DNA from: Paraburkholderia caffeinilytica
Lineage (GTDB): Bacteria; Pseudomonadota; Gammaproteobacteria; Burkholderiales; Burkholderiaceae
DNA: 64,000 nucleotides
Assembly: GCF_003368325.1 (NCBI RefSeq)
Contig: NZ_CP031467.1
Location: forward strand, 3,348,001 to 3,412,000
Direction: 5' to 3'
A program made the translations under genes and the position numbers. The stretch's first letter is position 1, and each line of letters opens with the position of its first letter. A model generated the notes under the pieces. That model was given only the letters and a program-made list of their open reading frames with translations. It did not search any database and was not told where the DNA came from. Positions 1-64,000 of the stretch are shown here, one piece after another.

Positions 1-659
1 TCAGCCTTGCCGACACAAACGGCGACGGTATCGTGCGCTGGAGCGAGATCCAGATGCAGCCGGATATGGTGGTGCTCGCCGCGCCCGAGATCGCGGGGCT
101 GCCGTATGTGATGTCAGGCTTGATCGCGGCCGGTGCATTGGCCGCGGCGCTCTCGACCGCGGATGGTCTGCTGCTGACGATCGCCAACGCGTTATCGCAC
201 GACGTCTACTATCACATGGTCGATCCGGCCGCATCGAGCCAGCGGCGCGTGACGATCTCGAAGATTCTGTTGTTGGGAGTGGCGTTGTTCGCGTCGTATG
301 TGGCGTCGCTGAATACGGGGAATATTCTGTTTCTGGTGGGCGCGGCGTTTTCGCTGGCGGCGTCGAGCCTGTTTCCGGTGCTGGTGCTGGGTGTGTTCTG
401 GAAGCGCACCACGCGGCTTGGGGCGGTGGCGGGCATGGTGGCGGGGCTGGTGGTGTGCATTTACTACATCGTGTCGACGTATCCGTTCTTCACGCAGTTG
501 ACGGGCTTCGCGGGTGCGCGGTGGTTCGGCATCGAGCCGATCAGTTCGGGCGTGTTCGGCGTGCCGGCCGGGTTCCTGGTGGCGATCGGGGTGAGTCTGC
601 TGGACCGGAAACCGGATGCTTATACGAGGGCGCTGGTGGACTATATCCGGCATCCTTAG
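1..659 (+). CDS. Sodium:solute symporter, C-terminal part (5' end outside window)
   Basis: The reading frame is open from the first bases of the window, so this is the C-terminal ~218 residues of a secondary transporter. The segment has several long hydrophobic helices, and the stretch ALSTADGLLLTIANALSHD is typical of the SSS family (acetate/solute:Na+ symporters such as ActP, especially the VC_2705-like branch). After the last helix it ends in a short polar tail (DRKPDAYTRALVDYIRHP). At the very start of the visible part a loop DTNGDGIVRWSE fits the 12-residue EF-hand calcium-binding pattern (acidic or amide side chains at 1, 3, 5 and 12, Gly at 6). Substrate cannot be read from this fragment. 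The tRNA-Ser gene follows 60 bases downstream on the same strand. Confidence 0.88.
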   Translation, partial: SLADTNGDGIVRWSEIQMQPDMVVLAAPEIAGLPYVMSGLIAAGALAAALSTADGLLLTIANALSHDVYYHMVDPAASSQRRVTISKILLLGVALFASYVASLNTGNILFLVGAAFSLAASSLFPVLVLGVFWKRTTRLGAVAGMVAGLVVCIYYIVSTYPFFTQLTGFAGARWFGIEPISSGVFGVPAGFLVAIGVSLLDRKPDAYTRALVDYIRHP

Positions 660-700
660 ACGGGTTTGCGCATCAGTGTGGCGCAGGGCGCGAAGTTTGC

Positions 701-706
701 TATAAT
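701..706 (+). promoter_or_regulatory. -10 box of the tRNA-Ser gene
   Basis: A perfect TATAAT lies 14 bases before the mature 5' end of the tRNA, the usual distance for a tRNA promoter with a short leader. No good -35 hexamer is seen at 16-18 bases upstream. Confidence 0.6.
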
Positions 707-719
707 TCGGCTCCCCGCC

Positions 720-810
720 GGAGAGATGGATGAGCGGTTTAAGTCGCACGCCTGGAAAGCGTGTATAGGTTAATAACCTATCGGGGGTTCGAATCCCCCT
801 CTCTCCGCCA
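720..810 (+). tRNA. tRNA-Ser (anticodon GGA), CCA encoded
   Basis: The acceptor stem pairs GGAGAGA with TCTCTCC, followed by discriminator G and an encoded CCA. The anticodon stem CACGC/GCGTG encloses loop CTGGAAA, giving anticodon GGA (serine codons UCC/UCU). A long variable arm (TATAGGTTAATAACCTA region) makes it a class II tRNA, as expected for serine. The T arm carries the canonical GGTTCGAAT. No duplicated 3' end was noticed in the window, so there is no sign of an integrated element at this tRNA. Confidence 0.97.
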
Positions 811-816
811 GAACTC

Positions 817-832
817 GCCCAAGTGCTTGGGC
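817..832 (+). terminator. Possible tRNA transcript terminator hairpin
   Basis: GCCCAAG and CTTGGGC form a 7-bp inverted repeat with a 2-base spacer just after the tRNA. There is no T-run, and the two-base spacer would force a smaller stem, so terminator function is tentative. Confidence 0.3.
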
Positions 833-947
833 AACTCGGAAAATCCCGGTAAATCAAAAGCTTCGATTCCTGCGGTCCACGGCGAGTGGTGCCCACAGGA
901 CTCGGCGAACATGAGAAAAACACCGGGACGGGTGCGCCAGGACGGCG

Positions 948-1196
948 TTAGCCCTTGCTGCCTGCCACCCGGCGGGCGATACCGTTTGAGACTTGAGCTT
1001 CGAGTTCATCCAGTTGCACCAGCAAGGTGTCCAGCGAGCGCAATTGTGCGTTGGTCAGGTGCTGCGCATCGAGCAGCTGATGGAGCCGCCCACGCCAGTA
1101 GGCGCCCGGCAAGATCGGTCCCGCGAGGTCCCCGATCATTGATGCGCCCATCACCCGCGCAAGATGTGCGATTTCGAGGTCGAGTAACGTGACCAT
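948..1196 (-). CDS. Small conserved-looking protein of unknown function (82 aa)
   Basis: The ATG at 1196 is preceded by a good ribosome-binding site (GGGGGA, six bases upstream). A longer frame reaching 1274 has no such site and a less protein-like N-terminus. The protein (MVTLLDLEIAHLARVMGAS...) is soluble, mostly helical in appearance and rich in Leu, with LHQLLDAQHLTNAQLRSLDT in the middle. No signal peptide, membrane segment or catalytic motif is visible. It is monocistronic, between the tRNA and a lipoprotein gene on the other strand. Family not recognised. Confidence 0.7.
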   Translation of the reverse strand: MVTLLDLEIAHLARVMGASMIGDLAGPILPGAYWRGRLHQLLDAQHLTNAQLRSLDTLLVQLDELEAQVSNGIARRVAGSKG

Positions 1197-1497
1197 GGCT
1201 TCCCCCGCAACGTCCGTTCTTGTTGTGCAACGAAGAGCTGCTACAACCCTAGTCCAAACGCCGCAGATTGACAATTGGGTCGGTTATCAATCGTTTCGCT
1301 AAAGCCGTGCGCCTTTTATCCCGGAGATTCACGCTCCCAGAGATCCACTCCGCATCACATGCAAACTGACGGCCAGCATTTCTCCTGGCATGACAGAGAA
1401 TGTCAAAGACTCAGGTTACTGGTCGTTTCAATTTGCCCAATCTGCTTACAAAGTATCTCTGTATCCTTCAGCACACAACGATGAAGGAGGATGCGCC

Positions 1498-1701
1498 ATG
1501 AAAACGATACTCAAAACGCTGGCGAGCGTGCCGGCATTTCCACTCGCACTTTCCCTTGCCGCAAGTGCCGCCCTGCTGAGCGGCTGTGCGCTGTATGTGC
1601 CTGATTCGCCGGGCGTGCTTGTCGCGCCGCAAGGCGGGCCACAAGGTGGTCCTGGCAACGGTTTCTGTCCGCCTGGACAGGCGAAAAAGGGGAATTGCTG
1701 A
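1498..1701 (+). CDS. Small outer-envelope lipoprotein (67 aa)
   Basis: The start follows a strong ribosome-binding site (GAAGGAGG, nine bases upstream). The product has a basic N-terminus (MKTILK), a hydrophobic core and a lipobox LSGC at residues ~28-31, so the mature lipoprotein begins CALYVPDSPGV and is only ~37 residues long. The mature part is rich in Gly, Pro and Gln and ends in a small Cys pair (FCPPGQAKKGNC). Short lipoproteins of this sort are common in Burkholderiaceae; no function is known to me. Transcription probably ends at the palindrome immediately downstream. Confidence 0.8.
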   Translation: MKTILKTLASVPAFPLALSLAASAALLSGCALYVPDSPGVLVAPQGGPQGGPGNGFCPPGQAKKGNC

Positions 1702-1711
1702 CGAGAAGGAA

Positions 1712-1755
1712 GATGAAACACAGAGGGCGCCCGCGGGCGCCCTCTGTGTTTCATC
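1712..1755. terminator. 44-bp perfect palindrome, bidirectional terminator
   Basis: The 22-base arm at 1712-1733 is exactly complementary to the arm at 1734-1755. The GC-rich centre (GGGCGCCCGCGGGCGCCC) is flanked by A-rich and T-rich outer parts (GATGAAACACA / TGTGTTTCATC). It lies 10 bases after the lipoprotein stop on the plus strand and overlaps the stop codon of the convergent minus-strand gene, so one element can terminate both transcripts. Confidence 0.8.
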
Positions 1756-2158
1756 AAGTCGAATGGCTGATTGCGATGTGCTGGCTGTGGTGAAGCTTCG
1801 CGCTCACCCGCGCATGCGAGTGGGAACGCGCGTGATCTGTTTGAGCCGCATGAAGACTCTTCCGGCTCGTTTGCGAGTCGGCACGGTCCGCCTGCGTGTC
1901 CGATCGGTCCGCCGCGCGGGCAAGGCCGACATCGCGGTCGCCTGAATTAAAGCCGTTGGTATTGCTGACGCCCTTGCTGCTCATGTGGCCTGCGGACATG
2001 CCACCCGCGTTGCCGCCCAGACCACTGTGTCCGGCCCCGCCGCTGCCTCCCGCTCCGCCGCTTCCACCGTTCCCGCCTCCATTGCCCCCCGCTGCCGCCA
2101 AGGCCGACACGGACGCAAGCGCCAGGAGGCTTGCAGCAATCCATTGCGCTGTTTTCAT
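1754..2158 (-). CDS. Secreted glycine-rich protein of unknown function (134 aa)
   Basis: The start at 2158 gives a classic signal peptide: MKTAQWIAASLLALASVSALAAA. The mature protein opens with a low-complexity run of GGNGG/SGGAGG units (residues ~24-55), then a Ser/Asn/Asp-rich middle and a His-rich tail (HSHARVSAKLHHSQHIAISHST). The gene is convergent with the upstream lipoprotein gene and its last codon lies inside the shared palindromic terminator. A weak ribosome-binding site (GGGAAAG) precedes the start. The His-rich tail could bind metal, but that is a guess. Family not recognised. Confidence 0.65.
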   Translation of the reverse strand: MKTAQWIAASLLALASVSALAAAGGNGGGNGGSGGAGGSGGAGHSGLGGNAGGMSAGHMSSKGVSNTNGFNSGDRDVGLARAADRSDTQADRADSQTSRKSLHAAQTDHARSHSHARVSAKLHHSQHIAISHST

Positions 2159-2364
2159 TTTCGCTTTCCCGAAGTCTACTGAGTGCTTCGATTGTACGAA
2201 CGGCGCGCAGCGGTAACGCCGAACACTTGTAATCAACTGTAAGAGGTGCGATCTGGTCGCCGCGGATCGGCTTCGATTCCTGAGCCAATTGCGACTATCC
2301 GGGCAGGTCGGCTCCGAACCAAATGTGGCGGCTTCCCGTTTTGACGAAACCGGACAGTCGCAAA

Positions 2365-3816
2365 TCAGATGGATACATCTCCATTCAGTTCTTCATCCGC
2401 ATCTTCTGCGACGTGCATTCCGTACGCGACCATTCGCCGATACAGCGTGCAGCGCGAAATTCCGAGGGCCGTCGCCGTTTCTCCCAGCCGGTAATCGTGC
2501 CGCAGCAAGGCGGTTTCGATTGCGCTGCGCTCGGCCTGTTCGCGGATACGATCAAGCGTCGCCGTTTGTCCAGCCGACTCCGATTCGAGGTCGAGATCGT
2601 GGGGTGTCAGCAGCCTGCCTTCGGCCATGACGATCGCGTGACGTACGCGGTTGATCAACTCGCGCACGTTCCCCGGCCAGTGGTAGTGGTGCATGGCGTC
2701 GATGGCCGATGGCGTGAAGCCGTGAATCTTGTGGCTGCTGTCGGTCTTGTACTTCTGCAGGACGTAGTGAGCGAGCACGTCGATGTCCTTGCCGCGGGCG
2801 CTGAGCGGCGGTTCATTGACGCGCAGCACGCACAGGCGATGGAACAGGTCGGCGCGGAAGCGGCCGGCGAGTATCGCGGCTTCGAGATCGACGTGGGTCG
2901 CTGAGATGATGCGTATGTCGACGGGAATCGATTCGTTGCCGCCGAGCCGTTCAATTTTGCCTTCCTGCAGAAAGCGCAGCAGGCCCGCCTGGGCTTCGAA
3001 CGGCATGTCGCCAATTTCATCGAGGAACAGGGTGCCCCCGTTCGCCGATTCGATGCGGCCAATCCTGCGCTCGTTTGCGCCTGTGAACGCGCCACGTTCG
3101 TAGCCGAATAGTTCAGACTGCAAAAGATGACTCGGAATCGCGCCGCAATTGATCGCAACGAAAGGTGCTTTGCTGCGCGGCGAGCACCTGTGAATCGCGA
3201 GGGCGGTGAGTTCTTTTCCGGTACCTGACTGGCCGGAGATGAACACGCTGGCGTTCGTATTGGCAATCTTGCGAATGGTGCTGAAAAGCTGCTGCATGGC
3301 TTCGCAGCTGCCCACCATCGCATCGTCGTCCATGAGCGAGGTATCGGCGGCCGTATCGACGTAATCCAATTCCGCCATGCCTCGCGCATGCCCGAGCGCA
3401 TGCGAAATCCAATCGGGAGGCAGCGGCAGCGTGAGGTAGTCGAAACAATAGTTGCGAATCAGTTCGCGAACCGCCTTGCTTTCCGACTGGCCTTCAGCCG
3501 TGATTGCCACCCAGCCGATCGCCGTCTGGCTCAGACATGCCTTGAGGATAGGAAAGTCGCGTGGCGTGAAACCGTCGAAATCGATGAGACCGGCGGCGAC
3601 GCCTGACTTCTTCGTTGCAGCCTCGGCGCCGGTGGCGGTTTTCGCCACGACGACTTCCCAGCCGGCTGAGCGCATCTCTGCGAGGAGCGCGTTGTTAGGT
3701 GCGCGAGCAACGCAGATCACGCGGCGTGGGGTGTCCGACTTGGACGGGGGCGCCGACTGCGTTGAGCCGGCCGTCACGCAAGAACCCGCTCGGACATCGT
3801 CAGGTGATTTTGGCAT
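2365..3816 (-). CDS. Sigma-54-dependent activator, VpsR-like, last gene of the Tad pilus locus
   Basis: 483 residues. Residues ~31-150 look like a receiver-type domain (VICVARAPN...GLIDFDGF) but lack the acidic pair at the N-terminal strand, as in VpsR-type regulators, so phosphorylation is doubtful. The AAA+ domain is complete: Walker A GQSGTGKE (195-202), the sigma-54 contact loop GAFTGA (242-247), Walker B FLDEIGD (264-270) and sensor/arginine-finger regions (RFRADLFHRL). A Fis-type helix-turn-helix lies at ~444-466 (LGETATALGISRCTLYRRM). It activates RNA polymerase bound by sigma-54. Two copies of the 10-mer AATAAGAAGG (minus strand, 3831-3850) precede the start. It lies ~300 bases after tadC on the same strand, and a sigma-54-like promoter occurs upstream of the pilin genes, which suggests it controls the pilus. 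Confidence 0.92.
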   Translation of the reverse strand: MPKSPDDVRAGSCVTAGSTQSAPPSKSDTPRRVICVARAPNNALLAEMRSAGWEVVVAKTATGAEAATKKSGVAAGLIDFDGFTPRDFPILKACLSQTAIGWVAITAEGQSESKAVRELIRNYCFDYLTLPLPPDWISHALGHARGMAELDYVDTAADTSLMDDDAMVGSCEAMQQLFSTIRKIANTNASVFISGQSGTGKELTALAIHRCSPRSKAPFVAINCGAIPSHLLQSELFGYERGAFTGANERRIGRIESANGGTLFLDEIGDMPFEAQAGLLRFLQEGKIERLGGNESIPVDIRIISATHVDLEAAILAGRFRADLFHRLCVLRVNEPPLSARGKDIDVLAHYVLQKYKTDSSHKIHGFTPSAIDAMHHYHWPGNVRELINRVRHAIVMAEGRLLTPHDLDLESESAGQTATLDRIREQAERSAIETALLRHDYRLGETATALGISRCTLYRRMVAYGMHVAEDADEELNGDVSI

Positions 3817-3850
3817 GATATTCCCCGATTCCTTCTTATTCCTTCTTATT

Positions 3851-4112
3851 TCATTGCCCGCCTGAAAATCGGCAGTACAACGACGTTTGGTACTTCGATG
3901 CTACTCGCTACTGACGCCGCAAAAAAAGAGAATCTCGATGCTGTTGCTACTGCGAGGTACTCAAAACGTCCATACAGGGTTAACGTCCCGACTCGCCGGT
4001 GGATAAATAGGCACTTATACCGAGGAGCCGAGATTCAGGACGCATCGCCGATGACCGATGCGCGCCACGCGGTCTCGTGTTTCCCTGGCGGTTCAACCCG
4101 TTCGACCACCTG
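3851..4112. other. Intergenic gap between tadC and the activator gene
   Basis: About 300 bases between the two genes carry no convincing ORF. The octamer TCGATGCT occurs twice (near 3894 and 3936) and GGTACT twice (near 3890 and 3956) around an A-rich tract, which could be a regulator binding region for the activator's own promoter. No confident -10/-35 pair was identified. Confidence 0.35.
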
Positions 4113-5075
4113 CTAGCCGCCGCTCAAAGTGGGGAGGAGAATCCTGTAGATGTGGATAAACGCCGGCCCGAGCAAGACGGTGAGAAGGGCAGGAAAGATG
4201 CAGAAAATCAGCGGAAACAGCAGTTTCAGCGCGATCTTCGAGGCCTGCTCTTCGGCGCGCATGCGGCGGCGCGTGCGCAGCGTGTCCGACAGCACGCGCA
4301 ACGAGGCGCCGATGCTGGTGCCGAAACGTTCGGCCTGAACCAGCATTGCGCAAAAGGAATCGACATCCTCGACGCCGGTGCGCAAAGAGAGATTACGCAG
4401 CGCCTTTTCCTTGGTGAACCCGGAGCGCATTTCGAGCAGCATCAACTGCAGTTCGCTGGCGACCACCGGGCTGCGCAGTTCTATTTCTCCCGCTACTTTC
4501 ACTAACGCCGCGTCGAGGCTGAGACCCGCTTCGACACAGACTGTCAGCAGGTCGAGCGCGTCGGGAAAATCTTCGAAAATCGCCCGCTTGCGCCACGCAA
4601 TGCGGCGCGCCAGTACGAAATTCGGCAGGTAGTAGCCGATCGCGCCGAGCAGGGCGAGCACGGCCATCAAGACGTACTGCTGCGCCGCAAGCGACGAATT
4701 GGCCAGCCACGCAAGGGCAATCAGCGGCAGCGCGAGCGCGAGCACGGTTTTCGCGGCGAAATACAGGGCGGCGGCACCCTGTGTGCGCCACCCTGCATTC
4801 ATCATTTGCACGCGCAGTGCCGAGTTTTCCCAGCCCTCGGTCGGGACCGACAGTTTCGAAATCGGCTGCGAAATCTCGGCGAGCTTTTCGAGCCATGCCG
4901 AGCCTGACGGCATGCCGTCGGGTTCGGACATGGGCAGGTTGGTCCCGCCTGCCTGTTCGATTCGCCGGCGCATATCGCGCGGCGAGAATAGCAGCATGGC
5001 GCCGAATACCGCGCCGAACACCACGGCGAAAAGGCCGGCCAGCAACAGCATGTGCATCGAGTCGAGCGTTTGCAT
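4113..5075 (-). CDS. tadC: TadC, inner-membrane platform protein of the Tad pilus
   Basis: 320 residues with an N-terminal membrane helix (MLLLAGLFAVVFGAVFGAMLLF), a pair of helices in the middle and a C-terminal helix (FPLIFCIFPALLTVLLGPAFIHIYRILLP). The T2SF/GspF-like core reads DFPDALDLLTVCVEAGLSLDAALVKVAGE...LMLLEMRSGFTKEKALRNLSLRTGVEDVDSF, as in TadC. With TadB it forms the platform that couples the ATPase TadA to pilin extraction. An AAGGAG site stands just before the ATG. It follows tadB by ~50 bases and is probably co-transcribed with it. Confidence 0.93.
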   Translation of the reverse strand: MQTLDSMHMLLLAGLFAVVFGAVFGAMLLFSPRDMRRRIEQAGGTNLPMSEPDGMPSGSAWLEKLAEISQPISKLSVPTEGWENSALRVQMMNAGWRTQGAAALYFAAKTVLALALPLIALAWLANSSLAAQQYVLMAVLALLGAIGYYLPNFVLARRIAWRKRAIFEDFPDALDLLTVCVEAGLSLDAALVKVAGEIELRSPVVASELQLMLLEMRSGFTKEKALRNLSLRTGVEDVDSFCAMLVQAERFGTSIGASLRVLSDTLRTRRRMRAEEQASKIALKLLFPLIFCIFPALLTVLLGPAFIHIYRILLPTLSGG

Positions 5076-5123
5076 GACAGCTCCTTAATATCCTGATCTG
5101 CAGCGTGTGTGCGAAGAGTGCGA

Positions 5124-6101
5124 TCAGACGCGAATCTTGACGATGCGTCGCATCCACATCACACCGCATAGCATCGAGAACACCACCATCTCGACGACCT
5201 TGATGCCGGCCGGGTCCTGCCACAGCACTTCAAGGAAAGTGGGGTTGAGGACCATCATCAACCCCGCGGTGACAAACGGAAGCAGGCCAAGTATCCACGC
5301 CGACAACTTGCCCTCGGCCGACAGCACGCGGATCTTGTCGAACAGCTTCATGCGTTCGCGGATCAGCGTTGCAATGCCGTCCAGTATCTCCGCGAGATTG
5401 CCGCCCGTCTCCCGCTGAATGAGGACGGCGATCACGAAGTAACGCAGATCGCGGATCGGTACGCGCGTCGCGAGATTCATCAAGGCCTCGTTCAGTGCAA
5501 CGCCGTAGTTGATTTCGTCGAACGTGATGCGGAATTCACCCCCCATGGGCTCGGCGAACTCGGTGCCGACCATGCCGATTGCGCTGGAGAACGCATGTCC
5601 TGCGCGTAGCGCGCGGCTGATCATGTCGGCGACGTCCGGCAACTGGCGTTCAAGTTGGCGCAGCCGCTTACTGCGCCGCCTGCTTACATGGAGAAACGGC
5701 AGCAGCGATGTGAACAGGGCGCCGAGTGCGGCGAACATCGTCGGTATGGGTGTGAGCGTGGACAGGGCGAGTACGGTCGCAGGCAGAACGAGGGCCGTAC
5801 CCATCAGTCGCGCAATCGACCACTTGAGCCCGGATTGCTGGATCCACAGGTCGAGCGTCTGGATGCGAGGCATCTGCATCAGCAGCTTGTCGAGCAATTC
5901 CGACTCGCTCAACATGCGCTGCTTCAGGATCGTCAAGCGTTCCTTATGAACCTGGCCGCCGGCGGATAGTGCGCGAATACGCGATTCGATCCGGCGGGCG
6001 GCAGGGCCGTGACGATTGTTCCACCACTGGTAGCCGCCCTCGAGCGCGAGCACGACCGCGAGGAACAGCAAGACGGCGAATGCGTAGAAGATCGGGTTCA
6101 T
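5124..6101 (-). CDS. tadB: TadB, inner-membrane platform protein of the Tad pilus
   Basis: 325 residues: an N-terminal helix (IFYAFAVLLFLAVVLALEGGYQWW), a helix pair at ~100-145, the T2SF core QLPDVADMISRALRAGHAFSSAIGMVG...INYGVALNEALMNLATRVPIRDLRYFVIAVLIQRETGGNLAEILD, and C-terminal helices. QRETGGNLAEIL is the conserved second T2SF box. The ribosome-binding site AGGAGA precedes the ATG. It lies between tadA and tadC in the canonical A-B-C order. Confidence 0.94.
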   Translation of the reverse strand: MNPIFYAFAVLLFLAVVLALEGGYQWWNNRHGPAARRIESRIRALSAGGQVHKERLTILKQRMLSESELLDKLLMQMPRIQTLDLWIQQSGLKWSIARLMGTALVLPATVLALSTLTPIPTMFAALGALFTSLLPFLHVSRRRSKRLRQLERQLPDVADMISRALRAGHAFSSAIGMVGTEFAEPMGGEFRITFDEINYGVALNEALMNLATRVPIRDLRYFVIAVLIQRETGGNLAEILDGIATLIRERMKLFDKIRVLSAEGKLSAWILGLLPFVTAGLMMVLNPTFLEVLWQDPAGIKVVEMVVFSMLCGVMWMRRIVKIRV

Positions 6102-6152
6102 GCAAGTCTCCTGAGACCGCTGCGAGTCAATAAGCGGATCGGGTCAGCCGGA

Positions 6153-7520
6153 TCACGTCGTTTCGAAGTGTCGTCCCGGGTCGTAGGTCTGGTCGGGCAA
6201 CGCGACGCCAAATGCCTGCAGGCGCTCAGCGAATTTCGGCCGCACGCCGGTCGCGCAAAACCGCCCGCGCACGTTGCCGTTCTCATCGATTCCGGTTCGC
6301 TTGAACGTGAAGATTTCCTGCATGTTGACGATGTCTCCCTCCATGCCGGTGATCTCCTGAATGCTGACGATCTTGCGTCGACCGTCGGTCAACCGGGCAG
6401 CCTGCACCACAACCGATATGGCCGATGAAACCTGCTGGCGCATGGTTTTGGTCGGCAGCGACAGGCCCCCGAGGTTGATCATGTTTTCGAGGCGCGTCAG
6501 CGCATCGCGCGGGGTATTCGCGTGGATGGTGGCGAGCGATCCTTCATGACCGGTGTTCATCGCGTTGAGCATGTCGAGCGCCTCGGCTCCGCGCACCTCG
6601 CCGAGGATGATGCGATCAGGCCGCATCCGCAGGGCGTTGCGCACCAGCGTGCGCTGCGTGATCTCGCCGCGCCCTTCGATGTTCGGCGGCCGCGTTTCGA
6701 GCCGCAGAACATGCTGCTGCCGCATTTGCAGTTCCGCCGCGTCTTCGATGGTCACAATGCGCTCATCGTCCGGAATGAAGCCCGACAGGACGTTGAGCAG
6801 CGTCGTCTTGCCGCTGCCGGTCCCGCCCGACACCAGTATGTTCACCTTCGCGCGCGCCAGTGCATCGAGCACCTCCGCCATCGGCGGCGTGAGGCTCTGC
6901 AACTGGAGCAGGTCGGAGACTTGCAACGGATTGGCCGCGAAGCGCCGGATCGAGAGCAGCGGTCCGTCCACTGCGGATGGCGGAATGATTGCATTGACCC
7001 GTGAGCCATCTGGAAGACGTGCGTCGACCATCGGGCTCGATTCGTCAATCCGGCGTCCGACGCGAGACACGATTTTTTCGATCACCTTCATGAGGTGCGC
7101 GTCGTCGTAGAACGTCACGTCGGTCAGCTCGAGCCGCCCTTTGCGTTCGACGTAGGTGTGCTGGTGCGTGTTGACGAGAATGTCGGATATCGTCGGATCG
7201 CGCAGCAGGCTTTCCAGAGGACCGAACCCGAACATCTCGTCGTAGACGTCGATCACCAGTTGCCGGCGTTCGATATCGTTGGCGGGCGCCTTCTCTTCTT
7301 CGAGAATGCGCGTGATGAGCGCGCCGATTTCGTGGCGAACCTGCTCGGGCGGCATACGCGCGAGACGCTCCAGTTCGACTCGATCGAGCACGCACTGATG
7401 TATTTCGCGTTTCAACCTTTGGTAAGCAGCCCGCGCCATGTGGTTCGGCGAGTGCTGTGCGTTTTCGCGTTCGCCGAACGGCTGCACACGTTGAGCGGAA
7501 ATCTGTTCACGCAGCGACAT
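6153..7520 (-). CDS. tadA: TadA/CpaF secretion ATPase
   Basis: 455 residues, taking the ATG at 7520, which has the site GAGGAGA and fits just after tadZ; a longer frame upstream would run into tadZ. GspE/PilT-type hexameric ATPase: an N-terminal domain (~30-200), Walker [11 protein letters not shown] (231-240), Walker [17 protein letters not shown] (303-318) and His box [15 protein letters not shown] (323-337). Hydrolysis in the cytoplasm powers Flp pilus assembly. The C-terminal domain ends in a gene-specific tail ([13 protein letters not shown]). The gene sits between tadZ and tadB with short spacers. Confidence 0.96.
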
Positions 7521-7539
7521 GATGGTCTCCTCAGGTTTA

Positions 7540-8748
7540 TCACATAGCCTTGAGCTTCGGTGCCGGGCTGCGTCCGAAGAAGCGGGCGAGCAGCGGCTCA
7601 CCCCTTTCGCGGCCGCTTTCGGGTCCCGCCGACAGGCTGACGATGTTGTTCGCGAGCGCAAGCAGACTGCGCGACACGTTGCTATTGCGGCTCAGCTTCG
7701 ATACCGGCACGCCGTGGTTCATCGATTCGGACACGGTCTCGATGTCTTCCGGGATGACCTGATAGGGACGCATGCCGAGCACTTCCTCCAGCGCGGCCCG
7801 TGCGCGTTCCCCATGGCGCGTGTAGCGGTTCAGAAGCAGCCGGGTACGGTCGGAGGGATAAGCGAGCGACGCCAGAATCTCCTGCAGACGCCGGCCCGCG
7901 CGCACATGCGGCATGCTCGCCTGCAAGACGAGATGGATCTGGTTGCTGCGATCGAGCGCCAGTATGGAGAGCGGGTTGATCGATTGTCCGAGATCGAAGA
8001 TCACCAGGTCGTAGCGCGGAACGGCGACGCCCAGAATCCATTCGAGCCTTTCGTCCTTGATCTCCGACGCTTTGATCGGATCGCCGGCGCCGGCGAGTAT
8101 ATGGAACGTGTCGCTCACATGCACGAGGCAGGCGTCGAAAAAGGCCGCGTCCATCCGCTCTACCTGTGCGCACATCTGCGGCAACGTCGAGGGGGGTCTT
8201 TCGTCGGTGACGAGAAACGCGGCGTCCCCGAAAAGCTGATTGAGGTCGATCAGCAGCACGCGTTTTTGCTGGCTATCCGATATCGCGTGAGCCACGTTGC
8301 TGGCGATGAAGCTGGTTCCCGCTCCGCCCTTGCAGGACAGGAACGAAACAATTTGCGTTTCGTGAGCGCCATTCAGCGCGCGCTGACTCTCGATGCGTGA
8401 AAGCGCTTCGCAGAGCGTGGCCTTGTTGAGCGGCCAGCCGAGCACGTCGCGAAAGCCGGCGCGCATGGCTTCGATCAGCGTCTGCGGCGACGCGTCGGGA
8501 ATCAGCAGGATGGACGTGACTTGAGGACGCCGATGGCACAGCTGGCCGACGACCGGAAGCTCGGCGGTTTCGAGCGACGATGCGTCGACGATCAGTACGT
8601 CGAACGCATCCAGGCTGTCGCCGCGCTCGGCTAGCGACGAGGGTTTGCCGGCCACGCGGGTCGTGCGGTAGTTGCCGCATTCGCCGATCAGACTCACGAT
8701 TTGAGCCAAGCGCGTGGCGTCTTCCGATGTGATGAGAATGTTGATCAT
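7540..8748 (-). CDS. tadZ: TadZ/CpaE, polar localisation ATPase of the Tad system
   Basis: 402 residues from the ATG at 8748. Residues 1-120 form a receiver-like domain ([10 protein letters not shown]...VLIVDASSL...[14 protein letters not shown]). Residues ~133-400 form a MinD/ParA-like ATPase. The Walker A region reads CKGGAGTSF (139-147): the first Lys of the deviant motif KGGxGKT is kept, but the second Lys is replaced by Thr, a deviation also described in TadZ proteins, so ATPase activity may be weak or absent. [14 protein letters not shown] and [12 protein letters not shown] supply the later motifs. TadZ proteins direct the pilus machine to the cell pole. It is followed 20 bases later by tadA. 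Confidence 0.92.
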
Positions 8749-8774
8749 GGTCGTGGCTGCCTGGGTAAGTTGTG

Positions 8775-9239
8775 TTATTGACAGACGCTTCCACCCGTCG
8801 ACGTTGCGAGACTTTCGCGCGGCAGGGTGGTCGTGAGCGGTGGCATCGTGAGCGTGAGGGGCACGAACGGAATCATGGTTTTCACGCTGACGTTGGTCAC
8901 GCTGACGGTGACTAACGTGCACGTGTTGCGTGCGGTGGTGGGATCGGAATCGCAACCGGACGGCGTGTACGCGACATTCACGTTGGACGTGGCGAGCAGA
9001 GGCAGCAGGCCTGTGATCCTGCTTTTGACAACCGCAGCATCGGCATCGCAGACCGTGGCGGTACGTGCGCCGAGGCGCACGGCTTCACTCGCGGTGTTCC
9101 AGTAAAAGAGCACGCGGCCCAGTTCGCAAGCGCCGATCAGCAGGGTGAACAGGATGCCTGCGACCAGCGCGAACTCCACGGCGGCGACTCCGCGTTGTGC
9201 GCGCAGCCGGGATGATCGGGAAACAGGGCGCGGGTTCAT
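8775..9239 (-). CDS. TadE/TadF-like minor pseudopilin (154 aa)
   Basis: The start at 9239 overlaps the stop of the preceding TadE-like gene (ATGA), which signals translational coupling. The N-terminus has RAQRGVAAVEFALVAGILFTLLIGACELGRVLFYW: a TadE domain with a type IV prepilin-like cleavage site after Gly and the conserved Glu at +5, which TadV is expected to process. The rest is a periplasmic domain with several Cys (VCDADA, SGCDSD, NTCTL), perhaps disulphide-bonded. These minor pseudopilins are needed for Flp fibre assembly in related systems. Confidence 0.88.
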   Translation of the reverse strand: MNPRPVSRSSRLRAQRGVAAVEFALVAGILFTLLIGACELGRVLFYWNTASEAVRLGARTATVCDADAAVVKSRITGLLPLLATSNVNVAYTPSGCDSDPTTARNTCTLVTVSVTNVSVKTMIPFVPLTLTMPPLTTTLPRESLATSTGGSVCQ

Positions 9240-9775
9240 GACACTTGCCTCATCACGGTGACGATGTTGCCGAACGTCAGTTGCGACAGATTGAAGTAGG
9301 TCAGGATCGGGGAGTACGGATAACCCTTGATCTTGACCTCGACGAGGTTGACGCTGCCGGCTGCGTTCGAAGGGCCGGTTCCGTTGTCGTTGTCGTAGGT
9401 TGGGACGTTGGCGAACTGCGCCGGGTCGGAGGCATCGGCGCAACTGGTCGTGTGCGCGCTGTCGCATACGATCACCATCGAGGTCGTCAAACCTGTGACG
9501 AGCTCCGTTCCGCTGCCCGACGACGGACAGGTCGTGCTGCCATAGACGGCGAGACACTGGGCCTGCGCGAGCGGGTAGGCGCTATCGGTCGGCAGGTAGG
9601 TGGACAGATAGCGCGCGGCATCGCGCGTGGCTTTCGTGAGCGCTTCGTACTGGTAAATTGCGTGGCCAAATTCAGCCACGCCGGCAACGAGCGTCACGAG
9701 CGGAATCAGCACGATGGCGAATTCCACCGCGGCGACACCGCGCATGCGTGCTGGACGGGTAGAGCGTTTATTCAT
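9236..9775 (-). CDS. tadE: TadE-like minor pseudopilin (179 aa)
   Basis: N-terminal motif MRGVAAVEFAIVLIPLVTLVAGVAEFGHAIYQYEALTKATRDAARYLS: prepilin-type cleavage site, hydrophobic helix and the TadE helix extension. The periplasmic part has Cys at several positions (AQCLAVYGSTTCPS, VCDSAHTTSCAD) and Asn/Asp-rich loops (TYDNDNGTG). It sits between tadG and the second TadE-like gene, overlapping the latter by four bases. Its substrate relationship to TadV is by family knowledge only. Confidence 0.9.
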   Translation of the reverse strand: MNKRSTRPARMRGVAAVEFAIVLIPLVTLVAGVAEFGHAIYQYEALTKATRDAARYLSTYLPTDSAYPLAQAQCLAVYGSTTCPSSGSGTELVTGLTTSMVIVCDSAHTTSCADASDPAQFANVPTYDNDNGTGPSNAAGSVNLVEVKIKGYPYSPILTYFNLSQLTFGNIVTVMRQVS

Positions 9776-9784
9776 GTCAGCCCC

Positions 9785-11038
9785 CTATTGCAACAACACC
9801 GGTACCTGCGGCCCGACCGAGCTGCCGGAACCAGGAACGCCCTGCGTCGCGCACGGGCTGCCCGGCGCCGACGACGAGCCGCGGTACTCCAGATGGACCG
9901 GGCCGGCTGTCCCGCCGGAGTCCATCGGGTCGAGCATCAGCACGCAGTCCCAGGAAATGACTGGAGCCTGGTGGCTGCTCGCCAGCACGCCGCAGTCCAG
10001 TTCGGGCGCAAGCGCGAGACGCCGGTCGGCGCCGAGCGGGTAGTTGCTGGCGCTGTATGTCCCTTTGGTGTTGGAGCCGGTGGCCTTGTCGCCCTGATAC
10101 GGCTGAAACGTTTTGCGCTCGTTGACGAAGTCGCTATATGCGTTGGCCTGCGCAGTCCAGGTCGTCGAGGTGTACGCGAATCCGGTGAAATCGGGCGCGC
10201 CGTCGGCAGGTCCCTTGTACGAGGTGCCATAGATGCCGAAGCGCGTATTCCAGGCGCCTGAGTCGGCGACCATGTTGCCCGTCGAGCCGATGTTCGCGCC
10301 GACGGCGGGCAGGGCGCAATAATTCCCGGTCAATTCATTCTTGATCGAATTGGCGCTGTTGCTGCCGTCGAGGGCGGCCCAGCCAAAGTTGCCGGAGCCA
10401 TATGCCGGCGAGGCGCCGCTTTTCGACGCGATCCACTGCCCGACCGTATACGTTTCGCCTGCTGTCGGCGGCGTGGTCTCCGTGCCGGCCTTGCAGATGA
10501 ACGCCGGAATCGCGCAGGTGGTTTGCGCGGCGCCGACGGTGGCCACGGCCGTAGCGGAAACGGTTGCATTGGCGATGCTCGTGCCGCTGAACGCGCCAAG
10601 CACCTGGATGAACCAGTTCGCAATGCTCGCCTTGGACGCCGTGCATTTTGCGTATTTGATGTTTGCCGGGGTGGTCACGGAACTCTTCGGCAGGAACGGG
10701 TTGCTCAGCGAATCGCTGAACAGCACGCTGCTCTCTGTTTTCATCTGCACGGCGCCGCTCTGGAACAGCGCGTAGTTGAGGTGGCCGGCGGTGATGCCGG
10801 CCGCCTCGGAGACAGACAGATTGACTGTTGCACCGGTGAGATCGCGTGCGGCGGCCAGTGCACAAGCATCGGCGCTGTTCTGCAACTCGCTTCGGGTCAC
10901 GTACAGCTTGCCGAGATCGAGCGCGAGGCCGACGAAGCCGATCAGCGCCACGAGCGACAACGCGACGATGATGGACACGGCGCCACGCTCGTTCCGACGA
11001 GCCGCGCCGTCCCTCCCTGATTGCTTTACGCTACGCAT
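9785..11038 (-). CDS. tadG: TadG-like pilus assembly protein (417 aa)
   Basis: The ATG at 11038 follows a purine-rich site (GGGGGGAC). The N-terminus NERGAVSIIVALSLVALIGFVGLALDLGKLYVTRSELQNSADACALAAARDLTGA is the TadE/G-like membrane helix plus the 'putative Flp pilus-assembly' domain. The long remainder is periplasmic, rich in Ser/Thr/Gly/Asn, with scattered Cys. No clear von Willebrand A metal site (DxSxS) was seen, so this is the short TadG type. TadG is implicated in anchoring the machinery in other species. The stop lies 10 bases before the next gene. Confidence 0.87.
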   Translation of the reverse strand: MRSVKQSGRDGAARRNERGAVSIIVALSLVALIGFVGLALDLGKLYVTRSELQNSADACALAAARDLTGATVNLSVSEAAGITAGHLNYALFQSGAVQMKTESSVLFSDSLSNPFLPKSSVTTPANIKYAKCTASKASIANWFIQVLGAFSGTSIANATVSATAVATVGAAQTTCAIPAFICKAGTETTPPTAGETYTVGQWIASKSGASPAYGSGNFGWAALDGSNSANSIKNELTGNYCALPAVGANIGSTGNMVADSGAWNTRFGIYGTSYKGPADGAPDFTGFAYTSTTWTAQANAYSDFVNERKTFQPYQGDKATGSNTKGTYSASNYPLGADRRLALAPELDCGVLASSHQAPVISWDCVLMLDPMDSGGTAGPVHLEYRGSSSAPGSPCATQGVPGSGSSVGPQVPVLLQ

Positions 11039-11063
11039 GACGTCCCCCCGGTGCATGTTGTTC

Positions 11064-11375
11064 TTACTGACCGCTGGCCCCGCCGCCCCCGTTTCCGATG
11101 CCGATGACAAACGCGTTCGACTGCGGTACGGGTTGCTGAAATGACTTGTCGTAGGTGTCCATCGCCGAAGCGGCGGCCTTGCCGTCCACACCCGGCGCCG
11201 ACTGCGCGTGTTCGGCCGCGTGCGGATCGATGATCTGCGCCTGGGTGACGGTTTTGACCGCTTGACCAAAATGCGCGTCCCAGATCGGCGTGCTGGACAT
11301 GCAACCGCCGAGTGTCACGCAGGCCGGCACGATGAGCGCGGCCCAGCGTGCGAGAGCAAAGTGTTCGTTTTTCAT
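11064..11375 (-). CDS. Small Tad-locus lipoprotein (103 aa)
   Basis: Signal peptide with lipobox LGGC (residues ~22-25), so the mature protein begins CMSSTPIWDAHFGQAVKTVTQAQIIDPHAA. The stretch WDAHFGQAVKTVTQAQIIDP resembles short lipoproteins often found next to Burkholderia Tad secretins. The position directly after the secretin gene (21-base gap, site GGGGAA) suggests a pilotin or a secretin-associated role, like RcpB or CpaD in other loci. That is inference; no RcpB or CpaD homology is claimed. Confidence 0.75.
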   Translation of the reverse strand: MKNEHFALARWAALIVPACVTLGGCMSSTPIWDAHFGQAVKTVTQAQIIDPHAAEHAQSAPGVDGKAAASAMDTYDKSFQQPVPQSNAFVIGIGNGGGGASGQ

Positions 11376-11396
11376 GACATTCCCCTTGGCATCACA

Positions 11397-13349
11397 TCAA
11401 TGTTCGAGCGCGTGGCTGGACGTGTCCGCTTTCGCGACTTCCTGCCGCCCCTGGCGGGCGGCGATCCGTGCTGCGGCGCTTTCGATTCGGGCAGCGCGGG
11501 CCGCCTGCTCGGTCTCTCCGGATGACGCCGCTTCCGCTAGCGGCGCCGTAGTGCCGGCCGCCGTATCCGGCACGAGGCGCGACCGGTCGGCGCTGGGCGC
11601 CGCGGACTGCGGCCCGGGCTGCGGCAACGCCATCGCAACGGGCCCGGCCGGCGGTTGGGGCGCCGGTGCAGGCGAGGGCAGCGGTGCCTGCGGGCTCACC
11701 GAAGCCGGGGCCGGCATGGGCGTAGAAGCGGGAGCCGCGTCGGCAGGTGCGGCACGCATTTTCGGGTGGCGGCCTTCCATGTTGCCGGTCGCGTAGACGT
11801 CGGCCTCGTTCGGCTGCGAGAAGCTATCCGTGGGCAGCGGGAGGTCCGCCGTTTGCAGCGGCTTGACGAGATGCGGCGTGATGATGAACACCAGTTCCGT
11901 CAGGTCTTGCTGGAACGACGTGCTGCGCGCCAGCGCGCCGAGCACCGGCACTTCGCCGATGCCGGGAATGGCTTTCAGCGCGCCCGTCACGTTGCTCTTC
12001 ATCAGGCCGCCGATCGCAAACGATTCGCCGTCGCTCATCTGCACGACCGTGGATGCTCGACGTGTCGTGATGAGCGGCAGGATCGACACGCCGCTCACGT
12101 TGGTCGCGCTGAGCGTGATGCCGGTCGGCGACAATTCAGACACCTCGGGCGCGACCTTCAGGCTGATGCGGCCATTGGCGAGCACGGTCGGCGTGAACTT
12201 CAGGCCGACACCGAATTCCTCTTCCTGCAGCGTGATCGTCGTGGCACCCGTACTGCTGCTCTGCGGCACCGGAATGAAGATCTTGCCGCCGGCGAGGAAG
12301 GTGGCCTCCTGGCCGCTGATCGCAACGAGATTCGGCTCGGCGAGGATCTTGACGAGATCGTCTGTCTTCTGCGCATCGACGGCGAAGTTGAACGGGCGGT
12401 TGTTCGCCTTGCTACCCACGATCGCGCTCGTTACGCCGGCTAGCAGATTGCTCACGAGCGCGCCGCTCCACGAGCCGAAGCCGCCTTGAATGTTGAGCGC
12501 CGCGCCCATCTGGTTGATGAGCGTCTTCGACACCTCGGCGACCTTGACTTCGAGCATCACCTGCTGGGGCGCGTCGACCGTCATCATGTTGATCACGTCT
12601 GCCGGCTTGTTGGTGCTCGAACTCTGCTGGTTCACCGGGGTCCCGTTGCCGAGGACACCGGACCCGCTCTGCGATTGCTGGGTGGGCTGCGCGTTTGCAT
12701 AGGCCTTCGCGATTTCCATCGCCTGCTGGGCAGCCGGCGAGCTCGACACGTGCCCTCCGAGCACCAGGTTGCCCGCGGCAGTCGATACCCGGATGCCGCG
12801 CTCAGCGGGCAGCAGTTGCCCAAGCGATTGCTGCACGCCGTTGGCGTCGATGTTGACGATCACGTCGATCATCTGGCATCCGCCGCTGTGTCCCTGCACG
12901 ATCATGTTGGTCGTACCGACCGCCATGCCGACGAGGTAGAGCGTGCGCGGCGACACCAGTGTGGCTTGCACGATCGTTGGATTGCCGAGCGTGCGGTTGC
13001 GTGCCGGTTCGGCGAGAGGCAGGAGCGTCGACTTGCCGACCGGCACGACGACGCTGGTTTCTTCGCGAATGTCGCCGCTGCAGTTCGGGCCGCGCAGCGG
13101 TGCGGCGCCGCCGGCTGCACCACCGGCCGGCATCGGCGCCATGCTGAGCATCATCGGTGTCGGCACGCGGCCCACCGGCAACGGAGCATTCGGCCGGGCC
13201 TTCGAGAGCGCTGGGCCCTCGACGGCTTCCTGTGCCGCGCCGCTTTGTGCGACAAGCAATCCGGTGCATAAGGCCGAGGCGAGTACGACGCCGCTCAGCG
13301 AGCGGCTACGCATCGCACCACCGGTTGAGATCCACAGTTTCGTTTTCAT
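11397..13349 (-). CDS. rcpA: RcpA/CpaC, outer-membrane secretin of the Tad pilus
   Basis: 650 residues from the ATG at 13349 (site GGGGGCAGGA). A signal peptide is followed by a Pro/Ala-rich linker, the BON-like/N-terminal secretin domain (SVVVPVGKSTLLPLAEPARNRTLGNPTIVQATLVSPRTLYLVGMAVGTTNMIVQ) and the secretin core (VMLEVKVAEVSKTLINQMGAALN ... FTPTVLANGRISLKVAPEVSEL ... IPGIGEVPVLGALARSTSFQQDLTELVFIITPHLVKPL). The multimer makes the outer-membrane channel for the fibre. After the core there is an unusual ~150-residue tail rich in Pro/Ala (APASTPMPAPASVSPQAPLP...), ending in charged, Ala-rich sequence. Confidence 0.95.
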   Translation of the reverse strand: MKTKLWISTGGAMRSRSLSGVVLASALCTGLLVAQSGAAQEAVEGPALSKARPNAPLPVGRVPTPMMLSMAPMPAGGAAGGAAPLRGPNCSGDIREETSVVVPVGKSTLLPLAEPARNRTLGNPTIVQATLVSPRTLYLVGMAVGTTNMIVQGHSGGCQMIDVIVNIDANGVQQSLGQLLPAERGIRVSTAAGNLVLGGHVSSSPAAQQAMEIAKAYANAQPTQQSQSGSGVLGNGTPVNQQSSSTNKPADVINMMTVDAPQQVMLEVKVAEVSKTLINQMGAALNIQGGFGSWSGALVSNLLAGVTSAIVGSKANNRPFNFAVDAQKTDDLVKILAEPNLVAISGQEATFLAGGKIFIPVPQSSSTGATTITLQEEEFGVGLKFTPTVLANGRISLKVAPEVSELSPTGITLSATNVSGVSILPLITTRRASTVVQMSDGESFAIGGLMKSNVTGALKAIPGIGEVPVLGALARSTSFQQDLTELVFIITPHLVKPLQTADLPLPTDSFSQPNEADVYATGNMEGRHPKMRAAPADAAPASTPMPAPASVSPQAPLPSPAPAPQPPAGPVAMALPQPGPQSAAPSADRSRLVPDTAAGTTAPLAEAASSGETEQAARAARIESAAARIAARQGRQEVAKADTSSHALEH

Positions 13350-13449
13350 TTTCCTGCCCCCGTTTCTCGACATCGATCGAGACTTCCGTTATTTGCCTAG
13401 GTGATGCCAGTTGCCGCGGCTCGTCTTCGCGGATGCCGCTGCATCCGGC

Positions 13450-14286
13450 CTAAAAACATTCGACGCTGCCCAATACACCGGAAAGCACGCCGACACAGTC
13501 CCGCTTCGCCGCTGGTCGTGCGGCGTAGTGCACGCGTGCCGGACGCGCGGGTAAAGCCGCGGGTGCGGAGGCCGGAGCGGCTACGGGTGTACCGAGCAGC
13601 GTGATCTTCGTGGCGCCGCCAGTCGGCAGCGTTGCCGTATCGACCTGGTTGCGCAGCACCAGCGACAACGTGCCGACGCTACGCGCGAGGTCGAGTTTTT
13701 CCGCCTGATCAGGCGTGACTTCGAGCGTGACCGCGTTGACGACTTTCGGCGCCGTGTCGTCGCGATTGACCTGCTGGGCCACCGCGAGAACCAGGATCTT
13801 TTCCAGCACGATCTTCGAAATGCTTTGCTGAGCGTCGCCCTTGTCCGACTGCTGGGTGTTCACGATGACGTCGACGTAGTTGCCCGGCAGCGCGAAGCCC
13901 GCTACGCCGACCACGTCGTTGACGCGGACCGTGATGGCGCGGTTGCCGTCGCCGATGACGGCGGAGAGGCCGCCTTTCGTGCCGATCGGCGCGAGCTTCG
14001 ATTCGATCACCGGCTCGCCGCGCCCGAGACTCGTGCGCACCACACGGCCCTCGAGCGCTTTCGGATCGGTGAATGCGCCCGGCGGCACACTTCCCGTCGG
14101 CCAGTTGACGGTGCGGATCAGGCTGGCGTTGAGCGGCTCGCCGAGGTTGACGTCGCCCGTCGCGACCGCGATAGGCGTAACCGCATTCGACGAGGTTTGC
14201 ATCAGCCATCGCGAGGCGAAGACCACGGCGGCCAGACCGGCCAGCACGGCGATGACCAGCATGAATAGAGCGCGACTGTTTTTCAT
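13450..14286 (-). CDS. rcpC: RcpC/CpaB, Flp pilus assembly protein
   Basis: 278 residues from the ATG at 14286, preceded by AGGAGT. One N-terminal membrane helix (LFMLVIAVLAGLAAVVFASRWLM) is followed by a SAF-like domain (VTPIAVATGDVNLGEPLNASLIRTVNWPTGSVPPGAF...) and the RcpC domain (VRVNDVVGVAGFALPGNYVDVIVNT). CpaB/RcpC is a periplasmic partner of the secretin. A short Ala/Pro linker precedes a C-terminal end with two Cys (CVGVLSGVLGSVECF). The gene precedes rcpA, as in other loci. Confidence 0.93.
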   Translation of the reverse strand: MKNSRALFMLVIAVLAGLAAVVFASRWLMQTSSNAVTPIAVATGDVNLGEPLNASLIRTVNWPTGSVPPGAFTDPKALEGRVVRTSLGRGEPVIESKLAPIGTKGGLSAVIGDGNRAITVRVNDVVGVAGFALPGNYVDVIVNTQQSDKGDAQQSISKIVLEKILVLAVAQQVNRDDTAPKVVNAVTLEVTPDQAEKLDLARSVGTLSLVLRNQVDTATLPTGGATKITLLGTPVAAPASAPAALPARPARVHYAARPAAKRDCVGVLSGVLGSVECF

Positions 14287-14323
14287 GGTGATACTCCTGC
14301 GTAGGTCGTTGGACACTGACCGG

Positions 14324-15721
14324 TCAACCGGCGGCCAACTGTTGGCCCGGCCGGTCGGCCGTAGTTGGGTAAGGACTGTCATGCTCCATCACGGTGCCGA
14401 AATAGCTGTGCCATGCTTCGCGCAGCCCTTCACCCGTCACTTCGCGCGCCGTGCCGCGGTAATGCGCCGCGGCGGAAACAAGATTGAGCAGATCGCCTGG
14501 ATAGCAGGCCAGGAACGGTTTGCCGCTCGGGAAATGCAGGTTGTGAAGCAAGTAGTCGAATGCGCTTGGCGTCGCAACGAGCTTGAGCGCGGCACAACGC
14601 GCGTTGAATACCGCGCGATAGTCGTCGACCGGCAAGGGGCCCACGTACAGCTTCGAGCCGAGCCGGCGCAGAAATGCGTCCTCGAAATGGGCCGGCGCGA
14701 GATTGGTGGAGAACACCGGCCATACGTCGAAGGGCGCCACGAAGCGCGAGCCGGATTGCAGCGTGAACTGATCGACACCCCGATCGAGCGGCATCAACCA
14801 GCGGTTGAGCAGGTCATGAGGCGCAATGCGCTGGCGCCCCAGATCGTCGACGATATACAGCCCCATGTTTGCTTTCATGTGCGGCGGCGCCTGGTAGAAG
14901 CCGGCCGTGGCGTCATGGCGCAGGTCGAGGGCTTCGAGTGTCAGTTCGCCGCCCGAGATCACTACCGGCCGGCAGCACAAGCGCCAGCGCCGGTCGCTCG
15001 TCTGCGTCCTGCTTTGCTCGGGTGCGTCGCGATGCACGAGCGGGTCGTAAAGCTGAATAATTTCGCCGCCGACATAGAGCGCATAAGGAACCGGCACATT
15101 GCCGCGTAGCAGCAGTCCAAGCCGTTCGGCGAGAAACGTCTTGCCGCTGCCTGCGAGACCGTGCAGCATCAGCGGCCGTCCGGCATTGAGCGATGCCGCC
15201 GCTGCATCGAGAAGCGCGCGGTCGACGACTACATCGCGGAATGCCGAACTGACGTCGCCTTGCGTGATGCGGACCCAGCGGACCGAGTGTTCGTGCACAC
15301 TTGCTACATAGCTGTCGAGCGCGACGGGAGCCGGGCCGCAATATCTGCAACGCTGCATTTCGTCCTGTGCGAGATGGCGGCCGCTGTCCGTGAGACGAAG
15401 CTGCACGTCGATGTCATGCGAGCCGCGGTGTGTGATCTCGACAAGGTGCTCGCGCACGAGAAATGCCAGCACGTCGTCAAGTACGCCCACCGACAGCTTG
15501 TGCCGCTCGGCGAGATCCGCGAAACTCGACTTGCCGTGCAGCAGGACGGACTTGAGTACGAGCCGTGTCACGAACTCCTGAGGCAATCCGGTTTCGGCGA
15601 GCGAGCGCGGAGCGCGCAGCGACACGGTGGATTCCTCCGCGTGACGGCCGTACGACGGCTCAGGTTCCGGGAGGTGCATAACCTGCGCGACACTCCCGCC
15701 TTCAATGTTCTGCTGGTTCAT
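14324..15721 (-). CDS. AAA ATPase of the Burkholderia-type Tad locus (465 aa)
   Basis: The ATG at 15721 follows GGAGAGA. Residues ~45-130 look like a winged-helix region (FVTRLVLKSVLLHGKSSFADLAERHKLSVGVLDDVLAFLVREHLVEI). Two cysteines follow (CRYCGPAP), then an AAA-type ATPase with Walker A GLAGSGKTFL and a Walker-B-like LYIVDDLGRQ. This gene is not part of the minimal Actinobacillus/Caulobacter tad set. Its position between the prepilin peptidase and cpaB suggests a locus-specific accessory or regulator. Function unknown; an MoxR-like remodelling role or a DNA-binding role via the winged helix are both possible. Confidence 0.8.
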   Translation of the reverse strand: MNQQNIEGGSVAQVMHLPEPEPSYGRHAEESTVSLRAPRSLAETGLPQEFVTRLVLKSVLLHGKSSFADLAERHKLSVGVLDDVLAFLVREHLVEITHRGSHDIDVQLRLTDSGRHLAQDEMQRCRYCGPAPVALDSYVASVHEHSVRWVRITQGDVSSAFRDVVVDRALLDAAAASLNAGRPLMLHGLAGSGKTFLAERLGLLLRGNVPVPYALYVGGEIIQLYDPLVHRDAPEQSRTQTSDRRWRLCCRPVVISGGELTLEALDLRHDATAGFYQAPPHMKANMGLYIVDDLGRQRIAPHDLLNRWLMPLDRGVDQFTLQSGSRFVAPFDVWPVFSTNLAPAHFEDAFLRRLGSKLYVGPLPVDDYRAVFNARCAALKLVATPSAFDYLLHNLHFPSGKPFLACYPGDLLNLVSAAAHYRGTAREVTGEGLREAWHSYFGTVMEHDSPYPTTADRPGQQLAAG

Positions 15722-15735
15722 CGCTGTCTCTCCAG

Positions 15736-15754
15736 CACCGGTTCGCAACCGGTG
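15736..15754 (-). other. Hairpin in the leader of the AAA ATPase gene
   Basis: CACCGGTT and AACCGGTG form an 8-bp stem with a 3-base loop, ending 15 bases before the start codon and next to its ribosome-binding site. No T-run follows. It may act as an mRNA processing or attenuation element that separates the pilin/peptidase part from the rest of the operon. Confidence 0.4.
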
Positions 15755-15809
15755 TCACAGGCTGTACGGCTCGGGTTGTCCATGCTGGCGGCAACCCCGG
15801 ATTTTTCGG

Positions 15810-16346
15810 CTATGCAGCCGACGCGAACAACACACCTAATGTCCCGGCGGCAATGGCGACGCCGTAGGGCACAGATCCAACCGATTCGATCTGCTGGTAC
15901 TGAAGAATTCCGGCCGCTTGTGGTCCGGGGCGCCACGCGCCGCTTACGATGCACCAGAGATTCACGAGCAATTGCCTCGTGCGACGTTGACGCAACGTGA
16001 CGCACAGCGACCAGATTCCGCCGGCGATGAACGTTGCCAGGGCGATGCGGACGGTTATCGCCGGGCCGACCCAGGCGCCGATCGTCAGCAGTAGTTTCAC
16101 GTCGCCGGCGGCCATGCCCCGCAACAGATAGAAGGGCAGCAACACCGCGAACCCGGTCAAGGCGCCGGCGAGCCAGTGCGCACCTCCGGCAAGCGGGCCG
16201 TCCAGCCAGACCTGCACGACCAGTGCAGCGGCGAGGCCGATCGCGATGATCCGGTTAGGAATTCGCCGGCAAGTGAGATCCGTGCTGGCCGCCACGATGG
16301 CCAGCGCAATCACGCATGCAGGAATGGGTTGTGAGGGCAGAAACAT
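15810..16346 (-). CDS. tadV: TadV/CpaA prepilin peptidase
   Basis: 178 residues, about six hydrophobic segments. The two catalytic aspartates of type IV prepilin peptidases are visible: one in STDLTCRRIPNRII (residue ~22) and one in MAAGDVKLLLTIGAWVG (GxGD-like box, here AAGD). The short form without the methyltransferase domain is typical of TadV. It cleaves Flp and the TadE/F pseudopilins in the inner membrane. It follows the degenerate pilin gene by 21 bases. Confidence 0.92.
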   Translation of the reverse strand: MFLPSQPIPACVIALAIVAASTDLTCRRIPNRIIAIGLAAALVVQVWLDGPLAGGAHWLAGALTGFAVLLPFYLLRGMAAGDVKLLLTIGAWVGPAITVRIALATFIAGGIWSLCVTLRQRRTRQLLVNLWCIVSGAWRPGPQAAGILQYQQIESVGSVPYGVAIAAGTLGVLFASAA

Positions 16347-16367
16347 GGCGGTCTCGATCCGGTTCGT

Positions 16368-16559
16368 CTACATGTATCCACGCGCCGTCGCGATCTGGGT
16401 CGCGATGCGCTGATGGAGATTGCCCACGGAGCCGGCAGGCGTTGCGACCGCGTCGAGGATCGTCGCTGCAATAGGCGATCCGATCAGCCGGTACCCGATC
16501 GACGTGACGCCGCCGCCGTCTCGCAGCAACTGCTTCGCAATATCGCTCCATGCGTACAT
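16368..16559 (-). CDS. Degenerate Flp-like pilin paralogue (63 aa)
   Basis: A clear site (GGGAGAT) precedes the ATG. The protein is colinear with the two neighbouring Flp pilins: a short leader (MYAWSDIAKQLLRDGG) and then GVTSIGYRLIGSPIAATILDAV, against GVTAIEYGLIAALIAVTIIVAV in flp. The glutamate at mature position +5, needed in type IVb pilins for processing and assembly, is Gly (codon GGG; one base from GAG). The helix core contains Arg and Pro, and the C-terminus differs. It is either a decaying pilin copy or a diverged minor pilin. The reading frame and ribosome-binding site are intact, which argues against simple decay. Confidence 0.65.
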   Translation of the reverse strand: MYAWSDIAKQLLRDGGGVTSIGYRLIGSPIAATILDAVATPAGSVGNLHQRIATQIATARGYM

Positions 16560-16667
16560 GGCTATCTCCCGAATTGGCTCGTCGTCGGTTCCGCTCGACG
16601 GTGAAACACCTGATGATTCCTGGGAAGACGGGGAGACGGAGAACCGTTCACCCGTCGAATCCCGTCT

Positions 16668-16886
16668 CTACAGTTCACTTGAGATGGTGTTGAACACTGC
16701 GTTCAGATCTGTCCCGACCAGCGCTACGGCAACGATGATGGTCACCGCGATCAGTGCCGCGATAAGGCCATACTCGATGGCCGTCACGCCTTGTTCGTCC
16801 AGCACGAAACGTCTGGTACGGGCTGCGTCAATCAGGAAGAACCGCAGCAGCGAGACGCGTCGCTCTGCTTCTCTCATCGCATTCAT
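16668..16886 (-). CDS. flp: Flp type IVb prepilin (72 aa)
   Basis: An AAGGAG site precedes the ATG. The leader is unusually long (about 33 residues, MNAMREAERRVSLLRFFLIDAARTRRFVLDEQG) and is followed by VTAIEYGLIAALIAVTIIVAVALVG, the Flp motif with cleavage after Gly, Glu at +5 and Tyr at +6. The mature subunit of ~39 residues (ending NTISSEL) builds the adhesive fibre. It lies between the shorter flp and the degenerate copy. Confidence 0.94.
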   Translation of the reverse strand: MNAMREAERRVSLLRFFLIDAARTRRFVLDEQGVTAIEYGLIAALIAVTIIVAVALVGTDLNAVFNTISSEL

Positions 16887-16981
16887 GGGTCGCTCCTTTC
16901 CAGGTTGGGAGGGCTGTCAGAGTCGAAGGCCCGGCGCAGACGGACGAATCAACGGCTGATCATCGTCCGTCGGCGCGCCGC

Positions 16982-17152
16982 TTACAGGTCACTCGCGACC
17001 GTCGTAAAGAGCGCACTCAGCTTTGTGCCAACGGCCGTTACAGCGACGATGATGGCGACTGCGATCAGGGATGCGATCAGTCCGTATTCGATGGCGGTCA
17101 CGCCGTCTTCGTCACGAACGAAACGCTTGGCTTGGGCGATGATATGTTGCAT
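16982..17152 (-). CDS. flp: Flp type IVb prepilin, second copy (56 aa)
   Basis: Read from the minus strand: leader MQHIIAQAKRFVRDEDG, then VTAIEYGLIASLIAVAIIVAVTAVG and the tail TKLSALFTTVASDL. The cleavage site, Glu+5 and Tyr+6 are intact and the leader is of ordinary length (17 residues). An AAAGGAG site lies eight bases before the ATG. It is the first gene of the pilus locus and probably the main pilin, because it is closest to the likely promoter region. Confidence 0.93.
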   Translation of the reverse strand: MQHIIAQAKRFVRDEDGVTAIEYGLIASLIAVAIIVAVTAVGTKLSALFTTVASDL

Positions 17153-17247
17153 GGCGAACTCCTTTGTATAACTAACGATAAACCCTTTGCCCGGATAGGC
17201 TGAGGGGAGGTACTGCTATGGGCACTGCAAGAAAATGGGCGCCGAGT

Positions 17248-17487
17248 CTAGGCCGGCCGTGTCCGCGTACACGCCAATGCGTGCAACCGGATCGGGTCGG
17301 AAGAGTCGTTGCGAGGAAACAGGCCACGAACCGCGTGCAAGGCGAATTGCCAGACGGATGGTCCGTGAATTTCATTGCCGACGCGACAGAGCGCGCAGCG
17401 AACGATCGATGTGATTGCTGCCGGGAACGTGAAGCCGATGTCGCCGCGGCGACGGACGGGCCGCCGTTTTGCCTGATCGTTTTTCAT
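17248..17487 (-). CDS. Possible small protein in the pilin leader (79 aa, doubtful)
   Basis: A minus-strand frame starts MKNDQAKRRPVRRRGDIGF with a plausible AAGGA site eight bases upstream. It lies between the sigma-54-like promoter and flp, so it would be the first gene of that transcript. The sequence is basic at the N-terminus and otherwise unremarkable, with no domain. It could equally be a non-coding leader. Confidence 0.25.
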   Translation of the reverse strand: MKNDQAKRRPVRRRGDIGFTFPAAITSIVRCALCRVGNEIHGPSVWQFALHAVRGLFPRNDSSDPIRLHALACTRTRPA

Positions 17488-17723
17488 GTCGTGGTCCTTG
17501 ACTTCTGCTGCCTGTTTTTAGTCTCCGGCCGAAGCCGGAGCACGCTAGTCAGTCGGCGACTACCATCTGTCCTCTTTTCATCCGCGCTGTCTTTTGCTGA
17601 TTGCAGCTGCGCATGTGAAGAAAACCCCCGTGGCTGACTCCAGTTGCGATCCAGGTGCTCTCTCGTACCTGCTACCTGAATCGCGCTGGTCGTCACGTCG
17701 TCGACTTCCGCGCCCTTTCCTTC

Positions 17724-17739
17724 GCAAGCAATGGGCCAG
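17724..17739 (-). promoter_or_regulatory. Sigma-54-type (-24/-12) promoter candidate for the Tad operon
   Basis: The minus strand reads CTGGCCCATTGCTTGC: GG of the -24 box and GC of the -12 box are separated by exactly 10 bases, with TGGC and TTGC both matching the consensus TGGCACG-N4-TTGC. It points towards the pilin genes, with the predicted transcript start about 560 bases before flp. The presence of a sigma-54 activator gene at the other end of the locus supports it. The long leader is the main doubt. Confidence 0.5.
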
Positions 17740-18224
17740 CTTCCCCAAATGCCAGGAAATACGGGGGTGACGCCGATTCGCGGGTTGTTCGACCCCACCC
17801 GCGCCGCACAGACTGTTCCTAATCTGCGACGATTCGGGGGGCCAACCCGGCAGAGCCGGAATCGCGGAGAGGCCCGCCGTTCCTTGCTTTGCGAAAATAT
17901 CTCGCGATTTACCCTGGTTCGGTTCGGGCGTCTGCGCCGTTGAAATCGGCGGAATTTCCACGAGCCTGCCGGTCCGGATCGTCTCAATGTTGAGACGCGA
18001 CTGGTCCAGGATGCTAAAAAACGCGTCGAATTTGCGTTGCGAGGCGAGTCTTGGACGGGTGCCGTTGCCGGTGAGGAAAACGATGGCTTGAAAGTCAAGA
18101 TATTTCCTACAACAATGAATCGACCACAAGCGCGCGACGATCAATTCGTTCGCTTAGGAATGGAAACAAAAAATCAGATAGACCGGATGAAAAAAATATC
18201 CGGCGCTCATGTGAGGCGGGGATC

Positions 18225-19457
18225 ATGTACTTTTCGGATCGGGGAGTGTTCGGCACCGCACATTGCGTCCATAGCTGGCTCACACGCGAACGCGTGCTGC
18301 TGTACAGCTGCGCGATGCTCGTGCTCTGCGCCATCCTGCTGGCGGCATGGGGTTGGACTAGCGCCGGCTTCATGGCAGCTGACGTCACCCGGCCGGGCGT
18401 CGACTTTTCGGTGTTCTGGACTGCGTCGCACATGATGTTGAACGGCTCGCCGGCGGCGGTCTACGACTATCCTGCGTTTTCACGGGCCGAAGCGGAGCTA
18501 TTTGGCGCGCACGGTTTTTTGCCGTGGCTTTATCCGCCCACACTGCTGCTGCTCGTCGTACCGCTTTCCCTATTGCCGTACGCGCTCTGTTATCTGCTCT
18601 TCGTGTGCGTCAGCGCCTGGCTGTTCGCGGCCGGCACGCAGGGCGTTACCGGTTTCGCTGCCAATTTTCGACGCCCGCAGTTTGCCGCCCTCGTCACGCT
18701 TGCGTATCCGGGCGTCTTTGCTGCGGCAGTGGTTGGACAGAATGCGTTGATTACCGCCGCACTAATGGCGTTCTCCGTTCGCTGGACCGAGCGGCATCCT
18801 GTTCGAGCGGGCATCTGCATCGGCTTGCTTGCAATCAAGCCGCAATTGGCTGTGTTATTTCCGGTTGTGCTGGTCGCCGCGCGCGCGTGGAAAACCATCT
18901 GGGCCGCGGCAATCAGTGCTGCCGCTTTTGTTGGAATCAGTGTCCTCGTGTGCGGCACACAATCGCTCCGCGCATTCATGGTCGGCACCAGCGTGGCGCG
19001 AGATTTGGTGCTCGAGAATCGCGTGCTGTACTGGCCTTCCTCTCCGACGCCGTTTGCCGCGCTGCGTCTCGCGGATGCATCTGCTGCCATGGCTTATGCC
19101 GTACAAGGCGGTGTCGCCTTGATCGCTGCTGCGGCCGCGTGCTATGTGTGGCGACGCACGGACGATCTGCGGATGCGTGCCGCGGCGATTGCGGTGGCGA
19201 CGCTGCTAGCGAATCCTTACCTATGGTTTTACGAACTGACCTGGCTCGGTGTTGCGCTCGTCTGTCTTGTTGCGTGTGGGCTTGAAAAGGGTTGGCGGCG
19301 CGGCGAGCAGGCCGTTCTGGTACTTGCGTGGCTGCTGCCGGTACATGAATTCTTCAATCGCCTGACTCACTTGCCGCAAATCGGACCGCTCGTGTTGCTG
19401 CTTGTTCTGTTCGTTATCGTGCGGCGCACGCGGCTCGATGTGCAGGAGGCGGCATGA
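18225..19457 (+). CDS. GT87/DUF2029-type integral-membrane glycosyltransferase
   Basis: 410 residues with about ten hydrophobic segments. It carries the DUF2029/GT87 hallmarks near the N-terminus: a luminal acidic motif (GVDFSVFWTASHMMLNGSPAAVYDYPAF) and FLPWLYPPTLLLLVVPLSLLPY, plus VGQNALITAALMA and GICIGLLAIKPQLAVLFPVVL. Enzymes of this family transfer sugars from polyprenyl-phosphate donors outside the cytoplasmic membrane. The stop overlaps the start of the next gene (ATGA), which encodes a paralogue, so the two are translationally coupled. It is divergent from the tad operon. Confidence 0.85.
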   Translation: MYFSDRGVFGTAHCVHSWLTRERVLLYSCAMLVLCAILLAAWGWTSAGFMAADVTRPGVDFSVFWTASHMMLNGSPAAVYDYPAFSRAEAELFGAHGFLPWLYPPTLLLLVVPLSLLPYALCYLLFVCVSAWLFAAGTQGVTGFAANFRRPQFAALVTLAYPGVFAAAVVGQNALITAALMAFSVRWTERHPVRAGICIGLLAIKPQLAVLFPVVLVAARAWKTIWAAAISAAAFVGISVLVCGTQSLRAFMVGTSVARDLVLENRVLYWPSSPTPFAALRLADASAAMAYAVQGGVALIAAAAACYVWRRTDDLRMRAAAIAVATLLANPYLWFYELTWLGVALVCLVACGLEKGWRRGEQAVLVLAWLLPVHEFFNRLTHLPQIGPLVLLLVLFVIVRRTRLDVQEAA

Positions 19458-20719
19458 ACCTGCATGCGTTCCGCCATGCGTCGCCGAAATGCCGGCCGTT
19501 GCCGGTATTGCACGCAGCGGGTCCGGCGAGGCATCCGCATTGGCTCAACGCGGATCGTCTGCGGCTATACCCGATCGTCGTATTTGGGTGCTACACGTTG
19601 TTCATCGCAATCTATCTGATCCGGCTGGGCGGCATGAATCCATTCGTGGTGGATTTCCTGCCGTTCTGGAGCGCAGCAGTTCTTGCCCTGCATGGGCACG
19701 CAGTCGACGCCTATAACATCCAGGCGCTGTCGGCGATCGAGATCGGCACGATGCCGTACCTCGGCGCCGTCAACGGCATCCTGCCGTGGCTGTATCCGCC
19801 AAACACGCTGCTGCTGGTCGTGCCGCTCGCGTTGCTGCCCTATCAGGCCGCTGCGGTGCTGTGGCTCGGTGGCGCGTACGTGCTCTTCGTCAAGGTGATC
19901 CGCGCCATCGTGCCGGACCGTCTCGCCATCCTGCCTGTGCTGTTCTTTCCCGGCGCGCTTTTCGTTATCAGCGTCGGGCAGAACGGTTTGCTGACAGCCG
20001 CGCTCGCAGGGTGTGGACTGGTATGGCTGCGCCGCCGGCCGGTTGCCGCCGGGGTCTGCATGGGCCTGTTGTGCATGAAGCCGCAACTGGTCCTGCTGTT
20101 TCCGCTGGCGTTGTTGTGCTCCCGTTCCTGGCGCGCGCTGGCTGCTTTCGCGTTGACGGCCGGGGTCACGCTTGCGCTTGCCGTGCTCGCATTTGGCACG
20201 GATACGCTAACGGCATTCCTGCATAGCACCGGGATTGCCACTTACAGCATCGAGTCCGCACACGCCACGCTGGCACGCGTGCCAACTGTATTCGCGCTCG
20301 CCACGTTGATGCATGCGCCGGCTGTGCTCGCCTACGCAGCGCAGGGCGCGTGTGCGCTGATCGCCGCGGCCGCCGTCTGTTACGCGTGGAGTGGCGAGTG
20401 CTCGTATGCCCTGCGTGCGGCAACGTTGGTCTGCGCGAGCCTGCTCGTGAGTCCCTACCTCTACGACTATGACCTCGCCTGGCTCGGTGTACTGATCGCG
20501 TGGTATTGCCGGCATGCGCTGGTCGCGGGTTGGGAGCGCCGCGAAAGGGAATGGTTGGCCGTGCTCTGGATCGCGCCGCTTGGGGGCATGTTGATCGTTG
20601 CCTGCGGGCCGTTCCAGTTCTTGCCGTTGGTCTCGCTGACAACGCTCGGAATGCTGCTGCGGCGTATCGCGCTGGAACGGCGCGCGGCTCCGGTCTTTCA
20701 ACGTTATGCCGAAGAGTGA
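19454..20719 (+). CDS. GT87/DUF2029-type glycosyltransferase, paralogue of the preceding gene
   Basis: 421 residues with the same architecture: FVVDFLPFWSAAVLALHGHAVDAYNIQAL, then ILPWLYPPNTLLLVVPLALLPYQAAAVLW, SVGQNGLLTAALAGCGLVWL and GVCMGLLCMKPQLVLLFPLALL. Side-by-side motifs show the pair arose by tandem duplication, with divergence at both ends. It overlaps the preceding gene by four bases. The acceptor is unknown; the neighbouring GtrB- and GtrA-like genes point to an undecaprenyl-phosphate-sugar route. Confidence 0.85.
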   Translation: MNLHAFRHASPKCRPLPVLHAAGPARHPHWLNADRLRLYPIVVFGCYTLFIAIYLIRLGGMNPFVVDFLPFWSAAVLALHGHAVDAYNIQALSAIEIGTMPYLGAVNGILPWLYPPNTLLLVVPLALLPYQAAAVLWLGGAYVLFVKVIRAIVPDRLAILPVLFFPGALFVISVGQNGLLTAALAGCGLVWLRRRPVAAGVCMGLLCMKPQLVLLFPLALLCSRSWRALAAFALTAGVTLALAVLAFGTDTLTAFLHSTGIATYSIESAHATLARVPTVFALATLMHAPAVLAYAAQGACALIAAAAVCYAWSGECSYALRAATLVCASLLVSPYLYDYDLAWLGVLIAWYCRHALVAGWERREREWLAVLWIAPLGGMLIVACGPFQFLPLVSLTTLGMLLRRIALERRAAPVFQRYAEE

Positions 20720-20824
20720 GGACCGTTACACGAGAGAGGGAAACGTCGGAGACAGACGTGTGCGATAGGAACACCACGTTTGCTCGGGCTCATGGCATCA
20801 AATCAGAATGACGGGGAGGTCATC

Positions 20825-21874
20825 ATGTTTGAACAAAATAATATTCCATTGATTTCACTGGTAGTGCCGTTCTACAACGAAGGCGAGGCGGTAGGTCAGT
20901 TCTTCAGCGAGATCGTTCCGGTTCTCGAGGGGATTGAATCGACGCGTTTCGAAATAGTCTGCGTCAACGACGGCAGCAGCGATGGCACGCTCGATAAGCT
21001 GATCGCCGCCAGCGTGCGCGACACGCGCATACGTGTCATCGATCTGACGCGAAACTTCGGCAAGGAGGCGGCGCTGACGGCCGGCATCGACGAAGCGTGG
21101 GGCGACGCGGTGATCCCGATCGACGCGGATCTGCAGGATCCACCGAGCCTGATTCCGGTCATGGTCGAACATTGGCGGCAGGGCGCGGAAGTCGTCGCCG
21201 CCCAACGGACGAACCGGGCGTGCGACACCTTCGCGAAACGTACCGCCGCCGCGATCTACTATCGCGTTCACAATGCGCTGTCTGAAGTGAAGCTTCCGGA
21301 AAACGTCGGCGATTTTCGTTTGATGGACCGCCAGGTCGTCAATGCATTGCGAAACTTGCCGGAGCGGCGGCGCTTCATGAAAGGGCTGTTTGCGTGGGTT
21401 GGCTATCGGACCGTGATCGTGGAGTACCAGCGCGAACCGCGCAGCGCCGGTCATTCGAAGTTCTCCGGATGGCGCCTGTGGAATTTTGCACTCGAAGGCA
21501 TCACGAGTTTCAGCACCGTGCCGCTGCGGAGTTGGAGCTATATCGGCCTTGCGATCGCTACGGTGGCTTTCGTGTATGGCGGCTTCATCATCGCCCGCAC
21601 GCTCTGGCTCGGCAATCCCGTGCCGGGTTACGCGTCGCTGCTTTCCGTGATGCTGTTCATGGGCGGTATCGAGCTGATCGGGATCGGCGTGGTCGGCGAA
21701 TATATCGGCCGAATCTACTACGAGACGAAGGGAAGGCCGGTCTATCTCGTGCGCCGCCGCTATCAGGAAAATAGCAAGATCAGCACGCTGCCCGTTGGGC
21801 GCAACAGCTCACGCATGTCGAACACACTGCGGCTCGAAGCCTCGCGCAAGCGCGTGCGGCTCGCCAGCCGCTGA
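20825..21874 (+). CDS. GtrB-like polyprenyl-phosphate glycosyltransferase (GT2)
   Basis: 349 residues from the ATG at 20825, which has the site GGGGAGG; an in-frame ATG lies upstream but is poorly placed. A GT2 fold is visible: SLVVPFYNEGEAVGQFFSEI, VNDGSSDGTLDKL, LTRNFGKEAALTAGIDEAWGDAVIPIDADLQDPP (with DAD) and GDFRLMDRQVVNALRNLPERRRFMKGLFAWVGYRT. Two C-terminal membrane helices follow (YIGLAIATVAFVYGGFIIARTL; LLSVMLFMGGIELIGIGVVGEYIGRIYYE). This matches GtrB/DPM1-type enzymes that make polyprenyl-phosphate-sugar at the inner leaflet, the donor for GT87-type enzymes. Confidence 0.93.
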   Translation: MFEQNNIPLISLVVPFYNEGEAVGQFFSEIVPVLEGIESTRFEIVCVNDGSSDGTLDKLIAASVRDTRIRVIDLTRNFGKEAALTAGIDEAWGDAVIPIDADLQDPPSLIPVMVEHWRQGAEVVAAQRTNRACDTFAKRTAAAIYYRVHNALSEVKLPENVGDFRLMDRQVVNALRNLPERRRFMKGLFAWVGYRTVIVEYQREPRSAGHSKFSGWRLWNFALEGITSFSTVPLRSWSYIGLAIATVAFVYGGFIIARTLWLGNPVPGYASLLSVMLFMGGIELIGIGVVGEYIGRIYYETKGRPVYLVRRRYQENSKISTLPVGRNSSRMSNTLRLEASRKRVRLASR

Positions 21875-21892
21875 TTTGCGGAGGCATGAATC

Positions 21893-22627
21893 ATGTCCCC
21901 TGATGCATATCTTCAGATGGCCGAGACCGAGGCCGAACATTGGTGGTTTCGCGGCCGGCGCGATGTGTTGGTTTCGGTGTTGCGCCGTCTTGCGTTGCCG
22001 TCCCGCGCGCGCGTGCTCGAAGTGGGCTCGGGCACCGGCGGCAACCTCGAAATGCTGGCCGAGTTCGGCAGCGTGAGCGGATTGGAAATGGACGAGACGG
22101 CGCGGATGCTGACCGCAAAAAACACCGGAGCGCGTTTCGATATCCGCGCGGGGCGTTGCCCGGATGACGTGCCTTTCGACTGCGAACGCTTCGATCTGAT
22201 CTGTTTTTTCGATTGCCTCGAGCACATTGCCGACGACGTCGGCTCGCTTTCGCGCATGCGGGAAGTACTGGCCCCCGGTGGAAAAATCGTCGTGACGGTG
22301 CCGGCTTATCAATGGCTATGGAGCGCGCATGACGTCTATCTTCATCACCACAGGCGCTACGATCGGTCGGCGCTCGCGGTGTGCGCCGACCAGGCAGGGT
22401 ATCGAGTGGAACGCATGACGTACTTCAACACGTTGCTGCTGCCGCTGGCGATTGCCGTGCGTTTTATCGATCGTCTGCTCAAGCGCGACCGGTCGAGCGG
22501 CGATGCGACGCCAGCCGGCGCTTTGAACAGGCTCCTCTATCGGATCTTCAGTGCCGAGCGTTACTGGGTTTCGCGGGGCGGGTTGCCGTGCGGCGTGTCG
22601 CTGCTCGCCGTGCTGACGGCGAAGTGA
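21893..22627 (+). CDS. SAM-dependent class I methyltransferase
   Basis: 244 residues, site GGAGG. Motif I is VLEVGSGTGGNLEMLAEFG and motif II/III reads FDLICFFDCLEHIADDVGSLSRMREVLAPGGKIVVTVPAYQWLWSAHD, in the style of Methyltransf_11/UbiE-like enzymes. A hydrophobic C-terminal stretch (FNTLLLPLAIAVRFIDRLL) suggests membrane association. Such genes often accompany GtrA/GtrB sets and may modify the lipid-linked sugar or a quinone-like substrate; the substrate cannot be read from sequence. Confidence 0.88.
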   Translation: MSPDAYLQMAETEAEHWWFRGRRDVLVSVLRRLALPSRARVLEVGSGTGGNLEMLAEFGSVSGLEMDETARMLTAKNTGARFDIRAGRCPDDVPFDCERFDLICFFDCLEHIADDVGSLSRMREVLAPGGKIVVTVPAYQWLWSAHDVYLHHHRRYDRSALAVCADQAGYRVERMTYFNTLLLPLAIAVRFIDRLLKRDRSSGDATPAGALNRLLYRIFSAERYWVSRGGLPCGVSLLAVLTAK

Positions 22628-22634
22628 CGCCGGC

Positions 22635-23012
22635 ATGAAAAACAGCACCGAGTTGATAAGACTGATCCGCTTCGGTGTATGCGGACTGTCGGCGACTGGC
22701 CTGCATGTCGGCGTGGCCGTCGTGCTGATATCGCACATCGGCGCGTCGCAGTTTCTCGCGAATACGGTCGCGTTCGCATGCGCGACCTGCTGGTCGTACC
22801 TCGTGAACACGCTCTGGAGTTTTTCGTCTTCGCTGCGTGTGCGCAACGTCTGGCGATTCATTACTGTTTCGCTTGGCGGTGCGGCTTTGACCGGACTGGT
22901 GTCGTACCTCGCGCAGGTGACGGGAGCCGGACCGTGGATAGGGATTGCGATGGTCATTTGCGCGGTCACGCCGCTTTCTTTTGTTACGCACCGTCGTTGG
23001 ACTTATCGATAG
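22635..23012 (+). CDS. GtrA-like membrane protein (125 aa)
   Basis: Four hydrophobic helices with the GtrA-family pattern: LIRFGVCGLSATGLHVGVAVVLI, FLANTVAFACATCWSYLVNTLWSF and a C-terminal VTHRRWTYR. GtrA proteins are thought to flip undecaprenyl-phosphate-linked sugar across the inner membrane. It starts eight bases after the methyltransferase stop and closes the operon, completing a GtrA-GtrB-GT87 set. Confidence 0.88.
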   Translation: MKNSTELIRLIRFGVCGLSATGLHVGVAVVLISHIGASQFLANTVAFACATCWSYLVNTLWSFSSSLRVRNVWRFITVSLGGAALTGLVSYLAQVTGAGPWIGIAMVICAVTPLSFVTHRRWTYR

Positions 23013-23316
23013 GACACGGACGTTTGTGTGTCGTCGCGTTTCTCGTTTCAAATGAATTTAAATCCGGGACAAGTTTGCTATTAAATGTCTGCACTTCTCG
23101 AAGCCCCCTGGCCCGGTTTCGTTCGCGACATGCGACTGCATACGCATCTAAATTAAATACCAATCCGATTTAGAAATGAAAATTTAAGGTTATGCGTCTG
23201 GAATTAATGCACCTTAAATCTGTGACTTGAAAAAGACAGGTGATTATTTCTTGACATTCATTCGTCGGAAGATTCGGTAAGATCCAATCCGAAAAAATAA
23301 ATTCGGATAAAGACCA
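23013..23316 (+). promoter_or_regulatory. AT-rich region upstream of the CdiA-type gene
   Basis: About 300 bases, much richer in A+T than the flanks (runs such as GAAATGAAAATTTAAGG and AAAAAATAAATTCGG). A perfect TTGACA lies at 23251, but the only nearby TATA-like hexamer (TAAGAT at 23278) is 21 bases away, too far for a standard promoter. The low GC suggests an H-NS-type silenced, horizontally acquired promoter region. Confidence 0.4.
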
Positions 23317-26300
23317 ATGCTACGGGGTGCTCGTGAGGGCATGTCGCGACTCGCCCAAAGAGAGGCGGCGCGGCAGGCGAATTCTTTTGACGCGGCGGCA
23401 AACGGCGTGGCGGAGCCTGGGCGGCCGTTATGGATGAGAGCGACCGCATGTGTCATGGCGGTGGTTATTTACCTGCTGCCAGGCGTGCTTACGCTGGACG
23501 AAGTGGCGCACGCCGCGCCAATCGTCGATCCTCGCGCACCCATTCCGTTTCAGCCGACCATCACGCAGACCAGCACAGGCGTGCCGGCGGTCAATATTGC
23601 CGCGCCGAACGCCAACGGTATCAGCGTCAATAGTTACCAGTCGTTCAATATCGACAGCAATGGGCTGGTACTGAACAACAGCCTCACATCCGGTACGCCG
23701 CTGCTGGGCGGCACGCTTGGCGCTAACCCGAATCTCGTCGGCCGCGCCGCGAGCGTGATCGTCAACCAGGTCACTACAACAGGGCCCGCTTCGACACTGG
23801 TCGGTCCGCTCGAAGTATTCGGTAGTGCGGCCTCGATCATCATCAGCAACCCGAATGGAGTATCCGTCAACGGACTTTCGTTGACCAATGCGACGGGGCT
23901 GGTCTTGACCACCGGCACGCCGCAATTCCTGACCGGTGTCGGTGGTACGTCGACGGACTTTGCCCATGCGGGCTCGCTTGCCTATAACGTGACGTCGGGC
24001 AATGTGTCGATCAGCGGCCCTGCCGGTGTCAATGGACCGGGCGCGGGCATCGAGGGCACGGTCGGCAATATCGATGTGATCGCGCAGACGATCAGTCTGA
24101 ACGCGCCATTGCGGGCAGATCAGCGTATTAACCTGGTTACTGGCAATCAGCTCGTGAGCCCGACGTCGTCAGACGCATCGGGCACGAACTATGGCACGGC
24201 GTCCAACGGCGCGGCCAATACGGCGGCTGCGATCGGTAATAACGCTGTTGCGATCGATGCGAGCCAGTATGGGTCGGTGACCAGCGGACAGATTTACATC
24301 ATGTCGACGGCTGCCGGTATGGGCGTTAATACGCTCGGGTCGCTTGCTGCGACTGCCGGCAATGTAAGCGTGACATCCAGCGGCGATATTTCTGCCGGCC
24401 AGACCTTCGCGAATCAGAATGTCGGTATCGCCAGCACGGGCAACACTACGATCACTGCTGCAGGCCTGGCGAACCAGAACTATACGGTCACCGCCGGCGG
24501 CGACATCAACGCATCCGGTTCCGTGTCGGCGGGCCAGAACGTTTCGCTGGGCGCAGGCGGTAACCTGAGCGCGACATCAACCGCAGCAAGTGGCAGTGCG
24601 AATCTCACCGCGGGCGGCTCGATGACGCTCGGGACAGTGTCTGCCCAATCCATCGCCCTGCAAACGGCTACGGGCGATCTCACGGTGAATTCCGCCGTGA
24701 GCGCTCCCGGCGTGATTTCCGCGAGCGCTGGCCGGGACCTCACGATCAATGGCGCGGTGCAGGGTGGCAGTACGGTCCAGTTGAGCGCTGCGCGCAGCGC
24801 AAGTGTGAACGGCCTGCTCTCCGGGGTAGACAACACCTCGGTGACAGCCACGACTGGCAACGCCAGTATCGCGGGCAATGTGCAGACCAACGGCACGTTC
24901 ACGGTGAGTGCTGCACAGGGCGCAACACTGGGCGGAACAGTTCAGGCACAAGGTCCCGTATCGGTGACCGCCCAGAACGGCTCGCTCACCGGCTCTGGCA
25001 ACATCGCTTCGTCCCTGGGTTCGGTGACGCTGGATGCGGGCGGCAACATCGGATTGACGGGTTCACTGCAAAGCGCGACGACGCTCAGTGCAACTGCCGG
25101 AGGAAATGCAAACCTTGGCGGCACGCTGACGGCTCCCGGTGCGATCAGCGTGACGACCGGGCAGGATGCGACGATCGGCGGCAATGCGACAAGTGGATCA
25201 ACCCTGACGGTGAACGCAGGCGGCAACGCCACGGTGCAGGGAGCGGCTGCATCGGTCGGCGATATGAGCCTGTCTGCCAATGGCGGCACGCTCGGCACAA
25301 CCGGCAGCGTGACGGCGATGGGTGCGTTGACTGCCAGCGGCCAGCAGGGCGTGAGTCTGGGCGGCACGGTCTACAGTCAGGGTAACGCGCAGATCAGCTC
25401 AAGCGCGGGAGGCGTCACCGTTGGCGGCACGCTGACGAGCCCTGGCACGATTGGCATCAGTGCTGCGCAGGACGCAACAGTCACCGGCCTTCTGCACAGC
25501 GGCCAGAGCGCGACCATCACCGCGACGCGGGACACCGGTCTGAATGGCGGGCTGGAGGTCGACGGCACCGGCAACGCTACGGTCAACGCTGGACGCGACA
25601 TCAATGGCACGGGCGCGGTAAGCGTCGCGAACGACGTCACCCTGTCGGCGGCCCGCAATATCGGCGTGTCGGGCGCTATCCAGACAGGCAACAACCTGAA
25701 CGCCACGGCGGGAGCCAATCTGTCCGTTGGCCCGACGACAACCGTTGGCGCCGAAACGCTTACGGCGACGGGTGGCAGCGTCACGCTTGCCGGTAACGCA
25801 CTGTCCGGCGGCAATATGGCGGTGACCGCTGGCACGAACGTGGGGGCACAGGGCACAGTCGAGAGCCTCGGCAATCTCAACGTCAATGCGCACAGCGGCA
25901 ATCTGAATACGGCGGGTGCCGTTCAGGCAGCCGGCACGGGCACGCTGAATGCCGGGCAGAACATGACCCTGGGCGGCGAGACGACCGTCACTGGCGATGC
26001 CACCCTGACGGGCAACAACATCACGACGCAGGGGTTGGCTGTCGGCGGCAATCTGATCGCCACTGCGGCGAACAGCCTCGACACGTCAGCCGGGCAACTG
26101 AATGCAGCATTCAGCGCAAACGCTCCCGCGTTGAGTGTAACGGGCAATGCGACGCTCAATGCCGCAAACGTGACGACCGCCAATGCTGCGATCGGGGGAA
26201 CGTATAGCGCAACGGGCACAACCAGCCTGACGACGGGCGGCACCGCCGCATACCAGCGCGATGCAACGCTCGCTGGCGGCACGGTGAACAACGTCGGCCG

Positions 26301-29300
26301 GCAGATGGCGGCCGGCAATCTGACTGTCTCGGGTTCGACGGTAACGAATCAGGGAACGCTCTCGGCGCTTCAGCAGATGACGGTCACCGCGGCGGCGCTG
26401 AATAACAGCGGCTCGATCTACGGTCCGACGACGAGCATCAACGTCGCAGGCAATACGACCAACACCGGCGGGCTGCTCGCGACCAGCACGCTTACGCTCA
26501 CCACGAATTCGCTGAACAACAGCAACGGGCTGATCTTCGCAGGCGATGTGAATCACCCGACCAGCGCGACCGGTGACACGAACGTCACGGTGAGCGGTGG
26601 TAACGGCAGTTTCAACAATACCAGCGGTCAGATTCTTGCGGCACGGAACCTGTCGCTCAGTCTGCTGAACCAGTCGGTCGACCCCTCGGCCAGCACCTTC
26701 GGGACCGTGAACGGTGGTAACGCGCTGAATCTTTGGGCGCAGGCAGTCAATAATTCGGGTACGTGGACGTTGCCGGGCACCGCTGTCACCGTAGCGGCAT
26801 CGCAGGGCATCAATAACACCGGGACGATCAACCAGGGGACGGGTACGCTCGCCCTGAACGGCGCCGTGAATAATTCCGGCACCGTCACCGTGCAGGATCT
26901 GACGATAAATGGCTCGCTGGCTAACCGGGCGAACGCGACCGTTCAGGCCAACGACGCACTGACGCTCAACGGCTCGGGAACGAACCTGGGGACTGTTGAA
27001 GCCGCCAACACGCTGACCATCAGTGGATCGAGCTACGACAATTCGAGCGGCACGACGAAGGCGGGCAACGCAAGCAGTCCGTCTGGTAGCGGGAATCTGA
27101 ATATCAATCTGAGCGGGGATCTCGGGAATACCGGCGGTACGCTGACGGCGACCAATGATCTCGGCATTACCGCGAACAACGTCAACAATTCCGGGGTCGC
27201 AGGCAGCAGCACGACGACCACGACGACCACGACGGTCAACAACACCGCGCTCGCGCTAGGACTGGTTGTGGGTACCGACACAATCGACATGGCGAGTAGC
27301 TATGGCCCCGGGGACCAGAAAACCTGCTGCAACCTCGCATCGTTTGGAAACAGCGTGACGCTTGCCGACGCGCTGTCGGCCGACGGCGTGACCGACACCA
27401 GTTCGATTCAGGCACAGCTCACGGCCCGCCGCTTCGCATGGGGACTCATCACCACCGCCAGCCCGCCGGTGAATTCGGGCAACATGGTCACGTTCGTGGA
27501 GATTCCGACAGTAACGGGTTCCGACAACAACGGTAACCCGATTACCCAGAACCTGTGGTTCGTCCAGACGCCCGCGAACGCGGGCACCGGCATCGCGACG
27601 ATCACGCTCGCGCTGCCGACTGCTACGGAGACGACCACCACCACGGGAGGCACGGCAGGTGCCAGTTCGGTGATTGCCGCCGGTCACAACGTTAGCATCA
27701 ACGCGAACAGCCTGAACAATCAGGCTGGCACCGTCAGCGCGGGAAACGATGCCAGCGTGAATGTGCAATCGCTGTCCAACGGCGGCCCAAGCTATACCTC
27801 GACGGTGACAGACACCGTCAGCACGGCGGCCATCAACAGCTTCCTCTCGCAGGCGCCGTCGACGATCTCACTATGGAGCAGTTTCAACAACGGCGGTGTC
27901 GGCTGCCCCAACAATCCGGGGGCGTGCATTGATCCGTCGGGCATCCAGCTTGCCGCGCCGGGTACGGTAACGCCGCTATCCACGTCGTCCTCAGTGACCG
28001 TGCAGGGGACGACCGGTCAGATCGTCGCCGGGCACGACCTCAACCTCTCGGGCGGCAATCTCACGAACGCCGGAGCGCTCGCTGCAGCAAACAACGTCAA
28101 CATCAATGCCGCGAGCTTCACGAATCAGGGCACGAATGTCGGGACGGTGACGACGACGGCCGGCTGTGCGTCGGGGTATTCGGCAGGCTGTTCAAGTCTG
28201 AATACCACGAACCCGAACTCGCAGTCCTATAGCTACCAGCAGACGAACAGCACGGTCACGGCGGGCAACAACCTGGTGATCGCGGCGAACTCGGTGAGCA
28301 ACACCTATGGCAATCTCGCCGCGGCAGGCACGGTCGCGATCGGAGGCGCCGGCACGACTGCCGCCAGCGTGACGCAGGCTGGAAGTGTCACGAATACGTC
28401 CGGGTCGATCACGGGAAACAATGTGCAGATCAACGCGGCCAGCGTCGTGAACACGGTCGCGGCACCCGTGCAGGTTCACCAGAACTACGGCAGCGCGTCG
28501 CCGTTCTCCGGATGCGGACAGAATTGCGAGGCGTACATCGACGTGCAGTCGGGCAATCCGGCAGCGATCACCGCCAACAGCAATCTGTCGATCACCAGCA
28601 ATACGTTCAGCAACACGGGTAGCCTCGTCACCGCGCTGAACAACGTGTCGATCAATGCGAGCGGTTCTGCGACGAGCAGCAACCAGTTGCTGAATGCCTA
28701 CTGGCATGCCAACCCGGGCGGCATCAGCGTATGGGGCTGCGCGAGCAATCCGTCGTTGTGCCAGACGCTTTACGGCAGCGCTTACTCGGCAAGCGACGTG
28801 CAGAACCCCGCTGGCCTCCCTTCGTCGGTGGGGATGTCCGACTTCGTGCCAGCGACCATCCAGGCCGGCAATACGCTGTCGGTGAATTCGCCGACGCTGA
28901 CCAACGCAGGCAATGTCATCGGTACGACGGTGGTGCTGAGCGGTTCGCAACTGGTCAACGGCCTGACCAACCCGCACGTCTATACCCCGCCGCCTGTCGT
29001 GTCGAATCAGGTGATTTCGCTTGGGCCTCCGGCGGTACCCGGCAGTGCGGCGACGACCGTTAACAGCGCGGGGCTTGTCACTAACCTCGCCGGCCAACCG
29101 GTTTCGGTGACTGGCACTGCTGGCGTGCCTTCGGGTGTGCCAGTCGGTGTGCAGACGGTGGGCAAGCCTGTCGCGCCGACCGCAATCAGCGCCAATAGCC
29201 CGGCAGGCAGCACGGTGAAAACCATCAGCGGCCAGACGTTGACGGTCAGTTACCTCACGAATAATCCCGCCGCGCAGGTCATGGGGGATATCTCGCCAGC

Positions 29301-31740
29301 CGGTCTTCTCGCGAAACTGCCTACCAACCTGCGACCGGCCAACGTGCCGTTCTATTACGACCCGTATACCGAGGACCAGCAGATCGAGCAGGCCGCGTTG
29401 ACGGCGACAGGTAAGAGCAGTTTCTACAGCACGACAGGTGCGACGGACAGCACGAGCCAGACGTCCATCGCGAACCAGGACAAGAGCGCGCTGTATGGGG
29501 CAGCGCTCCAGTATGCGGAGCAGAACAACATTGCGCTGGGCACCCAGTTGAGTCAGGCGCAACTGGCGCTGATCAATGCGCCGATGCTCTGGTATACGGA
29601 GGAAACCGTCCCCGAGCCGGGATGCACGGCAACCGGTAGCGGTGCGTGCCCGACAGTGCAGACGCTGATGCCCGAAGTGCTGCTGCCCGCGAACTATGCG
29701 CAGGTCGGCGCGGACGGCGAAATCAGCGGCAGGAACGTTTCGCTTAATTACAGCAACAGCATTCTCAACACCGGAAGCATCAGCGCGAGTGGCACGCTGA
29801 GCGTGACCACCGGATCGCTGACGAACGAAACGCGCTCGACGAACATCGGCACGATTTACCAGAACGTGCAGGATGTCGGTCTCCAGCAGACCACCGGCAC
29901 GGTGGTGCAGCAGGGCGGCTTCATGTCGGCGGCGGACTATGACATGAATGCGCAGGCCATCGATAACATCGGTGGCCAGATACAGCAGATCAATGCCAAC
30001 GGCAGCGTGAATCAGGCGGCCACCGCGCAACTGCTCTCGAACCTGAAGAGCCAGTTGGGCACGAGCTTCACACAGAGCACGGTGAGTAACAACCTCACCA
30101 CGTCGGTGGTAGGTGCTCCCTCGTCGTGGGACAACCTGTTCATGACGCTGGATATCGCTGTCATTGCCATCGTGGCCTCCATGGTCGTGAGCCCGGTTGC
30201 CGGCGCCATGCTGTCCAGCGCAATGAATGGCATGAATAATGATCAGGCTTTCAGCTTTGGCAACATGGTCAAGGCGGGAGCGGTCGCGTACCTGACTGAA
30301 GGCGTTGACGCGGGACTCGGACTGGATGACTTCAGCAGCGTTGGCTCGAACCTGGTGTCCTCAGATGCGACGGTGACGCTTTCGAATCTTGGTAACACTG
30401 CGCTGCAGATAGGGGAGCAGAGCGTAGTCAACGCTGCAATCTCGACTGCGATTGAAGGTGGCAGTTTCGGCAATGCGCTGAAGAACAACATCGTGAGCGA
30501 TCTCGCAGCCGTCGGCGCGAATGCAATCGGCAGTGAGTTTGGCCCAACCGGTAGTGACCCGAACTATGCCGCAAGCGTTGCAAGTCACGCGGTGCTCGGA
30601 TGTGCGGCCAGTGCAGCGCGAGGTACCGGGTGCGCAGGGGGGGCCATTGGCGGGGCCGTGTCTGCCGGGATGAACCCGATCATTGACGCGAACGGCAATA
30701 TCCCGCCTGCTGCCCTGGCGGCGATCGAGACGCTGGTGAGCGGCAGTGTCGCCGGGGCGCTCGGATTCAATGTTCAGGGCGCGATCACGGCCGCGCAGAA
30801 CGAGACGCTGAACAACTGGCTGAATCACGTCACGCTCTTACCGGGGCAAAAGTCAGAGGCGCAGCAGGCCGATGAGGCGCTAGCGAAATGTGATAGCGCA
30901 AAAGCCGATGAATGCGCGACGGCGGCCACGTTAATGCAGAAATCAGGCGCGAATGACCAGGCGCTGGCCACGGCGTGTCAGTCGCCCGGCTCGCTGGCAT
31001 GCGCCTACCAGAAGACCCTGGCCTATCTGGCGGGCAACAACGTTTCTACTGTCAACGGCGTGACGGTTGCTACGGCGGCGCCGCAGCCGACGTACACAGC
31101 ACCCAGCCAGGCAGCGGCCATGCTTGAGAATGCGCTTGCGGGCCCGTTGCCGGCGATTCTGGCCGGAGCGACGTATGAACTCGGAGGGTCGACTCAGACT
31201 GCGTACTACCTGTCCACACTGGGCGTAGCTGCGGGCGGCATTGCAGCAGGTGCGGTTGGACTCGGTGGATCCAAGACGGTTAATATAATTTCTGAGGCCA
31301 CAGACAGTGCAGTTGGGGTACCCGTTTCGACGGCAAAAAATCCGTTTAGTCCTGTGCAGCAGGTTGATACATTTGGTAACGAAATTTATTACCGTACAAT
31401 GTCTGAACAGGATTTCGAATATTTGCAACAAACGGGTCAATTGCCGCCAACTACCGAGACGTCAATTTCACCAGTCTTGTCATATTCATCGAAGTACAAC
31501 GGCGCAACTGTTCAGTTCACAATGGCACCGGGAACTTCAGCTGCGCTTCAACAAATCGGCATTGCTGCTAATCTTCCCGCGGCTATTGAGTTCCCAGATA
31601 TGTCGACACAGGTGGGCAGTTGGATGCAGACTAATGTACGCTTCAAAGTTGAAGGAGGCCAGATGACTACTCAACTTGGCCAGGGCGCAGGAGTAAATAT
31701 TTTTAATAAAAATATAATTCAATTTGGCAAGATTCCTTGA
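23317..31740 (+). CDS. cdiA: CdiA-type contact-dependent inhibition / two-partner-secretion exoprotein (2807 aa)
   Basis: An extended N-terminal region (to about residue 67) ends at a signal-peptide-like VIYLLPGVLTLDEVAHAA. Then comes the TPS secretion domain with PNANGISVNSYQSFNIDSNGLVLNNS and NPNGVSVNGL. Residues ~260-1900 are repetitive Gly/Ala/Ser/Thr/Asn beta-helix repeats of filamentous-haemagglutinin type. A DUF637-like section lies near ~2390-2490 (ASHAVLGCAASAARGTGCAGGAIGGAVSAG). The last ~150 residues differ in base composition (AT-rich from about 31275) and form the variable toxin: YYRTMSEQDFEYLQQTGQLPPTTETSISP ... FKVEGGQMTTQLGQGAGVNIFNKNIIQF. The toxin activity is not identified; similar C-termini end Rhs/CdiA proteins. 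The product is exported by a TpsB protein; the nearest is 4 kb downstream. Confidence 0.92.
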   Translation: MLRGAREGMSRLAQREAARQANSFDAAANGVAEPGRPLWMRATACVMAVVIYLLPGVLTLDEVAHAAPIVDPRAPIPFQPTITQTSTGVPAVNIAAPNANGISVNSYQSFNIDSNGLVLNNSLTSGTPLLGGTLGANPNLVGRAASVIVNQVTTTGPASTLVGPLEVFGSAASIIISNPNGVSVNGLSLTNATGLVLTTGTPQFLTGVGGTSTDFAHAGSLAYNVTSGNVSISGPAGVNGPGAGIEGTVGNIDVIAQTISLNAPLRADQRINLVTGNQLVSPTSSDASGTNYGTASNGAANTAAAIGNNAVAIDASQYGSVTSGQIYIMSTAAGMGVNTLGSLAATAGNVSVTSSGDISAGQTFANQNVGIASTGNTTITAAGLANQNYTVTAGGDINASGSVSAGQNVSLGAGGNLSATSTAASGSANLTAGGSMTLGTVSAQSIALQTATGDLTVNSAVSAPGVISASAGRDLTINGAVQGGSTVQLSAARSASVNGLLSGVDNTSVTATTGNASIAGNVQTNGTFTVSAAQGATLGGTVQAQGPVSVTAQNGSLTGSGNIASSLGSVTLDAGGNIGLTGSLQSATTLSATAGGNANLGGTLTAPGAISVTTGQDATIGGNATSGSTLTVNAGGNATVQGAAASVGDMSLSANGGTLGTTGSVTAMGALTASGQQGVSLGGTVYSQGNAQISSSAGGVTVGGTLTSPGTIGISAAQDATVTGLLHSGQSATITATRDTGLNGGLEVDGTGNATVNAGRDINGTGAVSVANDVTLSAARNIGVSGAIQTGNNLNATAGANLSVGPTTTVGAETLTATGGSVTLAGNALSGGNMAVTAGTNVGAQGTVESLGNLNVNAHSGNLNTAGAVQAAGTGTLNAGQNMTLGGETTVTGDATLTGNNITTQGLAVGGNLIATAANSLDTSAGQLNAAFSANAPALSVTGNATLNAANVTTANAAIGGTYSATGTTSLTTGGTAAYQRDATLAGGTVNNVGRQMAAGNLTVSGSTVTNQGTLSALQQMTVTAAALNNSGSIYGPTTSINVAGNTTNTGGLLATSTLTLTTNSLNNSNGLIFAGDVNHPTSATGDTNVTVSGGNGSFNNTSGQILAARNLSLSLLNQSVDPSASTFGTVNGGNALNLWAQAVNNSGTWTLPGTAVTVAASQGINNTGTINQGTGTLALNGAVNNSGTVTVQDLTINGSLANRANATVQANDALTLNGSGTNLGTVEAANTLTISGSSYDNSSGTTKAGNASSPSGSGNLNINLSGDLGNTGGTLTATNDLGITANNVNNSGVAGSSTTTTTTTTVNNTALALGLVVGTDTIDMASSYGPGDQKTCCNLASFGNSVTLADALSADGVTDTSSIQAQLTARRFAWGLITTASPPVNSGNMVTFVEIPTVTGSDNNGNPITQNLWFVQTPANAGTGIATITLALPTATETTTTTGGTAGASSVIAAGHNVSINANSLNNQAGTVSAGNDASVNVQSLSNGGPSYTSTVTDTVSTAAINSFLSQAPSTISLWSSFNNGGVGCPNNPGACIDPSGIQLAAPGTVTPLSTSSSVTVQGTTGQIVAGHDLNLSGGNLTNAGALAAANNVNINAASFTNQGTNVGTVTTTAGCASGYSAGCSSLNTTNPNSQSYSYQQTNSTVTAGNNLVIAANSVSNTYGNLAAAGTVAIGGAGTTAASVTQAGSVTNTSGSITGNNVQINAASVVNTVAAPVQVHQNYGSASPFSGCGQNCEAYIDVQSGNPAAITANSNLSITSNTFSNTGSLVTALNNVSINASGSATSSNQLLNAYWHANPGGISVWGCASNPSLCQTLYGSAYSASDVQNPAGLPSSVGMSDFVPATIQAGNTLSVNSPTLTNAGNVIGTTVVLSGSQLVNGLTNPHVYTPPPVVSNQVISLGPPAVPGSAATTVNSAGLVTNLAGQPVSVTGTAGVPSGVPVGVQTVGKPVAPTAISANSPAGSTVKTISGQTLTVSYLTNNPAAQVMGDISPAGLLAKLPTNLRPANVPFYYDPYTEDQQIEQAALTATGKSSFYSTTGATDSTSQTSIANQDKSALYGAALQYAEQNNIALGTQLSQAQLALINAPMLWYTEETVPEPGCTATGSGACPTVQTLMPEVLLPANYAQVGADGEISGRNVSLNYSNSILNTGSISASGTLSVTTGSLTNETRSTNIGTIYQNVQDVGLQQTTGTVVQQGGFMSAADYDMNAQAIDNIGGQIQQINANGSVNQAATAQLLSNLKSQLGTSFTQSTVSNNLTTSVVGAPSSWDNLFMTLDIAVIAIVASMVVSPVAGAMLSSAMNGMNNDQAFSFGNMVKAGAVAYLTEGVDAGLGLDDFSSVGSNLVSSDATVTLSNLGNTALQIGEQSVVNAAISTAIEGGSFGNALKNNIVSDLAAVGANAIGSEFGPTGSDPNYAASVASHAVLGCAASAARGTGCAGGAIGGAVSAGMNPIIDANGNIPPAALAAIETLVSGSVAGALGFNVQGAITAAQNETLNNWLNHVTLLPGQKSEAQQADEALAKCDSAKADECATAATLMQKSGANDQALATACQSPGSLACAYQKTLAYLAGNNVSTVNGVTVATAAPQPTYTAPSQAAAMLENALAGPLPAILAGATYELGGSTQTAYYLSTLGVAAGGIAAGAVGLGGSKTVNIISEATDSAVGVPVSTAKNPFSPVQQVDTFGNEIYYRTMSEQDFEYLQQTGQLPPTTETSISPVLSYSSKYNGATVQFTMAPGTSAALQQIGIAANLPAAIEFPDMSTQVGSWMQTNVRFKVEGGQMTTQLGQGAGVNIFNKNIIQFGKIP

Positions 31741-31751
31741 GGGAGATGGGC

Positions 31752-32225
31752 ATGTTGTTGCGATTGAATGAAGCTGGGTTTACCATGAAATTGGTATTCC
31801 GGTTTGAAGATGAATTGCGAGCGAATCCTCATCGAGTTGCTCTGAGTCAGGCTCTGACTCTAAATGCTTCAAAGCCGAATGTAGGGCTAAAAGGGCTTCA
31901 TGGTCTGCTCGGTTCGCCGGAGTGGTGGGAGAGTATTCAGGCGGGTAAAATGCCATTGCTCTTTATTTCAGGTGTCGTTCAGCGTATATATTTCTCTGGC
32001 CAGGATGAGGGAGGCGCCAACAATACGCTTGATCTAAAGCTCGACGATGGATCAGTAAGGGCGGTAGGCATCTATGTCAACAATAGTGAGAATCTAAAAC
32101 TTTTTCATATTGGCTGTCGAGTGAGTATCGTCTATGCACTAGATGCGTTGAAGCTGCAACCTGCTATCGATGGTGGAGTGAACTATTCTAAGATTGCGTT
32201 GGAGATGGCTGTTTCAATCGATTAG
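31752..32225 (+). CDS. cdiI: Candidate CdiI immunity protein for the adjacent CdiA toxin (157 aa)
   Basis: The gene begins 11 bases after the cdiA stop with the site GGGAGA; an alternative ATG two codons upstream is possible. It is a soluble protein (MLLRLNEAGFTMKLVFRFEDELRANPHRV...) without signal peptide or membrane helix, as expected for a cytoplasmic immunity protein. It shares the low GC of the toxin end. A stretch LLFISGVVQRIYFSGQDEGGANNTLDLKLDDGSVRAVGIYVNN resembles a small beta-barrel. No named immunity family is recognised; assignment rests on position and size. Confidence 0.72.
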   Translation: MLLRLNEAGFTMKLVFRFEDELRANPHRVALSQALTLNASKPNVGLKGLHGLLGSPEWWESIQAGKMPLLFISGVVQRIYFSGQDEGGANNTLDLKLDDGSVRAVGIYVNNSENLKLFHIGCRVSIVYALDALKLQPAIDGGVNYSKIALEMAVSID

Positions 32226-32252
32226 CAGGAAGGAATGTGTCGACATCACTGA

Positions 32253-32672
32253 TTTGTTGCTACAGAAAGCGCAGGCGCTCTTGCTGCCGATGCGGGAAGT
32301 GTTAGGAATGTTAATCCTACGGGGCCGTTGCAGAACTGCACGAACTGCGTAGCGGTTGTCGACAATTTTCTTACTACCGGGAATCCAGCTAGTGCATTGC
32401 CTGGAGCGACACCCGTGCCATTTAATCAACTCGGGCAGATGTATGGGACTACATTTAGTGGTTGGACGACACAGCAGAATATCGAGTTCTCTTTGCTCGC
32501 TGGTGGCAATGGGACGCGAGCCGTTGTCTATGGAACGGACGGGGTCACTGGGCACGTATGGAATGCTGTCGTGCAAAATGGCAGCGTGAACTATATCGAT
32601 GGTCAAATTGGTGGTAGTGGCGCGGCCAACTTCCAGAACTTCTCGCACTTTCAATTTGGAATATTGCCATGA
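32253..32672 (+). pseudogene. Displaced papain-like toxin fragment (orphan CdiA-CT)
   Basis: The frame is open from 32253 to 32672 but has no credible start codon or ribosome-binding site; it reads AADAGSVRNVNPTGPLQNCTNCVAVVDNFLTTGNPASALP. It matches the papain-fold (Tox-PL-type) deamidase/protease toxins of polymorphic-toxin systems: Cys in NCTNC (32346), His in GHVWNAV (32553) and Asp in YIDGQ (32598) form the expected Cys-His-Asp triad. It ends FQNFSHFQFGILP. Only the C-terminal toxin module is present, 27 bases after the candidate immunity gene, so it looks like an old toxin tip left behind when a new one was acquired. Its stop overlaps the next start (ATGA). Confidence 0.78.
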
Positions 32673-32935
32673 CGCTGGATCTTGCCACTGCGAAGAGGAT
32701 GGCGCTTGAGTATCTCGCGGAACAACAGATCAAACCCGGAGGGGTGCCTTATTCCATTGTTGATTCGCGAGTGGTGGAAGACGATGAGGGATGGTATTTC
32801 CCTTGCCAGTCGGTTGAGTTCTTGGCGACCGGAGATATGAACGTTTCTCTCGTGGGAAACTGGCCGATCTTTGTTAGTCGAGACGGTCGCTATGTTGGCC
32901 CGTGCCGACCTGAGAAATGGCTGCGTCGCAATTGA
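32669..32935 (+). CDS. Imm35/YrhB-like immunity protein (88 aa)
   Basis: Translationally coupled (ATGA overlap) to the orphan papain-like toxin fragment. The sequence MTLDLATAKRMALEYLAEQQ...YSIVDSRVVEDDEGWYFPCQSVEFLATGDMNVSLVGNWPIFVSRDGRYVGP fits the YrhB/Imm35 pattern (GW-F/Y-F, then a LxGNxPIfVxRxdG core), a family often paired with papain-fold toxins. The intact frame suggests selection to keep protection against sibling cells that still deploy the toxin. Confidence 0.78.
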   Translation: MTLDLATAKRMALEYLAEQQIKPGGVPYSIVDSRVVEDDEGWYFPCQSVEFLATGDMNVSLVGNWPIFVSRDGRYVGPCRPEKWLRRN

Positions 32936-33690
32936 CTTGATGAAGGTCGGTTCAAGGGACGGGGTAGGCGAGCGCCGGTTATTGCCCGGACGGCAGTGAT
33001 GAGACGAGGCAGGTCGAGCTTATCGTTTTGATTTGCTGGGCATGGGATTGTCGCGCTGGCAGGATGGGAGCTTGTCCATAGCGTTGGAATATCGGTACGT
33101 CAATTCATGGTGCTGTTCCCGTAGCGTAGATTCGTAGCGACGGGAAATGGAATGGCCTTTCTGCGTATAGAGACCAAAGCAGATTGGTACTGCATATTGA
33201 TGGGGTGCGTTGGTACGCCATACGCGTGCGTTGTGCGAACTTGATCGCATCGTCCGTTTTTCAGTAAGCAAACTAAAAGTAGGGATACTTCCCGGGGAAA
33301 TTGAAGTATGCGAGTGCGAACGGACCTTTGCGCGAGTCTTCGATACGCGCGGGCAATGACATACAAGCCTCGTCAGGAGATTGCAGGGAGGCATCAGCCT
33401 TCACGCTGGCCGGTGCCGCTTGCAGCGATGATTGCACTGATGCCGCTCCTGCTGCTATTCGCAGCGGCCATTTTCTGTCTGGTTCTCAGGCTGATACTGC
33501 CTGTCCATGCCGTTCCCCATTAGCACGGCCAATTCCCTTACGTTTCGCTCTTCGTCAGATCCTTTTGCTAGCCGTTGCCACATTCGCCGGAGGCGGCCGC
33601 GCCGTGTTCGGCTGCGGTGGGGCCGCGACTAACGGAGCCGGATCTGGTGGTTGCCATGCGGGTACTACTTTCTGATTTCAACTGATTCCG
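32936..33690. other. Gap between the immunity gene and the second TpsA gene
   Basis: No confident gene in ~750 bases. A minus-strand frame near 33020-33394 has no recognisable domain. In Burkholderia bcp/cdi loci a small bcpO-type gene occupies this slot. A low-confidence candidate (33308-33523) is listed separately. Confidence 0.35.
33308..33523 (+). CDS. Possible small single-helix membrane protein (71 aa, doubtful)
   Basis: The C-terminal half has one strong hydrophobic helix (WPVPLAAMIALMPLLLLFAAAIFCLVLRLILP). The start is uncertain (ATG at 33308 or 33356; no good ribosome-binding site at either). It lies where Burkholderia bcp loci keep the small bcpO gene. No lipobox is seen and no homology is claimed. 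Confidence 0.28.
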   Translation: MRVRTDLCASLRYARAMTYKPRQEIAGRHQPSRWPVPLAAMIALMPLLLLFAAAIFCLVLRLILPVHAVPH

Positions 33691-35757
33691 ATGAATTTCC
33701 TTGCCCACAGCCGGGCCAAACATCCGGCCGTACCGAAGGCGCTATGTCTGCTCGCTTCGATAGTCTCTGCACATGCTGCGGCTGCTGCAGGCATCGTCGC
33801 CGACGGCGGCACTGCGACCGCGGTCTCGACCGGTGCCAACGGCCACCAGACGGTAAATGTCGCCCCTACAATCGGCGGCGTCTCGAACAACACCTACACC
33901 TCATTTAACGTATCGAAAGCTGGCGCCGATCTGAACAACGTCGGCATCAACGCACGCACGATCGTTAATCAGGTGACCAGCACGAACCCCTCGCTGATCC
34001 AGGGCGACATCAGCGTACTGGGTCCGCGCGCCAACGTGATCCTTGCGAACCCGAACGGCATCACGATCGACGGCGGAAGCTTCGTCAACGCCGGCCACGT
34101 TGTCCTCTCGACCGGTCAGGTGAGTTTCGACGATCTCGTACCTGCACCCGGCGTGACCCAACGCAACGTTATGCTAACCACCAACCGCGGCGCAATCACC
34201 ATCGGTCCCGGCGGCCTGAGCGGCACACTCGTCAATCTCGACCTGATCGCCAAATAGCTCTCGGTGAATGGTCCCGTAAAAAACGACTTCACGACCTCGA
34301 CGGGCGGCGTGCGAGCAATCATCGGCGATAGCACGAATACCTACGACACCAGCCTGTCCCCCAGCGACAACAACCACGACTGGCTTGTCAGCACGACGTC
34401 CCCCGGCACGACGAACTCAGCATTGGCCGTCGATATCACCGCACTCGGCGGACTGACCGGCGGCCGCGTCCAACTCATCGTCACTGACAAAGGCGCGGGC
34501 GTTCGCAGTCTCGGCGCGATCTACGCAAGCGCAGGCGACGTCATCGTGTCGTCGCTCGGCGACATCGGCGTAGTCGACGGATCGATCAAGGCGGAAAACA
34601 ACATCCAGATCACGACGCCCGGTGCGTTCTCCTCGCAGGGCGCACAGATGTCCGCGGCAAACGGCATAACGCTCAACGCGGACGGCATCACGCTAGTCGA
34701 CGATGCCACTGGCGGTTCAACGCTCAGCGCGCAAAACGGCGCAGTCAAGCTGACCAGTACCGGCGACATCTCCAGCACCGGCAGCCTGATCCAGGCCGGC
34801 GCGATTAGCGCGAGCGGCGCAGCGATCGGCGGCGATGTGACCTTGAGCGCCACCGGCAACATCCTGAATCGTTCGAGCGCGGCGAACCTGGGTGTCGTCT
34901 TCGCGGCGAATGGACAAACGTCGCTAAGCGCGCAAGGGAACATCATCAACGAGAACGCCCGCATCCTGGCAAACGACAAAACCAGCGTGACCGCTCAAGG
35001 CGACATTTCCAACATCATCGATCACACCGACGGCACGAACGGCGGTCAGCCGGTCGCGTACTCGCGTACCGGTGGCAGTTTTGTTTTCTTCACGCATAAC
35101 ACCAGCGGCTTCGACGTCGATTACGGCACCGTCGCACAACCGGGCCAACTGGCCTATATCGCGTCGACCGGTGGTTCGGTCACCGTCTCGGGAAGAAACG
35201 TCACCAACTCCGGTGGCCTGATCCAATCGAACAAGGGAAACATATCGATTACCGCGCAGCAGGCCTTTACCAACGCCGCGGTGTTCTCGGGACAGGCCAG
35301 CTATTCACGCAGTTGCTGGATATTCTGTCATGCGAGCGCATCGAGCAATGTGATGCCCAATGGCGGCACGATCCAGTCGGGCGCGGACATTGCGATTTCC
35401 GCGGGGACCGTCGCGCGCAATATCGGGGGTAACGTTTTTGCAGCTGGCAATCTCAACGTGTCGGCGCCCGTGACATACGCACAGGGCGTAACAGGTTACT
35501 CGGCGATCAATCAGGACCGCGGCTTCAAGGCATTTTTCGGCAGCACGTGGGCGCAGATCATTGCGAGCGATGTTGGCGGAGGCTTCACGGCCAACGGCTC
35601 GGTTTCGCTGGTCGGCGGCGCCGTTATCGATGGCGGCTACATCAACGGCAGCAACGGCGTCTCCGCGAGCGGCGGCATAACGACAGTCCGCGCGCCCGCG
35701 ACGACGCCTGTTCAGATCGGCCAGCATCTCGGCACGACGACGTGGTGGTGGCATTGA
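33691..35757 (+). pseudogene. Second TpsA-type filamentous haemagglutinin, interrupted by an amber codon
   Basis: One continuous frame of 689 codons is broken only by TAG at 34255-34257. Before it lie an Ala-rich signal peptide (ALCLLASIVSAHAAAAAG) and the TPS domain (NVAPTIGGVSNNTYTSFNVSKAGADLNN; ILANPNGITIDGGSFVNAGHVVLSTG). After it the same domain continues without shift (LSVNGPVKNDFTTSTGGVRAIIG), followed by beta-helix repeats, a short Cys-containing loop (SRSCWIFCHASAS) and the end TTTWWWH. TpsA relatives typically have Gln at the interrupted site (IAxQLSVNG), and one C-to-T change makes CAG into TAG. The gene overlaps the TpsB start (TGATG). It is too short for a long adhesin and lacks a toxin tip. 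Confidence 0.85.
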
Positions 35758-37568
35758 TGCAGTCCGTATCGACCAGGCCGCGCCTGAAGTGCGCGGGGAT
35801 AGTGCGCGCAGTTACACTCGTCTTCGTGCATAGCGTCGCCATCCACGCGCAGACACCACCGCCGCCCGCCCAACCTCTACCGTTAGCGCGTCCGGTTCAG
35901 GACCCCGCGCAGTTGATCATCGATCAGCAGCGCGAGCAGGCGACCCAGCGGCAACTGAATCAGCCGCCCGCATCGATTGCGCTGCCGGAACCGGCTTCGC
36001 AGGGTTCGCTCGACGTCCCTCCCGACACACCGGTCGATCAGATCGTCGAGACGGGCCCCGCCTTTGCGGTCAACCGCATCACAGTGGACGGCAATACGGT
36101 GCTCGCGCAAAAGCGCATCGACGCCATCGTGACGCCGTTCGTCGGTCACGCGCTGGGTTCGCATCGTCTGAATGTGCTGCTCAAGCGACTGACTGACGCA
36201 TTCGTATCGAACGGCTATATCACGACGCGAGCGTTCCTTGGTCCGCAGAATCTCGAGTCGGGCGTATTGAACATTAAAGTTCAGGTAGGCCGCATTGCGG
36301 GATATACGTTGAACGGTAAGCCGTTAGGACATCGGCTCAAGAAAGACGAACAGTCGGCAGGTGGCGGACTCCTGACCGATGCGGGGTCGGAGTGGGCATT
36401 TCCAGCGGCGCCAGGCGATGCGCTCAACCTTGGAGACATTGATCAAGGGGTGTCCCAGATCAACCGGCTGCGACGTAATCAGGCTGAAATCCAGATTCTG
36501 CCGGGTCAATCGCCGGGGGATTCCATTGTCGCGATCAACAACCGGCCCGGCGACCGCCTTTACTACACCTTGGGTGTCGACAATTACGGCAGCGCTGCGA
36601 CTGGAATAACCCGCTACCGGGCGGGTGTGGAAGCGGACAACCTGATCGGCTTGCAGGAGTCGATCAGTCTGAATTTTCTCGACAGCGAGGACAGCAATGC
36701 GTTCGTCGGTTCGTTTGCGATGCCGTATGGTCGTCACACATTCAGCTATACGTTTTCCGATTCCGAATATCAACAGCTGGTCGGCACGAGCGCGCTGATG
36801 TACGGGCGCACGCTGAGCCATATTCTCGGCTGGAACTACACGCTTGATCGCACGCAGGCCGGCATTGCGAATCTCGACGCCACGTTGTCGTGGCGACGTA
36901 CCGACCGCGAAATCAACGACATTGAATTGAATCCGCAGCACATTGCGGTACTTCGCGTCGGCGGCAACTGGTTGCGCAAGTTCGTGCTGAACGACGCCCC
37001 CGGCAATGTTACGCTCGATGCTGGTGTCTCAGAGGGGTTGCCGTGGTTGGAAGCGGACCATGACGCACATGGAATAGCCCGTGACGGCGCGCATAGCCAG
37101 TTCACCAAGCTGGATGCGACGGCATCGTTCACTGTTCCTCTTCCCAAGTTAGGCAGGGCGGCGCTGGTCTATCGCGGCACCTTGAGCGGTCAGTTCACGA
37201 ACGTCGCGCTCTATGGTTCCGAGCAGTTGTATCTCGGGGGCATGGATACGGTTCGCGGTTTTCGCTCGGGCGAGATCTCGGGCGACCGAGGCCTGTACTC
37301 GCGCAACGAGGTCGCATGGGTGAATACACCCGCATGGCACGACGGTCGAATCGAACCGTACATTTTTATCGATGCCGGAAAAGCGAGCCTCATTGCGCTC
37401 CCGGGATTTCCGACGCTGGCCGGTGTTGGGGCGGGGTTGCGCGGGCAGTGGTTATGGCATCGGCAAATGCTGTCGGCGGAGGCGCTGGTTGGACGGGCAC
37501 TTACGCAGCCGGTAGCGCTTGGCCCCAAGGCGACGCTCGTCCTTGCGACACTCAACTGGAATTACTAG
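35757..37568 (+). CDS. TpsB-type outer-membrane transporter (ShlB/FhaC/CdiB family, 603 aa)
   Basis: The ATG overlaps the preceding stop, giving a signal peptide ending at VAIHAQ, a Pro-rich linker and an N-terminal helix (QLIIDQQREQATQRQLNQ). Two POTRA domains follow (FAVNRITVDGNTVLAQKRIDAIVTPFVGHALGSHRLNVLLKRLTDAFVSNGYITTRAFL; VQVGRIAGYTLNG) and then the 16-strand beta-barrel region with the conserved VRGF motif (MDTVRGFRSGE) and a terminal LATLNWNY ending in an aromatic residue. It secretes TpsA proteins. It is the only TpsB in the window, so it may serve both the damaged TpsA next to it and the CdiA upstream. Confidence 0.94.
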   Translation: MQSVSTRPRLKCAGIVRAVTLVFVHSVAIHAQTPPPPAQPLPLARPVQDPAQLIIDQQREQATQRQLNQPPASIALPEPASQGSLDVPPDTPVDQIVETGPAFAVNRITVDGNTVLAQKRIDAIVTPFVGHALGSHRLNVLLKRLTDAFVSNGYITTRAFLGPQNLESGVLNIKVQVGRIAGYTLNGKPLGHRLKKDEQSAGGGLLTDAGSEWAFPAAPGDALNLGDIDQGVSQINRLRRNQAEIQILPGQSPGDSIVAINNRPGDRLYYTLGVDNYGSAATGITRYRAGVEADNLIGLQESISLNFLDSEDSNAFVGSFAMPYGRHTFSYTFSDSEYQQLVGTSALMYGRTLSHILGWNYTLDRTQAGIANLDATLSWRRTDREINDIELNPQHIAVLRVGGNWLRKFVLNDAPGNVTLDAGVSEGLPWLEADHDAHGIARDGAHSQFTKLDATASFTVPLPKLGRAALVYRGTLSGQFTNVALYGSEQLYLGGMDTVRGFRSGEISGDRGLYSRNEVAWVNTPAWHDGRIEPYIFIDAGKASLIALPGFPTLAGVGAGLRGQWLWHRQMLSAEALVGRALTQPVALGPKATLVLATLNWNY

Positions 37569-37949
37569 GCATGAGGCAAACAGTTCGCAGACTGATGTAC
37601 AGCAAGGATGCTTATGAGAGCAGGCAAATCTTTCCGGCTACCGAGCAAAAGCAGGAGGTTGAAGGATGCGTCGTGATTACTTGCAGCGCTTGATGCATTC
37701 GATCTCACCACACAAACCGAAACCCCACACCAAACCACAACACCAGATCGACTATTGAGCAGGAAGTCTTGACCTTTACGATCGGCAACTGCATCGGAGT
37801 GAGCATGACTGGGCTAAGGCCGGGCGAAGAAGTCTGCGGAGTTCTACGAAGAGACGCCATGAGTACCGGCGGACTTCGCACCGATTTCTTGCGATACTGT
37901 TAGTGCACCGGAAGCGATCGGATGAAAACGCAAAATCACGGGGAAAAAA
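37569..37949. other. Gap after the TpsB gene
   Basis: 380 bases without a convincing ORF on either strand. It contains repetitive ACCACACCAAACC-type sequence near 37710-37745 but no recognisable RNA or terminator hairpin. Confidence 0.4.
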
Positions 37950-39908
37950 ATGAATGGGCTAGTGCAAACGGGGTGGCTTGGGATTGTTCTTGTCGGGGTA
38001 GTGCTGCTGCTGGTGGTCAGTCTTGCCATCTGGGTAGCAGGCGTTATCCGGTACATCCCTAATGATCGTATCGGGGTAGTTGAAAAGCTATGGAGCACGA
38101 GCGGATCCGTCCAGGCCGGTCTGCTGGCGTTGCACGGGGAAGCCGGCTTCCAGCCAGAACTTCGGCGTGGAGGTTTTCATTTCTTCACGCCCTTCCAGTA
38201 TCGGGTTCATATTCATCCCATGGTGTCGGTGACCCAGGGCAAGATCGGTTACGTCTTCGCGCGTGACGGCATTGACCTGCCAGCAGGACAGACGCTCGCG
38301 GAAAATTCCCGCGTTGCCGATTTTCGTGACGTGCGGGCCTTTCTCGAAGGAGACGGCCAGAAAGGACCGCAACGCAAGGTGCTGCGTGAAGGCACCCATA
38401 TCGTGAACCCCGCGCTTTTCGTCGTCATGACGGAGGAAGCGACGTACTCACTGTCACTCGATGCGCAGGAAAAGGCGTACTACGGGAAGATGCGTGATCT
38501 GCTCGACGAACGGCAGGCGTTCACCCCCGTCGTCATCAAGGAGGTTGCGGGCACGCACGACTCGGATCAACTCGCAATCGTCACCGTGCAGGATGGCCCG
38601 GGGTTGCCCAAGGACGAACTGCTCGCCCCGGACGTGGGCGACATTCACAATTCGTTTCAGGAGCCGGAGAAGTTCCTGGCGGCAGGTGGTCGACGCGGGC
38701 GGCAGGAGCGCGTGCTGGTGGAAGGTACTTATTACATCAACCGCCTGTTCGCGACTGTCGAATTCATCCGGAAGACGGTCATCCCGGTGGGATACGTGGG
38801 CGTGGTCGTTTCCTACACGGGGCGCCGCGGTGATGATCTGTCCGGCAGCGAGTACAGTCATGGCGAACTGGTTGAAAGCGGCTGCCGTGGTGTGTGGCGC
38901 GATCCGCTGATGCCTGGCAAATATGCGTTCAATACCTACGCGGGCAAGATCGAACTGGTTCCCACGACCAATTTTGTCCTGATGTGGAAGTCTGGCGAAA
39001 GCGGTTCCAGCTTTGATTCGAACCTGCGCGAAATTACGCTGATCACGAAAGACGCGTTTGAGCCGCAATTACCCTTGTCGGTGGTCGTGCATATCGACTA
39101 TCGCAAGGCACCGATGGTCGTTCAACGCTTCGGTAACGTCGAACAGCTGGTCGAGCAGACGCTGGACCCCATGGTGTCTTCCTACTTCAAGAACGTTTCC
39201 CAAACCAAGACGTTTATCGAGCTGATCCAGTCTCGCAGCGAACTGCAGGGTAACGCATCGACCGACATGCGGGAACGCTTCCAGGCATACTCGCTCGAGT
39301 TCGAGGAGGTGCTCATCGGCACGCCCAAGCCGCAGGCTGGCGACACCCAGATCGAGAACATCATGGCTCAGCTGCGCGATCGCCAGATTGCGCGCGAGCA
39401 GGTCGAAACCTTCGCACAGAAGCAGATTGCCGCCGACAAGCAGCGTGAGCTGAACGAGGCCGAGCAGCGTGCGGCCAAACAGAAGGAACTGACTGGCTCG
39501 CTCGTGGACATCAGCATTAAGGAAAACCAGGGTTCTGCGAGTGTGAAGGCGGCGGAGAAGCGGCGTCAGGAAATCGAGGCGCTGGCACACGCAGAAAAAT
39601 TCAGACAGGAAATGGAAGGGTCCGGCCGTGCATCAGCCATCAAGTCGGTCGGGGAGGCCGAGGCGGCAGCGATCAAGGCGAAGTCCGAGGCGTTGCAGGG
39701 AGAGGGCGCTGATAAGCAGTTGATGCAGACGGTGATGCTGCGGCTTGCCGAAGCGTTCGAGACGTCGAAGGTGCCGCTTGTACCGCAGATCCAGTTGGGA
39801 GGCGGCAGCGAAGGTAACGCGTTTTCCACGCTGTTGGCGCTGATGAGTTCGCTGAAAGCCGCGGAGCTTTCCGACTCGATTTCCAACGTTTCGAAGATCA
39901 GCAACTGA
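37950..39908 (+). CDS. SPFH/band-7 (flotillin-like) membrane protein (652 aa)
   Basis: N-terminal membrane helix (WLGIVLVGVVLLLVVSLAIWVAGVI), then an SPFH domain split by a long insertion (IRYIPNDRIGVVEKLWS ... VIPVGYVGVVVSYTGRRGDD ... PLMPGKYAFNTYAGKIELVPTTNFVLMW), with the core SVVVHIDYRKAPMVVQRFGNVEQLVEQTLDPMVSSYFKNV. A coiled coil rich in Glu/Ala/Lys/Gln follows at ~480-590. Flotillin-like proteins form oligomeric membrane scaffolds. The neighbours give no functional hint. An unusual poly-A stretch (GGGGAAAAAA) stands before the ATG and probably contains the site. Confidence 0.88.
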   Translation: MNGLVQTGWLGIVLVGVVLLLVVSLAIWVAGVIRYIPNDRIGVVEKLWSTSGSVQAGLLALHGEAGFQPELRRGGFHFFTPFQYRVHIHPMVSVTQGKIGYVFARDGIDLPAGQTLAENSRVADFRDVRAFLEGDGQKGPQRKVLREGTHIVNPALFVVMTEEATYSLSLDAQEKAYYGKMRDLLDERQAFTPVVIKEVAGTHDSDQLAIVTVQDGPGLPKDELLAPDVGDIHNSFQEPEKFLAAGGRRGRQERVLVEGTYYINRLFATVEFIRKTVIPVGYVGVVVSYTGRRGDDLSGSEYSHGELVESGCRGVWRDPLMPGKYAFNTYAGKIELVPTTNFVLMWKSGESGSSFDSNLREITLITKDAFEPQLPLSVVVHIDYRKAPMVVQRFGNVEQLVEQTLDPMVSSYFKNVSQTKTFIELIQSRSELQGNASTDMRERFQAYSLEFEEVLIGTPKPQAGDTQIENIMAQLRDRQIAREQVETFAQKQIAADKQRELNEAEQRAAKQKELTGSLVDISIKENQGSASVKAAEKRRQEIEALAHAEKFRQEMEGSGRASAIKSVGEAEAAAIKAKSEALQGEGADKQLMQTVMLRLAEAFETSKVPLVPQIQLGGGSEGNAFSTLLALMSSLKAAELSDSISNVSKISN

Positions 39909-40006
39909 GCAAACGAGAACTGAAATACGACGATGGGGTTTGCCATCATGAGTTTCAGGCGTCCACAAAAGGACAGACGGCGCTCCATCTCAACTACGGG
40001 AACCAC

Positions 40007-40308
40007 ATGCTAAAAAACGCCTGGGCCGGTCAGGAAAGACTCTGGAAAGTATGGTGGGGGCTTGGCATCCCCCTGATCTGCATTACCTTTCTGATCAATG
40101 CATACCTTGCACACGTCCCCAGGTGCCACCAGGCTCCCCGGTCGCGCTGGTTGTCGGTGTCGTTCGGTTCGCGGTGTTCGCGGCCTGGTATCGCGCTGCA
40201 TGGCTGTGCGCGCGTCACGTGAATCATCGCATCTGGACGGTTCTCGCGAGAGGCGGGCTGCTCGTGTGGGTCGCGACATCCCTCGCGCAAGTTCAGCACC
40301 GTTGGTAG
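40007..40308 (+). pseudogene. Frameshifted small membrane protein
   Basis: The first frame reads MLKNAWAGQERLWKVWWGLGIPLICITFLINAYLAHV and then turns to nonsense. The second frame, entered at about 40110-40130, continues as VALVVGVVRFAVFAAWYRAAWLCARHVNHRIWTVLARGGLLVWVATSLAQVQHRW, so the two halves together look like a membrane protein of ~95 residues with three helices. A one-base indel in the linker explains this. Either a recent pseudogene or a sequencing error. Confidence 0.55.
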
Positions 40309-40608
40309 CCTGACGACGAGTCCCACCTTCTTCGATCAGCCAATGCCGCTGCGCATTCGCAAATTCTTGCAAGGTGGGAGTATTCGAATGGCTATTGAGT
40401 TTGACTCGTTATCAATTGGCCACGAAACCAGACCCACGAACTGAGCGTAGCGTGCAGCCCGCGATCTACGGATGAGCCTTGCCCTGGTTCGCGCCCAAAA
40501 GCCGAACACAGCGCCAAAAAAATCCTCGCATAAGCATAAAAACAAAATAAACAAACTTGCTCTAAACTACCTGCCGCCCCAGTCAGCCTAGTAGAGAGCA
40601 AGAAACCA
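40309..40608. other. Intergenic stretch before the MFS gene
   Basis: 300 bases with no supported gene. The last 100 bases are A-rich (AAAAAAATCCTCGCATAAGCATAAAAACAAAATAAAC region) and probably hold the MFS promoter. Confidence 0.4.
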
Positions 40609-41871
40609 ATGCCCACACCCCCAGCCGACCCTGCCGGCGACCCTAACTTCAGCTTACCAAAACACCCCGCATTTCAGCGTTTCTGGTGCACCCGTATCCT
40701 CTCGTCACTATCGTTCCAGATGCTCGCCGTGGCGATGGGCTGGCACATCTACGCACTAACGCATAGCGCCTTCGCACTGGGTCTCGTCGGCCTCGCCCAA
40801 TTCCTGCCGATGTTCGCCCTGACGCTCGTAGTCGGTCACGTCGCCGATCGTTACGACCGTCGCCGGATCGCGGCCATCTGTCAAAGCCTCGAAAGCGTCG
40901 CTGCGTTGCTATTCGCCTTCGGCACCTTCGGTGGCTGGATCAGCGCGCCGGTTATCTATGTGCTGGCGGCATGCGTGGGCGCGGCCCGCGCTTTCGAATC
41001 GCCTGCGGTTGCATCGCTGTTGCCGGGCGTCGTGCCGCGCGGGCAATTGCCGAAAGCGACGGCATGGGCCACCTCCGCGAATCAAACCGCCCAGATCGCA
41101 GGCCCGGCGTTGGGTGGCCTGTTGTACGGCGTCGGTCCGGGCGTAGCCTACCTCGCGTGCATGCTGTCCTTCGCGGCGGCCGCTGCCACGGTGTGGGCCA
41201 TCCCGTTGCAGGCCAAACTGGCGAGCCGCGCGCCGGTAACGCTCAAGTCAGTGTTCTCGGGTATCGCTTTTATCCGCAAGGAGCCTGTGATACTCGGCGC
41301 ACTGTCGCTCGATCTGTTTGCCGTGCTGTTTGGCGGCGCGACTGCACTCCTGCCGGTTTTTGCGCGCGACATCCTGCACACCGGGCCACTCGGGCTCGGC
41401 CTGCTGCGCTCGGGTACCGCCATCGGCGCGCTCGCGGGCACCATCTGGCTCGCGCATTTTCCACTTCGCAACCGCCCGGGCGCCGCGATGTTCGGCGGCG
41501 TGATTGCGTTTGGCGCAGCCACGGTGGTGTTCGGTCTGTCGCATCAATTTTTCGTATCGCTCTTCGCGCTCATGGTGCTGGGCGCGTCGGACACGATCAG
41601 CGTGGTGGTGCGCCTGTCGCTCGTGCAACTGCGCACACCTGACGACATGCTGGGTCGGGTCAGCGCGGTCAATTCGCTTTTCATCGGGACGTCGAATCAA
41701 CTCGGCGAATTCGAATCCGGCGTGACGGCAGGGTGGTGGGGCGCGCAACCGGCCGTACTGGTGGGCGGCATCGCGACGATTGCCGTTGCCCTGTTGTGGA
41801 TGCGGTTCTTTCCTGAACTCAAGCGCACGCGCTCGCTGGAACGGGAAGAGGCGCTGGCGCCGACTCATTGA
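40609..41871 (+). CDS. MFS transporter, EntS-like exporter type (420 aa)
   Basis: Twelve hydrophobic segments. The loop 2-3 motif of the major facilitator superfamily is visible as GHVADRYDRRRIAAI. The N-terminus is LPKHPAFQRFWCTRILSSLSFQMLAVAMGWHIYALT, and SLLPGVVPRGQLPKATAWATSANQTAQIAGPALGGLLY is typical of the MFS_3/EntS group. No neighbouring synthetic genes indicate a substrate. A purine-rich site (AGAGAGCAAG) precedes the ATG. Confidence 0.92.
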   Translation: MPTPPADPAGDPNFSLPKHPAFQRFWCTRILSSLSFQMLAVAMGWHIYALTHSAFALGLVGLAQFLPMFALTLVVGHVADRYDRRRIAAICQSLESVAALLFAFGTFGGWISAPVIYVLAACVGAARAFESPAVASLLPGVVPRGQLPKATAWATSANQTAQIAGPALGGLLYGVGPGVAYLACMLSFAAAAATVWAIPLQAKLASRAPVTLKSVFSGIAFIRKEPVILGALSLDLFAVLFGGATALLPVFARDILHTGPLGLGLLRSGTAIGALAGTIWLAHFPLRNRPGAAMFGGVIAFGAATVVFGLSHQFFVSLFALMVLGASDTISVVVRLSLVQLRTPDDMLGRVSAVNSLFIGTSNQLGEFESGVTAGWWGAQPAVLVGGIATIAVALLWMRFFPELKRTRSLEREEALAPTH

Positions 41872-42151
41872 TCAAGGCGTTGCAGGCGGAAATCTCGCAA
41901 TTGCGCGCTACATCGCTCGCATGATTTGGCGTGCGCTTCGACCCGCTATGATGGTGGCAACCTTACTCGGCCACCCTCATCATGCGGATCGCGCCTTTGC
42001 CCCGCTTGAATGCCTGATCGCATTCGAACCGGCTGCGCGGCCGCACGACCAGCGGAGATTTGTATTGCGCCAAAGACGAACGTAGAATCGCTCGCGTCAT
42101 CATGATTGATAGCGATCGCGACGACTCAAGCGATCAGGAGGGGGAGCGAAC

Positions 42152-43258
42152 ATGACTTTGCGTGAAACCGGGCCGATTGCGGCGACTGTCTATCGCGGCG
42201 AAGCGATTGAGAACACACATATCGCCCATATCGCGGTGGTTCAGGCCGACGGCCGCTTGCTGTATTCATTCGGCGACCCGTCACGCATCACGCTGGCACG
42301 CTCCGCGGTAAAGCCCGCGCAGGCCTTGGCTGTCGTCGAGACTGGCGCGCTCGAGCGTTTCGGTTTCGATGAAACGGACCTCGCACTCATGTGCGCCTCG
42401 CACAGCAGCGAGCCGCGCCACATCGAACGCACGCGGCAGATGCTGGCCAAGGCGCAGGTCAGCGAAGCCGATCTGCGTTGCGGCGGCCATCCCCCGCTGT
42501 CCGACGCCGTGTATGTCGACTGGCTGAAGCGCGATTTCAAACCGGACGCGGTGTGCAGCAATTGTTCGGGCAAGCATGCCGGCATGCTGGCCGGGGCGCG
42601 TTCGATCGGCGCGACGATAAGCGGTTATGAACTGCCGGAGCATCCGTTGCAGGTACGCGTGAAGCATACCGTCGCCGAGGCGTGCGACTTGCCGGACGAC
42701 GCGGTACAATGGTCGCTCGACGGTTGCAATCTGCCGACGCCGGCGTTTGCCCTCGACCGACTCGCCCGACTGTTCGCGAAGCTTGCTGCCGCCGCGGACG
42801 AGACTTCGTCTTCCGCTGCCGCGTCTTCCTCTTCTTCGTCCATTTCGCCACGCACCGTTGCGCTCGCACGCATCTATCGTGCGATGGCGGCGCATCCGGA
42901 GTGGGTGGCAGGCGAGGGGCGTTTCTGTACCGTTTTGATGCGGGCGTTCGATGGTGCGCTGATCGGCAAGGTCGGCGCGGACGGCAGCTACGCGATCGGC
43001 GTGCGGTCATCCCGGCAGACTGCCCGGCTCGGCGCGGACGGTGCACTCGGCATTGCGGTGAAGGTGGAGGACGGCAACATTGGCGCGCTGTATGTGATCG
43101 TTGCCGAACTGCTTGCGCGGCTTGATATCGGCAGCCCTGAGCAACGTGCGCAATTGGGCGCGTTTCATGCTCCGCCGATGGTCAACACCATGGGCATCGA
43201 GGTCGGTCATCTGGCATTTTCGCTTGCGCTCGAAGCGCATTTACGCCGCGAGGCGTGA
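42152..43258 (+). CDS. L-asparaginase II (Rhizobium-type, 368 aa)
   Basis: It matches the Asparaginase_II family rather than the E. coli AnsB type. The SxxK pair is S51/K54 (LARSAVKPAQAL). S83 lies in CASHSSEPRH, and Cys138 with Lys141 lie in CSNCSGKHAGML. A further Cys in SLDGCNLPTPAF completes the active-site region known from the Rhizobium etli enzyme. The C-terminal MVNTMGIEVGHLAF is also conserved. It hydrolyses asparagine to aspartate and ammonia in the cytoplasm. A loop at ~215-236 carries an odd run of Ser/Ala (SSSAAASSSSSSISP). Strong site AGGAGGGGGAG. Confidence 0.93.
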   Translation: MTLRETGPIAATVYRGEAIENTHIAHIAVVQADGRLLYSFGDPSRITLARSAVKPAQALAVVETGALERFGFDETDLALMCASHSSEPRHIERTRQMLAKAQVSEADLRCGGHPPLSDAVYVDWLKRDFKPDAVCSNCSGKHAGMLAGARSIGATISGYELPEHPLQVRVKHTVAEACDLPDDAVQWSLDGCNLPTPAFALDRLARLFAKLAAAADETSSSAAASSSSSSISPRTVALARIYRAMAAHPEWVAGEGRFCTVLMRAFDGALIGKVGADGSYAIGVRSSRQTARLGADGALGIAVKVEDGNIGALYVIVAELLARLDIGSPEQRAQLGAFHAPPMVNTMGIEVGHLAFSLALEAHLRREA

Positions 43259-43282
43259 AGACAGGCCGGGCGTTGCAGCCGG

Positions 43283-44062
43283 TTAAGCGTCGTCTTTCTT
43301 GAAGCGACTTTGTATGGCCACCAGTTGATCGTCGCTGGTGGCCACGATCCACAGACGGGCGCGCTCGGTCATCAGGCGATTGTGATCTTTTAGCACGCCC
43401 ATCGACACGGCGGTTTTCCACGCGACGGGCGCCGCGCGACTGGTTCTTCCGGAGGGCGTGCCGACCAGCAACGCGTAGGGTCCGAGGGGCAGCGAGACGA
43501 ACGGCATGGCCGGCTTGACGCGCACGCGCCAGTCGATGAAGGGTGAGTCGCTGAAGAGAAGCGGCGTGGGCAGACCATGGAGTACGGTGAAGTCGTAGAG
43601 CGCCAACTGTTCGCGCATGGGAGCATAGACCCGGCGAATATCGTCGACGAGCGCCGCGCGGATTTCGTCGTCGAACATCGCTTCCTGGGTGTAGTGGTCG
43701 ACGGCTTGCAGCGCGTCGTGCTGGTAGGCGCTGAAGACCGCCAGATCGAGGCAATCGTGCACCGCGCGTTGGACTTCCGCGGCGGAGCCGGCTTCTTCAG
43801 GTTTGCCGAGTTGCGCGGCGCGGAGGAAGCGTGCGAGGGCGGCATCCTGGGTTGACGGGCCGGTGGCGTGCGGGTCGTCGATGGCGTCTTTGTCTAACGG
43901 GACGTAGAGGTATTTTTCTGCCGCGAAGCGGGATTTCTTGCCGTCATCGAAGGCGATTTCGCCGGTGGCGCAGTTGATGTAGCGAGTGCCGATGTGGCCG
44001 TGTTCCCACACGTAGTTTTTCAGGAAGGGGCGCAAGGGGTGGAGTGGGTCTGGTTGTGGCAT
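43283..44062 (-). CDS. Protein of unknown function (259 aa)
   Basis: A soluble protein, no signal peptide or membrane helix: MPQPDPLHPLRPFLKNYVWEHGHIGTRYINCATGEIAFDDGKKS... with a central ...LFSDSPFIDWRVRVKPAMPFVSLPLGPYALLVGT. The layout (an N-terminal partner-like segment, helical middle, then a (F/S)SDSPF strand near the end) is faintly like DUF4238 proteins, but I would not assign it. The start at 44062 is the only reasonable ATG (a GGAG lies 13 bases upstream, rather far). It is convergent with the asparaginase gene; its upstream side lies against the large inverted-repeat element. Confidence 0.65.
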   Translation of the reverse strand: MPQPDPLHPLRPFLKNYVWEHGHIGTRYINCATGEIAFDDGKKSRFAAEKYLYVPLDKDAIDDPHATGPSTQDAALARFLRAAQLGKPEEAGSAAEVQRAVHDCLDLAVFSAYQHDALQAVDHYTQEAMFDDEIRAALVDDIRRVYAPMREQLALYDFTVLHGLPTPLLFSDSPFIDWRVRVKPAMPFVSLPLGPYALLVGTPSGRTSRAAPVAWKTAVSMGVLKDHNRLMTERARLWIVATSDDQLVAIQSRFKKDDA

Positions 44063-44273
44063 TTTTTGTTTGCACTCCGTGCGGGTTGGGGTTGGGGTAT
44101 GGTCACATAGAATTTGGGTTTTTATGGTTTTTTTTGCCTGCGGCGCGGGTTGTTTGGCTGGATGCCTGTGGTGGTGGTCTTTCCTTGATCTGGTTGCCGG
44201 TTTTGTCTTGTTTGTCTGTGTGCGTACGGCTTTGGCCTTTCCTTGAGTTGCTAGTGGCCTATTAGCGTTCGCC

Positions 44274-44468
44274 CCTGTGCGGGGCAGGCACTTACTTCTC
44301 TTTGCCGCCGCAAAGAGAAGTAAGCAAGAGAAAGCGGCTCACACCGATCATGCTAAGCGGGCACCGTGGTTTGCAACGGGTAGTGGTGCATCTGGAATCT
44401 GTGTTCGTGCCCCTGCCTGTGCGTGTGACAAGGGCGTCATACTTCCGGCGGCGCTGCGCGCGCCGAAG
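44274..44468 (+). repeat. Direct repeat, copy 1 (195 bases)
   Basis: Nearly identical to 53776-53970 (same length, starting CCTGTGCGGGGC and ending GCGCGCCGAAG) with only scattered substitutions. Each copy contains the 15-bp hairpin listed separately. This is the part of the large element that was duplicated best. Confidence 0.85.
44291..44324. terminator. Perfect 15-bp hairpin within the repeat element (left)
   Basis: CTTACTTCTCTTTGC and GCAAAGAGAAGTAAG flank a 4-base loop (CGCC). It could act as a terminator or RNA-stabilising hairpin for transcripts crossing the element. The same hairpin recurs at 53793-53826, and a 14-bp relative (CCTACTTTCTTTGC...) at 44911-44942. Confidence 0.55.
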
Positions 44469-44910
44469 AGCACCTCATAAAACCACCCGCTACGTTTCGC
44501 ACTCGCGTTTCGCGACCGTGTAGTGGCTCGTCATTGCACCGCCACCGCCACCGCCGTCACTGCAACTGCGACTGGAAGGGGAGCCGCGGTTGCGACTTTG
44601 GTCGTGGCGGTGATTGTGACCGGGGTTGGGACGATGATTGCAGCACGCCGGCAGATCATTTGAAGTGGGGGTTTCCGGGGTGAGGGCGGAGGCGTGTCGC
44701 CGAGGCGAAGCCGATGGCTCCCACTGAGTCCAAACGGAGCCGCTGGTTTCCCATGCAGACCCGTCCGCGACGCACGCAGTGCGGAGTGGGAGCTGATGAG
44801 CCCTTTGTCACTGGCGCATGAAGGTGCGAGGGCACGGATTCCAGATGCACCACTACCGTGTGCGGGCTACGGCGCCCGCTTAGCATTGGCGGTGTGAGCC
44901 GCTTTCTTTG

Positions 44911-44942
44911 CCTACTTTCTTTGCGGCGGCAAAGAAAGTAGG
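44911..44942. terminator. Perfect 14-bp hairpin within the repeat element (right)
   Basis: CCTACTTTCTTTGC and GCAAAGAAAGTAGG surround a GGCG loop. It differs from the left hairpin by compensating changes in both arms (TCTC/GAGA to TTTC/GAAA), which suggests selection for pairing. It lies ~190 bases beyond the cheV stop. Confidence 0.55.
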
Positions 44943-45129
44943 TGCCTGCCCCGCACAGGGGCGAACGCTAATTGACCACTAACAATTCAAGGAAAGCCCA
45001 ACACCGTAAGCACACCGACAAACAAGCACACAAACAAACACCCGCCGCGCAGGCAAACAACTCAGGCAAAGCCCCGCACCGCAGGCATAGAACCAAACAA
45101 CCCGCGCCGCAGGCAACCCCCCCACTCCT

Positions 45130-46110
45130 TCAAACCGCCCCCTCCGCCGCAGGCACCCCACTCAACGCATTCCGAATAGCATTAGCCAGCTCAGCGGCTG
45201 CAAACTTGGCCACATACCCATTCGCTCCGGCATTCTTCACATGCGCCTCATTGGCGGCGCCCGTCAAAGAAGAATGAATAATCACCGGAATATCCCGGGT
45301 CCGCTCGTCAGCCTTGATCTGACGGGTCAACATGAACCCGTCCATCTCAGGCATCTCGAGATCGGTCAACACCAGTGCAATACTGTCCTTCAACCGGGTG
45401 CCGTTCGACTGCGCTTCATGCGCCGCTTGCTGCAACGTATTCCACGCCTCTTCGCCGGTCTTGGTCATCACGTAATCCGCGCCGATCGCGCTCAACGCCT
45501 GCTCGATCAGCTTGCGCGCAAAACCGGAATCGTCAGCGGCGAGAATCTTCGCGCCAGGACGGATGCCAAGCGCATCACCCACGGCGGCCGGGTCGACGCT
45601 CGGATGCTGTGACGGAAACACGTCGCGCAACACCTGCTCCACGTCGATCACCTGGGCGAGCCGCGAATCGCCGGTGTTGCCATCGATACGGGCAATGCTC
45701 GTCACCAGATTGCCGCCGGCCGCGCCTTCGGCGGAGAGCACCTGATTCCACTCGAGCCGCACGATGTCGTCCACTTCCTCGACCGCAAAAGCCTGCGTCG
45801 AACGCGCGAATTCCGTCACCAGCAAAATGTTCAAGCCGCGCGTCGGTTCGCAGCCCATCAGGCGCGGCAAGTCGATCACGGGAATGATCTGGCCGCGAAT
45901 GTCCACCGCGCCCATCACGAAAGGCGAAGAACCCGCAATCGGCGTCACCGTCGGCATCGTCGAGATTTCACGCACCTTGAAAACGTTGATGCCGTAAAGC
46001 TCATGCGCGTCGCTGCCGGGAACCGAGCCCAGTCGATACAGCAACAACTCGAATTTGTTGGAACTCGTCAGATTGCTGCGTTCGTCGTTCGCGCGGTGGT
46101 CTACTGCCAT
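45130..46110 (-). CDS. cheV: CheV-type chemotaxis coupling protein (326 aa)
   Basis: The ATG at 46110 follows GGAGAG. N-terminal CheW-like domain (~19-165: KFELLLYRLGSVPGSDAHELYGINVFKVREI ... PFVMGAVDIRGQIIPVIDLPRLMG) and C-terminal receiver domain (~186-310) with the acidic pocket ILAADDSGFARKLIEQAL, phospho-acceptor Asp250 in VLTDLEMPEMDGF, SSL (T/S switch) and Lys in YVAKFAAAEL. It couples chemoreceptors to CheA and may act as a phosphate sink. No other che genes are in the window. The stop lies just beside the inverted-repeat element. Confidence 0.95.
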   Translation of the reverse strand: MAVDHRANDERSNLTSSNKFELLLYRLGSVPGSDAHELYGINVFKVREISTMPTVTPIAGSSPFVMGAVDIRGQIIPVIDLPRLMGCEPTRGLNILLVTEFARSTQAFAVEEVDDIVRLEWNQVLSAEGAAGGNLVTSIARIDGNTGDSRLAQVIDVEQVLRDVFPSQHPSVDPAAVGDALGIRPGAKILAADDSGFARKLIEQALSAIGADYVMTKTGEEAWNTLQQAAHEAQSNGTRLKDSIALVLTDLEMPEMDGFMLTRQIKADERTRDIPVIIHSSLTGAANEAHVKNAGANGYVAKFAAAELANAIRNALSGVPAAEGAV

Positions 46111-46513
46111 CGAAACTCTCCAGGGATTGCGGTGCGAGTGGTGCGCCATGCATACCGTTCGTTCGGCCCTGGCGCGTGCCCTACCTCTTTGTTATCGGCG
46201 CAGCAGCAGGAAAGTTCAGCGAATTCAGGCGGTTTGCCGATGCTTTCTGGTTAACACCCAGTCGCTATTCGGGGCAGGAAGAGGCCGGCGGCCCTACAGC
46301 AAAAACAGGTATTTCGTATGAAGGTTACCTAACGTTACAGAAGCGACAGCATGGTTTCACATGCTGCGTAATGCGCCTCCTAGAATGCACAGCGATAAGA
46401 GCGTGGCGTCGTTAGTCACTCGCAAGCAATTTGCAAGGTATCAGTGCAATCGCATGCCGTGGCCAGGGCGCACTCGCATTGCCGTCGTTTCGCTTCCACT
46501 CCAAGGAGAACGT
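46111..46513. other. Divergent intergenic region between cheV and the DUF4142 gene
   Basis: 400 bases holding the promoters of two divergent genes. No gene is supported, and no definite -10/-35 pair could be picked out by eye. Confidence 0.4.
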
Positions 46514-47062
46514 ATGATCCGCTTGCCTCTCGCCGCCATCACCAGTGCCTGCATGGCCAGCCTTATGGTTGTCGCTACCGCGGCCAGTGCTCAGACCGCG
46601 GCCGCGCCGGATGGCGCGCGCCTTCATGCCGCCGACCAGGCGTTCATCACCGATGCGACCAAGGCTGTCGCCACGCAACGCGATGCCGCGCGCATCGCCA
46701 CGTCGCGTTCCACTGACCGGGACGTGAAGGCATTTGCAGAACGCGTGTCGAACGACAACGCGAAAATCTCCGACGCGTTGCGCGCCGCGAGCCCGCGCGG
46801 CGTCGACGTGCCGAAGAACGATCCGGACACTGCGGTGCTCGCGAGCATCAATAACCTGCGTGGCGCCGACTTCGACAAGACCTACATCGAGCAGGTCGCG
46901 CTCGCCGGCGAACAGAAAGCGCTGTCGGCCTTCCAGGCGGAAATCGCTTCGGGCCGCGACGAACAACTGAAGGACGCGGCGAAAAAGGCGCTGCCGACCA
47001 TCCAGGAGCACTATGCGATGGCTCAGGAGCTCGCCAAGCGTAAGCATCTGACGGCCCAGTAA
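46514..47062 (+). CDS. DUF4142 periplasmic protein (182 aa)
   Basis: Site AAGGAGAA precedes the ATG. A signal peptide (MIRLPLAAITSACMASLMVVATAASAQ) leads to a helical domain: HAADQAFITDATKAVATQRDAARIATSRSTDRDVKAFAERVSNDN ... EQVALAGEQKALSAFQAEIASGRDEQLKDAAKKALPTIQEHYAMAQEL. This is the ferritin-like helical arrangement of DUF4142. Function is unknown in the family; members often respond to stress. Confidence 0.9.
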   Translation: MIRLPLAAITSACMASLMVVATAASAQTAAAPDGARLHAADQAFITDATKAVATQRDAARIATSRSTDRDVKAFAERVSNDNAKISDALRAASPRGVDVPKNDPDTAVLASINNLRGADFDKTYIEQVALAGEQKALSAFQAEIASGRDEQLKDAAKKALPTIQEHYAMAQELAKRKHLTAQ

Positions 47063-47151
47063 GCCGGACACCAGGCACAGTCCGAGTATTGAACGCGCGT
47101 CGCGTTGCGGCGTGACGCGCGCCTCCGGCTGGCAAAAAATCGGCTTCCAAT

Positions 47152-47203
47152 AGCGCCTCCAAAGAGCGCCTCCAAAGAGCGCTTTCAAAGAGTGCCTCCC
47201 AAA
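47152..47203. repeat. Four-copy 13-bp tandem repeat
   Basis: The unit AGCGCCTCCAAAG occurs exactly at 47152-47164 and 47165-47177, then as AGCGCTTTCAAAG and AGTGCCTCCCAAA. The spacing is exactly 13 bases. It lies in the gap between the DUF4142 gene and the TPR protein and could vary in copy number. Confidence 0.85.
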
Positions 47204-47384
47204 CCAGCAGCACCCCTCTCGCTCGCGCACAATCAAGGCTCTTTGCACGCAGCGGACCGAACGCGTTATTTTCGGCGATAATCGGCTTCGTTCTTTCTGG
47301 TCTGACCTGCTCGGCTTCCCGCGCAACTCAGGCAGCCTGAAAGCGGTTTCCCGACTCCACACGCATTCGATCAAAGCTCACCTC

Positions 47385-49112
47385 ATGAGCAAGCCTGCCA
47401 ATCTCCCGCAACAGTTGGACCACATGCTTCGGCAAGCCGTCGCGCTTCAGCAGAATGGCGCATTCGCCGAGGCCGAAGAGCTCTACCGTGAGATCCTCGA
47501 ACTCAAGCCACGCCATTTCGAGGCGCTGCAATTGCTGGGCTCGCTCGCGCTGCAAGCGGGTCGCGTACACGAGGGCGTCGAGTTCCTCAGAAAGGCGCTT
47601 GCCATCAATGCAAAGCAGGCGCCAATCCATTCGAATCTCGCCTATGCGCTCAATGCCTTGCAGCGCTTCGACGAAGCGCTCGCGAGCGCCAATCGCGCGC
47701 TCGCCTTGCAATCCAAATTCCCGGACGCACTGAACAATCGCGGCAACGCGCAAGCCGGCCTGAACTTGCCGCTCGAAGCGCTCGGCAGCTTTGATCGCGC
47801 GATCGCCTTGATGCCGGATTTCGCGCAAGCCTGGAACAATCGCGCCTGCGTACTGCGCGATCTGGACCGTCCCGCCGACGCCCTGGCAAGCTGCGATCAC
47901 GCGCTCGCATTGCAGCCGACCTATCCCGACGCGTGGAGCAATCGCGGCAATGCGCTCAGCGATCTGAATCAGCCGAACGAGGCGCGGCAAAGTTATCAGC
48001 GTGCGCTCGAACTTGCCCCCGCGTTTGCCGATGCCTGGAACAACCTTGGCCTGACCCAGGTCGATCTCGGTGAGCACGCGCAAGCGTTGCAAAGCTATGA
48101 GCGCGCACTGACCGTCAATCCCGCCGCAGCCGAGACGCATTGGAACCAGTCGTTGTGCCTGCTGCAAGTGGGGCAACTGGAAACGGGATGGAAGGAATAC
48201 GAGTGGCGCTGGGAGCGTAGCCGGATCAAGGCAGGCAGGCGCACCTTTCTTCAACCGCTCTGGCTGGGCGATTTTTCGATCGACGGTAAAACCATTCTGT
48301 TGCACGCTGAGCAGGGTCTCGGCGATACGCTGCAGTTCTGCCGCTATGCCAGGATGGTGTCGAAGCTCGGCGCGAAAGTCATGCTGGAAGTACCGGGCGA
48401 GTTGATGCGGCTCATGTCCACCCTCGACGGTGTGGATCAATTGATCGAAGCGGGCCAGGCACTGCCGCCGTTCGATTGTCACTGCCCGCTGCTGAGTCTG
48501 CCGCTCGCGTTCAGGACCGATCTCACGACGATTCCGTCAACGACGCCTTATCTGTTCGCCGACCCGCAAGCAACGCATGAATGGCACGAACGTATCGCTG
48601 CACGAGCGGAAGGGCGCCTGAAGGTCGGACTCGTGTGGGCTGGCGGAAACCGGCCGCATGTCGCCGAGCTCCGCAAGAACGACGCACGCCGTTCGATCAC
48701 GTTCGAGCGGCTCGCACCGATTCTCGATGTGCCGAACGTGCAGTTCTTCAGCCTGCAAAAAGGACCGTCCGCGCTTCAGTTACCGCGCAACGATTCGCAT
48801 CCCGACGTCGTCGACTACACCGAGGAGCTCAAGGACTTCGCCGACACGGCGGCGCTGGTGGAGAACCTCGATCTGGTGATATCGGTGGATACGTCCACCG
48901 CGCATCTGGCAGGCGCACTGGACAAGCCGGTATGGATTCTGAACCGCTTCGACACGTGCTGGCGCTGGATGCTCGAGCGCACCGATACGCCCTGGTATGC
49001 ACAAGCGAGGTTGTTCCGGCAGCCGGCATTGGGCGATTGGGACAGTGTGATTCGAAGCGCACGTGACGCGTTGGTCGAGTTGGGCGCCGTGAACGACACT
49101 ATTGCTCGTTGA
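47385..49112 (+). CDS. TPR protein with C-terminal GT9/GT41-like glycosyltransferase region (575 aa)
   Basis: Residues ~10-270 contain about seven TPR units (e.g. EELYREILELKPRHFEALQLLGSLALQ; DAWNNLGLTQVDLGEHAQALQSYERALTVNP). After a linker (WKEYEWRWERSRIKAGRRTFLQPLWLGD) the C-terminal ~270 residues resemble a heptosyltransferase/GT9-like fold: KTILLHAEQGLGDTLQFCRYARMVSKLGAKVMLEVPGELMRL and VENLDLVISVDTSTAHLAGALDKPVWIL. The DTSTAHLAGAL element is the nucleotide-sugar binding signature. It may glycosylate proteins or envelope molecules; a substrate cannot be named. No clear site was seen close to the ATG. Confidence 0.88.
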   Translation: MSKPANLPQQLDHMLRQAVALQQNGAFAEAEELYREILELKPRHFEALQLLGSLALQAGRVHEGVEFLRKALAINAKQAPIHSNLAYALNALQRFDEALASANRALALQSKFPDALNNRGNAQAGLNLPLEALGSFDRAIALMPDFAQAWNNRACVLRDLDRPADALASCDHALALQPTYPDAWSNRGNALSDLNQPNEARQSYQRALELAPAFADAWNNLGLTQVDLGEHAQALQSYERALTVNPAAAETHWNQSLCLLQVGQLETGWKEYEWRWERSRIKAGRRTFLQPLWLGDFSIDGKTILLHAEQGLGDTLQFCRYARMVSKLGAKVMLEVPGELMRLMSTLDGVDQLIEAGQALPPFDCHCPLLSLPLAFRTDLTTIPSTTPYLFADPQATHEWHERIAARAEGRLKVGLVWAGGNRPHVAELRKNDARRSITFERLAPILDVPNVQFFSLQKGPSALQLPRNDSHPDVVDYTEELKDFADTAALVENLDLVISVDTSTAHLAGALDKPVWILNRFDTCWRWMLERTDTPWYAQARLFRQPALGDWDSVIRSARDALVELGAVNDTIAR

Positions 49113-49296
49113 AGACACGGCTCTAACTGTGTGTTAGCCACGATAGGTGAGCGCAGCACGCTTCGCTGCGTTGCCGGGACGGCGCGCTTTGATCGGCGCG
49201 ACTGCAGGCACCGCGCGACGAGCCGCGCGGCACGTTTGCCCGGACGCGCGTAGACTGAATGTCCGTTTATCGACGGCTAGGCCAGGAGAATGATCA

Positions 49297-50322
49297 ATGG
49301 AATACAGACATCTGGGTGCATCGGGTTTCAAGGTGCCGGTACTGAGTTTCGGCACGGGCACATTCGGCGGCAAGGGCGAATTTTTCCAGGCGTGGGGCGC
49401 CACCGACGTCGCCGAAGCGCGTCGCTTGCTCGACATCTGTTTCGATGCGGGCGTCACGATGTTCGACAGCGCGGACATCTACTCGAGCGGCGCTTCCGAG
49501 TCGGTGCTCGGCGAAGCGCTCAAGGGCAAGCGCGACAAGGCGATCATCTCGACCAAGGCGACTTTCCGTTTCGACGACGGTCCGAACAATGTCGGCTCGT
49601 CGCGCTTTCATCTGATCCAGGCCGTGGACGCGGCGCTCAAACGTCTGCAGACCGATTACATCGACCTGTTCCAGTTGCACGGTTTCGACGCCAGGACACC
49701 TGTCGCCGAAGTCATGTCGACGCTCGACGATCTGGTGCGCGCCGGCAAGATCCGCTACACGGGCGTATCGAATTTCTCCGGCTGGCATCTGATGAAGTCG
49801 CAGGACACCGCCGATCGTTATGGCTATCCGCGCTACGTCGCGAATCAGACCTACTACTCGCTGATCGGCCGCGACTATGAATGGGAGTTGATGCCGCTCG
49901 GCGTCGATCAAGGCGTGGGTGCGGTGGTGTGGAGTCCGCTCGGCTGGGGGCGTCTCACCGGCAAGATCAAACGCGGTCAGCCGTTGCCGGAAACGAGCCG
50001 TTTGCATAAAACCGCCGACATGGGGCCGCCGGTGCCGGACGAGTATCTGTTCCGCGTGCTCGATGCAATCGACGAGGTCGCGGCCGAAACCGGCAAGACC
50101 GTGCCGCAAATCGCGCTGAACTGGCTGCTGCAGCGGCCTACCGTATCGACGGTGCTGATCGGCGCGCGTAACGAAGAGCAGTTGCGACAGAATCTCGGTG
50201 CAGTGGGCTGGAATCTGACGGCCGAACAGGTGGCGAAACTCGACGCCGCCAGCGCTGTGCGTCCCGCGTATCCGTACTGGCATCAGGAAGGCTTTGCCGA
50301 GCGCAATCCGAAGGCGGTTTAA
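49297..50322 (+). CDS. Aldo/keto reductase (341 aa)
   Basis: Strong match to the AKR fold: MEYRHLGASGFKVPVLSFGTGTFG at the N-terminus. The catalytic tetrad is readable as Asp/Tyr in FDSADIYSSGASE, Lys in IISTKATFRF and His in LFQLHGFDAR. The C-terminal cofactor site is VSTVLIGARNEEQLRQNLGAVGWNLT. It probably reduces aldehydes with NADPH. The ribosome site is GGAGAATGA. Its stop codon overlaps the stop of a small minus-strand gene. Confidence 0.95.
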   Translation: MEYRHLGASGFKVPVLSFGTGTFGGKGEFFQAWGATDVAEARRLLDICFDAGVTMFDSADIYSSGASESVLGEALKGKRDKAIISTKATFRFDDGPNNVGSSRFHLIQAVDAALKRLQTDYIDLFQLHGFDARTPVAEVMSTLDDLVRAGKIRYTGVSNFSGWHLMKSQDTADRYGYPRYVANQTYYSLIGRDYEWELMPLGVDQGVGAVVWSPLGWGRLTGKIKRGQPLPETSRLHKTADMGPPVPDEYLFRVLDAIDEVAAETGKTVPQIALNWLLQRPTVSTVLIGARNEEQLRQNLGAVGWNLTAEQVAKLDAASAVRPAYPYWHQEGFAERNPKAV

Positions 50323-50492
50323 GCGCACTGGTTTGGCGTTTTGAGCATTGCGCCGAAGTCCGTGCCGTCGATCTCCATGACATAGCGATGATCGGTGGTG
50401 ACGGATGCGCCCGGAGGCTGCGGTTGCGCATCGCATGCGGCGATCGGAAACCGCAACATCGCGGCGCAAGCAATGGTGATTGAGGGTTTCAT
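50319..50492 (-). CDS. Possible tiny secreted/lipoprotein gene (57 aa)
   Basis: The minus-strand frame reads MKPSITIACAAMLRFPIAACDAQPQPPGASVTTDHRYVMEIDGTDFGAMLKTPNQCA. The N-terminus is consistent with a lipobox (IAAC), leaving a very short mature part ending in Cys. Its stop overlaps the aldo/keto reductase stop by a few bases. No good ribosome-binding site is present. Written down because the frame is too protein-like to ignore, but it may be spurious. Confidence 0.4.
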   Translation of the reverse strand: MKPSITIACAAMLRFPIAACDAQPQPPGASVTTDHRYVMEIDGTDFGAMLKTPNQCA

Positions 50493-50574
50493 GCGCGTGT
50501 GTGTTCAAAAGCGGTAAAAGAACAAGGGGACGTCAAGGCGCGGTCATCGCCCTTGACGTCCTTCGTCGCCGTGC

Positions 50575-51471
50575 TCAACGCTTGATCTTCGCTTCGAGCA
50601 GATCGCCCATGCCGATTCGCCTGGCAAACTCGATGCGCACGCGCTCCGAGACGTCGAGTACTTCACGCGCGCCGTCACCGACGAAATCGATCACCGAGCG
50701 CATCGGCCGCTCGCCCGAAGGCAACGAGACGATCCGCACAATTTCATCGGCCACGGCTTGCGGATCGGCGTTGTCCGGTGTGAGTTCGGACAGGCGCTCG
50801 CCGATCTGATCCATCACGCCGTCATAGCGTGCATACGCAGCGGCGCGTTCGGTATCGGCAGGTTTGCCGGCGCTCGGAAAGTGCGCGGTGCCGCGCGTGA
50901 ACGCGCCCGGCACCACGATCGAGGTTTCGATGCCGAAGCGCGCGACTTCATAGGCAAGGGTCACGGCCAACGAATCCATTGCCGCCTTGGCCGCGCCGTA
51001 GGGGCCGAGGAACGGAGGAAAACCGCCCTTGGTCGTGGTGCTGCTGATCCACACGATCAAGCCCGCTTCCTGCTGGCGCAGATACGGCAGCACCGCACGG
51101 TTCACGCGCTGCGCACCGAACAGGTTGGTGTCGAACACCTTCACCATCTCTTCGGGCGTGAACGCTTCGCTTGGGCCGACCACCAGATGTCCCGCGTTCT
51201 GCATCACCACGTCGAGCCGTCCTTGTTCGCGGACGATCGTCGCGGCGGCGGCATCGGCGGATTCTTGCGACAACACGTCGAGTTCGAGCGGATGCAACTG
51301 GATGTTTTTCGCTTGGGCGAATGCGCGCATTTCGTCGGCGCGCGGCTTGTTGCGTCCTTCGACATCGCGCATCGTCGCGTAGACGATGTGGCCGGCTTTG
51401 GCCAGCGATTGCGCGCTGAGCTTGCCGATGCCCGTACCCGCGCCCGTCACCAGGATGACGTTCTTCTGCAT
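50575..51471 (-). CDS. Short-chain dehydrogenase/reductase (298 aa)
   Basis: The ATG at 51471 follows GGAGAAAA. Rossmann fold with the classical TGAGTGIG cofactor motif, DTNLFGA, the NAGH loop, catalytic Ser in WISSTTTKGG and Tyr-x3-Lys in YGAAKAAMDSL. The size and the long C-terminus are those of an NADP-type classical SDR. It is followed by another SDR in the same direction (80 bases upstream), both divergent from a LysR regulator. Confidence 0.93.
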   Translation of the reverse strand: MQKNVILVTGAGTGIGKLSAQSLAKAGHIVYATMRDVEGRNKPRADEMRAFAQAKNIQLHPLELDVLSQESADAAAATIVREQGRLDVVMQNAGHLVVGPSEAFTPEEMVKVFDTNLFGAQRVNRAVLPYLRQQEAGLIVWISSTTTKGGFPPFLGPYGAAKAAMDSLAVTLAYEVARFGIETSIVVPGAFTRGTAHFPSAGKPADTERAAAYARYDGVMDQIGERLSELTPDNADPQAVADEIVRIVSLPSGERPMRSVIDFVGDGAREVLDVSERVRIEFARRIGMGDLLEAKIKR

Positions 51472-51551
51472 GTGTTTTCTCCGGTTCGATGAAAGCGATA
51501 CGACTTTCAAAGGTGTTGTGAGAGAGGCTCGTTACGCGTTTTCACGCGCCG

Positions 51552-52295
51552 TTAAGCCAAGCCGCCGTTGGCGCGCAGGATCTGGCCATTGACCCAGCCT
51601 GCGTCCGGACCGGCGAGGAAGGACACCACCGAGGCGATGTCGTCCGGTTGGCCGAGGCGTTGCAGCGGCGGCATTCTGGCGAAGGTCTGGATCTGTTCGT
51701 CAGTCTTGCCGTCGAGGAACAGCGAGGTCGCGATCGGACCCGGCGCTACTGCGTTGACGGTGATGTTGCGGCCGCGCAGTTCCTTGGCGAAGACGTGCGT
51801 GAATGCTTCGACGGCGGCCTTGGTGCCGTTGTAGATCGCGTAGCCTGGCATGTTCAGCGCGAGCGTGGTGCTCGAGAAGTTGACGATGCGTCCGCCGTCG
51901 TTCATCCGTGCGGCCGCTTCGCGCAGGGTGTTGAAGGTGCCGCGCACGTTGATGTCGAAGGTCTGGTCGTACAGCGCGTCGCTCGTGTCGGCGAGCGGCA
52001 CCGTCTTCAGCACGCCGGCGTTGTTGACCAGCACGTCCACTTTGCCGAGGTGCTGTTCGGTAGTGTCGAACATACGGCGCACGTCGTCGGCATTCGAGAC
52101 GTCGGCCTTTACGGCAATGGCTTTGGCGCCAGCCGCGGTGAGTTCCGCGACCAGCGCATCGGCTTCTGTCGAGCTCGACGCGTAGTTGACGGCAACCGCA
52201 AAGCCGTCCTTGGCGAGGCGTTGCGCAACGGCGGCGCCGATGCCGCGGGATGCGCCGGTGACGATGGCGACTTGAGAGTTTTTGATCGTGTTCAT
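51552..52295 (-). CDS. Short-chain dehydrogenase/reductase, FabG-like (247 aa)
   Basis: TGASRGIG (cofactor), NNAGVL, Ser in NFSSTTLAL and YxxxK in YNGTKAAVEAF are all present, with the C-terminal GQILRANGGLA typical of the FabG-like group. AGAAGGAAA lies before the ATG. It is first in a pair of minus-strand SDR genes, with the LysR gene divergent; the intergenic region of 133 bases holds both promoters. Confidence 0.93.
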   Translation of the reverse strand: MNTIKNSQVAIVTGASRGIGAAVAQRLAKDGFAVAVNYASSSTEADALVAELTAAGAKAIAVKADVSNADDVRRMFDTTEQHLGKVDVLVNNAGVLKTVPLADTSDALYDQTFDINVRGTFNTLREAAARMNDGGRIVNFSSTTLALNMPGYAIYNGTKAAVEAFTHVFAKELRGRNITVNAVAPGPIATSLFLDGKTDEQIQTFARMPPLQRLGQPDDIASVVSFLAGPDAGWVNGQILRANGGLA

Positions 52296-52428
52296 GATTC
52301 GTTTCCTTCTGCGAGTGGGCTGGTGAGGTGAATCTTGGTCGCTTTCTTGGTAGAGATAATCGCGTTAGACTTGCCTTCATCATTCCATTTACTTTAATAA
52401 TTGGCAGGCCGCCGCGAGGGCGTCAACC
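52296..52428. promoter_or_regulatory. Divergent SDR/LysR promoter region
   Basis: 133 AT-rich bases between the two divergent starts contain ATTTACTTTAATAAT near 52386-52400, which could hold a LysR-type T-N11-A site or a -10 box. No definite operator could be picked. LysR proteins usually repress their own gene and activate the divergent one from such a region. Confidence 0.5.
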
Positions 52429-53331
52429 ATGGACCGTTTCGAGGAAATGCGGGTGTTTGTGCGGATCGCCGAGCGGCAGAGCTTCACGCGCGCTTCGGAC
52501 GATTTACAGATTCCGCGCGCCACCGTCACCAACCTGATGAAGCGCATGGAGCAGCGGCTAGGCGCGCGGCTTCTCGAGCGCACCACGCGCTCGGTGCGCC
52601 TCACGCACGACGGCGAGGCGTATTACCGCCGCTGCGTGCGGTTGATCGCCGACATGGAGGAGGCCGAGGGTTCGTTTTCCAACCTCGCGCCGAAGGGCCT
52701 ATTGCGCGTGAATTTGCAGGGCACCCTGGCCCGGCACTTCGTCGTGCCCGCGCTGCCGGCGTTTCTCGCGCGGTTTCCCGGCATCGAACTGACGATCGGC
52801 GAGGACGACCGGCTGGTCGATCTGGTCCGGGAAGGGATCGATTGCGTGTTGCGGGCGGGCAATCTGCAGGATTCGTCGATGGTGGGGCGGCGCGTTGCGC
52901 AGTTGCCGCAAGTGACAGTGGCGAGCCCGGCGTATCTGGAGAAGTATGGCGAGCCGGCCGACCCGGCGGCTTTGTCCGCGCATCGGGCGGTCAATTATCT
53001 GTCCAGCGCGACCGGTAAGCCGGTGCCGCTCGAATTCAGAATCGACGGCCGCGATACGGCCATGTACCTGCCGTCGGCGGTATCGGTGACCGGCGCCGAT
53101 CTCTACACGGGTTCGGCGGTGGCCGGACTCGGCATCGTGCAGGTGCCGCGATACCGTGTGGCCGAAGAACTGGCGTCGGGGCGGCTGAAGATCATCCTCG
53201 TGGACTTTCTGCCGCCGCCGATGCCGGTTTCAGTGCTGTATCCGCAGAATCGCCAGTTGTCGTCGCGGGTGCGGGTGTTTGTGCAATGGCTGCGCGATAT
53301 TTTCGAGGCGGCTGGGGCGCGGTGCGGATAG
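52429..53331 (+). CDS. LysR-family transcription regulator (300 aa)
   Basis: N-terminal winged helix-turn-helix (MDRFEEMRVFVRIAERQSFTRASDDLQIPRATVTNLMKRMEQRLGARLLERTTRSVRLTHDGEAYY), then the periplasmic-binding-like effector domain from ~90 (GLLRVNLQGTLARHFVVPALPAFLARFPGIELTIGEDDRLVDLVREGIDCVLRAG). Divergent from the two SDR genes, which it most likely controls. The effector is unknown. Confidence 0.95.
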   Translation: MDRFEEMRVFVRIAERQSFTRASDDLQIPRATVTNLMKRMEQRLGARLLERTTRSVRLTHDGEAYYRRCVRLIADMEEAEGSFSNLAPKGLLRVNLQGTLARHFVVPALPAFLARFPGIELTIGEDDRLVDLVREGIDCVLRAGNLQDSSMVGRRVAQLPQVTVASPAYLEKYGEPADPAALSAHRAVNYLSSATGKPVPLEFRIDGRDTAMYLPSAVSVTGADLYTGSAVAGLGIVQVPRYRVAEELASGRLKIILVDFLPPPMPVSVLYPQNRQLSSRVRVFVQWLRDIFEAAGARCG

Positions 53332-53458
53332 GGCGATCGGCGCGTCACGCGCGAGCTGTCCGTGCTTTTGTGCAAGCCGCGCTGCGTATCGTGGGATCAT
53401 ACGGGCCGTGCTGGGCGATACTGCTTTTTGCACGGTGCGAAATAACAGGAGCAGGGCG

Positions 53459-53764
53459 ATGATCGATGGACTGGTGGGCGGGCGCTTGTACGGCGAGGCG
53501 CAGATCCGTACGGGGCAGAATGGCAAGCGCTTTGTGACCTGCAAGGTCCGGGCGACCACCAATGACGGCGATACGATTTTCGTCAACGTGATTGCGTTTG
53601 ATGATGAGGTGCAGGGTGCATTGCTTGCGCTGGGTGATGCGGATAGTGTCGCGCTGAGCGGGGCGTTGACGCCCAAGGTTTGGACCGACAAGAATGGGTT
53701 GATCAAGCCTGCTGTGGATATGGTTGCGTATAGGGTGCTTGTGGGGTATCGGGGGGAAGGGTAA
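53459..53764 (+). CDS. Short SSB-like OB-fold protein (101 aa)
   Basis: MIDGLVGGRLYGEAQIRTGQNGKRFVTCKVRATTNDGDTIFVNVIAFDDEVQGALLALGDADSVALSGALTPKVWTDKNGLIKPAVDMVAYRVL fits the single-stranded-DNA-binding OB fold, but without the acidic C-terminal tip that recruits partners in the main SSB. It therefore looks like a secondary SSB. Start ATG at 53459 (AGGAG site, about seven bases upstream). It ends just before the partial second copy of the repeat element. Confidence 0.85.
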   Translation: MIDGLVGGRLYGEAQIRTGQNGKRFVTCKVRATTNDGDTIFVNVIAFDDEVQGALLALGDADSVALSGALTPKVWTDKNGLIKPAVDMVAYRVLVGYRGEG

Positions 53765-53775
53765 AGGTTTTTTTG

Positions 53776-53970
53776 CCTGTGCGGGGCGGGCACTTACTTC
53801 TCTTTGCCGCCGCAAAGAGAAGTAAGCAAGAGAAAGCGGCTCACGCCGATCTTGCTAAGTGGGCACCGTGGTTTGCAACGGGTAGTGGTGCATCTGGAAT
53901 CTGTGTTCGTGCCCCTGCTTGCTCTGGTGACAAGGGCGTCATACTTCCGGCGGCGCTGCGCGCGCCGAAG
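53776..53970 (+). repeat. Direct repeat, copy 2 (195 bases)
   Basis: Nearly identical to 44274-44468 on the same strand. It begins a few bases after the SSB-like gene. Followed at 54179-54313 by a second block found in the core of the first element. Confidence 0.85.
53793..53826. terminator. Perfect 15-bp hairpin in repeat copy 2
   Basis: The same arms as at 44291-44324 (CTTACTTCTCTTTGC / GCAAAGAGAAGTAAG, loop CGCC). It stands 28 bases after the stop of the SSB-like gene, so it may serve as its terminator. Confidence 0.55.
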
Positions 53971-54178
53971 CGTACTTCCGAAAACCGATCGCTGCGTTTT
54001 TGTGCTGACACCTCATTCGGTGCGGTGGCTCGGTGTGTATCGCCTCAATTGCTCTCGTCATTTCGGTGTTTTATTTGAAGTGCGAAATTTGGACTCGCGC
54101 TTGTTCGACTTGGCGATAAATCGGAGATCGAGAAACGATACTTCGAATATTCCAGAGCAATCTCGCATTCAGCACCTC

Positions 54179-54313
54179 GCCGAGGCGAAGCCGATGGCGC
54201 CCATCACGCTTGAACGAAGCCGCTGGTTTCCCATGCAGATCCGTCCGCGACGCGCGCAGTGCGGAGTGCTGAGTGCTGAGTGGGAGCTGACGATACCTCG
54301 GTCACCAGCGCAC
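54179..54313. repeat. Second block of the repeat element, copy 2
   Basis: Matches 44698-44820 (GCCGAGGCGAAGCCGATGGC through GGGAGCTGA...GTCAC). It contains a local expansion: GAGTGCT occurs twice before GAGTGGGAGCTG, where the first copy has one. The outer inverted arm of the first element is missing here, so this copy is truncated or has a different right end. Confidence 0.75.
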
Positions 54314-54475
54314 GCCGGTTAACCCATTGCAAAACGCGGACAAGTGTTGCCGTGGGCAAACATTCGGTAAGCGCCCGGCCAGGCATAAACCCGCTATTTC
54401 GCGGTTAATAACATCCTGAAGCCCCCAAAGCATCCTAATATCAAGGCGAATTGAAAAACGACGGGGGAAGCCATC

Positions 54476-55984
54476 ATGTATCGTCATCGTTCGCTGGGTG
54501 TCGTGACAGGCGCGTCGCCGCTCGCCGGCGTCGACGTGTTGAGCCGGATGACCGCGGCCTGGCGTCGGCCCGGCGCGGTCAAGCCGTTCGATTTCGTTCT
54601 CGAGCAGCAAGCGTGGCAAGGGCCGGCAACGCCAGGCGCCGCGAGCGCGCTATTCAAGATCCACGTATTCGACACGATTCGCACCTTCGAGAAGCGCGGC
54701 GTCGATGCGATCGTCTTGCCGTGCTTCCTCAGTCACACCTTCATCGACGAACTCTCGGCGAACGTGGCGCCGCCGATCGCCAACATCATGGCCGCGCTCT
54801 CGGCGCACGTGCGGCAGGCTTTTCCGTCGGTCCGCCGTGTCGGTGTGCTGACTTCCGGCACGATTCGCGGCAACGGTCTTTTCGAACGCTATTTCGACAG
54901 TGCGCGGTTCGACGTGCTGCATCCGCGCGACGAAGCGGGCGTCGATCGCGTAACCAGCGCGGTGTATGGCGAAGAGGGCATCAAAAGCGGGCATCTGTAC
55001 GGCCGGCCGGTCGAGTTACTGCGTGCGGCCTGCGCGGATCTCATTGCGCAAGGTGCGGAGATCATCGTACCCGGGCTTGCCGAAATCCCCTTGGTGGCGC
55101 GCACACTCGGCACGCTGGAAGTGCCGTTCGTCGATTCCAATCTGGTCTATGCGCGCTACGTCGCGGCGGCGCACTATGCGCAGCCGGAGCGGCGTTTCAA
55201 GGTGGGCGTGCTGGGCGGTGTCGGTCCTGCGGCCACGGTCGATTTCATGGCGAAGCTGGTGCGCAACACACCGGCCGCGCGCGATCAGGACCACATCAAG
55301 GTCATGGTCGAACAGAACCCGCAGATTCCGGATCGCACCGAGGCGCTGCTCGGCAACGGCGACGATCCGACACTCGCGCTCTACGCCGCCTGCAAGACGC
55401 TCGAAGAGGGCGGCGCCGATCTCATCGCGATTCCGTGCAATACGGCACATGCGTTCGTTGAACGGATTCAGCCGTCGTTGACCATTCCGATCGTCAATAT
55501 GCTGACCTGTACCGCCGATTATCTGCGCGACGCATTCCCGAGCTTGCGTGAAGTCGGTGTGCTGGCCACCTCGGGCACGCTGGCGAGCCGGGTCTACGAG
55601 AAGGCGCTCGCTGCATGCGGTTTCGTGCAGATCGCGCCGGCCGCAGCCGCCCAGGCACGGCTCATGAACGCGATTTATGGGCCACGTGGCGCCAAGGCGG
55701 GTTGCACGTCGGGTGAGTGCTGTGACGACGTGGCCGCCGCGGTGGATGACCTGATCGCGCAAGGTGCGCAGATCATTGTGCTGGGCTGCACCGAGTTGCC
55801 GCTGCTGCTGCACGGTTCGACGCTGGTGCGACCTGGCGGGACGGTGCGGCTTGTCGATCCGGCGGAGGTGTTGGCAAAACGCTGTGTGGCTTATGCGCTG
55901 GGCGAAAGCGAAGCGACGCAGGGCGCTTTGGAACGGGCGGCGCCGGTGACGGGGCGGTTCAACGCGGAAAGCATTTTCGGCTAG
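54476..55984 (+). CDS. Tandem Asp/Glu racemase fusion (502 aa)
   Basis: Two racemase-like halves are joined. The C-terminal half (~241-450) has both catalytic cysteines of the aspartate/glutamate racemase family: Cys321 in IPCNTAHAF and Cys438 in VLGCTELPLLL. It begins FKVGVLGGVGPAATVDFMAKL, typical of aspartate racemase. The N-terminal half (1-235) has Cys83 in LPCFLSHTF, but the second site reads VPGLAEIPL (Leu201 where Cys is expected). One half should be inactive as a racemase, or have changed function. Strong GGGGGAAG site. Downstream is the uvrA promoter. Confidence 0.9.
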   Translation: MYRHRSLGVVTGASPLAGVDVLSRMTAAWRRPGAVKPFDFVLEQQAWQGPATPGAASALFKIHVFDTIRTFEKRGVDAIVLPCFLSHTFIDELSANVAPPIANIMAALSAHVRQAFPSVRRVGVLTSGTIRGNGLFERYFDSARFDVLHPRDEAGVDRVTSAVYGEEGIKSGHLYGRPVELLRAACADLIAQGAEIIVPGLAEIPLVARTLGTLEVPFVDSNLVYARYVAAAHYAQPERRFKVGVLGGVGPAATVDFMAKLVRNTPAARDQDHIKVMVEQNPQIPDRTEALLGNGDDPTLALYAACKTLEEGGADLIAIPCNTAHAFVERIQPSLTIPIVNMLTCTADYLRDAFPSLREVGVLATSGTLASRVYEKALAACGFVQIAPAAAAQARLMNAIYGPRGAKAGCTSGECCDDVAAAVDDLIAQGAQIIVLGCTELPLLLHGSTLVRPGGTVRLVDPAEVLAKRCVAYALGESEATQGALERAAPVTGRFNAESIFG

Positions 55985-56229
55985 CGGCGGCCAGATCCGG
56001 CGGGCTTCGGTTTGCTTCGGCTTGCTTAAATTTGCGCGCGCCGCCGCCGCGCCGCGCGGAAAAACCTCATCATTCTCTCTCTGCACCGCCACTTTCCGAA
56101 GGCTGCGCAGTTCCTCTGAAGCGGCGCAGCGCTTGCGGATCGGCTGATCGGGGCGTGCTCTGTGCGTACTCTGCGCCGCCCTTTCTGGCCCGGCGGGCTG
56201 CGAAAGCGCAACCGCGCCGTGTCATGGAA

Positions 56230-56249
56230 AACTGTATAAATATACAGTA
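56230..56249 (+). promoter_or_regulatory. LexA (SOS) operator upstream of uvrA
   Basis: CTGTATAAATATACAG has the CTG-N10-CAG pattern, with the flanking TA at the right (consensus TACTGTATATATATACAGTA). It overlaps likely promoter elements: TATAGT follows directly (56248-56253). It lies ~90-140 bases before the possible uvrA starts. Direct LexA repression, with release on DNA damage, is expected. Confidence 0.85.
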
Positions 56250-56336
56250 TAGTATCCCCCTGCAACCTGGCCTTTGGCGTGTCCTTCCGCCAGCCGGGTG
56301 TCCCGAACTTGCGCGGTCGCGAGGCGTCCGTGAGAG

Positions 56337-59300
56337 GTGGCCCACTCATTCAGACGGTCGGAAAAATTGGCATCTAACGGAATTATCCGCATTCGCGGCG
56401 CGCGCCAGCACAACCTGAAGAACGTCGATCTCGATGTGCGAACCGGCGAAATGACGGTTGTCACTGGGCCGTCCGGTTCCGGCAAGTCGAGCCTCGTGTT
56501 CGACACGTTGTACGCCGAAGGGCAGCGGCGCTACGTCGAAACCTTCAGCGCCTACGCCCGGCAGTTTCTCGACCGCATGGACCGGCCGCAAGTCGACCGG
56601 GTCGACGGCGTACCGCCTGCCATCGCGATCGACCAGACCAATCCGGTGCGCAGTTCGCGCTCCACCGTCGGCACCATGACGGAACTCAACGATCACCTGA
56701 AGCTGCTCTACGCGCGCGCGGCCGAGCTGTTCGATCGCAAGACCGTCCTGCAGGTGCGCCACGACACGCCCGAAACGATCTATGCCGAGCTGCTCGGGCG
56801 CACCGCGGAGCATGATCCGCGGCTGGTCGTCACGTTTCCGGTCGAGTTGCCGGACACCGCGTCCGAGCAGGAAGTGGAGCAATGGCTCTCCGCGAGCGGT
56901 TACACGCGTGTGCAGGCGCAGCGCGAAGTCGATTCGCCCACCGGCAAGCGCAAGCTGCTCGACGTGGTGGCCGACCGCTTCCGTTTGAGCTCGGTCGACA
57001 AGCCGCGGGTGGTCGAAGCTATTGAAGCATCGCTCAAGCGTGGTGGCGGCCGCGTCAATATTTACGTGCTGCCTGCCGCGCCAGAAGCGTCAGACGCGCC
57101 GGAAGCCAAAGAAGCCGAGCCGCAAATCTGGCGTTTCTCGACCGGTCTGCACAGCCCCGAGAGCGACCTGCGCTACGCGGATCCGCAGCCGGCGCTGTTC
57201 TCGTTCAACTCGGCCTACGGCGCATGCGAAGTTTGCCGCGGTTTCGGCCGCGTGATCGGCGTCGACCTCGGGCTGGTGATTCCCGACGCGCGCAAGACGC
57301 TGCGCGACGGCGCGATCAAGCCGATGCAAACGCCGGCGTGGAAAGAGTGCCAGGACGACCTGATGCGTTACGCGGCGAAAGCCGATATTCGCCGCGGTAC
57401 GCCTTGGGGCGAGCTGACGGATGCCGAACGCGACTGGGTCATCAACGGCTCGCCGGACTGGAACGGCAAGTGGCAAAGCCATTGGTACGGCGTCAAACGC
57501 TTCTTCGAATATCTCGAATCGAAGGCGTACAAGATGCACATCCGCGTGTTGCTGTCGAAGTACCGCAGCTATACGCCGTGCGAAACCTGTGGCGGCGCGC
57601 GTCTGAAAACGGAATCGCTGTTGTGGCGCCTCGGCAGCAAGCAGAATGCGGACGAGGTGCTGGCGGCCGGGAAGCGCTTCATGCCGCGCGGTGTCGAGTG
57701 GACGCGTGCGCAACTCGAGTCCTTGCCGGGCCTGACCGTGCACGATCTGATGCTGATGCCGATCGAACGCATCCGGCGTTTCTTCGACGAGATCAGCCTG
57801 CCCAGCGCCTTGCTCGACGACGCACTCAAGCTGTTGCTCGCCGAAGTGCGCACGCGCCTCAAATATCTGTGCGACGTTGGCCTCGGGTATCTGACGCTCG
57901 ACCGGCAAAGCCGCACGCTGTCGGGCGGCGAAGTGCAGCGGATCAACCTGACCACGGCGCTCGGCACGTCGCTGACCAAAACGCTGTTCGTGCTCGACGA
58001 GCCGAGCATCGGCCTGCATCCGCGCGATCTGAACCGGATCGTCGAGGCAATGCACCGGCTGCGCGACGCGGGCAATACGCTGGTGGTGGTCGAGCACGAT
58101 CCTTCGGTGATGCTCGCGGCGGATCGTCTGATCGACATGGGCCCGGGGCCAGGCGAGCGCGGCGGCTCGATCATTTACGACGGCGCGCCGGAGGCAATCC
58201 GCTCGTCGGGCACGCTGACCGGAGAGTACCTCGGTGGGCACCGGCATGTGGCGGACGCGGCGCACTGGTCGCAGCGTCCGGTGGATGACAACACGCCGCG
58301 CATCCTGCTCGAGGGCGCGACCGAACACAATCTGCGCGACGTCACCGTCGAGATTCCGCTGCAGCGGCTCGTCTGCGTGACGGGCGTGTCGGGCTCCGGC
58401 AAGTCCACCTTGCTGCAGGATGTTTTGTATCCGGCCATGGCGCGCCACTTCGGTCTCGCCACCGAATCGCCCGGTGCGTTCAGGAACCTGACGGGCGCCG
58501 ATCAGGTCACCGACGTCGTATTCGTCGACCAGTCGCCGATCGGCAAGACCGCGCGCTCGAATCCAGCCAGCTATGTGGGCGCTTTCGACGAAATCCGCAA
58601 GCTCTTTGCCAAGGCGCCGCTCGCGCAGCAACGCGGTTACGGCCCCGGCATGTTCAGCTTCAACTCCGGTGAAGGGCGCTGCCCGACTTGCGGCGGCTCG
58701 GGCTTCGAACACATCGAAATGCAGTTCCTGAGCGACGTCTACCTGCGCTGCCCGGATTGCGATGGGCGCCGCTATCGCGCGGAACTGCTCGAAGTCAAAA
58801 TCGAGCGTGGCGAGTCGCCGCGTGCTTTGAGCATTGCCGACGTGCTGGAACTGACGGTAAGCGAAGCCACGGCCTACTTCGCCAGGGATGCCGAAGTGTT
58901 GCGCGTGCTGCAGCCCATCGTCGACGTGGGGCTCGAATACGTGAAGCTCGGCCAGCCGGTGCCCACGTTGTCCGGCGGCGAAGCGCAGCGGCTCAAGCTG
59001 GCCGGTTTCCTCGCGGAATCGGCACAGGCGCGCACCGCGCGCAGCGCGAAGCAGCCGGTCGCAAAACGCCTGTTCATGTTCGACGAGCCGACCACCGGCC
59101 TGCATTTCGACGACATCGCCAAGCTGATGCAGGCGTTCGGCAAACTGCTGGCAAGCGGACATTCGCTGATCGTGATCGAACACAATCTCGACGTGATCCG
59201 TGCGGCCGACTGGCTGATCGACCTCGGTCCCGAAGGGGGTGACGGTGGTGGCAGGGTGCTCTGCGCGGGGACGCCGGAAGACGTCAAGCGCTGTCCGGAA

Positions 59301-62261
59301 TCGCATACCGGCGAGGCGCTGCTGCAGTACGACCGCGCCATGAGCGCGGCGAGCGAACCGGCGTCGCAAGGTATCCCGCTGCAAAAGGCACTAAGCGCGG
59401 CGCGTGCGCGGCGGGTGATCGAAGGCGAGGACGTGGTGCGCATCGTCAATGCGCGCGAGCACAATCTGAAATCGCTGGACGTGGATATTCCGCACGGAAA
59501 ATTCAACGTGATTACCGGTGTATCCGGGTCGGGCAAGTCCACACTGGCTTTCGACATTCTGTTCCATGAAGGGCAGCGCCGTTACCTCGAATCGCTGAAC
59601 GCATACGCACGGTCTATCGTGCAGCCGGCCGGGCGGCCCGAGGTCGACGCGGTGTATGGCATTCCGCCCACCGTTGCGATCGAGCAGCGTTTGTCGCGCG
59701 GCGGTCGCAAGAGTACGGTGGCGACCACGTCGGAGGTATGGCACTTCCTGCGTCTCTTGTATGTGAAGCTCGGTCTGCAGCATTGCATCCACGACGGTAC
59801 ACCGGTCACGTCGCAAAGCGTCGAATCGATTGCGGCGCAATTGCTGCGCGATCACAAAGGGCAGCATGTCGGGTTCCTCGCGCCGCTGGTCGTGAACCGC
59901 AAGGGTGTCTACACCGATCTCGCCAAGTGGGCGAAAGCGCGCGGCAATACGCATCTGCGCGTGGACGGCGAGTTCGTGCCGGTGGATCCATGGCCGAAGC
60001 TCGATCGTTTCCGCGAGCACACCATCGAATTGCCCGTGACCGACCTCGTCGTCTCGCCGGATAAGGAGGCGGAGCTGCGCCTCGCGCTCGATCAGACGCT
60101 GGAAATCGGCAAGGGCATCATGCATCTGCTGGCGCCGCTCGACGGATTGCACGACGCGATCAGCGGCGGCCAGCCCACGGCGAAACTCGGCGCGGTGAAG
60201 GTGCTGTCCACCAAGCGCGCCTGCCCGGTGTGCGGCACGAGCTATCCCGAACTCGACCCGCGCATGTTCTCGTACAACAGCAAGCATGGCTGGTGTACGA
60301 CATGCGTCGGCACTGGCCTCGCCTTGACGCGCGAACAACGCGCGGCATACGACGACACGGTGATCGTGGACGACAATCGCGGCCGCGAGCAGAGCTTGCC
60401 TTCCGAGGAACAGGAACCGGAAGGTCTCGTCGACGAACCGTGTGCGGATTGCGCCGGTACGCGTCTGAATCAAACTGCACGCGCGGTCACGTTCGGCGAG
60501 CAGGCCATCGTCGACGTCGCGCAATGGACCGTGTCCGACACGCGCGCGTGGATCGACACGCTGGAGATGAGCGGCCGGGACGCGGAAATCGCGCGCGACG
60601 TGATCAGCGAAATCGGCAGCCGCCTGCAATTTCTGGAAGAAGTCGGGCTCGGTTATCTGAGTCTCGATCGCGCGGCGCCGAGCCTGTCGGGCGGCGAAGC
60701 CCAGCGCATCCGGCTCGCCGCGCAACTGGGCAGCAACCTGCAAGGCGTGTGCTACGTGCTCGACGAGCCGACCATCGGCCTGCATCCGCGCGACAACCAG
60801 ATTCTGCTCAACGCCTTGCGCAAGCTGGGCGAGAAGGGCAATACGCTGGTGGTGGTCGAGCATGACGAAGACACGATTCGGCGTGCCGATCACATCATCG
60901 ATATCGGGCCGGGCGCGGGCAAGCGCGGCGGCACGCTGATCGCGCAGGGTAGCGTGGCTGATTTGTCGGCGCAGCCCGATTCGCTGACCGGGCAGTTTCT
61001 CGCTCGTCCGATCGTGCATCCGTTGCAGCCGCGCCGGGAAGTGGTCACGCCGACCAAACGCACAGCTGCGGTGCCGAAGAATTGGTTGACGGTGCACGGC
61101 GGCAAGCTGCACAACTTGCAGAACGTTACCGTCGGCATTCCGCTTTCACGGCTGGTGGCGGTGACGGGGGTGAGCGGTTCGGGCAAGTCGACGCTCGCCC
61201 GTGACGTGCTGATGGCCAATTTGCTGGATGCGGTGGGGCGCTCGGTGCTGTCGTCGCCGGCCACGCGGCGTGCGCGTGCGGCCGCCGAGACCCGGCCGGA
61301 GGCGAACCGGCGTTCGAGCGTGTTGGCGCGTACGGCGCCGCGTGCGCCGCTGAACGTCACGCATGCCTGGCAAGGGTGCGATTCGATCACCGGCTGGGAA
61401 GCCATCGACCGCGTGCTCGAAGTCGACCAGACGCCGATCGGCAAAACGCCGCGGTCGTGTCCGGCAACGTACATTGGCGTGTGGGATGCGATCCGCAAGC
61501 TGTTCGCCGGCACGCTCGAAGCGCGCGCGCGTGGCTATACGGCATCGCGTTTCTCGTTCAACACTGGCGAAGGCCGTTGCCCCGCCTGTGAAGGACAGGG
61601 CGTGCGCACCATCGGCATGAGTTTCCTGCCCGACGTGAAGGTGCCGTGCGACGTGTGCCACGGGCAACGCTTCAACCCGGAGACGCTGGCGGTCACGTGG
61701 CGCGGCAAGAATATCGGCGACGTGCTGACCATGGAAATCGACGAAGCCGTCGAGTTTTTCGCACCGATTTCGAACATCGCGCATCCATTGCAATTGATGA
61801 AAGATGTCGGACTCGGTTACCTCACGCTCGGCCAGCCGTCACCTACCCTGTCGGGTGGCGAAGCGCAGCGTATCAAGCTCGTCACCGAGCTAAGCAAGGT
61901 GCGCGACGACATCACGCGGCGCGGTCAGAAGCCGCCACACACGCTGTATGTGCTGGACGAACCGACGGTCGGCCTGCACATGGCCGACGTCGCAAAGCTG
62001 ATTCGCGTGCTGCATCGTCTCGCGGACGGTGGTCATAGTGTCGTCGTCATTGAGCACGATCTCGATGTGATTGCCGAAGCGGACTGGATCATCGATCTCG
62101 GCCCGGAGGGCGGTGTGGGTGGCGGCACCATTGTCGCTGCTACGGATCCCGAAGGATTGTCTCGCGTCGCCGCAAGTCACACCGGCGCGGCGCTGCGCCC
62201 CGTGCTCGCGCGTACGCGGAACGACGCGACAGTCGTTGCGAGCGAGGGAACGAACGGGTGA
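56337..62261 (+). CDS. uvrA: Double-length UvrA excinuclease subunit (four ABC ATPase modules)
   Basis: Up to 1974 residues, about twice the usual ~940. The start is uncertain: GTG at 56337 or TTG at 56367 (better spaced from purines). Four Walker A motifs (GPSGSGKSS at 44-52, GVSGSGKSTLL ~681, GVSGSGKSTLAF ~1059, GVSGSGKSTLAR ~1609) and four LSGGE(A/V)QR signatures (~527, ~877, ~1450, ~1837) are intact. Each half carries the CxxC pairs of the UvrA zinc modules (CEVC/CETC, CPTC/CPDC, CTTC/CADC, CPAC/CDVC). A UvrB-binding-like insertion follows the first ATPase of each half. The protein is in effect a fused UvrA dimer for damage recognition in nucleotide-excision repair. It is led by a LexA box. 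Confidence 0.93.
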   Translation: MAHSFRRSEKLASNGIIRIRGARQHNLKNVDLDVRTGEMTVVTGPSGSGKSSLVFDTLYAEGQRRYVETFSAYARQFLDRMDRPQVDRVDGVPPAIAIDQTNPVRSSRSTVGTMTELNDHLKLLYARAAELFDRKTVLQVRHDTPETIYAELLGRTAEHDPRLVVTFPVELPDTASEQEVEQWLSASGYTRVQAQREVDSPTGKRKLLDVVADRFRLSSVDKPRVVEAIEASLKRGGGRVNIYVLPAAPEASDAPEAKEAEPQIWRFSTGLHSPESDLRYADPQPALFSFNSAYGACEVCRGFGRVIGVDLGLVIPDARKTLRDGAIKPMQTPAWKECQDDLMRYAAKADIRRGTPWGELTDAERDWVINGSPDWNGKWQSHWYGVKRFFEYLESKAYKMHIRVLLSKYRSYTPCETCGGARLKTESLLWRLGSKQNADEVLAAGKRFMPRGVEWTRAQLESLPGLTVHDLMLMPIERIRRFFDEISLPSALLDDALKLLLAEVRTRLKYLCDVGLGYLTLDRQSRTLSGGEVQRINLTTALGTSLTKTLFVLDEPSIGLHPRDLNRIVEAMHRLRDAGNTLVVVEHDPSVMLAADRLIDMGPGPGERGGSIIYDGAPEAIRSSGTLTGEYLGGHRHVADAAHWSQRPVDDNTPRILLEGATEHNLRDVTVEIPLQRLVCVTGVSGSGKSTLLQDVLYPAMARHFGLATESPGAFRNLTGADQVTDVVFVDQSPIGKTARSNPASYVGAFDEIRKLFAKAPLAQQRGYGPGMFSFNSGEGRCPTCGGSGFEHIEMQFLSDVYLRCPDCDGRRYRAELLEVKIERGESPRALSIADVLELTVSEATAYFARDAEVLRVLQPIVDVGLEYVKLGQPVPTLSGGEAQRLKLAGFLAESAQARTARSAKQPVAKRLFMFDEPTTGLHFDDIAKLMQAFGKLLASGHSLIVIEHNLDVIRAADWLIDLGPEGGDGGGRVLCAGTPEDVKRCPESHTGEALLQYDRAMSAASEPASQGIPLQKALSAARARRVIEGEDVVRIVNAREHNLKSLDVDIPHGKFNVITGVSGSGKSTLAFDILFHEGQRRYLESLNAYARSIVQPAGRPEVDAVYGIPPTVAIEQRLSRGGRKSTVATTSEVWHFLRLLYVKLGLQHCIHDGTPVTSQSVESIAAQLLRDHKGQHVGFLAPLVVNRKGVYTDLAKWAKARGNTHLRVDGEFVPVDPWPKLDRFREHTIELPVTDLVVSPDKEAELRLALDQTLEIGKGIMHLLAPLDGLHDAISGGQPTAKLGAVKVLSTKRACPVCGTSYPELDPRMFSYNSKHGWCTTCVGTGLALTREQRAAYDDTVIVDDNRGREQSLPSEEQEPEGLVDEPCADCAGTRLNQTARAVTFGEQAIVDVAQWTVSDTRAWIDTLEMSGRDAEIARDVISEIGSRLQFLEEVGLGYLSLDRAAPSLSGGEAQRIRLAAQLGSNLQGVCYVLDEPTIGLHPRDNQILLNALRKLGEKGNTLVVVEHDEDTIRRADHIIDIGPGAGKRGGTLIAQGSVADLSAQPDSLTGQFLARPIVHPLQPRREVVTPTKRTAAVPKNWLTVHGGKLHNLQNVTVGIPLSRLVAVTGVSGSGKSTLARDVLMANLLDAVGRSVLSSPATRRARAAAETRPEANRRSSVLARTAPRAPLNVTHAWQGCDSITGWEAIDRVLEVDQTPIGKTPRSCPATYIGVWDAIRKLFAGTLEARARGYTASRFSFNTGEGRCPACEGQGVRTIGMSFLPDVKVPCDVCHGQRFNPETLAVTWRGKNIGDVLTMEIDEAVEFFAPISNIAHPLQLMKDVGLGYLTLGQPSPTLSGGEAQRIKLVTELSKVRDDITRRGQKPPHTLYVLDEPTVGLHMADVAKLIRVLHRLADGGHSVVVIEHDLDVIAEADWIIDLGPEGGVGGGTIVAATDPEGLSRVAASHTGAALRPVLARTRNDATVVASEGTNG

Positions 62262-62267
62262 GACAAA

Positions 62268-62297
62268 GGAGCGGCGCAATCAGATTTGCGCCGCTCC
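62268..62297 (+). terminator. uvrA transcription terminator
   Basis: GGAGCGGCGCAA and TTGCGCCGCTCC form a 12-bp stem with a 6-base loop, starting six bases after the uvrA stop. A short T-rich stretch (GGTTTACC) follows. Confidence 0.75.
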
Positions 62298-63185
62298 CGG
62301 TTTACCCGCTTGGGCAGGAGAGTCGCATGCGCGGAGCGGCGCGCAAGCCATCCGCGTATGCGTTTTGCCAACCTCTTCAATATCGTCGGGATTATGTAAT
62401 TTTTGGAATGATTTTGTAATTGTAAAATCGGCGTAATTGAAATTTGCATTTAGAGTGTCGTAAATACCGCTAAAAAGATTTTCAAACGCTGTTTTCCTTC
62501 TGCTATCTTTTCGCCGTCGACGTCGCCCCTTGGCCGACGCTCAACCATCACGTTAGACGGCCTGTCCGCGATCCGCCCCGGTTGCGAGCAATCCCAACGA
62601 AAGGCCCACCCAGCGGGCTTTTGCGCCACTTACCATTCGCGATCCGTCGGCAGCTCATGGCGTGCTATGGAAGGCCGCGCGAGCGGCTGCATCCCAATTG
62701 GCGAGCCGCGAAAGGCTCGCTCGTCTCTGTTCGACGCACGCTTATTCTTTTAAAGCGACGCGAATACGGCATTAGTTAGAGTGTTCTCTCTAAACTTAGT
62801 ATGCTGCCATCAAAAAAAGTTTGACCCCGCATTTTTTGTCCTGCTATTGTTGCCTCCCATGAAATGCAGGTGACAAACGCGCAAAAAGTTCATGAGCCGC
62901 AGCGCGCTTCGACCAAATTGTCTTCAGCATGTTCATGCCAGACGGAAATGAGCTTGTCGAATTTAATCTATTAGTAGTTCTACCTAGATTGTAGATCGAC
63001 TGATCTGAAGTGCCGTCGCGACGTCTCACAGCTATACCCGTGACACTGCATCAGGGTTGGGCCCTACGCCATAAATTTTGGACTACAAATCGAAGACTGG
63101 GGCGATTGTCCAAAGTGAACGTTGTTTGCCGTATGTAAGCGCACTGCAGTTACAGAAATGGACGGCTCACGCCGGAGGAGTAAAG
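62298..63185. other. Gene-poor, AT-rich region before tonB
   Basis: Almost 900 bases with no supported protein gene. The 62380-62520 part is AT-rich and carries three GTAATT motifs within 60 bases (near 62395, 62416 and 62434). It contains an orphan terminator-like hairpin (see 62600-62622). No textbook Fur box was recognised upstream of tonB. Confidence 0.5.
62600..62622 (+). terminator. Orphan rho-independent terminator-like hairpin
   Basis: AAAGGCCC pairs with GGGCTTTT (one bulged G), followed by T residues, although no gene ends just upstream. It could close a small RNA transcribed from the AT-rich segment around 62480-62520. Confidence 0.4.
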
Positions 63186-63893
63186 GTGGGTACGAAAGTC
63201 GAAGGGCAATTTCCGGCAGCAACGGCCCGTATGGAGAGGCCAGGGCGTCCACGTGAGTTTGGGCGTAAGCAGCAAAACCCAGTGCGCCGCTTCGGCGGCA
63301 TCGCAGTTGTTCTGCTCCTGCATATCGTGCTGATCTATGCACTTATCAATGGCCTTGCCACCAAGGTCGTGCAGGTCATCCAGCATCCAATCGAGACCAA
63401 AATCATCGAGCCGGTGAAGCCGCCTCCGCCGCCGCCGTTGCCCACCGTGCAATTGCCGCCGCCGAAGTTCGCACCGCCGCCGCCGCCGTTCGTGCCGCCG
63501 CCGGAAGTGCAGGTGCAAACGCCGCCGCAGCCGAGCATCACGCACCAGGCCGCACCGGTCGTGTCGGCACCCGCCGTGGCGCCAGCACCGCCGGCGCCTC
63601 CCGCGCCGAGCAAGCCCGTGAGCGCCGAAGTAGGGGTCGTGTGCCCGAACTCGGATCAGATCCGTTCGTCGATTCGCTACCCGAAGGAAGCGCAGGAGAA
63701 CAACGTGACGGGCGACGTGCTGATTGAATTTGTAGTCGACCCGCAAGGCCATATTACGAATGAACGTGTTGCCAAGTCGGCAGACGATTCCTCACTCGAC
63801 CGCGCGGCCTTCAACGCGGTCAAGCAGTTCACGTGCGTTTCCCAAGGCCAGGCTGTCCGTGTGCAAGTTCCGTTCTCGTTTAACCTGAACTGA
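63186..63893 (+). CDS. tonB: TonB energy transducer (235 aa)
   Basis: The GTG at 63186 is chosen for its excellent site (GGAGGAG, five bases upstream); an in-frame extension upstream has no such signal. Basic N-terminus, one membrane anchor (IAVVLLLHIVLIYALINGLAT), a Pro-rich spacer (KPPPPPPLPTVQLPPPKFAPPPPPFVPPPEVQVQTPPQP) that spans the periplasm, and a C-terminal domain beginning VCPNSDQIRSSIRYPKEAQENNVTGDVLIEFVVDPQGHITNERV, with two Cys (VCPN, FTCVSQ). It couples the inner-membrane proton gradient to outer-membrane receptors. Confidence 0.94.
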   Translation: MGTKVEGQFPAATARMERPGRPREFGRKQQNPVRRFGGIAVVLLLHIVLIYALINGLATKVVQVIQHPIETKIIEPVKPPPPPPLPTVQLPPPKFAPPPPPFVPPPEVQVQTPPQPSITHQAAPVVSAPAVAPAPPAPPAPSKPVSAEVGVVCPNSDQIRSSIRYPKEAQENNVTGDVLIEFVVDPQGHITNERVAKSADDSSLDRAAFNAVKQFTCVSQGQAVRVQVPFSFNLN

Positions 63894-63971
63894 AACCCCA
63901 CGGGCCGTTCGGTACCGGTAGCGATTTATCAGTCTTGGTTTAGAAGTTGTACTAATGAACTTGGAGCAGGC

Positions 63972-64000
63972 ATGAAGAAGCGTACTCTCGCCGCATTGGC
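63972..64000 (+). CDS. Start of the next gene (partial), likely exbB-type
   Basis: ATG with a GGAG site gives MKKRTLAALA, the beginning of a signal-peptide-like sequence; the rest is outside the window. Position after tonB suggests an ExbB-type proton-channel partner, but ten residues cannot prove it. Confidence 0.35.

What the first reader, a model, noticed from the sequence alone, without database searches (positions are those of the whole stretch)
23317..32935. CdiA locus with an active-looking toxin/immunity pair and a displaced second pair
The last ~460 bases of cdiA and its candidate immunity gene are AT-rich against a GC-rich body, the sign of a swapped toxin tip. Directly behind lies a start-less papain-like toxin tip (Cys-His-Asp readable) and an Imm35/YrhB-like immunity gene overlapping it by ATGA. 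The arrangement fits the toxin-tip replacement model: a new toxin displaces the old one downstream, and the old immunity gene is kept. The front toxin (FGNEIYYRTMSEQ ... FNKNIIQFGK) has no activity I can name.
Basis: partly seen in the sequence, partly recalled or inferred. Interest (0 to 1): 0.75.

Follow-up and report, generated by a model that had tools for sequence, protein, structure and literature searches.

The report
CdiA locus with RhsP2-like RNA-toxin tip
A soil bacterium's contact-killing protein carries a swapped-in toxin tip related to one known to jam bacterial RNA by attaching ADP-ribose, with its antidote gene, and behind it lies an older-looking, detached toxin and antidote pair that is still joined to the same kind of protein in a sister species.

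Summary
The window (genus Paraburkholderia) holds cdiA (23317-31740), two toxin/immunity pairs, a small interrupted TPS gene and cdiB (35547-37568). Its neighbour is a relative of the immunity protein RhsI2 (E 1.4e-31). The R-Y-E triad and the key RNA-binding lysine are kept, but only 1 of 6 known RNA-binding basic residues is, so the RNA target is inferred. The front cassette is 88% identical in P. bannensis on a different CdiA. Its ends (31297-32272) coincide with a short direct repeat encoding AT(D/E)SA. The rear pair is Gln_amidase plus Imm35. It is about 87% identical to a pair whose toxin is still fused to CdiA in a sister species; in two other genomes the toxin is broken while Imm35 is whole. 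This is the known orphan-module model. Not found in my limited literature searches: an RhsP2-type ART on a CdiA, and an AT(N/D)(S/T) seam between entry and toxin domains. New member of a known kind, moderately interesting.

The parts
23317..31740 (+). cdiA, 2807 aa, TpsA-type effector
   Evidence: TPS domain aa 80-359, DUF6862 aa 2513-2576
30853..31044 (+). DUF6862 segment, start of the entry-like domain that follows AAQNETLNN; shared with G006, G081, G049, G041, G110, which carry other tips
31297..31311 (+). left seam, encodes ATDSA; left end of the 88% match to P. bannensis
31339..31737 (+). front toxin tip, RhsP2-like ADP-ribosyltransferase; R2693 (31393), Y2727 (31495), K2777 (31645), E2779 (31651) correspond to RhsP2 R1490, Y1524, K1574, E1576
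31752..32225 (+). RhsI2-like immunity gene (start 31752 or 31785)
32250..32273 (+). right seam: stop codon, then FVATESA; diverged copy of the 18-mer TGATTTGTTGCCACAAAC found behind immunity genes of other cdiA loci
32259..32672 (+). rear, detached papain-fold tip (Gln_amidase); no start codon before a TTG at 32328
32669..32935 (+). Imm35 immunity gene
33691..35757 (+). small second TPS protein gene, interrupted by an in-frame stop
   Evidence: one frame of 752 aa in G138
35547..37568 (+). cdiB (ShlB/FhaC/HecB with POTRA domains)

Best explanation
This is a contact-dependent growth inhibition (CDI) locus. CdiB exports CdiA, and CdiA delivers its last ~130 residues into a touching cell. That tip is an ADP-ribosyltransferase of the RhsP2 family. 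It probably uses NAD+ to put ADP-ribose on 2'-OH groups of structured RNAs and so stops translation, while the adjacent RhsI2-like protein binds the tip and blocks its active site in the producer. The tip and its immunity gene came in together as a ~960-bp AT-rich cassette, recombining at a short sequence that encodes AT(D/E/N)S between CdiA's entry-like domain and the toxin. The papain-fold tip and its Imm35 gene behind it are a detached older (or separately acquired) cassette of the same kind. That tip is not part of a secreted protein here; Imm35 can still protect against kin that carry it. Shown here: homology, catalytic residues, cassette borders, the fused counterpart in a sister species. 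Inferred: delivery, activity, RNA as target, protection, the recombination step.
For: Tip vs RhsP2: phmmer 1.7e-30; profile of six sequences 2e-42, the only PDB match up to E 5. Immunity vs RhsI2: 1.4e-31 over residues 1-143 of the 144-residue chain. R, Y, E and K1574 equivalents are invariant in 6 of 6 aligned sequences, the window's and five relatives. Cassette 88% in P. bannensis with ends at the repeat. Pairwise dN/dS against P. bannensis: tip 0.10, immunity 0.14. Rear tip fused in G138; Imm35 full-length in 4 of 4 close copies (83% identity or more), while the toxin is frameshifted in G064 and cut to 72 aa in G068. cdiB present. Order A-I-orphan-B agrees with the Burkholderia layout in PMC9086364 (passages).
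Against: Only 1 of 6 RhsP2 RNA-binding basic residues is conserved (K1574); K1567, whose charge reversal stops RhsP2 modifying two sRNAs, is Met here, so the target could differ. The AlphaFold2 model is poor (pLDDT 53), so its match to 7rt7 adds little and the surface charge could not be judged. In G138 the fused papain tip reads GTYSAG, without the AT motif. 14 of 29 C-termini lack the motif. G081, the genome with the closest cdiB among those compared (92% DNA), has neither pair, so descent of the rear pair in this locus is not shown. The small TPS gene beside cdiB is interrupted. No activity was measured.
Confidence: 0.8

Rival explanations
1. The tip is an active ADP-ribosyltransferase of the RhsP2 family but with another substrate, a protein such as EF-Tu or a narrower RNA set.
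For: 5 of 6 RNA-binding basic residues of RhsP2 are absent (alignment, residues). TreTu, another Rhs tip, appears weakly in the fold search (E 3.4); that TreTu is an ART acting on EF-Tu is recalled.
Against: By sequence only RhsP2 is found, even with a profile. The lysine whose reversal abolishes RNA binding is kept, and an Arg lies two residues before it.
Confidence: 0.3
2. The rear pair was never the tip of this cdiA; it arrived already detached, for example together with a donor array.
For: The entry-like domain in the window is the DUF6862 type, while the papain tip in G138, and the cdiA in front of the displaced one in G064, have a different entry domain. G081 lacks the papain pair.
Against: Entry domain and tip recombine separately in this genus, so the mismatch is expected either way.
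Confidence: 0.4
3. The locus is a decaying relic: neither tip is delivered.
For: The small TPS gene between the orphan pair and cdiB is interrupted by a stop; the rear tip has no start codon before a TTG.
Against: The cdiA frame (2807 aa), front immunity gene and cdiB are open, with low pairwise dN/dS for front tip and immunity (0.10, 0.14, against P. bannensis) and cdiB (0.06, against G081).
Confidence: 0.1

Closest known systems
RhsP2/RhsI2 of Pseudomonas aeruginosa (PDB 7rt7; PMC12340436, PMC11833690, passages)
   Same: Homologous toxin and homologous immunity in the same order; R-Y-E triad and K1574 kept.
   Different: Carrier is a CdiA with TPS domain instead of a type VI Rhs protein; 5 of 6 RNA-surface basic residues not kept.
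Orphan cdiA-CT/cdiI modules (Poole et al. 2011, PMC3150448, passages)
   Same: Detached tip lacking normal initiation signals, immunity gene intact, sequence motif at both module ends, fused in other species.
   Different: Ends are at AT(D/E/N)S between entry-like domain and toxin, not at VENN upstream of the entry domain.
Burkholderia cdiAIB / bcpAIOB loci (PMC9086364, passages)
   Same: cdiA first, cdiB last, orphan modules between cdiI and cdiB.
   Different: No (E/Q)LYN seen at the tip boundary; NETLNN, then DUF6862, then the AT motif; extra small TPS gene before cdiB.
Papain-fold toxin Gln_amidase with Imm35 (PF15644, PF15567; PMC3482391, passages)
   Same: Rear pair matches both families above cut-off; that paper lists Imm35 with Tox-PL1, which I take from the Pfam name 'papain fold toxin 1' to be this family.
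   Different: Detached here. Whether it cuts or deamidates, and what, is open; papain-like Cpe1 toxins of CDI and T6SS that cut GyrB/ParE (PMC12136450, passages) were not compared.

Membership tests
RhsP2-type RNA ADP-ribosyltransferase | sequence homology over the toxin domain | tested here: met
RhsP2-type RNA ADP-ribosyltransferase | R-Y-E catalytic triad | tested here: met
   R2693, Y2727, E2779
RhsP2-type RNA ADP-ribosyltransferase | basic RNA-binding surface (R1563, K1564, K1567, K1574, K1579, K1580) | tested here: inconclusive
   1 of 6 residues kept (K1574 = K2777); V, G, M and a gap at the others (alignment). Whether other residues make up the surface could not be judged: model too poor
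RhsP2-type RNA ADP-ribosyltransferase | 2'-OH ADP-ribosylation of dsRNA | not testable with these tools
   needs enzyme assay
RhsP2-type RNA ADP-ribosyltransferase | RhsI2-like immunity gene directly downstream | tested here: met
CDI (CdiA/CdiB/CdiI) | TPS-domain effector with a ShlB/FhaC-type transporter gene in the locus | tested here: met
CDI (CdiA/CdiB/CdiI) | polymorphic C-terminus exchanged between related bodies | tested here: met
CDI (CdiA/CdiB/CdiI) | contact-dependent inhibition relieved by CdiI | not testable with these tools
   needs competition assay
orphan cdiA-CT/cdiI module | tip lacking normal initiation signals, fused to a full cdiA elsewhere, immunity gene intact | tested here: met
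   a weak TTG start at 32328 is not excluded
orphan cdiA-CT/cdiI module | module begins at the demarcation motif of its cdiA class (VENN, (E/Q)LYN or other) | tested here: inconclusive
   no VENN; the detached copies in the window and G064 begin at AT(E/D)SA, but the fused copy in G138 reads GTYSAG
Gln_amidase / Imm35 | Pfam score above curated cut-off | tested here: met
   50.1 vs 24.1 bits; 41.6 vs 27.5 bits

The most novel reading that the evidence does not exclude
In Paraburkholderia CdiA proteins the toxin and its immunity gene move without the entry domain, at a second seam marked by AT(N/D/E/S)(S/T/N). One carrier with a fixed import route can thus change payloads, including one from the type VI Rhs world (an RNA ADP-ribosyltransferase). 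The seam stands as a short direct repeat on both sides of the front cassette, so natural rearrangement between tips, as Poole et al. proposed for VENN, may run through it.
Probability: 0.45. Interest if true: 0.55.

Novelty: new member of a known kind. Interest (0 to 1): 0.42.

Why it matters
It adds a predicted RNA-modifying ADP-ribosyltransferase to the cargo of contact-dependent growth inhibition, a combination that my term searches of the held library did not turn up (most hits seen as listings only). It gives a natural set of sister genomes in which the same payload is fused, displaced, broken, or reduced to little more than the immunity gene, and it points to a DNA seam at which the exchange happens. 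That makes the tip-replacement model directly testable in an environmental genus.

Tried and rejected
Pfam and NCBIfam gave nothing for the front tip beyond sub-threshold DUF7852 / BC_2427 hits (E ~0.07) and nothing for its immunity protein; the identification came only from the PDB sequence search. AlphaFold2 with three rows (window, P. bannensis, Millisia) gave a poor model. The fold search found 7rt7 (E 7e-7, TM 0.47), but the model is too weak to count as independent proof. A viral-contig scan matched 45 stretches, none of which encodes a relative. The idea that the 18-mer TGATTTGTTGCCACAAAC might be a recombinase site was dropped: its core codes VATN, and VAT(N/D/S) also stands in frame inside other junctions, so homology-driven exchange explains it. 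The window holds only a diverged copy, not the exact 18-mer (0 hits in G000). DUF6862 was first taken for the pretoxin domain; positions show it lies after NETLNN, in the entry-like domain.

Not shown: that the rear pair descends from this cdiA. Limits of counts: 30 C-termini were collapsed to 29, the motif was chosen after seeing the sequences, and presence, not position, was scored (some hits, as in L069, L039 and L022, do not lie at a recognisable junction). In one search, 26 of 30 loci gave a readable C-terminus. In one search, 7 of 8 DUF6862 loci gave a sequence.

Full report
WHAT IS THERE. cdiA is one frame of 2807 aa (23317-31740) with a TPS secretion domain and, near the end, DUF6862. 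Behind it, all on the + strand, come an immunity frame (31752-32225), a frame with no start codon before a TTG at 32328 (32253-32672), a gene overlapping it by ATGA (32669-32935), a small second TPS gene interrupted by a stop (33691-35757) and cdiB (35547-37568; ShlB 1.3e-77, POTRA). The last 444 bases of cdiA are 45.0% G+C against 62.6% for the body; none of 60,438 equally long windows elsewhere in the 64 kb is as low as the front cassette.

THE FRONT TOXIN. Pfam and NCBIfam do not name it. A search of PDB sequences does: RhsP2, chain 7rt7_A, E 1.7e-30 over residues 2-130 of the 133-aa tip, and the neighbour gene matches RhsI2, chain 7rt7_D, E 1.4e-31. A profile of six sequences (the window's and five relatives) finds only RhsP2 up to E 5. 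RhsP2's residues R1490, Y1524, E1576 and K1574 (PMC12340436, outline, passages and one section seen) fall on R2693, Y2727, E2779 and K2777; all four are invariant in the six aligned sequences. The residue numbering of the chain is my mapping (chain position + 1459) and fits all nine residues that the passages name. Of the six basic residues of the RNA-binding surface only K1574 is kept; R1563, K1564 and K1567 are V, G and M, and K1579/K1580 lie in a gap. K1567E abolishes modification of two sRNAs in RhsP2, so the RNA target is likely but not secure. In RhsP2 the product is 2'-OH ADP-ribosylated dsRNA, and RhsI2 occludes the active site (PMC11833690, passages).

WHERE THE TOXIN OCCURS. 2 of 144 genomes of the genus, 4 of 398 of the family sample, 3 of 398 of the phylum sample with the profile, 3 loci in the GTDB contig scan (P. 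bannensis, a Sphingomonas MAG cut by its contig end, Millisia brevis), 2 of 72,556 plasmids, 1 of 50,697 phage records (a Salmonella-labelled contig), none in the viral-contig scan. These samples overlap: the window's genome is counted in the three genome samples, P. bannensis in genus, family and contig scan. Carriers: CdiA in the window and P. bannensis (5034-aa frame, hemagglutinin domain DUF637); a detached, interrupted copy with an RhsI2-like gene on a Cronobacter condimenti plasmid, ~3.4 kb from an annotated VENN pre-toxin gene; Rhs proteins in Millisia brevis and G674 (RHS_repeat 5.5e-80 and 2.2e-15), and in Burkholderia savannae by its annotation and a marginal Pfam match (2.3e-5); Rhs-like by eye in G227 and the Salmonella-labelled contig. 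The carriers of the Sphingomonas MAG copy and of a partial copy in G771 were not determined. So one toxin family travels on both type V and type VI carriers. That RhsP2-type tips sit on CdiA was not found in term searches of the held library. Of the four papers holding both RhsP2 and CdiA I saw passages of one (PMC9990079); the original RhsP2 paper was not seen, so it may hold this.

CASSETTE BORDERS. P. bannensis matches the window at 88% over 31297-32272; elsewhere the two cdiA bodies are alike only in short pieces of ~69-71%. In G006 the body matches the window (77%) up to 31280 or (second copy, 74%) 31311, and in G081 (70%) up to 31306; both carry other tips. The ends coincide with a direct repeat: GCCACAGACAGTGCA (31297, ATDSA) and GCTACAGAAAGCGCA (32259, ATESA), 12 of 15 identical. 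The right one is preceded by TGA TTT GTT. The form TGATTTGTTGCCACAAAC occurs 5 times in 4 of 144 genus genomes, each time at a cdiA locus; its reversed control occurs 0 times. Its core codes VATN, and VAT(N/D/S) stands in frame inside the junctions of G006, G064 and G121. Among 29 non-redundant C-termini from fetched loci (not a random sample), 15 hold AT(N/D/S/E)(S/T/N) against a shuffle mean of 3.3 and a maximum of 11 in 2000 shuffles; 14 do not; the pattern was chosen after looking, and its position was not scored. One search found 4 pairs (from 30 C-termini) that share a toxin but not the entry domain: two have AT(S/N) in both members, two in one member only; the BLAST alignments begin 3 to 63 residues before it, so the seam's place is read by eye. 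CdiAs with the DUF6862-type entry-like domain (7 of 144 genomes) carry different tips. One of those is Tox-REase-7 (G006, 7.8e-10); the G064 tip, on another entry domain, is Tox-HDC-like (2.4e-4, just over the cut-off). PMC9086364 lists VENN, (E/Q)LYN and other pretoxin motifs, not this one (passages). That entry and toxin domains are modular units is known (PMC11630599, passages).

THE REAR PAIR. Gln_amidase (6.7e-13) and Imm35 (1.4e-10). In G138 the same tip is the fused end of a 2801-aa CdiA, DNA 86.7% over 32262-32976. In G064 it lies displaced behind another front tip, begins ATDSAG after a stop and is frameshifted; in G068 only 72 aa of the tip remain; Imm35 is full-length in these three genomes and in the window's. 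In total 5 of 144 genus genomes have a relative of the tip (the fifth, G006, at 48%), and 11 of 144 an Imm35 relative at E 1e-3. The window's copy against G138: dN/dS 0.095 for the tip, 0.30 for Imm35 (NG86, one pair each). The constraint on the tip may predate its detachment. cdiB and the small TPS gene are syntenic in G138, G064 and G081; in G049 and G006 the fetched stretch ends within the small TPS gene, which matches. Upstream flanks gave no match over 150 bp in the six genomes compared, except a stretch at the cdiA start in G081.

HOW IT MOST LIKELY WORKS. CDI delivery of a ~130-aa ADP-ribosyltransferase tip, neutralised at home by the RhsI2-like protein; exchange of tip plus immunity at the AT(D/E/N)S seam, leaving older cassettes behind; retention of old immunity genes because kin still carry the old tip. 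This is the model of Poole et al. 2011 (PMC3150448, passages), in which module ends lie at VENN, with a different seam position. No rearrangement event was observed; exchange is inferred from the comparison of genomes.

VERDICT. Observation confirmed, interpretation supported, front toxin now named. New member of a known kind, with two points of interest: the RhsP2-type tip on CdiA and the entry/toxin seam.

Noticed in passing
window 33691-35757: Small TPS protein gene between the orphan pair and cdiB is interrupted by an in-frame stop, whereas G138 has one frame of 752 aa there.
   Followed up: partly
L004 and L096, behind the toxin: Rhs-borne RhsP2-like toxins of Millisia brevis and G674 are followed by a different, HEAT-repeat-looking immunity candidate instead of an RhsI2-like one (by eye).
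   Followed up: no
L098 (Psychrobacter plasmid pA46P5) 3374-3850: An RhsI2-like immunity gene (34% identity) stands on a small plasmid; no annotated toxin among the 8 features of the stretch shown.
   Followed up: no
L049 (G068:C1:331877-332352): Imm35 with only the last 72 aa of the papain tip, about 74 kb from the cdiA match of that contig: an immunity gene kept almost alone.
   Followed up: partly
L046 (G006:C1:437500-452500): cdiA locus with stacked orphan tips, including a second copy of the DUF6862-type segment and a papain-like tip behind the VATN seam.
   Followed up: partly
window 56337-62261: 1974-aa protein with ABC, UvrA-interaction (2 stretches) and UvrA DNA-binding domains; looks like a doubled UvrA-like ATPase.
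   Followed up: no
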